Assembly: GCF_029227915.1 (NCBI RefSeq)
Contig: NC_079881.1
Location: 12,811,501-12,875,500, forward strand
Length of the DNA stretch: 64,000 bases
DNA from: Hydractinia symbiolongicarpus
Taxonomy: Eukaryota > Cnidaria > Hydrozoa > Anthoathecata > Hydractiniidae
Direction of reading: 5' to 3'
Notes under the pieces: generated by a model
The model's database searches: none
The model's input: only the letters and a program-made list of their open reading frames with translations
Told to the model about the DNA's origin: nothing
Shown: positions 1-64,000 of the stretch, in pieces
Numbering within the stretch: position 1 is the stretch's first letter
How the letters are laid out: every line of letters starts with the position of its first letter
Made by a program: the position numbers and the translations under genes

Positions 1-1299
1 TACATAAGCCAAAGTAGTTCCTACAAAGACATTACAGGGACATTTCACCTAATTTATCAAAAGTGGTAGTAAAATAAAACTAAATAAGAGATAAGAATAA
101 ATGTCAAGATCGTAGGGTGGCTCTATTACTAAAAAGCTTATTTAAACTGTTATGAATGGAGCAACACCTTAATTACACAAATTTTACCTTTAAGGGACTT
201 TCCATTTCCTATGGATGTTGTTGTGGTAACACACGTATCTTTGAAGATAGACAACTCATTGAAATCTGTCAGCTTTACCACAATTTTTTCATTTGTCCCA
301 TCCACCAACATATTTGCTGGTTTGATATCCATGTGAATAATATTTTTGGAGTGCAAAAAATTTAGACCACTGCTTGCTTGTCTGCAGTAATCTTCCCTCT
401 CTTCAAAATTAAAATATTCATAATCATTGAAGTAATTTAATAATTCCCTCATATTATGTGCCCTTATTGAAGTGCCGTCATTACCTAACAAAAATTACAC
501 CTTGTGAAATTATAACATGACAATCAAACATCATAACCAGTTTATCATTGGCAAAGAATTATATGAATTTTGCCAATGAAATTGATAGTTTCTTGCCTAG
601 TACATATTTCATAAATAGCTATGCAATGAGCAATTTCTTTCAAACATTAATTTAGGATCTTTTTAAATTTCCAACTGACGTTAAGTCTAAAAATTTTAAA
701 TTTGTGAAAAACATATGCTAAAGAAACAAATCATAACTTAGAGTTAAGACAAATGGACTTGGTAATTTGCCCTATGGAATATATCAAGTTGATAAAATTT
801 TAATTAGGACAGATGTTAACAGAATAAAAATAAAAAGGGTTATCAATTTAAAAAAGCCTTTACTTATGTATTACCATTTCCAATTAACAAAAAAATTATG
901 TTTTAATAATAAAATCCAGAGAATGTAAAAACAACATAAAATAGTGAAACTTTGGGAATCAAAGATATCAAACTCACCTGTTAGCTCAACACAGCAATAC
1001 TCCAATATTATTGCTGATGGTCTGGTGGAATATCCATGAAAAGAGCAAATGTTCTCATGCTTTAAGTCAAGCAGAGAATTCGCAGCCTTTAACATAGCCT
1101 TCTCGGACACTTTCCTCTTGAGTTTTTTGCATGCACCTCTTTTTCCTCCTAGCGTATATTCAAAAACAACTGCAGAGGAGCCTTCCCCCAAAAGTTCTGA
1201 TGTCACACTCAAGGGGATGTCAAACACTTCTAAGTGGTGCAACTTTTCTCGAAGAGCCTTTATTTCAGCTCCTACTTTAGACGAACTAAAAAATGCCAT
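1..1299 (-). CDS. Divergent serine/threonine-type protein kinase, 5' exons (runs off the left edge)
   Basis: Three exons read on the minus strand: 1299-978, 484-188 and 20-1 (continuing outside the window). Borders are GT-AG and the codon phase (1) is kept at both joins, so the joined protein is continuous. The start ATG at 1299 has an in-frame TAG directly upstream. A short helical N-terminus precedes a kinase N-lobe: glycine loop GEGSSAVVFEY, the AxK lysine in ACKKLK, and hinge region IILEYC. Exon 2 carries the catalytic loop IIHMDIKPANML and the metal-binding motif as TDFN. The segment SLKG then joins TTLAYV, the usual lead-in to the APE motif. Two departures from the norm are visible: HRD is HMD (a non-RD kinase) and DFG is DFN. 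Catalytic Lys, catalytic-loop Asp and Asn, and DFx Asp remain, so activity is possible. The family was not identified; substrate and pathway are unknown. Confidence 0.85.
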
Positions 1300-3230
1300 C
1301 TAAATATAAGATAATATTTACCAGCAATCTCAAGCAAAAGCAAATACCATTTTTGAAATTTTTGCCTCTATTGTTTATTTTAAGTTTTTTATTACTTAAA
1401 ATAATTTGATAAAAACTTATAATAATTTGATAAAAAATGTCTCTGCATATTCTTGCAAAATCTAAAACAACAGAGTTTTATTATATAATATAGTTAATAA
1501 GTAGCCTGTGGAAAAAACAATTTGGCAGAACAACATTGAAAAGTATTCGTCAAGTGAATTTTGATGATGTCAGCAATGACTCATTAATATGAAAATTTTT
1601 TTAGAAATGTGTGAACCCGTTGCCTCATTAGGTAAAGCTAGAAATGTTGATATAGTTCAAAAAAACATGTGCTTTTGATAAAAAGGTTAAGAAGATATGG
1701 GGGTTAAAATTTTTATTAATGTCCTTTCCAAAACAGGTGGGTTGACCTAGCTTTAAGTTAATGTAAAAATTTTAATGTCAAAACAATGGATCAACACCAA
1801 AAGATATATCAACATTATTAAAGTCATTATATACATTTCATTTGTAAGTCTGAGGCGAACTAAATACATTTCAATTGTAAGTCTGAGGCCAACAGATGGA
1901 AATAACTACCAATTTAATTGAGCACGTATGGATCACCTAGAAAGAAAATTGGACAAAGTTGAAAAGATTTGCGTGTTTCAAAACTTTAATAAGTCTCAAA
2001 AGCTTGTGATCTAATATATAATCTTTTGATCAACTCTACATTTAACAAGTAACAGGTTTAAATTAGATTAAATAAATTTTAAAATATTTTTTCCTGTATT
2101 CATGGGTCATTACTGACATCAAAATCCAAGTTACTAATCTTTTCCATTGCTTGGACACATTTATAGCATGTGTTTTGAGCAAATCAATTGATGATAATGA
2201 CATAAAACAATTATAAAGTTTTATTAATTTCTATTAGATTTTCTATTTAGTTCTTATTTTGGATCATTTTAAAAGGTTTAAATTATTCATGTATGTTTCA
2301 TTCAGAAAAAAAACATTCAACGTTATTTAATGCTATTCAAGCAAAGTGATGTTTCAATTAGTTTTTCTCAATTTTTTAAAAAAGCTGCATATGTTGAGTA
2401 TTTGCCTGTTCAAACTGAAATTTAGTGACTTTTTCAAGGGTATCCGACAACAGAATTGTGCAGAAGTCATTATAAGTTACACTGTAACCTGTAGATACTT
2501 TGCCCACTTTTTAACTTTGACTTTAAATGTATCCAATTAATTAATTAAAAAAATAAAAAAAGTAATTTTTACACAATGTATTTGCAAAAGGATGAGTATA
2601 TATGTTTAAGTTTTTTTTAAAAAAGGCAAACTTGGTAGGCAGTTACCCTGTACTTTGTAGTGACCTTTTCCATATTGTGTACAGCTAGTCAACTGTGAAA
2701 GTTCAAAGAAAAAAGAATATTTACATGTCGCAAGTTTTTTCTAAATTCCCCATGATCTTATGGGTACCTATGGAAAGCAAAGCATCCGGTCCCATTTCAT
2801 TAAGGTTAAATAAAATTCAATAAAATAATTTTTTAAGGAAAAATTTCATTCTACATTCAAACTTTCATTACTACATTGCTAAAAGAAATATAATCAAACT
2901 GTCTTGAGAATAATAAGATAGGATAGTGAAATAAGGAGATTTCAAGTATAACTCATCTCTATTTCCAACTATTATTTAAAAAAATATAGAAACTATACTG
3001 CAAAGTTAACAACGGCATACCATTAACATCAAATAAATAATTATTTGAGATAACAGCTTTAAAGGTTTTGTGAATAGAAAGATAAAGAAGAAATACCTAA
3101 TTGTGTAGCTAAAACATGCAATCCACATATGATGCGTTCTGCTAATACTTTCCCTTCGTTTTTTCAGGGAGAACATCATAATCAAAATTCTACCATTAAT
3201 TTTTTTTAGGAAGTTTATCAAGTTTTCTTA
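1300..3230. other. AT-rich non-coding stretch upstream of the kinase
   Basis: No coding frame of convincing composition is seen. The only structure noted is a short tandem duplication around 1825-1890, in which a roughly 33-bp unit containing TGTAAGTCTGAGG occurs twice with small changes. The kinase promoter should lie at the left end of this stretch, but no clear TATA or initiator was recognised. Confidence 0.5.
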
Positions 3231-3234
3231 AAAT

Positions 3235-4235
3235 AAATTGTTGATGTTTCTTTTTAAAAATTTATACAACACAAAGATTACTTTATCGGTGTACTTTTCA
3301 TTCTTGAATGTTTGTAAAAATAAAGTGTCTAAGTTGTCTACTTGCTCTTGTAGTTCACAAGTTAAGTTCTTATAAAACTCTAAATTGTCTTTAACGTTTT
3401 CAAGTCAATTAAAGATTTTGCATTAAAATTTTTAAGTTGCGTTTCATAATAATGTACCCTTCTTCACACAGCAGTATTCTCTGCCCAATCTTAAATTTAA
3501 ATTTGTATTCAATTTGATCAACTCATGAATTTTCTCCAGCTTCCTGCTTTCACACTTATTAACCTTTGTAGCATTAAACTTTAAAAAGATTATTTTTGTA
3601 CTCACTTTTTCCTTTTAGCAAATGATTTTTAATTAGTCTGATACTTTCTTTATTGTCTTCTTGCAACAAGTTCTTACAAGACTAACTCAGTTCTAGTATT
3701 TCATTATGTAAAACTTTTAAACTAATTATTATGGTAAGATTTCATACCACCTGAATTGTCATCAGTCACTGTTAACATAGCCTCTGCAATTTGTTCCTTT
3801 GCTAATGATAAAGAACTTGTTCACAGGTTATTCCGATCACTAACAGCTTATTTAAAGCAAACTATTTATTTTTCCCTGTAACATTTTAAAATGCCTATTA
3901 ATGCAACTTGGTGAATACTTGATAACTTGACAATGCCCTTCCATTGTAATTTGAAAGAATACCTTGCTCTACAGAGAAAAATGCAGTACTTGTTAAGCAT
4001 TCTGTAGTTATCCAATCTGTCCCCTTTTTAACCTTTCTACACCTAACGTGTATAATTTTGTCATTAAAAATAAAAGTTTTTTTTTAAATTTGTGTCACAT
4101 AGTACAAATTTTTACTTGCATTATTTTAAAAAACTGGTCATGTCTGCACAAATTGCAGAGGTTTTTCAGCATATTTCGAATAGCTTTCTACACAAAGAGT
4201 GCTCTCCTCCCAACTTCAACATCTTCCTAATGTTT
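3235..4235 (-). pseudogene. Decayed protein-coding relic (unknown family)
   Basis: On the minus strand successive short frames read like real protein but are broken by repeated frameshifts and stops. From high to low coordinates they include a lysine/cysteine-rich stretch near 4230-4130, RLDNYRMLNKYC near 4000, LSLAKEQIAEAM with TVTDDNSGG near 3780, CKNLLQEDNKES near 3670, KCESRKLEKIHEL near 3550, and a final frame with CELQEQVDNLDTLFL that ends in TAA near 3234. The content is helical and charged. I do not recognise the family. It could be a dead host gene copy or a dead transposon ORF. The call rests on coding-like composition only, so the exact limits are approximate. Confidence 0.4.
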
Positions 4236-4439
4236 ATGTATAGCTGGTAACTTTTTTTTTTGATTATCTGTATTAGCGCTTCAAAAAAAAAGAATCAACA
4301 GTTTGCTGCTTTGGAACATTGGTGATTGAACCTGCAAAGCATCAACAAAATACAATATATGAATACAAGATCCATTTAAGAATAAATATCCCTCATAATA
4401 TGCTAACCATGATCTAAAAAAATGCAGAAGCATTTAAAT

Positions 4440-5210
4440 ATAGACTATGGACCAAAATAGCATTAAATGCAGCAAACACTGATTCTATTAGGGCAAAAAA
4501 ATAAAGTAGTCAACTATGATACAAGGTTGAAATTAAATGAAAAAAACTTGAATTTTCATCTCATGTAAGATATCTAGGTATATTAATAGATGAATTGGGA
4601 TTTTCACATATCTTATATTGGCAATAAATTAAGAAATACAAATGGAGCTCTTTGCAAACTAAGATATTATGTGCCTAAGGATATCCTACTTTCAATTTAC
4701 CATGCCTTATTTTCTTCTCATATTTCTTATAGTCCACAAACGTGGGGTCTCACTTCAAAGTTATGTAGAATTTTTCGCTTACAAAAAGCTGCCCAATCTA
4801 ATTTTAACTAACCATCAAATCCTATTTTTCTTAATCTTAACATTCTTACTCTTTCTCAACATAATTTAAATTTCAATATTATAAATCTGCATTCTCCAGG
4901 TAATATTTGTGATATTTTTAAATTGGTCTACTATCATTCAACAAGAAGTAAATGCATTAAACTCGCTAGACCTTCTGTTAGGACTATCTCATTTGGTCTC
5001 AAATCTACACGTTACCAATCTATTCTTAATTGGAACAATATCCAACAACACTTTCACCAATATGACCTACCCTCTCTCACTCTAAAACAACTAAAAAAAG
5101 TCTGCAAAACTTATCTTCTGGATTGTTATAACACAAAAAAAATTTTACCAAAATTTTTTTGTAGTTTAATACTGCTTATTGCAATCACTTGATCTTATAT
5201 AGGTGGACAT
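4440..5210 (+). mobile_element. CR1/L2-like LINE relic, 3' part of the reverse transcriptase ORF
   Basis: The translated pieces align motif by motif with the C-terminal part of the better preserved RT at 10.0-11.7 kb in this same window: KIALNA, RYLGILIDE, NTNGALCKLRYYVPKDIL, YHALFSSHISY and a distal WNNIQ block. Several stops and frame changes separate them, so the copy is dead. It is strongly 5'-truncated, starting in the thumb/connection part of the RT, and its 3' end lies close to where the next LINE begins at about 5300. Orientation is plus. Confidence 0.75.
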
Positions 5211-5589
5211 AACCTTATTTATACTACTGATGGGTGAAGGGTCTCTTTAAGAGACAAGAGAGGAGTGGAACGTCCTCCACTATACCTTAGTTTAAAGGGG
5301 CGATTGTGGAAGTCCCATGAAATGCCACATAGTGATGGTGTCACTTAAAAAAACACCCAGTCCAGTCTGTAAACGGTTGGCGCTAGGAAGGGCATCCAGC
5401 TGTAAAACAATGCCAAAACTCTTTATTAATGGCTGTAAGAATAGTTGATCAGACAATTTGCGTAAACGGGGCTGGAACTCTAAGGAATGAAGGTGTGGCG
5501 CACGGTAGGACAGATCTCAGGTGTTAGCATCGTCAGACTGTTACCCAGTTATCACATTTCAAGGTAGATAACACTAGGTTGAGGATGGC

Positions 5590-6354
5590 TAGTGTAATGT
5601 TGGTACTCTGAGAGGTAGAGCAGGTGAAGTAGTTGAAATGTTAGAACGTAGATCTGTTGATGTGTGTTGTGTTCAGGAAGTCAGGTGGAGAGGAGCTACA
5701 GTGAGATTTGTGGAAGGTAGGAGGGCAAGGTATAAGCTTTTTTGGATTGGTAATAGTGATGGATATGGAGGAGTTGGCATATTCGTTGCAGAGAAGTTGG
5801 TAGAAAAAGTAATAGATGTTATGCGTGTTAATAGTCGTATTATAGTGATAAAGTTTTGGATAGGTAATAGGATTGTCACTTTTCTGTCAGTTTTTGCTCC
5901 ACAGTGTGGACTCAGTGAGGAAGATAAAGATAAGTTTTATGATGAGTTAATAGCAGTCACATCAAAGTTTGGAGACACTGAACTTGTCATGGTGGGCGGC
6001 GACTTTAATGGTCATGTTGGGAAGTCATCTGAAGGTTATAGAGGTGTGCATGGAGGCTATGGATTTGGGAGCAGAAATAAGGAAGGGGAGAGATTGCTTG
6101 AGTTTGGAATGGCAACGGACATGGTGGTTTGCAACACATCATTCAGTAAAAGACAGAGTAGGCTGATAACATATGAGTCAGGTGGTTGTAAGACACAGAT
6201 AGATTACTTCCTGGTTAGAAAGTCAGACAAGAAAGTGGTGAAGGACGTGAAAGTTATATCAGGGGAAGAGTGTGTTTCCCAGCATAGGTTGCTGGTTTGT
6301 GATATTATCTTGAAGAGTGTTAAAGAAGCCAAGGGAAAGTACAGGCCTCGTTAA
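5590..6354 (+). pseudogene. LINE AP-like endonuclease domain (broken)
   Basis: The open frame starts at the internal ATG 5638, but homologous sequence continues upstream as NVGTLRGRAGEVVEMLE. The real start is therefore earlier, cut off by a frameshift near 5595. Visible endonuclease motifs are the catalytic Glu in CVQEVRW, the metal/phosphate-binding VGGDFNGHVG, the DYFLVR block and the terminal SQHRLL in place of the usual SDH. The enzyme would nick target DNA to prime reverse transcription. A TAA at 6352-6354 separates it from the RT part. Confidence 0.8.
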
Positions 6355-6399
6355 AAAGTCTGGAAGCTGAAGGAAGAGATTGTAGCAAGACAATTTAGT

Positions 6400-8619
6400 G
6401 CAAAAGTTAGCAGTTAGCCCACAATGGTCAATGTGATAGTGACAATGTTGAAAGTACTTGGACTACTTTGAAGAATTGTCTTCTAGAAGCTTCTGATGAT
6501 ACCTGTGGGTGGACGAAAGGACCAGCTAGACATAGACAGACCTGGTGGTGGAATAATGAGGTTGACCAGTGTATAAAGAAAAAGAGGAAACTTTGGAAAG
6601 AGTGGAAGTCAGGTTGTAGTAAAAATATTTACTTAGAAGCTAAGCGTCGTGCTCGTACAGCAGTGCGTAAGGTAAAATCAGAAGCAGAGAGAAACAGATT
6701 TGCAGATGTGTTGAGAAGGGAAGACCAGCGCAATGAGGTATTCGAGATAGCAAAGCAAATGAAGAAGACTAATCAAGATGTTGTAGGTGAGAAGTGTATA
6801 CGTAATGATGAAGGTGTTTTGGCTAGCACAGAGGAGGAGAAAAGGGTAGCTTGGGAGAATTATTATCAGAGGTTGCTTAACACCGAGTTTGATTGGGATG
6901 AGGATAATTTGTCTGATGATGATGTTGTAGAAGGGCCAGCTATGCAGATCAAGACAGAATGGGTAGTGGAGGCTATTAGGAAATTGAAGATTAGCAAGGC
7001 TGCAGGAGTATTAGGTATTGTTGAAGAGATGGTAAAAGCATCTGGATATATTGGAGTTGAGCTTATTACAAGTTTTGCTAATCAGATTATAAAGGATGGT
7101 GCTATTCCGAGTGAGTGGCAGTCGAGTGTAATAATGGATTGTTTCAAGGGCAAGGGTGATCCATTAGAAAGTGGTAACTATAGAGGTTTAAGTTAGTTGA
7201 TCAAGTAACGAAAGTTATTAAAAGAGTAATTGATAAGTTACTTGGAGAAAGAATTGATATATAGATAAGATGCAATTTGGTTTTGTTCTAGGGCGTGGCA
7301 CTACAGATGCAATATTTTTACTCAGACAGCTTCAGGAAAAGTATTTACGATAGAGAAAGAATCTCTACTTTGCCTTTGTAGATTTAGAAAAAGCTTTTGA
7401 TAGAGTGCTACGTAAAGTTATTTGGAGGGCTATGAGAAAATTAGGTGTGGATGAGTGGCTAGTTATGATGGTACAGTCTATGTACAGCAATGCTAGAAGT
7501 CGTGTCAGGATTAACGATTCACTTAGTGATGAATTTAGTGTAAATGTTGGTGTACATCAGGGTTTTGTACGTAGTCCTTTATTGTTTGTTCTAGTCTTAG
7601 AAGCGCTGTCGATGGAGTTCAGAACAGGTTGTCCATGGGAGTTATTGTATGCAGATGATTTGGTTCTTAAAGCAGAGTCGATTGAAGAATTAGTTGAAAA
7701 GTTTGAGAAGTGGAAGAAAGGACTAGAAGAGAAAGGGCTAAGGGTGAACACAGCAAAGTCTAAAGTCATGATTAGTAGCATTGCAGCCAAGTGTGACCTT
7801 GTAGTTGGAAAGTGGCCTTGTGGAGTTTGCAGAAAAGGGGTTGGTAGTAACTCAATTTTTTGTCAGACTTGCAAGCATTGGGTACATAAGAAGTGCAGTA
7901 GTATTAGTGGAAGGTTAAGAGCTGACATTCAGTTTGTATGCAAGCATTGCAAAGGTGAGATTATAGAGAATGAAGTATTTCCAGCTTTAATGATGTACAA
8001 CAGTGGCTCGTTAGAGATAGTTGAGAACTTCTGTTACTTAGGTGATATGTTGGGCGGTGAAGGGGGTGTTGGAATAAGTGTTATTTGCAGGATAGGTTTT
8101 GCTTGGAAAAAGTTCAGAGAGTTACTTCCTTTGTTGACTAGCAGAGCCCTGTCAAATGAGGTAAAAGGTAGGTTGTATGAGGCTTGTGTAAGAAGTGTTA
8201 TGTTGTACGGTAGTGAGACATGGGCAGTGAAGCAGGAAGATCTTGACCATTTAGAAAGGAATGATATGAGAATGGTTAGGTGGATGTGTAACGCCAGTCT
8301 GAGAGACAGAAAGAGTTCAGATGAGCTAAGAAGCAGGCTAAGTCTCCATAGAATTAAAGATGTTATCCAGATAAGAAGATTGGATTGGCTGGGGCACTTG
8401 GAAAGAATGGAGGAGGATAATTGGGTAAGAAAGTGTAGAGACTTGATAGTTCCTGGGGCAAAGCCCAGAGTCAGACCAAGAAAGACTTGGCAGGAGGTTA
8501 TAAGGACAGACTTGATACAGAGGAAGTTGAGTTTAGATCTAACACAGTCTAGATCAGATTGGAAGAGGGTCATTAATATACCCCGTCCAACCCATGCTAG
8601 CATGGAAAACGGACGTTAA
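6400..8619 (+). pseudogene. LINE reverse transcriptase with a PHD-like zinc finger (broken)
   Basis: Two open stretches (6468-7196 and 7405-8619), linked by homologous sequence with stops, make up the RT. The first has the linker and fingers (KISKAAG, GNYRGLS). The second has FVDLEKAFDR, the template-grip VHQGFVRSPLL, the catalytic YADDLVLK and a C-terminal region ending PRPTHASMENGR. Between the palm and the C-terminal part lies a Cys/His cluster at about 7815-7955 (CGVCRKG, CQTCKHWVHKKC, CKHC) that resembles a PHD/RING-type finger. Such an insert is known from related LINE proteins. The catalytic aspartates are intact although the frame is not. Confidence 0.85.
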
Positions 8620-8689
8620 GCCGAGAATGATGATGGTCTCCCTGCAGGTATTTATTTAATGTAAAATACAGTTATCTCACACAAAATAA

Positions 8690-9430
8690 ATACTACTACT
8701 AGTCATTGATTAAAAGTATTGCAGATTTACTCAAACAAAATATTTTTTCATTGAAATCATCAACATAACTAACACCTGTATTGTTTTAGATGATTTAATT
8801 TGAGTGGGTTGAAATATTTCAGAAGCTACAAACAATACCAAATATTGATATTCCTGGATTAGTTTCACATAAAAAAGCATGATCTGTGTGATCCATCTGA
8901 AATTCCTTGCCAAACAACATAAGGCTTCTGATCAAAAGCATTACACAAGCGTTACTCACATGTACATTTTTTCTTTCCAGAATCAAAAACAACACAAAAT
9001 GTATCGAGATCTTCAACAGTATCAGCTCATTTATAATGCATTATGTCAGAGTATTTCAGAAGCATTTATGCCTGTGAAACAGAAAAATTCAAAGTACACT
9101 TGTCTAGTTTCCACAATTTTTTCCCTACCTTTTCAGCCTGCTCTGACATTTTATGGCCTGCAAAATATCTAATTGTGTTATCAGTATAAAGTCTGTTTGT
9201 TACATTGCACAAAGCCTCAGCAAGCAAACATTCAAAACAATCCTCACTTCTTGAAGATTTATCACCTAAAAATTTTCAACGTTTGTCATTGCATCAAATT
9301 TTCTTTCTGACGTGCTCCTTGCTACCAATAAATAAATTTCAAATTTTGAAAGTTTACTGCAAAAGTCAACACCATATGTCAAAATATTTTTCTCTTTTAA
9401 GGGTGAGGTGGTTCTGATGGGAGGAGCAGC
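8690..9430 (-). pseudogene. Decayed protein-coding relic (unknown family)
   Basis: Minus-strand frames look coding but are interrupted. A 60-70 codon stretch (about 9270-9060) runs through GDKSSRSEDCFECLLAEALC, RYFAGHKMSEQAEK and KKLWKLDKCTLNFSV. After stops, a second stretch (about 9015-8940) reads ADTVEDLDTFCVVFDSGKKK, and a third (about 8935-8750) reads LLIRSLMLFGKEFQMDH and GISIFGIVCSF. Breaks are frameshifts or point stops, although one break sits at a good GTGAGT donor. I do not recognise the protein. It might be the 5' portion of the same dead gene seen at 3.2-4.2 kb, separated by LINE insertions; this is inference. Confidence 0.4.
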
Positions 9431-9969
9431 TTCAATAAAGGTCCATGAAGAGTCTAATAAATTAAACTATAGTTAAATAACTAAGCTAATTGTAAAAAAA
9501 AGCTTTATTTAACTTATATAATACTCCACAACTTTCGTGTCCGTGTCTGTTTGTGACTTTTGCAAAGTCGATTATATTTTTAAAAATTTTCTTTAACAAG
9601 TCTTAGCTATAAAACATCACCTATTAAATTGTTCTGTAATATATATACCAATTTTGACACATTGGCATCAAAAGAAAGTTTATTAAGATTAGTAAAGCCA
9701 TTGCATTGGACTTTCAAGTGCAATGCTGAATAACTTGGAAACACATGAAAAAAAGACATCATCTCCTGCGTGGGTAAACTAAGAACTACCTGAAAGCAAA
9801 TGAGGACCAATTTTGTAGAGCTGGGTCATTATCAAAAAACCAAAATCCCTAGCTATATATCTCTTCAACCATTCGCCATAAGCACAAATCTTATACATTG
9901 GAGGCAACACGTAAACAAATTTGGCAATCTATTTGACATCAGCGCAAAACACTTAAACAACCTATTTTT

Positions 9970-11963
9970 AAAGGTGTTAAAAATATAATTTCTGTTCGTT
10001 CTTCTGCTTCTGCTTCTCCAACCTGTATGAACATTGATAACTTACTTGTCACTGATCCAGTGACAATTGCTAGCTCTTTTAATAATTATTTTTCATCAAT
10101 TGCTGGCAATATAAGAATGGGCATCCCATTCACATCAAAACATTTCTCTTCCTACTTAAAAGATTCTGTTCCTAATTCAATGTTTCTTTCACCAACTGAT
10201 GATATTGAAGTTCTCCATTGTATTTCTTCCTTGGACCTTGGTAAATCTTCTGGGCCATTTAGCATTCCTGCCCAAATTTTTTCTACTGTTAAAACTGAAT
10301 TATCCGTTCCACTCTCTAAACTTATAAATTTGTCTTTTACTTCAGGCATTTTTCCTTCTAATTTAAAAACTGCCAGGGTTATCCCTATTCATAAAAAAGG
10401 ATCCAAATTGGAACTTACAAATTATCGACCTATATCCTTACTTTCAAACATTGATAAGATATTTGAAAAACTTATATATAAACGGGTGTATGGGTTTCTT
10501 GAAGCTAACAATGTCCTGTATAAGCAACAATTTGGTTTCAGAAAAAATTACTCAACCTGTCAATCACTAATGAATATCTCTCAAAAAATTATGGATGCTC
10601 TTGATAAAGGAAATTATGCATGTGGAGTGTTTATTGATCTCCAGAAGGCTTTTGATACTGTTGACCATGAAATTCTGCTTACAAAGCTTCATCATTATGG
10701 AATTCGAGGTAATGCTCTCTCTTTATTTAGGTCCTACTTAATACGTCGTCAACAATTTGTGTCTTTAAATGGAGCTAGATCAGCAAATAATCTTACCAGA
10801 CATGGTGTCCCTCAAGGCTCTGTTTTAGGACCACTTTTATTTGTAATTTATATAAACGACTTGAATTGTGCAATTAACTATTCTATGGTACACCACTTTG
10901 CTGATGATACAAACCTCCTGCATTTCAGTGACTCTTTGAAACAACTGGCCAAACAAATGAATTTAGACCTCAAGCTTCTCTGCCATTGGCTGAATGCTAA
11001 TAAGATTTCTCTTAATGCTAGCAAGACAGAATACATTATATTTAAACATGCACATAAACCTCTTAATTATGATTTTAGGCTTCTCATCAATGGTAAAAGG
11101 CTTATGCCTAGTGATTCTATTAAATATCTTGGTGTTCTATTAGATTCTGATTTAAGCTGGAAGACTCAGATCAATAATACTGTTGCCAAGCTCAAGAGGG
11201 CTAATGGAGCTTTAGCTAAACTTCGTCATTTTGTGCCTCAAAATGTCCTTATCCTAGTCTACTATGCCATTTTTCATTCCCACCTGCAATATTGTAATCA
11301 AATTTGGGGTCAACCAAATAGTCTTGATGTTAATCGTATTGCTGTTTTACAAAATTTTGCTATCAGACTAATGACTTTTGAATCTCGAAGAGCATCATCT
11401 AGTATCATCTATGGCAACCTGGAAATCCTCAAATTCAATGATATTGTCCAGTGTCAGAACATTCTGTTTTTGCATAAGCTCTTTTATGATAAAATGCCTG
11501 CTACTATCCAGAATACTTTTGCGGTTGACTTCAACCATGCCCAGAGCACTCGTGCAGAAAAGGCTGGCTTGATCAATCTTCCTACTGTCAATACCGTTTG
11601 TTTTGGTAAAAATTCTATTAGATTTAACACCATTAAATCCTGGAATAAGATACAGACATCAATGACTAAAAAATTTGTTTCCATAGATTACTTTGGTCTA
11701 AAAAGTGATCTAAAGAAGTATTTTATTGCCTCTTATTAATTTGTAACAAATTTTCCCTTTGTTCTCACACGGTTCATTTATCTGGTGTCCTGTGCCGTCT
11801 ATTGTACTCGTCCAAGGGTGGCCTTATCCTCGTCATAGCTTCTGCTATTAGGTAAGGTCTCCCTTCAAAAATAGTTTGTTTGTTTTTTCTCTTCATATTA
11901 AAATTTTTTTAATTATTATAACTGTACAGCTATTTTTGATTAATAAAATTATCTTATCTTATC
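9970..11963 (+). mobile_element. 5'-truncated CR1/L2-like LINE inserted in the Helitron
   Basis: The left edge falls within coding sequence: an open frame continues upstream of the first Met, reading KGVKNIISVRSSASAS back to the insertion point. This is the usual 5' truncation of LINEs. The right edge is a short iterated tail of TTATC units (11950-11962), typical for CR1/L2-type elements. A target-site duplication of at most about three T residues is visible (TTT on each side). The 3' untranslated region is 11740-11949. Confidence 0.8.
9972..11739 (+). CDS. CR1/L2-like reverse transcriptase (open frame, lacks the endonuclease)
   Basis: The frame is open from the truncation point; the first Met is at 10027, giving 570 residues. 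RT blocks appear in order: IPIHKKGSKLELTNYRPISL, FGFRKNYSTCQSL, GVFIDLQKAFDTVDH, HGVPQGSVLGPLLF, catalytic FADDTNLL, then KYLGVLLDSDLSWKTQI in the thumb. The C-terminal connection domain is retained (NGALAKLRHF, HSHLQYCNQIWGQ). The N-terminal endonuclease expected in the family is missing because of the truncation, so the copy cannot transpose on its own. The intact frame indicates a fairly recent insertion compared with the relic at 4.4-5.2 kb. Confidence 0.85.
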
Positions 11964-12012
11964 TTTCCATTGTTCTCTACCTAAGTGGATTTTTATGGGC
12001 CTTATCAAATAG

Positions 12013-13100
12013 TATAATAATACATATATCTATAAGAACTAAAATAGGTAAGCTGGCTATGGAACTATAAAAAAATACTTTTCAATATATAAATCTGGAA
12101 AAAATAAAGGAGATTGTAAATAAATTCCATAAAATAAACTTACTGTCAATAATAATGCCACTAATTAAGTACAGTACGATAACACCATAAGCTAGCCACA
12201 CTATGTATCTTTGTTTCGTTGATTTTATATTTCTTCTAACATGAGACAAGAAAAAATTAAGAAAATACGTATAGCTATAGCTATACTAAACTAAGCGAAG
12301 TTACAGCTTTTTCGCAATAAACAAAGTATCCATTATGGATTAATAATGGTTTCCAAGGCGGGCAAATTTTAAACAACCAATCATTGCATGGTACAATTTT
12401 ACGGACCTTTGATAAATGACCCCTTTTTATGGTTTCGCGGGGCATACTTAAGCTTGAACTAAGATTCTAGCGCCGGTCCAAAGACCGATGTTTAGAAAAC
12501 ACTCAAAAGACTAGCAGGCATATAGTTATAATTTTCTAATTTAAAAGATTACACACTGGTTCTAGAATAACTGTTAGTTAAAGAATTTATACGTATTATA
12601 GGAAATCAATTATACTTAAAAACACGGTCGAATACATAAGAGAAACTTAGCATGTCCAATAAAAAACGTACAGTTAACTCCAATCTTGTCCTTAGAGCTC
12701 TTTAACATTAAAACCAGTTTACCTCTAGGGTCAAGAATGAGTTGACTCCCGGCAACTCGAACCTTCAGCGAACCGAGAAATATAGTTCGGCTTAACGCGC
12801 ATGTTCGAGTTAAACGTTACCGGGCATTCTTGATTGTACAACTGCGTTGTGAACAGACTGCACAATTTTGTTTTGTTTGCAGAAATGGGGTATACATGAT
12901 TCCATTTTCTAACTTAAAACCTTACAGGGCATTTTTGATTTTACAACTCCACTATACAAAATTTAAAATAAAATCTTTAATAAAGTTTTTCTAATATTAT
13001 TTCGCGAGCGAACATATGATGCAATGAACCTACAGGTTTTTTTTAACCAACCCCTCTGCACTCTTGCACAGAATTTTTTATTTGGAGCCTTCATAGGGTT
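12013..13100. other. Non-coding stretch
   Basis: No gene seen. Two similar blocks occur about 108 bp apart (around 12810 and 12920), each with a GGCATTcTTGATT-type core followed by TACAACT; they look like part of a diverged tandem repeat. Short inverted segments (CCCGGCAACTCGAAC and its approximate complement) lie near 12745 and 12820. Confidence 0.4.
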
Positions 13101-13104
13101 TTAT

Positions 13105-13179
13105 CAACCTCGATCCCAGGGCTCTTTTCTCTCTTTTTGATATAAGGATGGCGAGGCAGAAATAGCCCTGGCACTTCGT
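13105..13179. repeat. Short foldback element, CAACCTCG family (degenerate)
   Basis: It starts CAACCTCGATCCCAGGGCTC and has the partial complement AGCCCTGGCA near the other end. Relatives at 20699-20761, 23150-23226 and 34151-34209 share the terminal CAACCTCG / CGAGGTTG and the CCCAGG block. A non-autonomous inverted-repeat element is the simplest reading. Confidence 0.5.
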
Positions 13180-13504
13180 TACAAACACCGACCCCGAAAG
13201 TAAATTTAATTTTTTTTCAACGTTGCGCCATCAAGCGGCACAAGTTACCGTGCATCGAGATTTATATTGTTTCTTATTTTTTTGCGAATAAAGACTGCTA
13301 GGCGGCAGAGATGTATAAATTGCCATGGTTCTGAAGCAACAACACGAAAGCAAACAACAACAATGACAGATAATGTTAGAGGTATATTTCTTTTGTTTCA
13401 TGTCATAACTACACTTGAGTTTGGGGAAAGGGGAGGAGGATGGCAGGTTTGGTATCAGGGAGGCCAAAACCAGATGCGTGTGTTTCCATCCTTACCCTTA
13501 GTAA

Positions 13505-13808
13505 AACGTATCTCGTGGAAACGTCTGCGTATCTCATGGAAACGCTAACTCGCCTAGGGTGTATCTCGTGGAAACACCTGGCTATCTCGTGAAAACGCTT
13601 ACACTCAGCAAATCTCGTGGAAATGCCTACATCTCATCAACTCGCTTGGAAATTGCCTATATCTGAGCGACTCACTTGGAAATCGCCTACACCTGAGCAA
13701 CTCGATTGGAAATTGCCTACATCTCCGAGACTCACTTGGAAATCGCCTACACCTCAGCAACTCACTTGGAAATTGCCTACTACCTGCTATGGTGTATCTC
13801 GTGGAAAC
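13505..13808. repeat. 30-bp minisatellite
   Basis: A tandem array of roughly 30-bp units built on CTCACTTGGAAATCGCCTAC and its variants, flanked by shorter ATCTCGTGGAAACGC units on the left and one on the right. Alternate units resemble each other more than neighbours do (a 60-bp higher-order period). Because 30 is divisible by three, the array is open on both strands and yields a spurious periodic peptide (WKSPTPEQL-like), which I do not treat as a gene. Confidence 0.85.
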
Positions 13809-13810
13809 GC

Positions 13811-15175
13811 ACCTCATTTGTTAGGGATACAAACGCAGAGAACAAAGAAAGGGCTAAAGTAAACTGTCTCAGTATACAAGGTGTTGTGAGAATGCATTAG
13901 TAGCTTTGAGATCCTTAAGAGAAGTTCTTATTTGTTTCTCCAATAACCTATCCAAGCCTGATTTCTAATTTTACTTTCTTATAACTATGTAACTGTACGC
14001 TTTGGATGAGTAAAATATCAATGCTCATTCACCCAACTAACAATTGACTTTCACAGTGTGATATCCTTGCACAAAAAGTTTAATAATTCTCTACAAAATA
14101 TTTTAAAAAAGTGAGTTCGAGAGAGAACTTGAAACTAGCCTTATTCTTAGGGCTGTTGATAGCTGAAAGTAAAGTGAACCACTCGGCCAATCCTACTAAA
14201 ATACAGAGACGGTTTGCAAAATCCATTGTGTTGTAATTTTTCATTTCATAATAAGGGCCTAGTTCCAAGGTTTCTTAATTAGTTTCTTAATTTCAATTTT
14301 TTCGCGATTCGAAAGTTAACTCGTCTGGAGTATTGCAATGACCTTGTAAATAAATCGCATGTTTTATTGATGGTTGGATGGTGTCTATCAGAAATAGACA
14401 TAGAATGTAGTAGTAAAAGTTTCTTTTGATTTCTACATGTAGGTTTCTTATAAAAAAAAAACATGTATAGGGACTCAAATTTTGTGCAATTAGACGATAT
14501 CAGGCTGTCGTTTTGCTAAACCTAATTAAGTCGCAAATTTACCTTTGATGGAGAATCGAGGAGTTTTGTAGTGGAAAAGCTAAAAAGGTGAGATTCGAGA
14601 GTGGAAGAATATATAACAAAACTGTGAAAAATGAAAGTCTCGATATCTTCTGCTGTTTTTCCTCTTTCTTATTTACTCATATGCATCAGATCACACCCCG
14701 AACTCGCCGTTTTTTTGAAGAATTTCGCCCTTAAGTTTCTTACAGGAAATGTATCTTCAATATTTTTTATTTTTATTTTTTTAGAGTATAATGATCTCCA
14801 AACCTCGACCCAGGCTGAAGAATTCGCTATCTTTTGTCCGGTTCTCATTGGAAATGAGGCCATAGAAAGCGAATTTTTTTTCGATTCGGAAAGATGCAGG
14901 GATGAGTACACGTTGCAGCACGGCTTGTCGTGATGCTCAGTTTTTTTCGTGTGCAATTTGCACGCAGTTTTGCAGCGTACCACAAGCAATATTATTAGTT
15001 ACAACTATCGCAACAAAGATGTTAGCCCCTACAAACGAAAAAAAAATGTTTGGCTTACTAAATAAACAGTGAAAGTCGCATCAAAACATTTACGCTAGCC
15101 GACATTTTCAAGTGCTCAAAATGACCTACACTTTCCAACAGCTTCGCTACTACTAGGGATAACAAATAAAAATCA
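13811..15175. other. Stretch without a supported gene; contains a tRNA-like segment
   Basis: On the minus strand around 14190-14100, TTGGCCGAGTGGTT is a good pol III A box of the Ser/Leu tRNA type, followed 60-70 bp later by a weak B-box-like segment and a run of T. The T stem does not pair, so this is at best a tRNA-derived relic. An open frame of 100 codons at 14631-14933 (plus) has no convincing composition. Confidence 0.3.
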
Positions 15176-15179
15176 TATT

Positions 15180-15522
15180 ATGCGCGACACTATATATTTG
15201 AACAAAAACAGCCTCTATCAAAATTCTTAACAAAATTATTCTTGCATCAAAAATGTCCACTTTCCGTCTTTCCAAAACCAACCGCTCTAACCAGAATATA
15301 CACGGCACTATATACTTGAACAAAAAACCTTATCAAAATTATTAACAAAATTTACAAGTTTCATCAAAAATCTTTCCAAAACCAACCGCTCTAACCGGAA
15401 TATACACGGTACTATATACTTGAACAAAAAACCTTATCAAAATTATTAACAAAATTTACAAGTTGCGTCAAAAATGTCCAATTTTTGTCTTTCCAAAACC
15501 AAACGCACTAACCAGATATTCA
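15180..15522. repeat. Tandem repeat, about three units of 104-122 bp
   Basis: Units start near 15180, 15303 and 15407. Each runs through ACTATATACTTGAACAAAAA, CTTATCAAAATTATTAACAA, CATCAAAAATG and CTTTCCAAAACCAACCGCTC. Units two and three are nearly identical; unit one is more diverged. The array ends about at the stop codon of the minus-strand cysteine-rich peptide gene and so would lie in its 3' untranslated region or terminator zone. Confidence 0.8.
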
Positions 15523-15804
15523 GCATCGGCTGTTTGGAAATTTTCGAATTACTTCCAATAAGTCAATACAAACAGGAACATCAACCATCTTGCATTCGCG
15601 ATAATATCCCCGGTAACTACTATGTTTCACCGTACATTTGTTTTCGTGTGACATTTCACACATATGTCTGGTCACCGGATGGCCGTTGATCTTGAAAGTC
15701 ATGTTTTTTTGCGTGACACAAATATCACAACTGCTCCTAGGATTAGCGTTAACGTTGCAAGCCAACGCTACAATCGCAAATGACACGTACAATAGAAGCA
15801 TCAT
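15520..15804 (-). CDS. Small secreted cysteine-rich protein
   Basis: A single-exon frame of 94 residues from ATG 15804 to TGA 15520. The first about 20 residues (MMLLLYVSFAIVALAC) form a good signal peptide; cleavage is likely around ALA-C or NAN-P. The mature part of 70-78 residues has seven cysteines (eight if the one after ALA is kept), starting with CDIC and ending with a C-terminal Cys. That fits three or four disulfide bonds in a secreted peptide. A TATAAATA box lies about 120 bp upstream (15931-15924), placing transcription start near 15895. No family was recognised; secreted defence, venom-like or signalling peptides are all possible, and nothing here shows which. Confidence 0.6.
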   Translation of the reverse strand: MMLLLYVSFAIVALACNVNANPRSSCDICVTQKNMTFKINGHPVTRHMCEMSHENKCTVKHSSYRGYYRECKMVDVPVCIDLLEVIRKFPNSRC

Positions 15805-15923
15805 GATTGAAGTTCAAAGCCTCTAAAATTTCTCCGTGTAGCGTCGGCTTCTTCCTAGTTCTTAACACGTACAGCTCCTAGCATAAACTGTTGTTTCGAC
15901 TGAAAGTTGTTTATCAGAATTCT

Positions 15924-15931
15924 TATTTATA
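15924..15931 (-). promoter_or_regulatory. TATA box of the cysteine-rich peptide gene
   Basis: TATAAATA on the minus strand, about 120 bp before the ATG at 15804. It is a perfect core match, and transcription would start about 30 bp downstream. Confidence 0.45.
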
Positions 15932-16382
15932 CACAAGAGCAGGTATCACACCTCTCCTTCCCGCTTGCTTAATTGCACACCTGCTTAAAAATTTCACAAC
16001 AGTATTGTGCAATTTCGTGCGCAGACTCCTTCATTTTGTCGGAATTTTGATTCGAGGGCTATCAGCGCACCCAACACCCCAAGCCCAACTGTCTTTTTTA
16101 AATAGAAAAATCATTCCTTTTGAAAATTTTGCATTGTTTTTAAGACTTTTCTTTCAAGCGGCAAATCAGGACAGAAAAACTTTAGCGGTATTTTTACGTC
16201 CAAAAATAGGCCTTTAAGTTAAAGGGGTTGGTAATGTAGTGTTGCGACTATCAACGACGATGGAGAGTGTATATAAAAAGCGACGTTGTTTATGTTGAAG
16301 GGTTGAGATAGAAATACATATGGCTAGAGAACACACGTGTTATGATTAAATTCTTATATAAATTAGTGAAGTTAAAAATACT

Positions 16383-16652
16383 AAAGGCCCTTATCAAAAG
16401 GTAGAACAAATATCCTAATTTCTGTTCGTTTAGTGCCTCAATTGCTAGCTGAAAGTTACGTCAAGCCCGTAATATAGACGAGCTTTCTGGGAATAGCCTC
16501 GTTTTCAAAATATTATGTTGCATTAACTTCAGTTTTGTCATGATAATTTGATATTCTATCTGAATAACCTTATTTGAAGGGCATAGAACTATTATAAGAT
16601 TTCGGATGACGTCATAATTATTATAATTTATAAATTCGGGAAAGGTGTATTA
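16383..16652 (+). repeat. Dispersed repeat, plus copy (partner at 27.8-28.2 kb)
   Basis: From AAAGGCCCTTATCAAAAGGT to TTCGGGAAAGGTGTATT this segment matches the reverse complement of 27799-28130 in order: the CTAATTTCTGTTCGTT block, AGCTGAAAGTTACGTCAAG, ATAGCCTCGTTTTCAAAAT, TTTGTCATGATAATT, and GATGACGTCATAATTATTAT. Only the right inverted terminus is evident here, so this copy is truncated on the left. Confidence 0.8.
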
Positions 16653-16738
16653 AATCGTAATAAAATTTTTCTTGCATGAAAAAATTAAAATTAAAAAGAT
16701 GTTACGTTTATATCCTGATAAATGTTATGAAAATTTCA

Positions 16739-16890
16739 ATTTTACATGGCGGAAGATTTTATTCTATCAAGTCGAGAAAATTGTGTCTTCGAATGCAGAT
16801 TTTTTTGCCTCGTAAAAAATCTTTTTTACGAGGCAAAAAAACTTTTTACATGACGGAAGATAGGTTCTAGTAAGTCTTGAAAACTGTGTC
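16739..16890. repeat. Perfect 20-bp hairpin between direct repeats
   Basis: Arms 16800-16819 (TTTTTTTGCCTCGTAAAAAA) and 16822-16841 are exact reverse complements with a 2-bp spacer. They are flanked by a duplicated block of about 48 bp: ACATGGCGGAAGATTTTATT at about 16744 and ACATGACGGAAGATAGGTTC at about 16848, both ending in GAAAA-TTGTGTC-like sequence. Confidence 0.8.
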
Positions 16891-18241
16891 CCGAAAGTCA
16901 AACATATATTTCTTTGCTTGGTTCACGTGCACTGCTAGAAACGCCCTCCACACAGATTTGTTACATGGCTTCCCTGTACTAAGCCTTATCCCGGTATTTC
17001 TCGTGAAATCCCTTAATGCTATTCATTCGTCGAAATAAAAAAAGCTTGTGTCAGCATAATTTACATTGTTTACACAATAACATATTATACAAAAGTTAAA
17101 AAAGTATAAAAAAAACTTAAAAACTAAAAACGTTCTTTTTACATCAGAGGATTCAAAAATAAAAAGTTAAAAATCGTTAATTTTAGGTTGAGTCGAATAG
17201 TGGCTGAGCAAAATTATAAAAGTATATAAAAATACAAAAGTATAAAAAAGTATAAAAAAGTATAAAAATAAGTATAAAAATAAGCACAAAAAGGTACAAA
17301 AATAGCAATGTTTTTTACAAGTATATACAGCTCGACTGAGTCAGTGGTGTCGTCACTCACCAACAGTAGCATAAGACACTCCCTCTGCTGTGCAATTAAA
17401 AAATACAGTAAACGAGAACAAGTGTTTAGTAAAATGGTAAGGAATTTTCAGTGATGAATATTGAACAGACAGTTATATTGAACAGATTCGATCAACTATG
17501 CAACAAAATGCAACGAAAATTTTTAATTAGCTACTGCCACAATCAACATTTCTGAGGTACACAACAACAACAACAACAACAAAACATTTTACAAAAGAAT
17601 AATGATAATAAAATAACTGTGAAAGATTTTTACTCGACAATCTTTTTTTTTCGCACTTCTCGTGTGTGAAACTCTCAGCCACATGTGTCGTTGTTTTTCC
17701 TTTGAATACGATCTCTAGTCTTTTAGTGCAATGTCGTTTTTCTGTCTCTGTAACTCTGTTTGTAACTGTTTGTAACTGTTTTTTTTCTATAGTTTCCTGC
17801 TAGCAGTGGCTTCGGCCTTCCACGAAGCGATCTATTTAAAAAACAATGAGTCATTTTTATGCATCGTTGTGTTAAATGGGTAATACAGGATTTAAAATTT
17901 GACACCGGAAAATGGTAGCCATGTGATGGTACAGATGGTGTACTGACATCACCTAGAACAGAAACTTTTGATATTTCTTACAAACAAAATGTATGCCATT
18001 TTATCAATTTTTAAAAACGAATGAAAAAAATTAAAAGTAATTTTTAAACAAATATTTACAATTTTCTGGAAATAGCGAGGTTTGTTATAAAAAATTGTCA
18101 CGTAAAACTAAGAAATAAAAATTAAATAAAAAATCGAATATTGTTACCCTTTTGAATATATCCATGCTCCTTTAAGTTACTTTAGCCTTCAAAACAATGT
18201 CACATTTCTCACAGTATGCGGCTATCTCTTTTGCATCCGTC
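16891..18241. other. Low-complexity, AT-rich intergenic stretch
   Basis: Contains an irregular run of AAAAGTATAAAAA units (about 17090-17310) and a short CAA repeat (17565-17583). No coding frame of convincing composition is seen. Confidence 0.5.
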
Positions 18242-18244
18242 TAA

Positions 18245-18950
18245 AGGCTGAAATACACTACCATTTTTCAATGATACATTCAATGACATTAAAGATGACA
18301 AATTTTGGCGCGACTTATCATTAAAAACATAAAACTTGAGCATGTTTTCTTAGCAATATGGACTCTGAAGAAGAAATGCAGCTGCTGTTGCAGTGTATAT
18401 GTAATCTGAAAAGAGAGTCAAACATAGGAAAAGAAAGCAAAGAAATGTTTGGGTGAAGCCGTGGTTTTAAATAGGCGAACTGAACTTGGCATCTACAATA
18501 TTCTCATGTATGAACTACGCGTGGAGGAAATTGCAGAGTATACGCGATTTTTAAGAATGTCGCCGAATATTTTTGATGAGCTCATTAATCTTATAGAAGC
18601 ACATTTACGAAACCCAATTCCTGCTAAAAGGCTGGCTGCTCCAAATCTCAATAAAATTTTCAGTCGCTTCTTGCGTCCCTATTCTCGGGTGAATTATCTT
18701 GTTCAAATCTTTGTTTTCAAAAATGTTTACGCCAAAACTATATCGCGTGCAACAAACAAGTGTGCGAAAACAATGGATTCGATTTAAAACGATAGAAAAA
18801 AAATGTCATTGAAAAATTAAATGTTCAACTATTAATTTTTTAAGGATCATTGGGAATGAGAGTGTAAAAAATGACATTTTTTCCTGTATACACTGTCATT
18901 TTTCAATAATTGGAAAATGATCATTGAAAAATGATAGTGTATTTCAGCCT
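18245..18950 (+). mobile_element. PIF/Harbinger transposon, internal deletion derivative (706 bp)
   Basis: Terminal inverted repeats of about 30 bp: left AGGCTGAAATACACTACCAT then TTTTCAATGAT, right the complement ending in TGTATTTCAGCCT. Flanking trinucleotides are TAA on the left and TAG on the right, close to the 3-bp TTA/TAA duplication usual for Harbinger. Inside is the start of a transposase and then an abrupt join to non-matching sequence, so most of the element is deleted. Confidence 0.8.
18359..18787 (+). pseudogene. Harbinger transposase, N-terminal fragment
   Basis: An ATG at 18359 opens an acidic start, a frameshift follows at about 18445, and then the diagnostic N-terminal region VWVKPWFLNRRTELGIYNIL and FLRMSPNIFDELINLIEAHL is in frame. 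This matches the conserved beginning of Harbinger-type transposases (KPWL…R…G-Y…L, FLRMS…F..LL). After about residue 75 of this frame the sequence no longer resembles the family and ends at TAA 18787. The DDE catalytic domain is missing, so the fragment is inactive. Confidence 0.75.
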
Positions 18951-19620
18951 TAGGAGAGAGGTTTTGTAAATTATTTATAGTTTTATATTTTATCAATGTA
19001 CAATGAAACAACGATCCTAAAACATATAAAATAACGGTAGGACAGGTTAAAAAAAATTACATACCTTTCTTCAGTCAAAATAAAGTTTACTATCCGCCCC
19101 CTGAATGAAGATGCTTCTTCTAACGCAGGTGAAACAGCTATGACGTAAATAAGTTCCTGTTTGTTCTCTACGTTTCTGATCTTACAATTCTCAGCTATTT
19201 AGCCACCAAAAGATGCTTTCAAATTGACTTGTTAATTAATAATAAATCACTCTAGTCGTGATAACTGGGCTGGGTTTTTCAGTTTTGTGCATGATAGGGC
19301 TATTTAGTGAAGGCATGTTTTATTAACGATTTTTAGTTTTTATGAAAATAATAATGGACGCATGGAGAAATTAACAAAAACGTAACAACTCCAGACAAAT
19401 AAGAAAATCTTTTTTCTTTTACGAAATAAAGTTTCATGAAGTTGAGCCAGTTCACCTCATGTAGTTGTAATAATACATACATGGCTGGTACGTCTGGTAA
19501 AATTGTCTGAAAATTTGAGATTTGTCTGGACAGTAAAAAAAGATGGAATTATTAGGAAGAAAAAAATTAAGTTTTTTGTTTTCAGATTTTGCATTTTTTG
19601 GACCAATTTTGGATGAATTT
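18951..19620. other. Non-coding stretch
   Basis: No gene or clear repeat seen between the Harbinger derivative and the next inverted-repeat element. Confidence 0.4.
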
Positions 19621-19626
19621 TCTTTA

Positions 19627-20553
19627 TGGTATGGGAAAACGTATAGTCGTGAGTTGAGTGAGTTGCGAGTTGTAAGTTCCAAGGCCAGTGAGTTGCTTTT
19701 TTTACGGACTTAAAAAAATATGTTATTTTTATGAACTTTTCTAAAGGCTGAGATACACTTAAAATTTTTATTTTGTCTGAAACTGCTGTTTTAAGAGTCC
19801 TGTCGCAGTCATCTTTATCTCAAAAAATTAACGTCAGAAAAATGCGCACCTATTGTCGGCACCTTTAAACTTCTTTCTTTCGAAATGTACATATCGATTT
19901 GCAGAATTTTCTTGTTCTGAAAATATCACACCATGTCTCGAAATTTAATTCAGGGCAATTCGAAATACCTTTGAAATGTTTCAAAATATTTAGAAATATT
20001 GCTGAAATAAAAATTTGGACAGTGTTGGAGTAAAAATTTCAAATATATATCGGCCCTAAAAATCTCAACATAAAATTCAAAATAAAACTCTTATTTAAAT
20101 TATATTATACACAAAAACACGTCCTTCAGAAATTCAATATGGCTACCTTGCTTTTTCATTCTTCTTCAGCTTAAAAAATGGTACGAGTTTTCTATTGACT
20201 TCAAAGGGGGTAAAATTTTGATTTGTGGCGCAAACTCACTACTTTACTTCTTGAGCATGATTTGTATTGAATTTTTTGAACTTATTGCGATTGACAAAAA
20301 AGATTTCAGCCAATTTAAAAACTCTTATCAAAGAAATCAAGAATTTTAATTTTCCCATTTCTGCTCTGTTTCCAAGTAAAATTTCAATATTTAATCGTTT
20401 ATAAAGAAACACCAGTGGTGGAGGCTACGCGCACTTGTCCATGGTAAGCAAAGTTATTTTTCCGGACATCGTTTTCCGTGAAATGAGGCAACTCACTAAC
20501 ACGGCAACTAATGACTAGACTCACGGAATTCACGACTCGAAGATTACCAATAC
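19627..20553. mobile_element. Putative non-autonomous DNA element with about 65-bp inverted ends
   Basis: The left end (GGTATGGGAAAACG, AGTCGTGAGTTGAGTGAGTT, AGTGAGTTGC) matches the complement of the right end (GGTATTGGTAATCTTCGAGT, AGTGAGTTGCCTC) with some substitutions. GTGAGTT is repeated within each end. The inside has no ORF. A second terminus of the 18.2-kb Harbinger family (CTAAAGGCTGAGATACACTT) lies inside at 19741, suggesting a nested or composite history. Confidence 0.5.
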
Positions 20554-20698
20554 CCTTTTTGTACTATTGTCTGAAAAGTCATATGCTTTTTCACTCTTAT
20601 TTCTGTAAAGAATGTTGCAAATTTTACGGTCCTGTTTTATATAAATTCAATGAGTAAGTTAATTCCAGGAAAGTTTCTTTCGATTTAGAGAAAAATTC

Positions 20699-20761
20699 AA
20701 CCTCGATTCCAGAACCTTTTTTCATCAAAAAGAGGAAAAAAAGCCCTGTGATCGAGGTTGG
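20699..20761. repeat. Short foldback element, CAACCTCG family
   Basis: The ends CAACCTCGATTCCAG and CTGTGATCGAGGTTG are inverted; the total length is about 63 bp with a short A-rich middle. The terminal CAACCTCG with a CC(C)AGG block is shared with 13105, 23150 and 34151. Confidence 0.65.
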
Positions 20762-20769
20762 AGAAAAAC

Positions 20770-22050
20770 TCGTAAAGATTCAAATCAATAGCTAACCTCA
20801 AAGTGTACCCATTTAAGAACTTGGCTTTATTGTCAATATTGATTTATGTTTTGTACATATTATTTTTTATACGAACCTAGTTTACGACCTTGCCAAATAT
20901 AAAGAACATATTAAGAACGTACTCAAAGTTTATTTTTGATAAAGAGCAAAATAGCAATAATACTTCATCTCCAGTGAACATATGGGTTTTTCATCTCTCA
21001 CTGGAAAAGTCGTCAAAACTCAAAATCCTAGTGGTGTGCTAAAACATGTTATATACTGCAATAACGTACCCAGTTTTGACAACTTTAGCATACTCTCCAC
21101 CGTATATTCAAATTTTGATCTAGAACTCAAAGGTCCAAACCTATACTCAATAGAAACATTGCATCAATGCGTTTGTATTTATTTTCTGATAATGCGTAAT
21201 GTTGTCCCTACGGACTAACGTCACGTTGTATATATTTCGAATCTTGATGTAGAACTTTGCACTTGACAATGGCCGTTGTACGGCCAAAACGTTTTTAAAA
21301 ATATATTTCACCTAAAAGAGTTGTTCTTCTTCATCCCCAGGTCTTTTTGTCTCTTGACCGGCGCTGGTTCGTCACTTGCACAGGCCCTGAGATTATGTCG
21401 GATTATTTTTAAAATAGTTTTAATTTCCTTTGAGCCGCTATACATGTTGCTAAGGGGGAGGGGTTACCTCAGGGATTCAAATCAATGACGCCTTAAAAAA
21501 TTAATCCATTGCGCTCGCCATAAAGCATACAATTTTCTACCATTCATGGATTTCACAAATCTTAATGAAGGAAAGCTAAACAAGAAGCCCTGCGGCTTAA
21601 AGATTTCCGCCATTAGCAATAATCTGAAAAAAGATATAAATCGTGACATACATGTCACGATTTTATAGCTATAATACATTATCTTTCACCAAAAATATCC
21701 AGCCTCAACATTTCCTCTTTAAATTAAAATTCATTGATAATTAATTAGTTCTGCTGAATAAAGCTTTAGTCTACGTGCTTACAAAATTGTAGTACAGAAG
21801 GAAATGACGTAATTATATAACATCAAAGATGGCGCCTTATAAGACGATCTTCATTATGCTACACTGCACAAGCTTTAACTTTCGATTATAAACTTTAAAA
21901 TAAAGTAATGTTCATTGGATAATAAAACAATTTGTTGCACTGTTAGGATTCTTATTGGCTTAAAACTCATTTTAGCCTCGTTCTCAGAAAAAAATCTGTC
22001 AAAACGAGGATTTCAGCTTTAGCCTGGATAAGTTTTAGGCGTCCAGGCTC
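20770..22050. other. Intergenic stretch with one dispersed-repeat copy
   Basis: The segment 21645-21890 is an inverted copy of 58745-58995 (shared blocks: CACGATTTTATAGC, ATCTTTCACCAAAAATAT, GATAATTAATTAGTT, GATCTTCATTATGCTACA). At its left end an 11-bp palindrome pair AAATCGTGACA / TGTCACGATTT with a TACA loop lies at about 21637-21662. No gene is seen. Confidence 0.6.
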
Positions 22051-22083
22051 AGGGCTGTCTCTATCTATCTATCTCTCTCTCTA
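22051..22083. repeat. TCTA/TCTC microsatellite
   Basis: A short run of TCTA and TCTC tetranucleotides (CTATCTATCTATCTCTCTCT). Confidence 0.7.
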
Positions 22084-23990
22084 TCTTCCCAGGCGATATT
22101 AAAGATTCCGCCTTCGCTGGCGGAAATCAATGATAAAAGCTTCTTACAAAATCTGTGTTCGAAAAGGTGACGTGGCAGGAACTTGACCTCCACTACAATA
22201 CCACTCGAGGCAACAAATTATTTTTTTTCAGTTTTCTTGATTTATCCGCGGCTTCAATTTATCTGTTATGTTAGCCAATCAAATTTTGCTACTTCAATGC
22301 AACCTTCTTACAAAGGACATCCTTCATAACGGACCTCTTTATAGCGGACACTTTTCTCAGGGACAGATGGAATTACTTTCAAATTCTCGTTTCCCGGGTC
22401 CCCTGGCACCTTTTTTTATAAGAACAATGAGTCTCAACTTAAGAAGAAGGTTAGTGTTAGATTTTATATAGCGTCCATCGAATCACAACATAGCAAAACC
22501 AGTATAAATTTCTCTGCAGGGAAACCTAAGTGAAACAGACTTGTCGAAACATTCATGCTTAAATGTTTTCGTTTAACAATAGCCTATATCTTCAAAAAAT
22601 TTAAATTTTTGCTTGTTTTTTGTAATGTTATTTCAGAGATGATATAACTACTTTCTTTCTCTTTTATTATTACAAAACTTTCCTACTTGACACTTTTGAA
22701 AGAACAAAGCATTTGTCCAAGGAAAACAGTCTATCACGTTTGTTGTGTTTGTTAAGACGTCACAAGAATAAGAATAATTAAGGCTCAAGTCATGGGAAAA
22801 AAATCATTGAAATTTATAACGGAACGGACCGCTTTCGAATTAATGCAAAATGCCCTGTTAAACTGTCATAAAACCTCTATGTGGACACTGATAAAACAAT
22901 TTCTACGGGCAAGTTAGTCTACTTTTTGGAATAAAAAATACCATGTGCACAGTATAAACACTGCGTTCGATTTTACCATAGTTCAGCGAAGACCTCCTGG
23001 ACACTTGTCTCTATGGTGTCCAGGAGAGAGGTGTTACTCTAGTTTTCCATATAATTTTGAAATTTAGAACCACTAAACTATAAGTACGAGGATGTGATCT
23101 TATCAAACACATCTAGTTATCTAGTTTTCGGCATACAGGCAACCAACTTTAACCTCGTTTTTAGCGCTTGTTGTCTCAGCCGTATCAATGTCAAAAAAGA
23201 TTCAAGATGCCCTGGGAATGAGGTTGCACAAACTTTACTACGTGTCTCATCTTTATCTTATATATAAATTTTTCCTGGGTTTGATTATTTATTATTGGAT
23301 CAATGGAGATTCTAATATATAAAGTTAAGCACCTTTTTTCTCCCTTAAAAAATTAATATTTTAACTGCTCGGCAGTGATATGATTTGCCTTACAGTAATT
23401 TTATCCCTCGTTTTTCGAAAAGCGTTTTACCGCAAAAGGCTTCGCGTCTAGATGCAGCTGTATAAATAACATCCCTTTACAAGAGTTACAATCCATTGAG
23501 CTAATAATCTCCTCCTCTTTGCATATTTTTTGCTTGTTCGTTACCTTTCTTTATAATAAGGTGCCCTCACCCTAGGTTATGGTTCTAACAAAAATTAGGG
23601 ATTTGGCAAAGTTGAAAAACTGAGATGTTCAAGGCCATAAAAATGATATAATTTCTAATTGCTTGTGGCGTGACATAACACAATTACGGAGTTTCATACT
23701 GCGCATAAATTTTCAGTTTGTTTTACTTTGCTTTGATAGCTCAAATAACTTTGATTCTGTTTTTGTGGAGATAAGCCAGCAAGCAAAACGAGCTGAGAGC
23801 AAGGGAACCCTCTTTGCCATTTAGGCGAGCAAAAATATTTCTTACTGAGGAACTTTTTGCGGAGCTAAGCCCATTTGCCATTTAAGAGGGAAAATATTTC
23901 TTACCAAGGAACTTTTTAAAAAGTTAGTCAGGTGTCAACTTATGACCTTTAGTCCATTTCCTTTGGCTGGCGTATTTCCAAGAAGAAATT
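22084..23990. other. Non-coding stretch with a foldback element and a short duplication
   Basis: 23150-23226 begins AACCTCGTTTTTAG and ends CCCTGGGAATGAGGTTGC, another CAACCTCG-type foldback. At about 23817-23925 a block of about 65 bp is duplicated in tandem (GCCATTTAgGCGAGCAAAAA and ATATTTCTTAC-GAGGAACTT occur twice). No gene is seen. Confidence 0.5.
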
Positions 23991-24002
23991 TCTTGCGTAC
24001 TG

Positions 24003-24255
24003 GGTCTGAAGTGACTTTTTGGCGGGAAATATACAAATCAAAATTGGAAATCGATTACGACGTTTAAAATTTCTTCTTTTAAAGAAGAGAAGGGAAAAAA
24101 TAACCGTCAACAATAAAAACCGCTGAGAAAAGTTATAAAGTTTTGTATTATTTTCGCGTGTTTTGTAATGGCTCCTCGAATTAAGTTTAAAGAAATGCAG
24201 TTTGTGCTTTTAAAGAGGGAAAAAGGAGAAATGAACTCAGGTCTGTAACTTTATT
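24003..24255 (+). repeat. Dispersed repeat, intact copy
   Basis: From CTGAAGTGACTTTTTGGCGG to AAAAAGGAGAAATGAACTCA. The same order of blocks is found in two pieces at 25228-25320 (CTGAAGTGACTTTTGGGCGC) and 26583-26775 (GAAAACCGCAATAGAAAGTT, TTGAATTAAGTTTATAG), where the repeat is interrupted by an inserted element. Confidence 0.7.
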
Positions 24256-25227
24256 ACTTTTACTTTCTTAGGTAAAGAACTAATTCTCTTCTAATTTTTC
24301 TTTTATATAGCTAGCTTACAAATTTTTCCAACAAACTTCTGAACCTGCAATTTATTGTTCTACGGCTATAGCCGGTAGAACTTTAATATGGGCTTTACAA
24401 ATTGGGCTTTAAAAGGGTACCAGTCTAGTGTAGCGGTACGTAATTTATTAGTTTTCGAGTGTTGATAACCTTGGAAACAGAACTACCCTGTTGAATGGTA
24501 CAAAAGGTACAAAAACCTATTACAAGTAAATCATTTTGAATCATTATTTTATGTTCAATTGGTTTCGCCAGTTTTACCAAGCTACAACGGTCAAATCTTA
24601 TTTTTTTTTGTGATTCGAAATTTTATGAAGCTAGATTTGTATTCGCTTGCAAGGACTTTCAACAGGCTACAATTCTTTTTAAAAAACGGAATAAATCAAA
24701 ATAGCTGTTTTTGTTGAATGTTACGTTTCATCTAGTTTTCAAGAAATCAGTGTATACAAACTTGAACTCATTTTTCTTCTTTCGCATTTTTCTTTCGTCT
24801 TTTGCTGTGTGCTAGTTGAAAGTAATACACCGTAGAACTTCCTGCCGAAACGGCTGGTTTATTTCTCTTTACATTACAATAAAACCATGTCTTTTATATT
24901 TTAAGTTACCCAACAGTACCTACAAAACGATGGCTATAGTAATAGATCTTTTAACAAAAATTGTAAAGAACTTTAAACATGCTTACCGGTAAAGATATGC
25001 TTAAAACTCTGTTTCTTGTAACCTTACTGTTATTAATTGATAACTGTCAACAGTCAACGCACGCAGGGTAGTTCAATGGTGTTCGCTATATCAGCTAAAA
25101 ACATAAGAAAGAAATCAAACTCGAAACAATGTTTATTACTCCAGACTTAAAAGCATTTTATCTATTAGCGTGTTTCGAAGAAAATATTCTTTGATATATT
25201 GTATCTGCATTGATTCTGTGTAGCTAC
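24256..25227. other. Non-coding stretch
   Basis: No gene or well-defined repeat recognised. Confidence 0.4.
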
Positions 25228-25329
25228 TGGGGGCTGAAGTGACTTTTGGGCGCGAAATATCAAATAAAATTAAGAAATCGAACGACGTTCAACATTTTTC
25301 TCAAGAAAGAGAAGAGGTATGTGGTTGTT

Positions 25330-26582
25330 CAAATGGTGCAAAATTCAATGAGGTTCATATTCAAGAGACATTTATTTATATGCAAGGAATCATGGTTCAT
25401 ATTCAAGAATTATCATGCATATTCAAGGAAGGTTCGTTCAAATGCAAAATTTAAATTTATTCATCTGTAAAACAAACATGGTGTCTCAAATCTGGTCTGT
25501 TAATTTTATTCACTGGTCACTAAAATGTACCAACGAATTCCATTACAAGCAAAAAAAATCGCAAATTTTTGCATTATAACTTTTTTTTTGTGTGCATATT
25601 TTCGCGACTTAAACTTTCGCGTCTACTTCTAATTCGCGAAAATTCCTAATTGTCTATTTTGATGGGAGGATAGAATAAAACTAACATCATATTTTCTAAT
25701 CTATCTTACTTTTTTCACATACGTCCATGATGTCACATCATCTACACTTTTTGTTAAGAAACTTTACGGCATTAATTTGTGCGGGTAAGCAATGTAGTAT
25801 GGGCGAATTAGGCTTAAAAACGGTGTTACCCGGAATAAATTCCAGATTTAAAGCATATTTGGTATCACTGGAAAGATAATTTTATGTAGATTAACAATAT
25901 CTTATGCCTCCATACACTGGTGCTGAGCAATTTTTTTTATGGTTGATTTAAAAGGGGTATAGCTTTGACATCGGTGGAAAAGGGGGGAAATTTACTTCAT
26001 TTTCAGAGAAAATCTTCAATTCATTAAAAACTCTCAAAAAACTATATTGTTTTATATATTTGTTGTTGTAGTAGTACAAGTAGGGGTGGTGCAGCAGGTG
26101 GTAAAAAGTATGGAGGAAGTTGAGGTGGCACTTTTTGTTGTTGTTGCTGTTGGAGTCAGATCGGAATAATTTCTAGCAGCAGAACGTATAAGATGTTGCG
26201 TTCTGCTGAAAATAGACTGATGACTGAATCCTTGACTTGTTCTTGCCGCTGCCTCCATCCCTTTCCTAACTATTCTTCGAACACGCGCTTCAGTATCTTC
26301 AGTATCCATCTTGTTGTATTGATTTGTTACTACCATAATTACAAACGATTATAAAATTACAAACCCAATTACAAGAACTTTCCCGTAATTACAGGACCAG
26401 GGCTGCAGGGAACTTATTATTTTACCACAAAATCATTTGTTTTGAATTTAGAATAAGAATTAAACGCCTTGCATATGCATATCGAATGCTTGAATATGAA
26501 CATCATTGGTCTTGAATATAATCAAATGTTTCTTGCATAAGAATATGCGTGTCTTGAATATGAATACCAAGCGGGCACAAGA
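25330..26582. mobile_element. DNA element with iterated-motif inverted ends, inserted in a repeat
   Basis: Each end has three copies of TTCATATTCAAG or close variants in matching spacing, interleaved with TTATATGCAAG; the left end (25345-25430) and the complement of the right end (26580-26480) align over about 75 bp. Iterated subterminal motifs of this kind are typical transposase-binding sites. The element splits a copy of the 24.0-kb repeat, whose halves lie on each side. It carries one minus-strand frame (26052-26336). Confidence 0.55.
26052..26336 (-). CDS. Uncharacterised small ORF inside the inverted-repeat element
   Basis: 94 codons from ATG 26336. The first about 60 residues look coding: an acidic start MDTEDTEAR, a basic RRIVRKGMEAAARTSQGF segment and QSIFSRTQHLIRSAARN. 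The tail is Ser/Thr-rich from a TTG/TTGT repeat and is probably not real protein, so a splice or truncation near residue 60 is likely. It may be the N-terminus of an otherwise deleted transposon protein. I do not recognise the family. Confidence 0.3.
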   Translation of the reverse strand: MVVTNQYNKMDTEDTEARVRRIVRKGMEAAARTSQGFSHQSIFSRTQHLIRSAARNYSDLTPTATTTKSATSTSSILFTTCCTTPTCTTTTTNI

Positions 26583-26779
26583 CGTCTTTAAGAAGAGAAG
26601 CATAAGAAAAGAAAACCGCAATAGAAAGTTATAAAGTAAAGTAATTTAATTAAAGGAAAATAAAATAATATAACGTTTAATATTTTTGTGTGTTTTATCA
26701 TTGCCCTTGAATTAAGTTTATAGAAAAAAAGTCTGGTACTTTAAAGAGAGCAAAAATGAAATACTCAAATTCCTAAATC

Positions 26780-27785
26780 AAAAACACGGAAAACGGAAAA
26801 CGCAATTACATAGGGGAAGGTTAGCAATTCTCTTAGTAGAATGGTTTTTATAATTTTTTTCTGCAATGATGCCGTTTTCAATTTCTAAAAAACAAATGCA
26901 TTTAGGACTTACGATTTTTTAGAACTGGTACGGAACAGAATATCTACCCCTATTGTAAAAAGAAACCCTAAAGATCTGTAAACTGAATTAAAAATTTCTT
27001 TTTCTTGATTGCACCGTCGAGTACAACTTTTGTCTCCACTCCGCAACCCTTCAAAGTCAAAAATGCATAAATATGCCTCTCTGATGTTTCTTTTACTAAT
27101 TTTATGCATCATATTACCACGAATAAATGCCTAAAGCGAAGAAAAATTTAAATTATTGACTTTTGCTGAAAGCAAGCGAGGCAGTGTGTTCGAATTTGGT
27201 TTTAGCTGTATACTATAAGAATATCGAGACCGAGAAATGGATTAAAAATTAGTTATATCTTAAGAAAATACCCAGGCTCGGCCTTTTGTTTTAGTTACGA
27301 AAATTTGTGCGACACACAAATTTTGATTAGGAGTTTAATTTCTTATATTGTATGTTCTTTCTTTAGGCATATTAAGAGTAATTAGCCATGTTAAGAATAT
27401 TTTTAAAAATATTTGAGGCTGAGATTTGTCAAAATGTGAAGAATACTGAGGCTGAAACAAAAAAAAACACTATTTATTCTTATATAAAAAAGCGTGTAGT
27501 CAAAATTGCTTCGCTAGTGCCCAGATCTGCGTTCTACAAAACTCCGTAATGATAAGTAATCTCTACTAAACAGGATATTAATTAATATACTGGGGCATTA
27601 AAGACAAGGCAGTTTTTTGAATTCTTTACAGTAATGCGTTTTTCTAAGATTGTGATCTGATTGGTAAGTTTTACAGTAAAATATTTCGCTGCTAAAAAGT
27701 AAAAACTGTTCCGACCTAACGGTGAAGCGAATTTTTCAAAATAAAATAAAAAAATTAAACTGCGCATGCTCAGATACATTTCGCC
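26780..27785. other. Non-coding stretch
   Basis: No gene is seen. A block at about 27510-27545 (CTAGTGCCCAGATCTGCG, AAACTCCGTAAT) resembles 43940-43985, indicating another dispersed family. Confidence 0.4.
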
Positions 27786-27798
27786 AGGGAATTTGACA

Positions 27799-28191
27799 CC
27801 AATACACCTCTCCCGAATTTCATAAATTATTATAATTATGACGTCATCCTAAATTTTATAATGGTTTCGTGGTCCTTCAAACAAGGATATTCAGATAATT
27901 ATCATGACAAAAATGAAGTTTTTTAGGCAATATAATATTCTGGTTGAATTTTATTTAGATTTAAAGAAAATTATTATTTTGAAAACGAGGCTATTCTTAG
28001 GAAGCTCGGCTATATGAAGGGTTTGACCGTAACTTCCAGCTTTGAATAGAGGTACTTAACGAACAGAAATATTTAGGAAATTAGGTAATCTGTTCTACCT
28101 TTTGCTAAGGAACTTAGGGATAAGAATCATTTTTAGTATCGACCTCTTTAATTGAGTTTGAAATAGTTAAGAAATTCGGGAAAGGTCTATT
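27799..28191 (-). mobile_element. Non-autonomous element of about 390 bp (partner of 16.4 kb)
   Basis: Inverted ends: left AATACACCTCTCCCGAATTT, right AAATTCGGGAAAGGTCTATT. The interior matches 16383-16652 in reverse complement through most of its length, including ATTATGACGTCATC and the AACGAACAGAAAT block. No ORF is present. Confidence 0.65.
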
Positions 28192-28194
28192 CGC

Positions 28195-31100
28195 TTTTTT
28201 AACTCACTATCGTGCTTAAAGCGATTTATGTTTTCAAAAATGGTATTATGTTTCGTTGTTAGAGGTGATTTTAAAGCTAAAATGACTGACAAAATAACAA
28301 AAAAAATTAGAAGAAGGGTTGGCGTTCAGGGTGAAAGCTTTTCCCTGCTTTTATGACCAAAAGTTGCTTCCTGTTTCGTAATTTTGTTATTCCATTTCTT
28401 TCCAGGCTACGTCGTCTTTTTGGAAGTAGTAATATTAACAAGACTTATTTTCTATTTCTATTTTTCGTACTTTCTAGCATTAAATTCGGCCACGAAAGAG
28501 CTATCGATGCACTGTAGTGTGACCCGCTGCTAAAAAATTAAAATCGGCTAACAAACACATTATGTAAACTATGGTTAGCCCAACGTTAGTCCATAGTGAG
28601 AACCAAGCTTTACATTCAGTATTTTAAATTCGCTACATGCTGTTTCTCGTGACAACGAAAAAGATATTTCGCAGCTAATTTCCCGCCAAATTCGCCATTC
28701 ACAATTCGCATCATGAAAATTTCCCTTTCAGGTTTCAGTTTTGCAAGCAAAGCTAGTTAGTTATGAAATTAAAAACGAACCAAAACGAATCAAAATTACC
28801 CAAAACTAACTAAACAAACCACAACCACCCACAAAAAGCTAAAACCCATCCAGAGAAAAAAAACACTTGTGCAGAAGATGCGTTTGTTATTCTCTTTATT
28901 ATGAATAAAAGTACAAGAAGCTAAGGTTAAGTCGCTCATAAAGTTGGAAGAAAAGTAAAAGGTACATTTAAATCATTTATAACTTTTTTGAATACATCTT
29001 TACGATAATTCAATTGTACATGCGTTCCTACGGCACTCCATCGTCCTACAATATCAGAAAAAAGGAGGTAAAAATCGTGTTTTTATGAGAGTTTGTTTGA
29101 GACGAAAGCGTGTTTTCTCCAGTTTTTTAACTTCCGTCGTATCAATTTCTTTTAAATTTTCAGGAAACGTTAATAATAATAAGATACAACTTATGTGTAC
29201 TTTTCATTAAAAACAAAACGCGGCAAGAAAAGTTATCACGAAAAAGTGTGTTTTCTCCTTAATAAACTCTTATAAAGTGTGATGCTCGCAAAATAAGCTG
29301 CGATGGAGTGTTAGTTTTCCCGAATTATCGTAAAGGTGTATTATTTTGTTGAACTTTTTTAATAAAGCTAACTAAATAAATCACAACAAAAAACATAATA
29401 GGTTCCAAAAAACGTTGCAAAAAAAACGTAGTTGTCGAATACGCTCTGTAGTCCTATTTCTCCCCTTAGCAAAAAAATTCACCTTGTTGCAATGGGGAAC
29501 TCCAGTGAAAAAAATTTTAAGACACAGGAGGTTCGAAGTCGTTTGACTGTAGCTTTGTAAAGCCTTTTTTTTCTTACTTTACAAGCCAATTTATTTTTAT
29601 TTCAAAGTTCAACAAAATCATTTCTCCGCACCCGCTTTTTTGCACACAAATACAAACAACTTTTATGTAATTTTATAATATTCTTCGTGATGGAGAACCA
29701 TTGAATTGCATGATCGAAAGATCGTTCGTGTCGTGATTAGTTGGTAAAACGGGGGTATTAATATTGCATGAATAAAAATCACTTTTCTTTTTTGAAAATT
29801 ACAGAATGCCTTAAAAGTTAACGGGGTTTTTCAAAATTCACATAAATTTAATGACCGTTAATTGAATGCAGTGTTAAAGGCTATTAATTTCAAGACTAGT
29901 TAATTTCATGACCGTTAATTTAAATCGCGTTAATTTCTTGACTTGTTAATTCCTTGAAATAAGGTAGAAACTGACGAGTGCTACGAAAAAGAATGTCTAA
30001 CTAGATAACATTTTTATCGGTGTTTGTATTGGAAATTGGTATAATGTTCTCCTATTTAATATAAAAAGTACAAAACATTTGGTTATGTTGTGTTGGTATA
30101 AGTACAAATAATGAAATAAAAAGAAATGAGAATCTTCAACCGTGTTGACTAGCTAAAAAAGCATTTTTACGTATTGGCAATATTTTATTGAACTTTATTT
30201 CCTAGAGTTCTCTTTTAAAAGAACTATATGTGAAGTGCGAAGAACAAATATAAAATGTGGTCGGAAGTTAAGGCCACCTAGGATCGAAAAACTGCAACTA
30301 TTGCTCAATGCTTATATAAAGTGATGTGCTGCCATGGTTGCTGCAAAGTACAAATCAATGATCAAGGCAGAGAATTCGTAAATGACATTTCTACAGAACT
30401 TCATAGCTTGATTGCAATAGAAATTCTTATAGAAAAAATAAAATTTATTCTGGTTTTACAGGTTCCTAATTACCCTCTTAGATCCTAATTAACCGGGAAA
30501 TTAAAACCCGAAAAGTTTATTTTTCCCGGGAAATTAGGACTTAAAAGTCTTACTTTCTCGGGTCTAAATTTACCGCGACACCGGGTCCAATCCTAAATGA
30601 AATCGCGCCTGTCTGTTTTTTATGAGAAAAAAATCGAATATGCGAAGGCTAGTACAAAAATTTTAAAAAAGGAAAACAACTAAAGTAAGTTGTTTTTTTG
30701 ATTTCTTATGCTTTTCTAAGTACGTATCGAACAAAAAAGAAAAAAGTGATTTTCACTGAAGTTCCCCTTTACATTCTTTCATGTGCTCTATCACATAAAT
30801 GACAACTTTTGATACTTGAGGGTTATTCTACACACCTTACCCTTGGGAGTTAAAGTACTCAACGTTGTAATAATAACCGGTTGCGGCGTACTAGCAAAAG
30901 TGATACTGTTTCATCATTTTGAGAAATAGTTTCCAACGCCAATTTGCAAAATCAAAACTTAAAACGGTCAATTATGGTTTTGGGGTTGTACTTGTTTTAT
31001 GTTTTTTATTGAATTAATTTAATGCTGTTTACAAAAAAGTGTGTATGTGTATAACCGTCCTCGTCAACTTCTGTATTTTTGACTTAGCTAGGGTTTTTGT

Positions 31101-31365
31101 CCTTTTAAAACAGCCCTTGGAACGAGATTGGTATCACTTTTACATAATGGTGTTTTAGTCTTTTTGTTCTTGAGTTTTAGTCAACATTAAATTTTGTCTA
31201 ATACTAACGGTATTCTGTCTGTTTGTGCACGAAAGATCAGTTAGCTACGGTAACACGAAATGCGATATGCATAAGGACGGACGACCCCGTCGATTTATAC
31301 ACAGGCTACAGGCTAGTATTCTTACATTACTATTTTGCAATAAGTATGTACAGATTTTTCTTTAG
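28195..31365. other. Long stretch without a supported gene
   Basis: AT-rich and non-coding by eye. Around 29850-29960 diverged short repeats of a TTAATTTCATGACCGTTAATT type occur. Around 30470-30600 there is a cluster of GGGAAATTA, CCCGAAAAG and TTTCCCGGGAAA segments with internal palindromes. The promoter of the receptor gene downstream should lie at the right end. Confidence 0.4.
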
Positions 31366-31377
31366 ATATTTCGAGGG

Positions 31378-32493
31378 ATGCATATCGAAGCAGCTTTTGT
31401 CGTATCGATTAGTTTATCGATATTGTTCTTAACGATATTTGGGTGGCTTGTTGCCTGTAAATCTTGGCGAGAACGCGACGGGATATTGTTATATGATGCA
31501 TTTATCATTGACAGCTTGTTTATGCTGTGCACAATTCTTTTGTTTACTGGCACAAAGGGCGAAAAAATATTTACAAACATGTATGTATTCCTTTCTTTGA
31601 TATCAGGAGCAAACCGTTCTCTCATTGCCATAAACAGGTACATCGTAATCACGTATCCACTTCACTATGAAACAATTCTTAGCCGCTTAAATTTGAAAAG
31701 ATTAGTTATTTTACTTTGGGTATCAACTTCAAATTTTGCTGTTTTATCGTGTCTGTTCAGCAACTCATGGTTGCCACCATCACGTGACCTCCATCTTATG
31801 TTTTTCGCGCCTTGGTTAAAAACGGGAGTTCTTGTCGCGGTTGTTGTGATGCATGGTATATTTGTCATTTTCATTACCGTTATGGAGTTCTTGTCGTGGC
31901 GAACAGATATGGGGTTCCAAAACAAAGTTTGTTCCATCATCATTGGGCGAATGAGAACACTGTTTTGGAATCCCTACCAGTCATTTGATGTGCATGTGCA
32001 AGATGAACATGAAACACGAGATCGTAAGTGTATAGGAACTACCAGCATGATACTTCTCCTGTTGCGCATTATAATCATCGCAACATTTCTTGGTACGCTG
32101 TCACACTTTTTGATTACAGGCACAGACGTGTTCAGGGAAGCCCACTTTAAAGTGATATGTCCATTGTCAAACATTTTAATGACGTTGAAGCCACTGATAA
32201 CTATTTTCGAAAACGTAAAATCAGAAGATTCTAAGGCGCTAAAACACTCACTGATTCAAGTTTGCTGTAGAAAGAATCAACAAGTGGATGCGTCGTTGCG
32301 GTTAACTCAAGTGACGTCAGAGTTGCCAGATCCTAGTCTTCTTGGGTTTAGTCCAGAGTTCGGAAGGATGACTTCTGAACATCGGGAAGAGATTCTTCAG
32401 TTGAGGCGAGATTGTCTTGAGTTTAGAAGGAAAAAACAGCTTAGGTCATTTAAGCATTTGGAATGCCCTTTATCCATGGAAACAGTTCTTTAG
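31378..32493 (+). CDS. Rhodopsin-like seven-transmembrane receptor (orphan GPCR)
   Basis: An uninterrupted 371-codon frame with seven hydrophobic segments at about residues 6-27, 36-58, 64-88, 107-127, 148-170, 222-247 and 252-277. Segment 3 ends in NRY (86-88, in place of D/ERY), followed by IVITYPLHY, a good class A intracellular loop 2. The third intracellular loop is about 50 residues, with a basic tail after segment 7. Unusual points: the NPxxY motif is replaced by LKPLITIF, the segment-3 disulfide cysteine is not seen, and the N-terminus is only five residues. A TAG lies just upstream, but it is part of TTTTTCTTTAG at 31355-31365, a strong splice acceptor that stays in frame, so an upstream exon may supply the N-terminus. 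The ligand is unknown. Confidence 0.8.
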   Translation: MHIEAAFVVSISLSILFLTIFGWLVACKSWRERDGILLYDAFIIDSLFMLCTILLFTGTKGEKIFTNMYVFLSLISGANRSLIAINRYIVITYPLHYETILSRLNLKRLVILLWVSTSNFAVLSCLFSNSWLPPSRDLHLMFFAPWLKTGVLVAVVVMHGIFVIFITVMEFLSWRTDMGFQNKVCSIIIGRMRTLFWNPYQSFDVHVQDEHETRDRKCIGTTSMILLLLRIIIIATFLGTLSHFLITGTDVFREAHFKVICPLSNILMTLKPLITIFENVKSEDSKALKHSLIQVCCRKNQQVDASLRLTQVTSELPDPSLLGFSPEFGRMTSEHREEILQLRRDCLEFRRKKQLRSFKHLECPLSMETVL

Positions 32494-34441
32494 GTATAAT
32501 CTCGATCTGTGGATGATTTCTTTTTGAGAACCTTTTTTTTTTGTAAATGTTTTAATGTTTTTAAATTTAAACTTTCCCAGTTAGTGGTAATAGGGGTGGA
32601 GAAAAATTTTTATTACGCCCAATAACTTTTTTTTAAAAAGCTTTAACTTGATAGGTAAACAATATACTATGTCTGTATACCTAAAACTAACTTTTTACAG
32701 GTGTTACAAAATACGGAGGATATTTTACTATAGGGCAGGTAAATCAAATGTACATTGAAGAAATAAGTTTGTTTGCGGGGTTGAAGGCGTAACCACGCTA
32801 ATTGCTCCATGAAAGGTGCCAATTTTAATGTAAATAGACTTTGTAAAAATATTTTCCTAAATAAGTTAGAACACTGAAAAGTTTACGAACTTTCAAACGT
32901 GCACAAAATTCATCCCTGACCACCCGTTAATGCCGCATGTTTTGTTTTTTTAATAGATTATACGGTTACATAATTTTGTTCACGAATTTGCGTTAGCTAT
33001 ATTATGCAGCTCTTTTTGTTCGAATTGTTTTTTGTGATAAATAAAATATCGATATATGGAAGAAAATCTTTTTTCCTTCTTTTTCACGACATTTCGCGAG
33101 ATCAAATAAACTCTACCGCTCTTCAAGTATCTAACGTCAATGGAATAGCTCTAACATTTTTTAATCCAACGGATTCACAAAACAATCACCTAATTTTCAA
33201 CCATAAATCGATGTTTAAACTGAATTACCGAATGTTTATGCTTTCCATCTAACTTGAGCAGATTTAGTGTTTCTACTGCTTAGAAATCTCTTTCGGTGTA
33301 ATGTGACAATTGCTTTTCGGTAGTTACCAGGTAGAAAATAAAAAAAGAAAGGAGAAAATATAACTTTTTTCTTATAAAAAAAACGTGTATACATTATGTG
33401 TAGAAAAAATATGTACAAACGTAGAAAACGTTGTTTATCTGTTACAGCCACAGTCTAAAATAAAGACAATTAAATAAGTCCAATTTAGAATAAAAGGTTT
33501 TTAAGAAATTTTTTAGCCTCAATTTAAAAAAATTAAGAAATATCCAAGACTCAAATTATTAATCAAACAATGTTTAACCAAATGATGTGAATTTAATTTT
33601 TAGATTGAAGCTATCTCCTAATTATTCTTTTTTTATTGAAATAATCTCAACTTTCAGGCTTTAGATATTAGCTATAACTTGAAACTACCTCTAAAAACCC
33701 CTACGAAATCCTTATATTCGGGAAAGTATAATAACTTTCCTTAGGATCATCGTTAGATGTTGAAACTTAATCGTTCTGAGAACTTTGGTCACGTGGTTAA
33801 TCTGATTACCCAATTTTTTAGGATTTCGCTAAAAAAGTCGAGGAAAAACGGATTTTCGAGCAATTTTTGGCCTTTATTCGTGCGAACTATGTAAAAACCT
33901 GAAAATATGTTAAATAACGTTTTTTCAACTGTCAGAAATTTTAAATATAATGTAAAAATTCGCTATAGAACGTAAAAAATTGAATTCTAAGGATTCAAAG
34001 AGCTCTGGGGACGAGAATGGAGAAAATCGGTATAGTTAAGGTGAGAAAAATTACGTATCTAAAAAAACTCATTTTACTATCCCCATTCGAAGAAAGCTTA
34101 GTTCAACCTTGTCCCACAGCATCTTGTGTATATTATGAGACAAGGTTGAGCAACCTCGATCCCAGGACTGAGAGATAAAAAGCCATAGAAACAAGAAGGT
34201 TAGAGGTTGAGTCAAGTTAACTAACCCTGGGGTGTTTTTGCGGAGCTAAGCGAGCGCGTATTATTTTTTTCTATCAGCGGGAGGAAATCAAATTTTTAAA
34301 AAATTTTTGACGAAGGTGTCACTTTTTTCAGTCGATAAGTCAAATCCCCTCAGTCTCGGTTATCCCAATTTTTTTTCTGCTTACTCTAACGCTCTGGGAA
34401 CGAGGTCGCTATTTTTAAGAACACCGTCCCATTCGAAAATA
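32494..34441. other. Non-coding stretch downstream of the receptor
   Basis: No gene is seen. At 34151-34209 lies one more CAACCTCG foldback (CAACCTCGATCCCAGGACTG … TAGAGGTTGA). Confidence 0.45.
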
Positions 34442-35020
34442 TCTATATAATAATACGCCAGTTCCGTGTGTCTGTCTGTCACTTTTGCAAAGTGGATAAA
34501 ATTTCTTTGATAAAGTCTATAAAACATCGTCTATAAATTTGTTCTGTAAATTACCAAACTTTGACGTTAAAGCAATATTCACGTCAAAGGAAAGTATATT
34601 AAGATTAGTGAAGCCATTGCATTGCACTTTTAAATTTAAGGCTAAATAACTTGCAAACGGGTGGAAATAACTGACGTCATCTCCTGCGTAGGTAACTAGG
34701 GACCACCTTTGACCAATTTGGGTAAGTTTCCCAAGCCTGGGTCCCTGAATCCGTTACGGGAATGGACGGGTTGATGACGTCATCAAAAAACCTTCAAACC
34801 CTAATATCTCTGCAACCGTTTGTCAAAAATACACGATCCTATACATTTTCTTGATCAGCGTTTCAAGATCTATACGATGAAGGCAACAGGCATACACATT
34901 TCTGAAAAAAAAAGTTTTGTGTTCTGACATGTCTCTGCTGACGTCATCAAAATTTAAATGACGGTTATTTTTCTCTGTTATCCTGCCTAAGTGGATTTTT
35001 CCACGGACCTTATCGACTAG
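34442..35020 (+). mobile_element. Non-autonomous Helitron, first of three in tandem (579 bp)
   Basis: It begins TCTATATAATAATACGCCAG directly after an A and ends GTGGATTTTTCCAC (5-bp stem hairpin), 12 more bases, then CTAG. The 5' TC, the terminal hairpin a short way before CTRR, and insertion next to A are defining marks of Helitrons. Compared with copies two and three it lacks an internal block of about 135 bp. No ORF or Rep/helicase coding is present, so it is non-autonomous. Confidence 0.8.
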
Positions 35021-35736
35021 TCTATATAATAATACGCCAGTTCTGTCTTTCTGTGACTTTTGCAAAGTGGATTATATTCTTCACAATTTTCTATAAAATT
35101 GTTCTGTAATTTACCAAACTTTAACGCTAAAATAGTATTGACGTCAAAGGAAAGTTAATTAAGATTAGTGAAGCCATTACAGTGCACCTAAAATTTTGAG
35201 GCCAAATAACTTGGAAACGAGTTGGTGACGTCAATGTTTTTTAACCGCATGGGTAACTAGGGACCACCTGGGACCAATTTGGGTAATTTTCCAAACCTGG
35301 GTCCCCAAATCAGTTTCGGAATGAACGGGTTTATGACGTCATCAAAAAACCTTTAAACCACAATATTTCCGTAACCGTTGGTCAAAAGTACATGATCCTA
35401 TACATTTTCTTGGTCAGCGTTTCAAGATCTATACGAGTGAGGCAACAGGTACATGAATTTCTGAAAAAAAAATTTTTGTGTTTTCACGGGCCTTTGCTGA
35501 CGTCAGCACAATTTTTAAACACTTATATCTCTTTTTGCGTTCCTCGAAAACATATCATCCTACACATTATTTTGATCAGCGTTATTCAACCTCTACACAT
35601 TACAATAAAATAATAAAATAAATTTCTCTAACTTTTTTGGGATCTTCACTGCTGACGTCAGCAAAACATCTAAAACAACCTATTTTTCTATTGCCCATCT
35701 GCCTAAGTGGATTTCTCCACGGGCCTTATCGACTAG
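35021..35736 (+). mobile_element. Non-autonomous Helitron, second of three in tandem (716 bp)
   Basis: It starts TCTATATAATAATACGCC immediately after the CTAG of the previous copy, with no bases between. It ends with the hairpin GTGGATTTCTCCAC and CTAG at 35733-35736. The internal layout repeats a module with ATATCTC, a TACACGATCCTATACATTTT-like line and TGACGTCA. Confidence 0.8.
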
Positions 35737-36451
35737 TCTCTTATAATAATACGGAGCTTCTGTCTGTGACTTTTGCAAAGTGGATAAAATTTCTTTGATA
35801 AAGTCTATAAAATATCGCCTAAAAATTTGTTCTGTAAATTAGCAAACTTTGACGTTAAAGCAATATTGCCGTCAAAGGAAAGTATATTAAGATTAGTGAA
35901 GCCATTACATTGCACTTTTAAATTTAAGGCTTAATAACTTGGAAACGGGTGGAAATAACTGACGTCATCTCCTGTGTGAGTAACTAGGGACTACCTGGGA
36001 CCAATTTGGGTAGGTTTTACAAACCTGGGTCACCGAATCCGTTTCGGAAGAGACGGATCAATGACGTCATCAAAAACTTTTAAACCCTAATATCTCCTCA
36101 TCTGTTTTTCAAAAGTACACGACCCTATACATTTTCTTAATCAGCGTTTCAAGATCTATACGATGAAGGCAGCAGGTGTACAAATTTCTAAATAAAAATT
36201 TTGGGGGGTTTGACTGACGTCATCAAAATTTTAAAACCCTTATATCTCATTAACTGCTTATCAAAAAGACATGATCATATAAATTTTCTTGGTCAGCGTT
36301 TAAACCTCTGCACAGTACAGGCAACGAATAAACTAAATTTCGCCAAAAAATTTTGTAATTGCACTGCTGATGTCAGCAAAAAATCTAAAACAACCTATTT
36401 TTCCATTGTCCTTCTGCCTAAGTGGATTTTTCCACGGGCCTTATCGACTAG
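35737..36451 (+). mobile_element. Non-autonomous Helitron, third of three in tandem (715 bp)
   Basis: It starts TCTCTTATAATAATACGGAG directly after CTAG of copy two and ends with hairpin GTGGATTTTTCCAC and CTAG at 36448-36451, followed by T. The array as a whole is thus bounded by A on the left (34441) and T on the right (36452), the canonical AT target of Helitrons. Confidence 0.8.
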
Positions 36452-37200
36452 TCATTCAAATAAAACTGAAAAAACAAAAAAAAACTAAAAACTTGCGTTT
36501 TTCAGAGTTACGTAAGTTAAGAAGTTTGTGTTAGGTAGCAACAACAGCTCATGTGATGCGTCACAAAGAACAACAAATGATTGGAATTATATAGCATCAT
36601 CTCAAAATAAATGTTAAATAAGGTTAGTAGTTTGAATAAAGTTTGATTAATCTTTGCACAGGCAACGTTAGCTAAAAGTTTTTTACACGAGCCGGAAAGA
36701 TAGCTAGCTAGCTTTACAATTTGATATACAGCTTTTTGTAATTTCTGATAAGTATGAAATAACTAGATAAATGAATTGAGTTTTTTTACGATTTTTTTTC
36801 GACTTTTGTGATACGAATAAAACAGCGAAGTAAAAAAAATCATCCTTACCCAGAAAAGCATATTGACTTGAACTTTTTCTGTAAACAATCGTCCGATCTT
36901 ACTTTTTCTTCTTTTGTGACTCATAAATATATATTTATGAGTGTTTAAATGCACACATATATAGATCTTCTTCCTACAGTACTCTGGTTTGTATTGCCCA
37001 TAGTTAGTTCACCATTTACCTATGTGCTTTTTCTGGTCAGCAGCATATATTTTGGTCAGCAGTCTTGCTAGTATTTAAGCTGCAGTTGCCTCATGGTTTT
37101 CCTTTTCAGTTCTTGCAGTTTTTCTTATGCTTATGTCTGCTGCTTATTAATCCACTTATATCTAATCAATCATTTTGCAATCAAACCAATCTTTGGCTAA
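36452..37200. other. Stretch before the retrotransposon
   Basis: Probably includes the 5' untranslated region of the tyrosine-recombinase retrotransposon (from about 37000). Its terminal repeat was not identified. Confidence 0.35.
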
Positions 37201-37206
37201 TTAAAC

Positions 37207-38553
37207 ATGAATTTATCACCTATATGGATGCTGTTATATTTTATCTCACCTGCTCAAACGCCAGATGGCTCAGAAGATGAAGATTCAACTTCACAAACCT
37301 TCCAATCTGCTGCAAAGTCTGTCGCTCTTGAGGATTCGTCCACACTCAAAAAGAAACGTATCCCAAAATGTCCTGGTTGCAGGGAACTTCTGGCTCTACA
37401 CGACTTTGGTAATCCCAGTCGTCACTGTCCAGGTCGTCGTTCTAGCGCTACCAACACTGTCACATCAGCTGCTTCAACACTTTCCTCAACTATCGCTAAT
37501 AACCCAATGTCTTCAATCCAAAGATCTTCGCCTCTGCAGTCTCACCTAAACAACTCAAACAAATCTTCTTCGCCGTCTCAGCTAGCTGCTCTTCGAAATC
37601 AGCTGGCTGTCTTAGAACAGGAAGAGCTATCCCTAAGGGAAAGTTTACAAACAGAAGAGCAACACCTTCTCAATCAGATTGCTGCTCGACAATCAGAATT
37701 AGCTAGGCTTCGCTCTGCTTCTTCCAGAAATGCCCGTCCAGCACAAATTTTAAGCACTTCACCGTTGCAGCAAACTGTAAATCCAACCAATCGTGTCCAA
37801 GACAATCTCCGCCCTTCACCTCTTGACGTACAACCGCCATCTTGTTTTGCTTCCTTGCTTGCTCCGCAACATTCCACCAATTTGTTGACCAATCGCACTG
37901 TATCGTCACAACAACAAACACGCTCCCTATCGGATGTTTTTCGCCAGCAAGAAGACCGTAGTTCAGAATTGTTTCTGCGCCCTGCACTTCTTTCCCACAC
38001 TGGAAATCGTAAGCCACTTCGTATTGTCGATTTTGTGTCTCGTCTTCGTCCTGTGGAGCAGGAGAAAGTTATTTCTACTGATCCTGGTTCGCAAACTACG
38101 CTAATGTTGGCCATTGGAAATAAGAAGCCAAGACTGGAATCTCTTTCCATGGAACAATATAACATAGCTAATTTCAGAATTTTTTATGAATTATTGTCTT
38201 CTGCCAGATTGCCAACCTCGTCCGATTTACGTGACTATTTGTCTTATTCCATTAAGATCTTAGAGTTGGCTAGAAAGTATGACGATGAATATCGAATTCT
38301 TCAGCACACTTATGGCTATCCATGGAGCTTTGACAATAGCCATTTGCATGAAGTGATGCTTATACCTCGTTGGGCCTCCCCTCCTGTCTCTAACGCTTCC
38401 AGTACCTTAAGTAAGGGAAATTCAGGTTCACCTGCCTCAGGATCGTCTTCAGGGTTTCCTACACATACTTCTTCCCGTGTGGAAATATGTCGTAATTTTA
38501 ACCGCCAAAAAGGTTGCCAGGAAACAGAATGTAAATTCACCCACGTCTGGTAA
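37207..38553 (+). CDS. Gag-like protein of the YR retrotransposon
   Basis: 448 codons. Near the N-terminus is a CxxC…H…C cluster (CPGCRELLALHDFGNPSRHC), then a Ser/Gln-rich region with a coiled-coil-like segment (LAALRNQLAVLEQEELSLRE), a conserved block (SSARLPTSSDLRDYL, YDDEYRILQHTYGYPWSFD) and a final CCCH-type finger CRNFNRQKGCQETECKFTH. Such a C-terminal finger would bind the element RNA. The frame stays open, but the downstream polymerase frame continues in +1 right at its end (38548), so the original product may have been a fusion or frameshift product. Confidence 0.75.
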   Translation: MNLSPIWMLLYFISPAQTPDGSEDEDSTSQTFQSAAKSVALEDSSTLKKKRIPKCPGCRELLALHDFGNPSRHCPGRRSSATNTVTSAASTLSSTIANNPMSSIQRSSPLQSHLNNSNKSSSPSQLAALRNQLAVLEQEELSLRESLQTEEQHLLNQIAARQSELARLRSASSRNARPAQILSTSPLQQTVNPTNRVQDNLRPSPLDVQPPSCFASLLAPQHSTNLLTNRTVSSQQQTRSLSDVFRQQEDRSSELFLRPALLSHTGNRKPLRIVDFVSRLRPVEQEKVISTDPGSQTTLMLAIGNKKPRLESLSMEQYNIANFRIFYELLSSARLPTSSDLRDYLSYSIKILELARKYDDEYRILQHTYGYPWSFDNSHLHEVMLIPRWASPPVSNASSTLSKGNSGSPASGSSSGFPTHTSSRVEICRNFNRQKGCQETECKFTHVW

Positions 38554-39400
38554 TCAGGCTTGTGGCAAACCTCATTCTGGACAAAACCACAATTCTAACA
38601 ACTGACTACCCTCAGAATTTCGCACTCCTTTTAATGTTGACTTATGGACCAATGAACTGGCTGAAGACCCAGATCGTGACTTCCTCCTTAATGGAATTCA
38701 CTGTGGTTATCAGCTTCTTCCTAAGGACTCTGATTTATTGCCTGCCGAAATGAATAACTACTTTTCTGTTACCAATCCTACAGCTCATATGAAAGTAGAA
38801 GCTACTCTGCTGGATAAACTCAAAACTGGTAACTATATTCTTACTCAATGTAAACCTACCATTGTCAGTGCTCTTGGGGCAGTCCCCAAACCTGACTCTG
38901 ACGAGTTACGCATTATACATGACTGTTCCATGCCAGTTGGAAAGGGTGTCAATACGTACATTGATATTGAAAAACAAAAATTTCAAACTATCGATGATGC
39001 CTGTGCTATGATCAAACAGGGATATTTTATGGCCAAGGTTGATCTACTCCATGCATATCGGTCAGCACCTGTTCATCCATCAAACTATGCTGTGCTTGGT
39101 CTAAAATGGCGGTTTTCTGGAAGCACTCGATACTCATTTCTTGTCGATACTCGACTTCCTTTTGGAGGTCGAAGTGCTCCTGGAATATTTCATCGCCTTA
39201 CACAATCTGTTTGTCGTATGATGCTAAGACGAGGTTTTACTCTCGTTATTATCTACCTAGATGATTTTCTTGTTATTGGCCGAACACAGACTGAATGTTA
39301 TGAGGCCTATAACACACTCTGTAAATTACTTGTTGCACTAGGGTTTCACCTTAGCCCTGGTAAGTTGGTTCCTAACTTACTTTTCTTGGAATTCTGCTTG
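38550..39400 (+). pseudogene. YR retrotransposon reverse transcriptase (broken)
   Basis: Coding similarity starts right after gag, in the +1 frame, is cut by a TGA at about 38602, and continues through FRTPFNVDLWTNELAEDPD into the open part with Met at 38738. RT motifs: LRIIHDCSMPVGKGVN, MAKVDLLHAYRSAPVH, TRLPFGGRSAPGIFH and catalytic YLDDFLVIGRT. Near 39390 the frame shifts, so the open frame ends in unrelated residues at 39451. Confidence 0.8.
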
Positions 39401-40137
39401 ACACTGTGTCACTTACCCTTTCTCTTTCACCTACTAAACTGGATGCATTAAGGGAAGTAGTGTCACATTTTTTAACCAAGCAGAGAGCCTCTAAGAAAGA
39501 GTTGCAACGTCTTGCTGGTCGCCTAAATTGGGCTTGTAAAGTCGTGTATGGTGGTAGAACGTTCTTGAGACGTGTCCTGGATCTGATGAACACCTTGTCT
39601 TTCCCTGCCTCGAAGTGTCGCTTGACGCTCGAATTTCACAGGGATATAGCTTGGTGGGATCAGTTCTTGGGTGTGTTTAATGGAAAATGCGATTTCTATG
39701 ACCAAAGACATATTACCAGTCTGCAAACTGATGCTTGCTCTGACGCTGTTGGTGCCTTTTTTGAGGGTGATTGGTTCTATTCTCATCTATGGGTAGACCA
39801 TTCCCCTCTTGCCTCTTTGCATATTAATTTTAAGGAAGCCCTGTGTGTAGTTCTTTCTGCTATTTGCTGGGCTCTCACTTGGAAGAACAAAACTATTCAT
39901 GTCTTCTGCGATAATACTGCTGCTGTTGCTATGCTTAATAAAGGAACTACCCATCACCCTGTTATGATGGACTATTTACGTCAGTTGTTTTGGTTATCGG
40001 CTACCTTTAATTTTCGTTTGAAGGCTTTCCATGTAGCTGGTGCTCAGAATTTCCTTGCTGACAATATATCACGTCTTCATTCAAAACAACACTTATTATC
40101 ATTTTTGCATTTTTTGCAGCTCAGCTCACTGACTTGA
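39400..40137 (+). pseudogene. YR retrotransposon RNase H domain
   Basis: This continues the polymerase in a new frame (DTVSLTLSLSPTKLDALREV, then LQRLAGRLNWACKVVYGGR). RNase H active-site residues are visible: Asp in LQTDACSDAVGAFFEG, Glu in NFKEALCVVLSA, Asp in VFCDNTAAVAMLNKG, and Asp in FLADNISRLHS. The role is removal of RNA from the RNA-DNA hybrid. The domain itself is intact but is separated from its RT by the frameshift at about 39390. Confidence 0.75.
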
Positions 40138-40199
40138 TTTGGTTGCCATCAATCATATGTCTGCCTATTCTTATTATTTTCTCATTGGTAAGTATACCA

Positions 40200-41220
40200 T
40201 CTGTGGTAGCTAATTTTTGTATTCTCCTTCCTCTAGAGTTGCCCCCCTTCGTTCCAGAGTTGGTGCACGACGTTGTCCTTTTTCGGCAGGCCACCTATGC
40301 TGAGAATACAAAAAAGAGCTATCGCACGCATCGCAAGGCTTATGAATGTTTTTGTAGCCAGATGTCTTCGCCACTTGTGCCTGCCTCCACAGATTTTTTA
40401 TGCCTATATATTGCCCATTTGGCTAGGTTTTTACTACCACAATCAGTTTGTAGGTATCTAAATTTTGTTGGCCTTCTACATCTTGAGATGGGATATGCTA
40501 ATCCTCTAACCAACAATTGGACACTATCAACAGTTTTAAAAGGTATGAAGCGTATGCTTGGTGTTCCGGCCAAGCCACGTCTTCCTATTACCACTGCTCT
40601 TCTTTTTGGTATTCGTTCTCGCCTTAACCTAAATTGTAGCTTTCATGCTTCATTTTGGGCTGTTTGTTTAGTTTCATTTTTTGGTCTGTTTCATAAGTCA
40701 CATTTATTGCCGGCATCTTCTACGATATTTAATCCGCTCAAACAACTAGTTCGGTCTGATTTTACTTTTCATGATGACCATATTCTCGTTCTAGTTAGAT
40801 GGAGTAAGACTATCCAACTGGACAGCGCAGAATTACTGTTCCACTGGTGGCTATTCCTTCTTCTCCTCTTTGTCCAGTTCGGGCTATTTTGCATGCTTTT
40901 TCTCTCACTCCAGGTGTTCTACCTGATGCTCCAGCCTTTTGTTGGCGCAAATCCTCGATGCTACCCAACACTCTATTGACATATCGGACTTTCATGTCCG
41001 TTATGAAAAAAGTGTTGACAGATTTAGGGTGTTCTACCTCCCAATATGGTACCCACTCGTTTCGCCGTGGGGGGGCATCTTCGTTTTACAGGCAGGTGTT
41101 CCCCTGGATGTCATATCCTTATTGGAGGACTGGAAATCTGATAGTATGTTTCTTTACCTTCACATGCCCCTTGCTCAGCGGTTTTCTGCCCAACGACTTA
41201 TGGCATCACACCTTGCATGA
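40200..41220 (+). pseudogene. YR retrotransposon tyrosine recombinase (broken)
   Basis: It spreads over three frames. Frame one (to about 40840) has the SAM-like core-binding domain (TYAENTKKSYRTHRKAYECF, CLYIAHLARFLLPQSVCRYL) and the block LFHKSHLLP, where the catalytic Arg of the usual FRKSNLLP is His, plus the lysine block WSKTIQ. Frame two (about 40847-41090) has CPVRAILHAF and YGTHSFRRGGASSF with the HxxR pair. Frame three (about 41090-41220) has LLEDWKSDSMFLYLHMPL with the Trp and the nucleophilic Tyr. The Arg-to-His change and two frameshifts make the copy inactive. Confidence 0.8.
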
Positions 41221-41335
41221 CATATTTTATTTTCTACTACTACTTGGGATTTGGACTCTATGTTTTCACATATTTTACGTTGTGAGCTATACTATGTATA
41301 TATATATTTTGTTCATGCTTATTAATATTATATAG

Positions 41336-42050
41336 AGATGTGTTATTACCTTGGCTTTGTTGTTGCTTATATTATATATGTGTTCTACTTTTATTTCATG
41401 CTTGTATATATTTTCAGTTATTACTATATATAAATGTTTTGTAACCTTTGTCCTATCTACAGCAATAGAACTGTACTCTACAATGATGAGTTTTTATGTG
41501 TGAGTTTAAGTACCTATTTTACAGATTGCACAACCTGAACAAAACGGTGACCGTTGTTTTGGAAAAGAATAGTCCACGTAAAATTTTTTTAACTGCAACA
41601 TCAGGTGTTAGGAAAGGAACTTTATTTTTGTTATTGTAAAATTTAAACACATCCTTTTTGTATGTTTATTCAGTTTTTTTATAAATTAACTCGGATAATG
41701 AAAGATTCAAACTGTAAAAAAATAATGATGTTGTTTTTACTGTTTGTACAACAAGAAAAAAGCTCCTAATCCCAAAAGAAATATAAGGGAGTCAAAATAA
41801 ACCGGAAGAGTTATTATTGCCTAGAAAATGTTGACTCTAGGGGGCAACAATTTACTAGTTTCTTGTGACTGGGGAGTCATTATTTAGGGGAGTTAAAAAT
41901 TCCGGTGACATTATCCGTATTACCCGCCTAAGCGATTGGGGTGTCACAATTGCTAAACTGTTCCTTGTTGCTGAATGACGTAATCCATCGTACATATTAC
42001 GGTTAAATTGGAAACAGCCTAAACTTGTTAAAATTTATGAACAAGTCAGG
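41336..42050. other. Non-coding stretch after the retrotransposon
   Basis: TA-rich sequence (41290-41440), probably including the 3' end of the retrotransposon. No gene is seen. Confidence 0.4.
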
Positions 42051-42058
42051 TATTTTGG

Positions 42059-42495
42059 TGAGTTTAAAATTCGTAAAAATATCACTGGTCATCAATCAGT
42101 TTAATAAAATTAGAATATAGATGTAATACTTTTTCCGACTTACGGGTACATTTGACAGTGATTGATGTTTCACAACAGCTTAAGCATACAAAAGCCTGTA
42201 ATATCCGTTCATTACGAAAAGGAAAAGACGTTTATTTTGGTAAATGAGATGAAATTTAAATCGGGACCTGCAAATAAAGTTTAAAATTCTTAAAAATATC
42301 ACTGGTCATCAATCAGTTTAATAAAATTAGAATATAGATGTAATACTTTTTCCGACTTACGGGTACATTTGCTTAAATTTTCTGATTGTGTTAATATGTC
42401 ACTGATTTATGTTTCCATTGAAACTACGCATGCCAAAAGTTATAAAAAAAGTCGTTTATTGTGTAAAGAAACGTTCGATTTTGGTAGATGGATAA
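42059..42495. repeat. Tandem duplication, two units of about 216 bp
   Basis: A block of about 97 bp starting AGTTTAAAATTCxTAAAAAT and running through ATCACTGGTCATCAATCAGT to CCGACTTACGGGTACATTTG is almost identical at 42061 and 42277. The sequence following each block is also similar but more diverged. Confidence 0.8.
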
Positions 42496-42849
42496 TAATT
42501 TAACTCGCTAAAAGCACCTTGTTCAAATATTTTGGAACCGTCATGATATGACAATTTATTTACACATCAACCTAAAGAAGAAATCAAGCGAACTGGGTCA
42601 AGGCCATAAAAGGAAAGATATAGATAAAAACAACAGAATATGAACAGAAAGTAAAATGTGCCCGAACTTACGTTTTTCAATGTTTCACCAAAAAATGCAA
42701 ATATACATACCATAATTTCCATTGAAAAAAAATGGGAACTAAATGAACTTTCGAAACTCAATAGTTATAAATTAAAATAAGCATAAATACATCTTCAAAA
42801 TAGTGTAGAATAATCTTTGCCAAAATCACTGCTGATGCAAAGAATTGAG

Positions 42850-42946
42850 CTTACGTTTTACGGGGACACGCTTATGTCCCCCTAAATCAAATGTCCCCGA
42901 AGATACAGGTTTTTCTGCATTTAATGTCCCCGTAAGTCCGATTTAG

Positions 42947-43038
<92 letters not shown>

Positions 43039-43070
43039 TTCTTTATTCCACGTTAGGGGGACCCCGCTCG
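42850..43070. repeat. (AT)n microsatellite with inverted TGTCCCC flanks
   Basis: A pure AT run spans 42948-43037 (about 90 bp). Directly before it TTACGGGGACA (about 42858) and TGTCCCCGTAA (42925-42935) form 11-bp inverted arms, with further TGTCCCC copies between. Confidence 0.85.
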
Positions 43071-45097
43071 AAATGTATAATAAGGTGACACCTCATATTT
43101 CATGAACAAAGCTTTTTTGCTCAAAACAATTTTAATATTCGAGACCTATTTGGGATGCTGACACAGCTAGGGTATGTTTTATGGGGTTTCGGCGATAGCC
43201 ACATTTTTTGTGTCCCCTTTAATTTTTCAAAGTACAATAGTGAGATTCGGGGGACGTGTCTCCCCAATCTTCCTTTAGGACAAAAAAATATAAATTTTTT
43301 TTTGAGTGCACAAATAATTAAAAAATTATTTATACACATTCGGGAATTAGGGAACACTATAACATGTTTTACGTACCTTTATTCTCCGTTACGGACATGA
43401 TTTACAAATATATATATATATTTTTTAAGCTTCAGCATTGAATATCTAATAAATCCTTTTTGCACAATTATGTGCACATTACTTTTGAAATGCAAAGTGC
43501 TAAATAAGTCTCTCGTGCTATGCTATAACAATAAAAAATCATTCCAACTTGTTTCTTATTATTGCGTTTCATCTCCTAACCCATTATAGCAATATAGCTA
43601 GGTAAGACTTGACAATTGTTGTTACTTTCCCTTTTTACGCATTGCGGTATTTTTAAGACAATAATGAAAACTTGTGAGGTAACTAGCTGCCATAAATAAA
43701 GTTTTTTCATTTGTAACATTGGTGCAGCTACAGCTTGAAGCAATTTTAGCATGTTTCGATCTTGAACCTTGTTTCTTCTGGACAAGCTCTTATGTGAGTA
43801 CTGAGTATTTTAAATAATTAATAAATCAATTTATCGCAGTATTTTAAAGAGTAAAAATACAAAGCAAAAGGTCACTAATTCATGTTTTCCTTATGCCTTA
43901 CGCTCTGCCGGGGTTTTAAATTTTTTTTCCTACAAGCGCTTTTCTAGTGGGCAGACCTGCGCGATATTAAACTCCGTAATCTTAGAATCTGAAGAAATTC
44001 AAAGAATGAAATCATAAAATTTCTAGTTAAGATAAGGAAAATGCAGGGTTTTTACCTTGACTTTGGTAAATTATTTTTCTACAATACAGCTACAATACAA
44101 ATTATATTTTATCTTCTTATAACTGAGAAGAACTGAAAATAAACTGATTAGAAATGCTAATTAGGTCATTTTAGATGTTAAGAAAAAATTCTGAAATAGT
44201 ACTTCTCTAATCAAATGATGGAAATAAGAAGTGCCTTATTTGTGGTATAACGACCGGCGAGGCATATTTTTGATTGGTTTTTTGTTTGTTTACTCTAACC
44301 AGATGTCAATATTTGTGCGAACTAACGAAGTTTACCCTTCTTTGATCGATCTCAAGAAACGGAAAAGACATTAAAACAACTCTTTACTCTAAGACAATTT
44401 TCCACTTGCAGGATCATAAAATTTCGGTAAACGAAAAGAATGGCTTATGATTTATACCCAATCATGCCTTAGTTACCTGTTCCGTTCATGTCGGAAAAAA
44501 ATATTCTTGAAGCAGTCGTTTTAAATGTGAGCTTTTCGCTGTTTCTAAAACTATTATGTATTTTCACTTCATATTTTTGAGCAAATAATGTAAAAGTTGA
44601 CCAATCTACGTTTAATCAATTTATAAATTTCTGTCCAGTTTGTTCGGAAGTGGATTTACACTTGAGACACCTGTTACTCCGAAGATTGGTGAAACAGCAA
44701 AATCACTTGCGTATAACGTGACCGTGAGAAGGTACAAAAGGTCTACCCGACGGTAATTATTAGTGTATTGGCGCAAAACATTTCCTATAGGATGACACAT
44801 AGTCATTTCACAGGTTTGAACCAAGGAGAAATAAAGAAAGCAAAATGTGGACTAATTTTTCTTTCTGAACATAAAATCACAAATAAATTGCAAAGAATAA
44901 ATGGATCGATTCATAACTTAAAAAAAAGGAAAAAAATCCACACTAACTCATTTGTGCGTAATACATGTACAGAACGCAGGAATGTAAATAGACACCAAAA
45001 TGACTAGAAAGTAGGTAATTCAAAGCGACAACTTCACAAGTTAGCTAAAGTCAGTATATCCAAACAAAAAATTAGTAAAGCAAAAATAACTGCATGA
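43071..45097. other. Intergenic stretch downstream of the SET-recombinase gene
   Basis: No coding frame of convincing composition is seen. It should contain the 3' untranslated region and polyadenylation site of the minus-strand gene ending at 45098. Confidence 0.45.
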
Positions 45098-45492
45098 TTA
45101 ACTAGTTAGTCCAATTTCTTTCAACCTTTTATTCTTTATGTCATCGAACTTTTTCCGCTCGTTGTTTATTTTTGTTCGCACAGCGAAGGCAAAATTGGCT
45201 GATCCAAAGTAACTTTTTGCAAAATTTTCCATTTCCAGTCGACCTAAAATAATGCAAGAATGATTGAGTATACTCGCACAAAAGACACAAAATAGTTGCT
45301 TTAAGCAACTATGCCTCATTTGCAAGTGATTGTTCAAACAATCTATTTACCTATACTTAAAAACCATCGAAAAAAAGCTAAATTATTTGATACCTGGAAA
45401 TGGTCGATCATTGGTGCGACGCACGTAACAACCAAATTTTTCGAAGAACACTTTATTTAATTCCGAAGTCCACTTGACACTGGATTTGACAG
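45098..45492 (-). CDS. C-terminal SANT/Myb-like exons
   Basis: The last two exons read VKSSVKWTSELNKVFFEKFG, then FPGRLEMENFAKSYFGSA and FAVRTKINNERKKF, ending LKEIGLTS and TAA. The KWT…F…F…PG…A pattern and the closing basic helix resemble the SANT-like DNA-binding tail found after the recombinase domain in Crypton-like proteins. The upstream exon (45646-45599) uses acceptor AACCAG; an alternative acceptor at 45675 would read into a stop. Confidence 0.65.
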
Positions 45493-48400
45493 CTAAGTAT
45501 AAAAGCAACAATAAGATAAGTTTTGTTAATATCAAACCTAAAAAAGTGGTTTAACTAAACCTATATATATGAAGAAGCGATAAAAGTGTTCAACTTACGT
45601 TTGCATTTCAATCTCTCATTCTCTTCTTTATCTATTGGAATAAAATCTGGTTGTTTTTTTAAACTAGAAAATTCCTGGAAATTATAACTCTTGGTTAGCA
45701 AGACGACCATTCAAACTATTATTGCTTTAACAGAAAAAATATTGTCCTTTATAACTTATATATAGCAGCGTTTTTATACTATGGCAACTCAAAAATCAGT
45801 AAAGTTAATGACACTTGAAAGATCTAAGCATTTTTCAACATATTTAATCTCCAGGATCATTGGAAAGTTGAATTTCTGAGAGAATTTAAGATTGGGGAAG
45901 ACGCCAAATTCTTTAAAATCTAATTTGCACACGAAGCAACCTACAAAGGTTTCTTTAAACTTAATTTTTTACATCACTTACCTTCATAGGAAGTAGGATC
46001 ACATGAATCATCTCTAATTTGGGCATCTAGATAGAAATGGATATTCATAAACATGAAATACATCTTTTGCAAAAAATACTTGTACATCCCATAAATTTTA
46101 AACAATCCAGGTTGATATTTCTCGGTATATAAATAATTTTCATAACTGTCTAAGTGTTATTGAGAAAACTAAAATAAATAATTAAAACAGAAAGACTCTT
46201 GAAAGGATACTCACCAGTAATTTTAACGTACTTTTTTCTTTTTTTTGATCTGCCTATAATTCAAAGTCAAATGTACAATCAAATGGTCAACAAAAAATAC
46301 ATTTTTATTTCGGTGAACTCGCAATTACTTTTAAGTAAGTGAAAAAAAGTTAAGTACATGTAATTTGTAAAAATATTACGTTTAATATTAGTGATACTAG
46401 ACAATTTTCCGCAAAAACGTTAAGTAATATATTTTGCATAGAGGACTATAAAAACAACTTATATTTCATCAAGACCAGATATGATTTTTAATTGACCTAT
46501 GTGAGATTTAAAACAAATAAGGTCTGGTTTTCAAATTCAATGTTCTATAAATAAACATTTCCCACAATGCAGAGTAGGACAGGTTGAATAAATATTGTTT
46601 GGCAAAAAAATCAAAACTCAAACCACTCACCACGCAAAGGATACTTCCTAGCTTCAACTGGTACTAAAAACAAAAACAAAAAAACCATCGTATATCTAAA
46701 ACAAGGTCATGGTTGGTATTATAAATCAGACGTTGTTTTAAATTAAATTTAAAACTAACCATTTTTTGATTCAATAGCTTCTTCATCCGATGAACTGCTC
46801 GACAGCATCATCACTCTTTTCCCCACTGATCTTTTTGTCTTTGTCGCTGAATAAAAAACCAAAAAAAACAAACACTTTGCAAGTCACTGAGGCCCAAAGG
46901 ATTGAATCAATAAACTACAGTGAAGTATTAACCTTCAGCTGATGTTCTTACGGGAGTACTTGTCACTGCATAGTTAGTTGCCAATTTCTTGTCTTCTAAA
47001 GAAAGAAAGTATTAGTCTGCTATGTAGTCCATTGAGCAGCTTCAAGGTAATTTTCCAAACAATATAAAACAATGATGGGGAAGATCTTTAGGTTTTGGAT
47101 CACACATTGATTTGAAAAAATTTCATCAAAAACAATGACTAATAAAAAGAACAAAATAACGAGTTTTGTAACTAACAGAAATTTTCTCTATTTGCACCAG
47201 ACAACATTAGAAAAAGCAACACATACCTGTATGAGTTTTGTCTTTAAATGTTTTTAAACTTTTATCAGTTTCTTCAATATGACCGTTATCTATAAACAAT
47301 CAAGTTATAAACACTGAAAGACTTGCTAATCATGAAAAGTCATTCTACATTTTGCTCATCTGCAATCTTTTAATAATTTTTTAATGAAATCAAATTTGGA
47401 ACACGTATTATTTCGATCATAATAATCGTGAAATAATATTAGCTGATTTGAACATTTGTTAAATACATTATAAGAAAAAATTAAACAAATAAATGAAATA
47501 CAGTGGTTAAAACGACAAAAATTTATAAAAAAGGTTTAATAAAACATAACCCGGCAAGTCTTCCATTATATCCTGGTTTCCTAAATCTCAATAAACAAGA
47601 AAAAAATTAAATTTACCACTCATGATCTATGATAAAGTTGTTACCTAGAATGCGTGCCACTTCCACAATTTTATTCCATAGAGAAAGGCTCCTCCCTAAC
47701 AAATAAATACATACCGCTTGCATGGAGATTTATTAATTGTTTTCCAATCTTTGTGACTCCCATTAAAGCTAATGGGGCTTGATAAATATCTTTATTCATG
47801 CTTTCAGAATGACCCATATGGGCGTAGAACAGTTGTCTTTCCTGTTGTGGCAGGTCCAACGCAGCATATAAAGTGCTGACGCGGTGTCTATTAGTGGTTG
47901 CATTTATAATTTCCACATTGGTAAGTTCTAGTTTCTTACAGACTTCTTTCAATGCATGCCAGCCAGACACATTTAAAGATGACAGCTGTGTGCTGGCAAA
48001 CACAAAATCATTATTTTTATCGATACCAGCCTTGAATCTAAATTTTGGATCAACTAACCTTTTCATAGCAGAAGTAGTGTCGTTTGGAAATAAAACAGAC
48101 ACCAAATGATGATTTCCTTTACCCGTCATGTAGGTTATTTTTAGTGAACTCACTAATAGTTTGTCAGCTTCATTCAAACTCTGAAGACGTTGTTGATCAA
48201 TCCAGTTATCGCTTTCTGCTTCTAACCAATCTTTTACTAGGAGGCGACTTGTTTCCCCACCACGGCGCCCATTCAATAATGTTAGTCGTGTGAGTACTAA
48301 GTTCCTCAGTTCAACAAAAGAGTGAGCAGTCCATAACTCAAAAACACACAGTAGTTCACCCATTCTCTTGAGAATATGTTGATGTATTTTCTCAATGTCG

Positions 48401-51400
48401 CTTTCCAAAGGCAACTGACATGGTTTTCTTATTTTAACTAGCCTTTTTTTTTCAAGCTCGTATCGTGCAGAGGAAACCATGCAATCCTCGTTGGCTTTAT
48501 AGCATACCATAAATTTTTCGATTTCACTGGCCTCCTCTTCGTTAGCTAACATATATTGATGAGCATACAATATTTTTACACTTTTGTTGATGATGTAAAA
48601 AACATTCTGGCGTAGTCCTGGCTTAAGACTACGATCAACATTCAAAGTAACAGCGTCAATGGCATCAGTAAAACACGTAAAATTCTTTCGCACAAACATA
48701 TCTAACAAATTACCATGATCATGACAAACGCCATTCATCCTCTTAAAAGATTGGTACAGGCTACCTAACACTCGCATATGACCCCTAACAGATTTATTCA
48801 CGGTGGCTGCTTTTTCTTTTTTGACTACAAGCTTTGCAAACAACTTCATTCCAATTCGTAATATCATTTCATCTTTGCGACATATATTTCCTATTATTAA
48901 ACAAGGCAAATTAAATTTTCAAATATTCATTTTGTGTTTAAAGGTTTAGAAAATTGAAAAAAACATTATTTGCATCAATTTTAATGTACAGTGGAAGGTT
49001 GTACATTGAAATAGATGTTCTTAAACCTTTGGGGGCGTGAATACAAATTAAATAAACCTACATTTTTTTTCTGTCAAACATTTGTGAGTATTTATTTTAA
49101 CGAAATAAACTTAAAACCTTTTGAAAACATAATTTTATGAATTAGGTCAATAATCTAAAAGATCAATTCATATATTTTTTTTTAAATTAAACTACAACTT
49201 TAATTGAACACTTTTTTACTATTTCGCTCATAAAAAACAACAAAAAAATGTTACACTTGATCATATGCAGGATGTAACATGATTATGTTCATTAAATAAT
49301 TATTTGAATGAATTAAGGATTTCTATGAAATACATAAGGACTTTTAATGAATAGTACAAGTATTTTTTAACTCCTTAAATCCCAGAAGTTTCCTTTGCAA
49401 TTTTTTATTATTTTTGATTACTGTAGTTATTCATAATAATTTAATAAAGAACAATGAAAATTTCATGAATTGGTAACAAATGTAAAGAACAGGGATGTTA
49501 TCACCATAAAGCTGTCCTACAAATCAATTGCTAAACTATGAACAAGTATGGAAAAAAGCTCGTAACGTAAATATAAAAATGATAACTTACCTACGGGATC
49601 ATCTCTAAGCTTGGCCAAAATGACTTCCTTGAATTGATCCGACATTTGGAGTGACATTGGAAGGAAGTCCAGTGACAATGGCAAGCCTGTTGGGACAGCA
49701 TCTTGTCTTCTCATGCACGTTCTTTTGTGGCTGGCAAAGAAACGCTTAGAGATAAAAGCAGAGCATAAATTACAACGTTGCAATTCCAAGTATTTCTTTC
49801 TTTGACGTTCTCCTTGGAAAATAGGATTTTCTGTGGTAGCTTGCAACTTGTTGTACATTAAAATTCCTTCCCTTTTAATTTTTTTCCATTCCTCAATTTG
49901 CTTCACCTTAGTCATCTTTAGTGCATTTTTCACTCTTTCATTTTCCTTATGACATTTTTTAATGTGTCTGCTCAATTTTGAAGACATTATAGAACAATAA
50001 ATGCACATTCTATACGGTTTTTTGTAAGGACTTTTTTTCTGAAATAAAAAGATAAGATGATTCTAGAATTGCTACATAACACAAAACATAAAGCCTTGCA
50101 TCAATAATCCTAAATTTAAATAAAATAGCATTGGAAAGTATTAATCAGTCAGTAGTATATAAGTTTACACAATCTTAAAATGCATCGATAATAGTACCTG
50201 CAGTTTTTTAGACTCGGCTTCAATTGTTTCCTGTTCACTATCAGTATTCACAATGTCTAAATCCTCATCAATCTCCAAACCAGAATCATTTTTCACTGAA
50301 ACCTGTTTGTGTTAAATAATACTATTGATAATTAAAAATAATAAATTAGGAAGCAACTTGTTGGTAGTTCAAAAGGGCTGAACAAATCATTGTAAATTAA
50401 ATAAGCATCATCACAAAACTCACTTGTTCACAACAGCTGACTTCCCTAATGGTCTGCGTATGTTCAGCAACTTGACACACCTGCAAAATTTCCAGATATA
50501 AAAAAAGCTATGCAAGGATGTATGAAAAGTTATTACAAACATACAATACCTTTGTCGATGCTAGAGTTTCTATTTCTTCAAGATCAACTTTCATCTAACA
50601 TTAATAAAGAGTAACTATTAGGTGTATTTAATTATTACTATTGACCGTGGGACCTAATGGAATTGATTTTGGACTTTGACCTTATAAATGCAGGAGATGA
50701 GAAAATTGGACTCCTAGAATTAACATTCTTCTTACTTTGGCATGAATGCTGGAACTACACTACATATTGCTTTAATTAAGTAATCATTTGGTGGTGCATG
50801 CTTTATTACCAAGTCATAACATCAGACAACTGACAAAACAAGTACTTTTAAAATAAATTTTTAAAAAAAATAAAAACAAAAAAATTGAAATTACATGCCT
50901 TCAATGCACAAGGCAAATTAAGCAAGTTTGGGTCAAATCCGAGAAATTAAATTCTCACAAAATGTCAATATTTCATGATTTTCAACAAAAGTTCTACAAA
51001 AATAAGTTTTCAACCAATAAACCATTAAATTGGCGTTAAATGGAAAAGTTACTGAGCACAAAAAAAGATTTGGTTTTATAAAATCTAATCTTTTAAATTT
51101 AATGATTTTCTGAATAAATGAAGAATTTCCTATAATTTTCTCTAATTATAACCAGTGCATCACAATGTAACCTTTGTAAACCAAAATTAACTGTCAGGTA
51201 ATTTTACCATGAAGTTAATTTTTCATTTTTTCACTTCAACAATTCATAATTTTCAACATTTAGGTAAATCGATGACAGTATATTTTAGCAGCAAAAAAAA
51301 ACATGAAAATTTTATTAACCTGAACTAACATTTGCTGAAAATATACCGGCATTTGTATTAAATTTAAATTAGAAATGCTGCAATGTAAAAAATATATGAG

Positions 51401-54400
51401 TAATGATGGAATACATACGAACTTCTCCAATACTTTTGTCTAAAAATAAAATAGCATCAATTTATTACTAAAATTATCACACCGTACAACTTTCTAGTGG
51501 ACTTCAACTACACTGTATTCCAATAAAAAAAATGTGCAATGTCTTTATAGCATAATTATAACGGTAATAGTCTAAGCATTTCTTATATTAAATCAGGTGC
51601 TATCTATATCTCCTCCTCACAATTTAAAATCTTCAAAAACAAAAATGTACATAGGTGAATCTTTATTATATCGCAATAAAGATTCACCTACATAGGTGCA
51701 CCATCCAGATAAACTATCTAACATATTGCCGTAGTGTGGTGTAGTGGTTTTGTCTTTGGCTCCCAACTCTAGGGTCCGGAGTTCGAATCCCACTCGCTGC
51801 CTGGCAGTATGTTAGTGATGAACAAAATAGTTCTTCTTCATTATAACAAAAATGTATATGGGAGAATTCTAACATACCAGTGTTTCAGTTTTGTCATTTC
51901 TAAAAAATAAACATAGAAATATTACAACAAAATTATCTTTAAAGAACTAAATAAGTTACTTTAATTTCGACTAAAAAAGCATTGTTTACATCGTTTACAG
52001 CAAATCTCATGTGAATGACACCATAAAAACACCAATTTTTCATAGTTTCGTTTGTAATATTTTATCACTTTTTGTAATATTTGAAAACAATAATTACCTA
52101 AAATTAATTTTTAATGGAAAAGTTGTTTCTTCATTACTACCATTCAAAATGGAACACTAAAAAATGAATAGTAAGTTTAAAATTTTTAAGTATTATTAGT
52201 GGAATTACTGGACCTTCAATACTTACTGTTTCACTGTCAGAACTGCTGAAATCAGGGACAATTTCAATTTCCTGAAACATAAATATTTATCATCAATACA
52301 ATTAAAAATTATACTTTAAACGGAATCATGAATTGCATACATACTGGATAAGTAATTTTTACATCATCGTCACTACAATCCAGCTTGGCAAAATCTATGT
52401 CCTTGTAGTAGTCTGCAAATTTATCTCCACCAATGACATTCTTTTTATTTACACCACTGCCAATATTTTCCTGAATCTTTTTTTTTGATTGGTAAGTACT
52501 GTTCTTGTACGTATTTACACCTGATGCAACCACATCTGCACTCTTGTAATTTCGACCTTGGACACTGACAACATCTGCAATGATCTCAGCAACTTGTTCT
52601 TTATTTTCACAACCTATTTTCATATCCTGTATACCAGCAATATTCGTTTCCTCAACATTCTGTCCATGTAGAGGTTCATCACCACAATATCTGTCCCCTT
52701 CGTTTGATTCTACTTGTGTATAAACAGTAGGATTATCCACCTTATAACTCACACTACCAGCAACACGATTGACCAAAACTGCATCTTTGCCTTCACCTAC
52801 ACTTTGATTGTGTAAACTATCAGAATTATTGCCCTTGGGTTCACATACATCAACAAAATCAAGAACCTTGTCATTAGTGACACTTCTATCTATAACACTG
52901 ACAATATCTGTAATGATTTCAGCAGCAACTTGTTCTTTATTTTCACCAACTATTTCCATATCCTGTATGATAGATGTGTTTTCAACATTTTCTTTAAGTT
53001 GGAGTTTATGAACACAATATTTCTCCCCTCCCATATTTTCTAATTGCATGTAAACAGTAGCACCATTTGTCTGATAACCACCATTAAAACCTTTGCATTT
53101 AATATTTTCCTCTACTTCCTCCTCTAATTTTTCACACAAATCAACATTCTGACCATTGATAGCAACTGAATCTTTTCCTTCGCCTACGTTTTTACTATAT
53201 AAACGAACAGGATCGTTATTCTTGGGTTCATATACATCAACAACATCAATAAACTTTGCATTCACATCATCTTTATCTTTTACACAGGTGTCAGATTTTA
53301 GTTCAATACTTCCGTCTTTTTTCCGAACAACTACTTGATCACATTTTTCTTCGTCATTTTCCCCATTATCTAAAACAAATAGATCAGGTAAGGAGTATTC
53401 AAAAGTAAATAACATGTGTATAATACATATATATTGCAGTTCAGGGTGTATGCTACTCAAATTATTCAGAAACTTATATATTGTTCAGTTCATGTTTCTA
53501 AACTATTTAGTTACAATTCAATATTGCCTCTGGATTTTCCTTTTTTAACCAAGTTGTAATATCTTTGTTTAACCTTTTTCATATCATCCCAAAGAAGAAT
53601 GAGATTAATTTTCCAGATGGACCCTCCTAAATAAATTTAGCCTGCATAAGTTCTATTTGAATTAAATCAGTCAAAACAGTATCTACAGAATCCAGAACCT
53701 ATAGTACAGCATAAAATAGATAAGTGTAAGCAAATTAGGAAAATAATGTTATAATTACTGGAATTAGGCACTTAAAGTGAGACCATCCATAAAAATATGT
53801 CTGTTTTCTGTAACCGACACATTAAAATATCTTAACAGCTAGGTAGGCGATAATATTTTTTACATAAAAAAAATCAGTATCATATTGTCATATTTTTGAC
53901 ATTCTGCGCAAAGCATGTGAAAATCTGCATGACACGTGAAAATAACAAACCTAATAAATCAACCTATAAACCTAATAACATAACAAACAAACCAAATCAG
54001 AATTTAATTAGATAAAGAGTGTGAATTAAAATATTTACACTGATTATTTCAAATTATATGGATTTGGCATACAATGTGTATTTATAAATAATTCATAAAC
54101 TTTTTGTACTTATAACATTTCACCCAGCCATTTTACCCGAAACAAACACATTTTTAGAGATAGCATGGGAAAGGGTGTTACGTAATTGAGAAATTTTCAC
54201 ACATTACAAACCTATCACTTCTGTTTGAAGAATGCAATCATGAATCTAATAAAAATAATTCAATATTTTTAAGATACATGTAACGTTAAAAACAACATAA
54301 TTAAAGTATATATCTTACCTTGTCCAGACATTCCTTGACATCTTCCTCTGTTGTTGCACTACCAGAAATGAATTCATCATCCTAAGTGCAATATTAGCAA

Positions 54401-57400
54401 AAAATTACTGTACAGTAGAAATAATTTTGTTTTATTTATGGGAGTGATTCTCAAACATTATCTTTGTGTATGTTTCGTCTATATGGAGGAGCAAAAGATT
54501 GCTTTATTAGCAACATATTTTTTGTTGTATGGTAAAAACATAAATATTGTGCTACAGTTTAACTCTTGTTATTAAATACAAAAAAATTGAAATCGATAAC
54601 ATATTGGTTAAACAAATCATTTTCAAAAATTGGATAAAATTAAGTCATTTTGACACATATCAGAATTCCAATCTTAAAAACTACACAACATAAAATATTT
54701 AAATGAAAAAGAGAAAATGAAAATTGTGGATATATAACTGATTATAACTTAAAATTATTCCAAAATAACTTGTACAGTAATTAGAGCTAATATCGTGGAA
54801 GCTTTTCTTCAAAATTAACTTTTTAGTATGGCTAATAACAGGAACCAAAACGTGGACATCATGAAAGATTACAATATTGATACAAAAACATTTTGCCTTA
54901 AAAATGTAGATGGCTTACATGTTCAGAATAAATTTTCTTTTTTTGGTTATTCTAAAATCACAAAAAAGGTTTTATTATAAACACAAGAATTTTTTGAACA
55001 AAAAGTTCAAAATCTATGATTGGATACTCACAATTACATTCCCAGGATCGCACAAAACAAACTGAAAAGAAAGAAAAGAAAAATAGCAGTTACTCTAGTG
55101 AAGAAAAAGAAAAATGTATATATTACAAAAAAACTTACTCCCTGCTTGGTAACAACATCAATATTTGCAAAATATGGTGAAGCAGTCTCCTTGTTCTAAA
55201 CATAATAGAAGTAACGGTTGAAGTTCTCAAAAAAAATTTTCGAATATTTTTTTGATATTTTTCAAAAAAGAATCAAAAATAATTATTGTTAAGGCAACTC
55301 CAATGTTCTACGGGAGAAATCGATAGTAACTTACGGTCGGGTGGCAAAATAAAAATAATTTTATTGAGAATGTATGGTTGGAACAACAACAAAAATAAAG
55401 AAATACACACTAACAACGGCGGTTAAAAAATAAAAAAATTCAAAAAAATCGTTTGTAACCGTTTCAACTCGCTTGGTTGATTTGAAATTCATTTCGTAAT
55501 CATTTCCAAATCATTTTGTATTCATTTCCCATTAGTTTTTCACAAAAATAAGAATTAATTCGTTTCATCTACGTTAAATTCGTTTCGGTTCAAATTGCTT
55601 TAAAATCACTTAAATTGTCACACATGTTTATAAGACATTGTCAATTTCTAAAGAAATTTAACTATCAAATTACGTAAATAACTGCATTCTTCTTGCAGAA
55701 ATAATAAAATTCTTCGCTAAAAACGAATATGTAACAGATTTTCTGTTACAAAACGTTTTAGCCGATATTATTTTTTTGTTTTCGTGAAAATTAGAGTCTG
55801 TCGAGCCTGTAGAACAACTAATGAAGTTGAAGTCGCCTAAAAGTTACAAAATGAGAAAAAATCTGTGTGCTCAAAGTTAAAATTCCTCAAATATATTTAA
55901 TCTGTATGATAATTAAGGAGTTTTAAAATTCCTCTAATATATTTAACCTGTATGATAAGTAAGGGGTAACTAGGGTAATAACTAGGTTCTGCAAAAACAC
56001 TTTACCTCTATGTTTAATAAAATATTCATGACTTATTAATTATTCACAAACATAACATTCCTTTAGCATGATTTTTGCAGTGCAAAATTTTTGAATTGCA
56101 TTTTCTCGAAATAAAATTTTCCAACGTAACAGTACATAGTTTTGTTGAACACTCCTCTCCATTTTGTCGAAATTCTATGAAAATAAGTTTGTTGCGACAA
56201 TTTATTTGGCTACAAAACTTTGCTTTTTTTAGCGCAAAAGTGAGAAAATATCGAGCTATTGATCCATCATATACTTAAAAATTGATAAATCAGTCATAAA
56301 ACAGCTGTTGTAAAACAAAATATGCTATATTTTTTGAACCACGTTTTGTTTTGAGTAAAAAAAGCAAAGTTATTTAGAGCTGAATAAGATCTTTGCAACC
56401 ATATGTTTTTCAAGAAACAAAAATTTTACTGAAGGGAGTGTTTGGTAAAATATACTAGAAAGGTGAATTTCTGTAAATAATTTTTTTTCTCCTTCTTGGA
56501 TTTTTTTATGGAAATATTTTATCATCATTCTAGAGATAATTTATTTGGCTTTCAGAATATATATATATATATTTGTTACAGTTAATAAAGCAAGCAGAGA
56601 AGATATTTTAAATATACTGAGAATGTGTCTAAGGGGGTTACCGTATCCTTAATGGAAGTTGATGTCCTTTAAAAGGCATTCCAGGAATGCCTTTTTAGAG
56701 GACAATTGCATCGCGTAACTTGGTGAACTGGCGTATGTGATTGATCACATAAGCACCTATTTTTAAAATGAGAAGCCTGATTCATCACAACTATAAAATC
56801 TAACTAAAAAGAAATAACAAAAAAGTGACAAAGATACTCACTTTTCTCCAAAAAAGTTCTTTCATATCTCCATACGAATATCTCAACTCTTCTCCAATAG
56901 ATATGACTTTGTCACACAAAACAAACAGGCAAAGATGCAAATGCCCATTATCATCATATATCGGTTTCATGCAACAGTTTTTGGCATTTTTGCTGTCATT
57001 AACGTATTTCCCAAACTGTGTGTTCTCAGTTGCATCAATGCTATTATAAATAATCTTAAAATTGCAGTATATTACCTAGAGTACTTTTCAAATTTCACAA
57101 CTGACTTTTGTGACAATTTTCCTGAATATTTTATGAAAATCAAATTTTCCATTTTTCTCAAAAGAAAATATTTTTTGCCGGCATTTATTTGCAAAAATTA
57201 TCCTGTGCTCTTTACAAAATTCGTAAATAAAGTTTCTTTCCAACAATCTTTACGCAAGTAACTGCTGTGGATATTAAAATAATCACAACATATATGTACA
57301 ATTTGCTTACCAACTGTTATTATAAAAAAATAAAAAGGAACCAGCTTCATCAGGATATGTAGATTGCAATTTTTCACCCTCAACTTTACTAATACAATTT

Positions 57401-57642
57401 CCAGCATACTCAAGAAGAAATTCACCATGTTGAAATGTTTTTGTAGCAAACACTCCAAAACCTTATAAAAAAAGTTGTATCATAATAATGTAAAACAGTT
57501 CACACCCTATTTGGAAGCATAATAGATGTATACCTATGTTGTCATTGATGAATAATTTCTGGAAACCACTTTGATCTGCTTTTTGTTTGCAATAATACTT
57601 TGCAATAGAACGTGGGTCTGTCTCACGCTTATTCTGTCGTCT
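45098..57642 (-). CDS. SET domain - zinc finger - tyrosine recombinase fusion gene, 26 exons (start exon not found)
   Basis: Exons in reading order: 57642-57534, 57461-57311, 57040-56842, 55195-55139, 55061-55032, 54381-54319, 54245-54212, 53369-52345, 52271-52227, 52156-52098, 51899-51878, 51439-51419, 50594-50550, 50480-50424, 50302-50198, 50038-49591, 48890-47715, 47289-47227, 46995-46933, 46846-46760, 46663-46631, 46253-46215, 46026-45982, 45646-45599, 45492-45394, 45243-45098. Every border is GT-AG, every phase fits, and the total is 4269 nt = 1423 codons including TAA. Domain order: SET (about residues 37-153), acidic linker with a duplicated segment (215-556), two Cys/His fingers (675-824), tyrosine-recombinase-like domain (825-1216), low-complexity acidic/basic linker (1217-1342) and a SANT-like end. 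SET lysine methyltransferases modify chromatin proteins; Crypton-type recombinases move DNA. The fusion suggests recombinase-derived DNA targeting of a histone-modifying enzyme, or an unusual mobile element. This functional reading is inference. An upstream start exon must exist because exon one opens with a splice acceptor. Confidence 0.85.
47715..48890 (-). CDS. Tyrosine-recombinase-like catalytic exon
   Basis: A large exon of 392 codons. The N-terminal helical part corresponds to a core-binding domain. The catalytic signature is then visible: first Arg in LNGRRGGETSRLLV, the beta-hairpin Lys in YMTGKGNHHLVSVLFP, the second Arg box in ATTNRHRVSTLYAALD (where the His of HxxR is replaced by Thr), the His box FYAHMGHSESMN, and the nucleophile Tyr three residues on in KDIYQAPLA. 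The order and spacing are those of tyrosine recombinases, and the GHS…N…YQ ending matches Crypton-type proteins. Arg-Lys-Arg-His-Tyr are all present, so catalysis is possible; the lost first His is tolerated in some family members. Confidence 0.8.
49591..50038 (-). CDS. Zinc-finger exon of the fusion gene
   Basis: The exon starts KKSPYKKPYRMCIYC. The first finger is C-x2-C … H-x3-C-H (CIYCSIMSSKLSRHIKKCH). After a helical lysine-rich linker (KMTKVKQIEEWKKIKREGIL) a second, CNLCSAFISKRFFASHKRTC, has C-x2-C … H-x3-C. Fingers of this kind precede the catalytic part in many Crypton-like proteins and could bind DNA or a partner. The exon ends DDPVG with the last codon split and joins directly to the recombinase exon. 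Confidence 0.8.
51653..51870 (+). repeat. tRNA-derived SINE-like insertion with a perfect hairpin, in an intron
   Basis: TGGTGTAGTGG (A box) and GAGTTCGAATCCC (B box) lie 45-50 bp apart at about 51735-51800, the layout of a pol III tRNA promoter, but the T and acceptor stems do not pair, so it is not a working tRNA. Immediately left, 51653-51667 and 51675-51689 form a perfect 15-bp hairpin (AGGTGAATCTTTATT arm). The segment is flanked by near-identical ACAAAAATGTACATAGG and ACAAAAATGTATATGGG, possibly target-site duplications. Confidence 0.5.
52345..53369 (-). CDS. Acidic exon with an internal duplication
   Basis: The exon encodes 341 residues rich in Asp, Glu, Asn and Val with no recognised fold. 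Two tandem units of roughly 115 residues are evident: VDVYEPKNND / VDVCEPKGNN, then VGEGKDSVAINGQNV / VGEGKDAVLVNRVAG, then ATVYMQLENMGGEKYC / PTVYTQVESNEGDRYC, then IIQDMEIVGENKEQVAAEII / GIQDMKIGCENKEQVAEII. The segment is probably a disordered linker grown by duplication. The phase entering the exon is 1 (Asp codon split G|AT) and leaving is 0. Confidence 0.8.
56842..57642 (-). CDS. SET domain exons of the fusion gene
   Basis: Three exons give a complete SET domain. The lead-in RETDPRSIAKYYCKQKADQS is followed by FGVFATKTFQHGEFLLEYAG (SET start), DEAGSFLFFYNNS joined to CIDATEN across the second intron (split codon TG|C), FGKYVNDSKNAKNC (the NDS/NH cofactor-binding region), MKPIYDDNGHLHLCLFVLCD, and GEELRYSYGD with the catalytic-site Tyr, then WRK. 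The pattern resembles the KMT5A (SET8) group of single-lysine methyltransferases. The first intron splits a Gly codon at the SET start. The usual NH of the SET signature appears as NDSKN, so activity needs testing. Confidence 0.85.
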
Positions 57643-57865
57643 CTAAAAATAAATACAAAGATGAACAAATAAAAATTGAAGTAAATGAAAAGTAGAATTT
57701 CACCCTTTGGCAGCCAGGTCACTTTTTTATTTTTTTCAAGAAACGTAGATGTACTCTAAAGAATCACAAATAAAATTCCTTTCATATAGTAAAAAAATAA
57801 TTTTACTAAATTAAATTTAAATTTTACAAAAATTTGAATAAATTTTATGTTACCTAAAATTATTT

Positions 57866-58270
57866 AAAGGTTACCTCCCGCGAAAAATAAAGGTAACTGC
57901 ATATACAAGTACTTGAAAGGCTGTCTAGGAATTTGAATATTTTTTTAAAAATTCTTGATTGGTTCTTTAGAATTTGGACTAAGAAGATTTACTAATTATG
58001 CATGATGACAAGCCATAGAGAGTTAAAAATGTTTCCTAGCCATTCACTTTGACGCGTTTTGAACATTTTTACATAAATTTTAACATTTAGTTATCATAAT
58101 TATGCTCAATTCATACTCATGGCATCATAATTTTGCATAATTAGCACAACTTTTAAGACAAATATCTCAGAAACGGATAAAGATTTTTCAAAAAAATAAA
58201 AGGATTTCTAGAGAACTTTCAAAAATCTTTCATATGAGCTTAACTTAATTTTTTGCGGGAGGTAACCTTT
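57866..58270. mobile_element. Non-autonomous inverted-repeat element (405 bp)
   Basis: Terminal inverted repeats of about 23 bp: AAAGGTTACCTCCCGCGAAA on the left and the complement (TTTTTTGCGGGAGGTAACCT plus TT) on the right, with one base inserted. No ORF. It lies upstream of the known 5' exon of the fusion gene, possibly in its first intron. Confidence 0.7.
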
Positions 58271-58271
58271 G

Positions 58272-59094
58272 AGGTGGCAGTAACCCTTCTTTAGCTGTCC
58301 AAATAGCTGAATTATTTACTCAGTGTTTTATTTATACCATTTTATTTTACTATTTCCTAGAAATATAGGCCTTAATACATAAGAAAATGATTTTAACTTA
58401 ACACTAAAATTGCTGAGTCAGCAGAAATTTCTTTTTAAAAATGTTTCAAAAACAAGAAAAACTTTTTACAATCTCGTTATTTTTCATCAGCTTCTGTTTT
58501 TAAATGAACCTTGGGTTAACCCTGTTAAAACGGTGTGCGGATTTTTTTTGTTCATTCTTATTTTTTTAACAATAGCCTTTAATCTTTTTTCAAAAGATTT
58601 TTTGTTAGCATCCCCTGCTGCATCAAACGCTGTTAAAAGAAAAATATCCCGAATAAAAAGATTTCCGCACACCGTATCATGGCTGCATGATTCACCAAGC
58701 ATGTCTGAAAATTTTAAAGTAAAACGAAAATGCTATTGAAAGTTACAGCTTGTGCAATGTAGCATAATGAAGATCATCTTAAATTTCTTCATAATGCGCC
58801 ATCTTTGTTGTTATTAACGTTTCTCTTTAATAATTACATCATTTCTTTCTGTACAATTTCACAACCATGTAGACTTAAACTATACTCGGGAAAACTAATT
58901 AATTATTCATGAATTTTATTTTAAAGAGGAATTTTTAAGGCTAAATATTTTTGGTGAAAGATAATAGTATTATAGCCATAAAATCGTGACAAGTGTGTTA
59001 TAACAGAAAAAATTGGATATATATAGTCTGAAAATAACCTTACGTCACCAATTATGTAAAAAAAATCCGATTTTTAAAAGGATTACTGCCACCT
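58272..59094. mobile_element. Inverted-repeat element directly abutting the previous one (about 823 bp)
   Basis: Ends AGGTGGCAGTAACCCTT and, in complement, AGGTGGCAGTAATCCTT (17 bp, one mismatch). The inside contains 58745-58995, whose inverted partner is at 21645-21890. It also holds a 12-bp inverted pair ACGGTGTGCGGA / TCCGCACACCGT at 58530 and 58664. An open frame at 58410-58739 lies across this hairpin and is not convincing as a gene. Confidence 0.55.
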
Positions 59095-60750
59095 TAAAAT
59101 AATGTTTTATTATTGTAATAACATATACAGTACCGCTTAAATGTACACAAGTTTTAGGATCTCATGTCTCATTTCTACATAAATATCTTTTATTCATTAC
59201 CTCTTTTGTAGACTGCGTAATTGAAGAATTAAAAACAGCGCTTCATTTTTTGCGTTTTTATTTCCATGTGATTTCTTTGAATAATATTACTCGCTACAGT
59301 TTTATTTAGGAGCTTGATTGTTCACGCACATAAGGAATGAGTTCGTATTTTAGGCGAGTTATTATTCACTTGTCTAACACATTTTAGGACCGTGCCAAGG
59401 TGCATGCGTGCGATCGCGCACCTAATATGAGGCAGTCTGCAAAATCATTTCTATACATCTTAAATAACGAAACGTTGTGGTAAAAAAAAATAGTTAGGTG
59501 TGATTCACACTGGCTAATATTCACATTGCACTTGTAAATTTTGCTTACAAGTGCGATTTTTTGCACTCCATATAGCACTGGTAATTTTTTAGCGGGTGCT
59601 TTTTCTGGCTCTGGCCTGACATATTAGAAAAGTTAAATCATTGTGGGTATTAAATGTGTGTTTTTGTAAAATAACCTTCACACAAAAAATCATTGCTACC
59701 TGTTTTGTTTTGTCTTAAAATGTTTGTATGTTTTTTTGTGTCATAAAACAAACGATACAAAGTACATTATATACTTCGTTATGCTAAACGAAAACAATAT
59801 TAAGTGCTTTGTTTAAAGTAAAAAGTACAAACGAAGTCCATACAAACTTTTTTATAACATGATACAAAATGTTTTCTTGTCACTTAAAAAAGGAATATGG
59901 CCACGTTAAAGCTCTGTAGAGACATTTTCTCATCATTTTAAAAATAAATACAACTTTCAAGCTTCATAGAGACGTTTTCTCATCACTTTAAAAAGAAATA
60001 TGGCCACGTTAAATATATAATATATATGTAAATATATGGTAGTATAAAGACAAAGTGATTTTATGCCAAATACAAGTCAAAATATAGTACGTTTATATTA
60101 AGCCTGTTAAGTATTATAATTTATTAATTATAATCGAATAATTATTCTATTGAATTCTTCACCACCATCATTTGCATGGTGAAATTTAGCCCATAGTAGG
60201 ATTAAGTACTTTTTTCTACAAGAAAAAAAACTTACTTTTGACATTGATGCAAACTTTTATTTATTGTCAATTTACCTAGTAACAAAGATTTAAATATGCT
60301 AAACATGGACCATAATATATTGTTCTGTTTCACATGAAAACCTATTACCATAATCAACTTTTTTTAACATATATATACATAGATATTTCAGGGTGTTTGT
60401 AGTTGCGGCAATCATGTCTCAGCTGAATAGAACCAACCACAATAATTTACAAAATGATTAATTAAATGTGTGAGTGGGTCAGGAATACATAGCGGGGTGC
60501 AACTTACCGAAAGAGATTCAGGAGAGTTTACTGTATTTAAAGAAACTCCTAGTTTTGCAAGGAAAAGACTATACATTTGTTTAAAAAATTAAGCAAAACA
60601 TATACTTTTTTATTGTAGTAAAACATCGTTACTATATCTGAGCATCCCACAAACTACCAAGTCAGAAAATCAAATAATTTATGACAACATTAATTTATCA
60701 ATCAAAACAAGATTTGCTTAAATTTGACGGAAAACATAATTCAGATATAC
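59095..60750. other. Non-coding stretch with short repeats
   Basis: 59528-59554 forms a hairpin (GCACTTGTAA / TTACAAGTGC, 7-base loop). 59885-60015 is a diverged tandem repeat of about 53-bp units (TAGAGACxTTTTCTCATCAx and AATATGGCCACGTTAAA). No supported gene is present, apart from a possible short exon at 59622-59545 on the minus strand (see findings). Confidence 0.5.
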
Positions 60751-60756
60751 TGTGAT

Positions 60757-61016
60757 AGTATTGTTCTGCCCAATCTTAGGAGACTGCCCAATATTTGGAC
60801 ATAAAAATGCCCAGTTCGTCAAAAGATTAGGCAGGAGACCATGGATGTGACACACAAGCTCTGTTGTTTGCAAGACCCTACAAACATTCTCAGGCACATT
60901 AAAAAAAATATATTTGGGGTATGTACATCAAAAACGAATTTGCCAGTACTGTTGAATTGACCAGGCCAGATTTGGCTAAGACGGGGGCCGTTTCAAGATT
61001 GGGCAGAACAGTATCA
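60757..61016. mobile_element. Non-autonomous inverted-repeat element (about 260 bp)
   Basis: Ends AGTATTGTTCTGCCCAATCT on the left and the complement of AAGATTGGGCAGAACAGTAT on the right: 19 of 21 positions match. Extra internal GCCCAAT and TGGACAT motifs repeat the end. No ORF. Confidence 0.7.
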
Positions 61017-61554
61017 TTGGGAAATTAGCAAGATAGTTTGGTGATATTGTTTTCGAAAACGCTGTATTTGATCCAATTTGATCAATAGACATATAGTTAA
61101 AATTGTAATACTATTCTCACTTCAAGGGAAGGTTATATTTTTTGTGGTGAGTCAATAAATGTAAGCTTGCTGTATCAAGCTGGTTTCTAATGTCTGACAT
61201 CAAGCAATGACAGATGAGCATTAAGTGCACAAGAAATGTGCATGATTCTGTGCAAAAATGCAAATTTGGACCAGAAAACACACACACATTAAGATTCCAG
61301 TATTTTGTGCAATTCAAACAACCATATTTCAACCATGACAATATACAGTAGTAAAAGCTGTTAAATTGAAAGCTATGACCTTGACCAAGAGAATAATAAG
61401 GCGTCAAATAAGAAAAACTGTTTTTACACTCAGCTATGCTAGCTAGCTATCACAGTGAAGTTAGTTTTAGTCAAATTCATAAGAAAATAAAAGAAAACAA
61501 AGAAAGTAAGAAACAGAAAATAAAAACACAAGAAACTTTGGCAGCTCAAAGCGC

Positions 61555-61644
61555 GAAGAACTTTCCCGCGTCCAATATATGACGTAATGTTGGTCAATAC
61601 TGCTACGCTATTGGTCAACAGTTTTTGGTTGCCTTCATATATAA
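61555..61644 (+). promoter_or_regulatory. Promoter-like cluster of factor sites
   Basis: Within 90 bp lie TTTCCCGCG (E2F-type), GTCCAATA (CCAAT box), TGACGTAA (CRE-like), two ATTGGTCA-like inverted CCAAT boxes and CATATATAAATGG. This density of known animal promoter motifs, just before an ATG in good context, suggests a real promoter. It could also serve the minus-strand gene, but no exon was tied to it. Confidence 0.4.
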
Positions 61645-62001
61645 ATGGCGAACATAGTTACGCTAAATTCAGCGGTGCCTGGAGAAATTATGAAAAGGTA
61701 TATGGTTACAATAGATTACACTTTGTTTTGCCCTCGAAAGGAGATGGTCAGAGAATCTATATACTTTAAATTTTTAAGTTTTTATTTCCTAGTTACGCCT
61801 GTGTATGTTAAGGGGTTTATAATCTTGGGTAATTAGATCATTTTAATTTGTTGTCTTACTTGTTCAGTTATTTTTGTTAATGTTTTTTAAATTTCTTATA
61901 GACTGAGCAAGTTGAATTTTGTAAACAAACTTTATGTAGACAGTTGTTTCATAAAAATGGCGTGTAAAGGTTTTAGCCATATAGCTGTTCTGCCTGGATA
62001 A
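61645..62001 (+). CDS. Possible two-exon small protein
   Basis: Exon one 61645-61697 (ATGGCGAACATAG start; donor AAAAG|GTATAT) and exon two 61902-62001 (acceptor TTTCTTATAG) join in frame to a 50-residue product: MANIVTLNSAVPGEIMKR, then LSKLNFVNKLYVDSC and a stop. Read-through without splicing gives 63 residues. It sits right behind a promoter-like cluster. No family was recognised, and the short length leaves chance a serious possibility. Confidence 0.3.
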
Positions 62002-62160
62002 TGAACATTGGCCTGATTAAGAAGTAGCTTGCCCTGGTTAAGAACAGGGCAGGAAATACATAATCAGGGCAACATAATCAGGACAGGCCGGCTTATTACT
62101 CAAAATAATTATTTGGCACTTATAAAAGGAACATAATCAGGTCAGGCCAGATTGTGTACG
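61990..62160. repeat. Short interspersed direct repeats
   Basis: Several copies of AACATAATCAGG and CAGGCCxG-type segments recur irregularly. A related block recurs beyond the next element at about 62690-62730 (TATGTATGACAG, AATATTATTCTTTATTGAAT), so the element 62213-62676 may have landed inside this repeat. Confidence 0.4.
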
Positions 62161-62212
62161 ACAGTCTAATATTATTTCTCACTTATTATAGAATGAACAT
62201 AATTGGGGCAAA

Positions 62213-62677
62213 GGTGCTGATAAGCCGCAAACGCCTGCGCATATATAAGGGCGAGTTCGGGCGACTTTTCGAATTAAATTGACGGTTGTCCGCCGAAACC
62301 GCCTGCACTTTCCCGAACTCGCTCGAAACATTCCTGAAATGCAACACCTTGTAACATAAACATGGCGGAAGACAATTAAAGAACACGCTTGAAGAGAAAG
62401 GAGGTAATAAAGTTTATATATAAGTTATTTATCAAGTAAATCTTATCAAAACCATAAAAACAGTTCTTTTAAGAACTTAGCTACCATATAGTTAGTTCAT
62501 TCTAATTTTTATACTTTTTTAAATAATTCTTCGAGAGTCATTTATGGTGAATCTTTTTTTCGGGCATTGTTCGGGACTATGCGGGTTTTTTTCGGCCAAA
62601 TACTGAATTTTCTTTAAAATGCCGAACTTACCCGAAAACACCCGCACTTTTTACGGTGTATGCGGCTTATCGGCACC
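62213..62677. mobile_element. Non-autonomous inverted-repeat element (about 465 bp)
   Basis: The left end GGTGCTGATAAGCCGCAAAC and the complement of the right end GGTGCCGATAAGCCGCATAC are inverted. Inside, CGAACTCGC, GGGCGAGTTCGGG and CCCGAAAACACCCGC form further GC-rich inverted pairs, unusual against the AT-rich background. No intact ORF; an ATGGCGGAAGAC start at about 62361 runs into a stop after five codons. Confidence 0.6.
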
Positions 62678-62869
62678 CTCGTGGGCAGGCCCACTTATGT
62701 ATGACAGGCAAATATTATTCTTTATTGAATTTCCGTGCCCGCAGGCGTAGGAAATTCTTTAAAACCGACGTTTTTTTCTTTCGGAGCATTTTTTAAGAAA
62801 AAATCGACCCTGGGATTTCACGTTCCTCCGTCACAGATTCAAACTTCTTACCCAAGCTCCCTAACTACT

Positions 62870-63135
62870 TGGAAGTCATCTAAATGACGTTTCAGGCCAA
62901 AATTGGTATTTGTTTTCGACAAAATTTGGCACAGTTAACAAAAAAATGTGCTAAACATAATGGTGACATAATAATTTTGATTTTTGTCACCTAAATGTCA
63001 TTTTAGGCCAAAATTGGTCCAAAAATTCTAACTACTTTATTATAAACAAAATTTGGCACAGAAAAAAAGTATGCTGAAAATGATGGTCACATCAAAATTT
63101 TGATTTTTTGTCAACTAAATGCTGTTTAAGACCAT
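62870..63135. repeat. Tandem repeat, two units of about 120-125 bp
   Basis: Shared order: AACTACTT, TCAxCTAAATGxC, TTTxAGGCCAAAATTGGT, ACAAAATTTGGCACAG, ATGCTxAAxATxATGGT and ATTTTGATTTTTGTCA. A partial third unit starts at about 63110. Confidence 0.75.
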
Positions 63136-63399
63136 AAACGTTTCAAGCGCAAGACTTTTAACTATCAATGATAGGCTGTAATTTTGTTAGCAATTTCTTT
63201 TAAAATGTGAGTTTATTACGACACGTTTCGTTTTGTTTCCGTTTGTTTAAGATATAATGTCACATGTGTGCTTTATCTTCAGAGCTTAATGCACCAAACC
63301 TCTTCGAATGTCTGGCACGATAACACAACGAATTAGCAGGTTGTCATCAAATATTTTGGTAGCGAGCGGAAATTCTTAGAGCCCCCAGAGCTTCTTGTA

Positions 63400-63719
63400 T
63401 TATGCTTCAGAACAAGTCCATTGACGTCTTTGAAGGAATTCATATGATTGATGCCTTAAAAAGTGCTGCCATAGCTACCCGAAATCGGTTGATGCTTACC
63501 ATGACATTTGGTGTGAGAAAGCTATATTTTTAGCTCAAAAAGTGTGTTACTCCTGCAAAATCTGGGACTTGTGGCCGTCAAAGAAAGAGGTCCAACATTC
63601 CTGCTGATAACATTTCAGAATATTTCAAATGGACAACAACTATTCCAATGTTGGTGCTGGAGTTTATTTTTAAGTAAGATGCGCTCTCTCATCAAAATTT
63701 AAGTGAATTAATTCAATAG
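63400..63719 (+). pseudogene. hAT-type transposase relic
   Basis: Plus-strand pieces in three frames add up to a conserved hAT (ZMYM1-like) segment: NKSIDVFEGIHMIDALKSAA, VDAYHDIWCEKAIFLAQKV, then CGRQRKRSNIPADNISEYFK, TIPMLVLEF and DALSHQNLSELIQ. The RQ…RSN.PA….EY…..IP.L pattern is diagnostic for the insertion region of these proteins. Two or more frameshifts and internal stops show that it is dead. The 5' part is missing or unrecognisable; the remainder toward 64000 is non-coding. Confidence 0.65.
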
Positions 63720-64000
63720 TAAGGTTATATTAAAATATTGGTAATAAATAGTAAAAAGTAATAGTAGTAGTGTCGTAAATAATTATATAATAAGAAATAC
63801 TCTCCCCTTTTTTTTGGTGATGACAAACCTGCTTGATTTCAAAATGTTCCCCGGGCTCAGTAACTTCGCTGACAGTACCTGGGTCAAGGAGCAACTAAGT
63901 TTTTTTCTTTTCTCCATTGATGATTGCGATTGTGATTGCTATAATGACATGATTAATCCATACCTTCCTTTTGTTAAATTTTTCACACATTAGTTATATA

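Follow-up and report, generated by a model that had tools for sequence, protein, structure and literature searches.

A SET-tyrosine recombinase fusion gene of Hydractinia symbiolongicarpus is probably the recombinase gene of a giant DNA transposon found at TA repeats

On contig C7 of Hydractinia symbiolongicarpus a single gene appears to join a SET methyltransferase domain and zinc fingers to a tyrosine recombinase (YR), and it raises the question of whether such a fusion is a chromatin regulator of the host or the working gene of a mobile element. We have analyzed it within a window of 64,000 nucleotides (C7:12811501-12875500) and searched for further copies across the 480.9-Mb assembly of the species. 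Our data argue that it serves as the recombinase gene of a giant (~30 kb) DNA transposon of this animal that is autonomous and was active recently, a reading to which we give a probability of about 0.88.

An earlier note on this DNA had proposed a fused SET, zinc finger and recombinase gene of 26 exons and 1423 codons. The fusion stands, but the exon count does not: the final model runs on the minus strand from 60244 to 45098 (window positions) and has 28 coding exons totaling 4296 nt and 1431 aa (Table 1). Rebuilding the exons by hand gave AG/GT at every internal border and a single open frame of 1433 aa. A protein search with this hand-built product returned RefSeq LOC130649644 isoform X1 of the same species (P0001, 1431 aa), which carries the same fusion and is identical to it in 1421 of 1433 alignment columns. 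The RefSeq model lacks one 15-nt exon of the hand-built version and has an extra first exon, which is found in the window. The recombinase residues of P0001 are those of genomic copies L001-L004, with one difference from the window copy over 388 residues compared, and its contig, at 33,314,500 bases, is as long as C7; P0001 therefore most likely represents the other copy on C7 (L004, C7:23.7M) rather than that in the window.

Table 1. Coordinates of the gene and of the element within the window
Feature	Position	Strand	Basis
First coding exon, ATGTCAAAA (MSK)	60236..60244	-	Sole start-donor pattern match in the window; agrees with P0001
SET exons (57642-57534, 57461-57311, 57040-56842; 459 nt; phase 0-0 cassette)	56842..57642	-	
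Linker exons (13, many small and symmetric, including a 1025-nt exon at 53369-52345)	50198..55195	-	
Two-zinc-finger exon (CxxC..H..H, CxxC..H..C)	49591..50038	-	Ligand conservation counts
Tyrosine recombinase exon	47715..48890	-	
C-terminal exons (9, small; the last two, 45492-45394 and 45243-45098, form the three-helix domain)	45098..47289	-	Fold from homologue P0002
(TA)n tract at right junction, putative target repeat	42948..43037	.	Terminus adjoins (TA)n; flanks differ
In-window part of mobile element	43038..64000	.	Right terminus 43038; left terminus outside the window

The protein comprises, in order, an N-terminal KMT5A-like SET domain, two zinc fingers, the YR and a C-terminal three-helix domain. 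Among relatives the four ligands of the CxxC..H..H finger are conserved in 29/29, 29/29, 30/31 and 33/33 sequences, and the first three of the CxxC..H..C finger in 33/34, 33/34 and 34/34, the last being C in 32/34 and H in 2/34. The recombinase core of Arg, Lys, Arg, His and Tyr that the earlier note had picked out is likewise conserved across animal relatives (R 35/35, K 33/35, R 32/33, H 30/30, Y 31/31 in the respective alignment columns), and the presence of the catalytic R, K, R, H/W and Y in this order on a YR fold identifies the domain as a tyrosine recombinase. Its structural matches are XerH, IntI and Cre; Foldseek on its own gave no match significant at 0.001, and the profile libraries, Pfam among them, did not identify the domain. 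The position of the HxxR histidine is T in 31/33 aligned sequences and D in 2/33, but since this position varies among YRs we do not hold the T against membership of the class.

The SET domain occupies residues 40-147 of the 1431, and its nearest relative of known structure is KMT5A (SETD8). KMT5A is a short protein with a C-terminal SET domain and an NHS motif, whereas the window gene has an N-terminal SET with NDS at the equivalent position, and we are therefore unsure whether the SET of the window copy is catalytically active. We initially took the H-to-D change to mark all fused SETs, and dropped this idea on finding that the copy read from a second family of elements (described below) has NHS, together with LRYNYG. 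A SET tree of 9 rows has weak support.

The gene has many close copies. Among the matches listed, 10 copies of the YR exon at 99% identity and without stops lie on seven large contigs (two each on C1, C2 and C7, and one each on C3, C4, C5 and C6), which rules out a single domesticated gene. Weaker matches of 38-49% identity occur in at least 13 places, six of them with an identical score, and at least one degraded copy (95-96% identity) contains stops. Introns are kept in the copies wherever stretches were compared, and thus the copies did not spread via reverse-transcribed, spliced mRNA; movement was at the DNA level.

Variation was counted among seven copies (the window's own, C1a, C2a, C2b, C7b, C3 and C4) over the 9,954 of 15,147 gene positions (45098-60244) present in every one of them, a set that excludes the 1025-nt linker exon. 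These copies are pairwise 99.25-99.99% identical, with a single differing position between C2a and C2b. Variable sites number 9 of 2,805 in exons and 100 of 7,149 in introns (Fisher P=4.7e-7). Since exons are far less variable than introns, these small counts point to a protein under constraint while its copies spread. Among the few changed codons 4 are synonymous and 5 nonsynonymous overall, and those in the SET part (codons 1-156) are 3 synonymous and 0 nonsynonymous. Three copies were excluded from the count. That on C6 is cut by the contig start and has one stop (exons 18-24), and that on C5 has a one-base gap (exons 18-24 compared). The copy at C1:27.67M is truncated and differs from the window copy at 6 of 1,909 exonic positions, giving 5 nonsynonymous changes and 1 synonymous, and at 9 of 2,105 intronic positions.

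The boundaries of the repeated unit are sharp. At the right end, homology between the window and six other copies breaks at one point and is followed by (TA)n of 52-274 nt in all 7 copies read, beyond which the sequence is different in each; this end is absent within the stretches aligned for C1:27.67M and C5. At the left, C7b, C1a, C2a, C2b, C4 and C3 have in common the point ...TTATAGACA followed by (TA)n, so that six of the seven left ends read abut the repeat, and the flanks differ in all five copies whose repeat ended within the stretch. The window's own copy is the exception: at its nearer left end (C7:12883996, equivalent to window position 72496) other sequence comes next, with no (TA)n, and 6,536 bases beyond it there is another left end. 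Genome-wide searches found the right end in 9 places and gave 16 rows for the left end, of which 10 match the full query at 97-100%, one is full-length at 95% and 5 are partial. Both ends are present in 8 copies of 29,459-32,158 bases (own, 29,459; C3, 30,196; C7b, 31,945; C2b, 30,042; C1a, 32,158; C2a, 31,423; C4, 30,126; C5, 31,303), the own copy measuring 35,995 bases if its outer left end is used. Runs of (TA)20+ lie at element ends in 12 of 13 cases within 358,565 bp, a tally that is biased because the stretches were taken at element ends, and in which overlaps are counted repeatedly. A 137-nt inverted repeat at 57866-58270 was considered as a terminal inverted repeat and rejected, as it lies in intron 1, away from the ends.

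Dispersed, near-identical copies with common sharp ends mark this unit as a mobile DNA element, and so strongly favor the second of the two alternatives raised in the earlier note, a mobile element equipped with a chromatin modifier of its own, over the first, a domesticated chromatin regulator. The latter would be a family of host genes in which the recombinase fold aims the SET domain, with copies arising by ordinary gene duplication. The many introns, the exon constraint among the seven copies, the relatives across phyla and the expression of KMT5A-like genes in the early embryo (PMC10368294) would all suit a host family. Such a family is nevertheless very unlikely, as it is difficult to reconcile with identical sharp termini at (TA)n within unrelated flanks, with near-identity that extends into introns and non-coding ends, and with the retention of catalytic residues, most of which domesticated Crypton domains are reported to have lost (PMC3212892, in its available part). 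Counted against the transposon reading, for its part, are the lack of (TA)n at the nearer left end of the own copy, and the existence of two damaged copies and a truncated one; in the single assembly, moreover, neither a circle nor an empty site nor any recombination product came to light. Twenty-seven introns also seem unusual for a transposase gene.

If the unit is a transposon, the SET-YR gene might still be cargo, the element being moved by the TA-repeat-targeting transposase of another element. The precedent is MuTAnT, a group of Mutator-like elements of Medicago that insert into TA microsatellites (PMC4486113); the insertion preference is the same, whilst the transposase class (Mutator) and the plant host are different. 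We recognized no terminal inverted repeat, the similarity of the two 400-bp ends being limited to short stretches in their interior (best E 4e-4), and no other large ORF in the parts of the element listed, where the small exons of a split gene could escape notice; the SET-ZF-YR gene is the one large gene found on the ~30,000 bases. A second family, with a YR 39% identical to that of the window gene, also combines SET and YR exons with a (TA)n junction. On all these counts the cargo explanation is very unlikely. Copies of the second family on C6, C8 and C9 are 99.8-99.9% alike over ~5 kb, and their terminus is a single point followed by (TA)n in 3/3 copies, with different flanks; genome-wide, this terminus gives 11 full-length 100% matches and one partial match. 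In C6 (L038), the single copy whose upstream part was read, the ZF-YR exon is preceded by SET exons.

We therefore return to the element's own recombinase, which we infer from the anatomy to move it at (TA)n. In such a mechanism the tyrosine recombinase would recombine the (TA)n flanks to release a circle, or would bring about direct synapsis with a genomic (TA)n tract. Because donor and target carry the same dinucleotide repeat, an inserted copy would be flanked by (TA)n at either end, and no target duplication could be read. The zinc fingers and the C-terminal three-helix domain would bind element DNA. The substrate of the SET domain, at the element or at the target, may be a histone (H4K20, if KMT5A is a guide) or some other lysine, and its methylation would probably serve for either keeping chromatin permissive or coupling movement to replication.

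Protein searches found SET-YR relatives in hydrozoans, echinoderms and a mussel. Hydractinia P0004 and P0015 are SET-kinase-ZF-YR proteins, P0015 stopping short of the catalytic core, and Hydra P0017 and P0018, identical in 1351 of 1407 ungapped columns, have the order kinase-SET-ZF-YR. SET is joined to YR in sea urchin P0010, a partial SET accompanies YR in crinoid P0006, and mussel P0013 reads FN3-SET-Ulp1 peptidase-ZF-YR. In Diadema P0011 a remnant of SET shows up in the alignment only, and the remaining relatives listed, including P0002, P0003, P0007 and P0008, are modeled without SET. Many relatives share with the window gene the C-terminal domain, which forms three helices in P0002. Identity between P0004 and P0015 is 88% over SET-kinase (463 aa) and only 38% over ZF-YR, which points to module exchange. 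In a YR tree built by a quick method, grouping is mostly by host and 13/33 inner branches are well supported. A third protein search (alignment A3) returned P0001 alone. A viral origin was rejected, as none of 15 pattern stretches in IMG/VR had an encoded relative.

These relatives also speak to whether two adjacent genes, SET and recombinase, might have been merged by annotation, the outcome that the earlier note said would undo the fusion. Since the SET cassette meets the linker at a phase 0-0 border, each of the two could function without the other, as would fit the relatives modeled without SET. However, the RefSeq model joins the two parts, they are joined again in P0004/P0015, P0010, P0006 (with its partial SET), P0013 and P0017/P0018, and the second family also has SET exons upstream of YR, so that a merger of neighbors is hardly credible.

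Fungi are known to harbor giant YR transposons. Like the Starships of Pezizomycotina, as these are described in the sources available, the Hydractinia element is giant and has a YR; unlike them it has an animal host, no recognized cargo gene and a gene that spans about half of its length. The YR exon has no Pfam match at E<=5 to the DUF3435 captain, taking that model to be in the library, although a remote kinship may exist. The SETMAR/Metnase protein, in the part of its literature available, similarly fuses a SET methyltransferase to a transposase-type protein, but it is a primate gene with a mariner (DDE) transposase, whereas the C-terminal half of the Hydractinia protein has a YR fold with its catalytic residues kept and exists in many mobile copies.

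The 'Crypton-type' label given to the recombinase in the earlier note is not one that we retain. Cryptons are likewise DNA elements moved by a tyrosine recombinase, no terminal repeats have been found in those of animals, nor were any recognized in the Hydractinia element, and some CryptonF elements carry a C48 peptidase, as mussel P0013 carries a peptidase (PMC3212892, available part). Set beside their R-H-R-Y tetrad, the Hydractinia family keeps both arginines, the tyrosine and one histidine, which may or may not be that of the tetrad. The Hydractinia element differs in its ~30-kb size, 28-exon gene, SET domain and zinc fingers, (TA)n target, T at the HxxR histidine and lack of a Pfam match to the YR exon, as well as in its C-terminal domain, a part reported to be missing from the Cryptons of animals (PMC3212892, same part). 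A Pfam scan, in a library assumed to include DUF3504, found no Crypton-derived domain.

The KMT5A likeness may connect this element to a published gene expansion (PMC10368294). According to the available text of that study, KMT5A-like genes number up to 65 in Hydractinia, against 24 in Hydra, 61 in sea urchin and a single one in Nematostella; SET is N-terminal in most of them, 22 are activated early in Hydractinia, Hydractinia and urchin have long C-terminal parts in common, and the genes are treated as predicted H4K20 methyltransferases. Its main text contains none of the words 'recombinase', 'integrase' and 'Crypton'. The window gene is plausibly a member of this expansion, and jumping elements may thus be the home of some, at least, of the unexplained hydroid KMT5A-like gene copies. 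Together with the relatives in Hydra, echinoderms and mussel, the expansion suggests a widespread transposon group.

On balance we lean slightly towards a still broader view, of an unrecognized superfamily of giant animal DNA transposons, Starship-sized, that would encode recombinase and chromatin writer in one multi-exon protein, insert at TA microsatellites and exchange accessory modules (SET, kinase, Ulp1-type peptidase) with one another. Such a superfamily would be the source of the hydrozoan and sea urchin KMT5A-like expansions and would also explain why their expression surges when the genome is activated. The titles and abstract openings found by literature searches describe no giant animal YR transposon with a SET domain. 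A histone-methyltransferase-type domain and a recombinase within one mobile-element protein would be a direct case of a transposon-encoded chromatin writer.

The left side of the second family consists of satellite and then an assembly gap; a (TA)n run in L040 was at first read as its left end, and this reading was given up. In either family the gene is preceded by a tandem array, with units of ~105 and ~114 bp.

Upstream of the SET-YR gene (45098-60244), both the window family and the second family carry a tandem array of short units, which could be regulatory or serve in recombinase binding. The window's own copy of the element has two left ends spaced 6.5 kb apart (12883696-12890532 of the window's contig, C7, past the window); either part of the element, with its 105-bp satellite, has been duplicated in tandem, or the second end is an artefact of assembly.

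The length of 19 of the gene's 28 coding exons is divisible by three, and skipping many of the linker exons could therefore leave the reading frame intact. One relative, from Hydra, carries the database label isoform X17. Besides the MITE-like inverted repeat tabulated below, a second, short inverted pair (gaggtggcagtaa) was spotted by eye at ~58290/59090.

Features in and around the window (window-equivalent, window numbering continued past 64000; L038, second-family copy on C6)
Feature	Position	Strand	Details
Kinase exons	150-1299	minus	Pkinase, 2.5e-14
Non-LTR-like element	5593-8619	plus	endonuclease-like ORF and RT ORF; RVT_1, 8.5e-21
Retroelement	37201-41335	plus	RT (7.6e-10), then ORF with tyrosine-recombinase-like motif
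MITE-like inverted repeat	57866-58270		intron 1 of SET-YR gene; 137-nt arms, 72%
Tandem array, window family	window-equivalent 65273-69692		~105-bp units; upstream of SET-YR gene
Tandem array, second family	L038:4893-7501		~114-bp units; upstream of SET-YR gene

The kinase is ~40-44% identical to that of the SET-kinase-ZF-YR paralogues P0004 and P0015, and its gene extends past the left window edge, so this end may hold a second family-like gene.

The retroelement ending ~1.7 kb outside the right terminus of the ~30 kb element is, judged by its motif (GTHSFRRGGAS), presumably DIRS/Ngaro-like; the ORF bearing this motif has no Pfam match. The RT ORF of the non-LTR-like element contains a PHD finger (2.2e-6).
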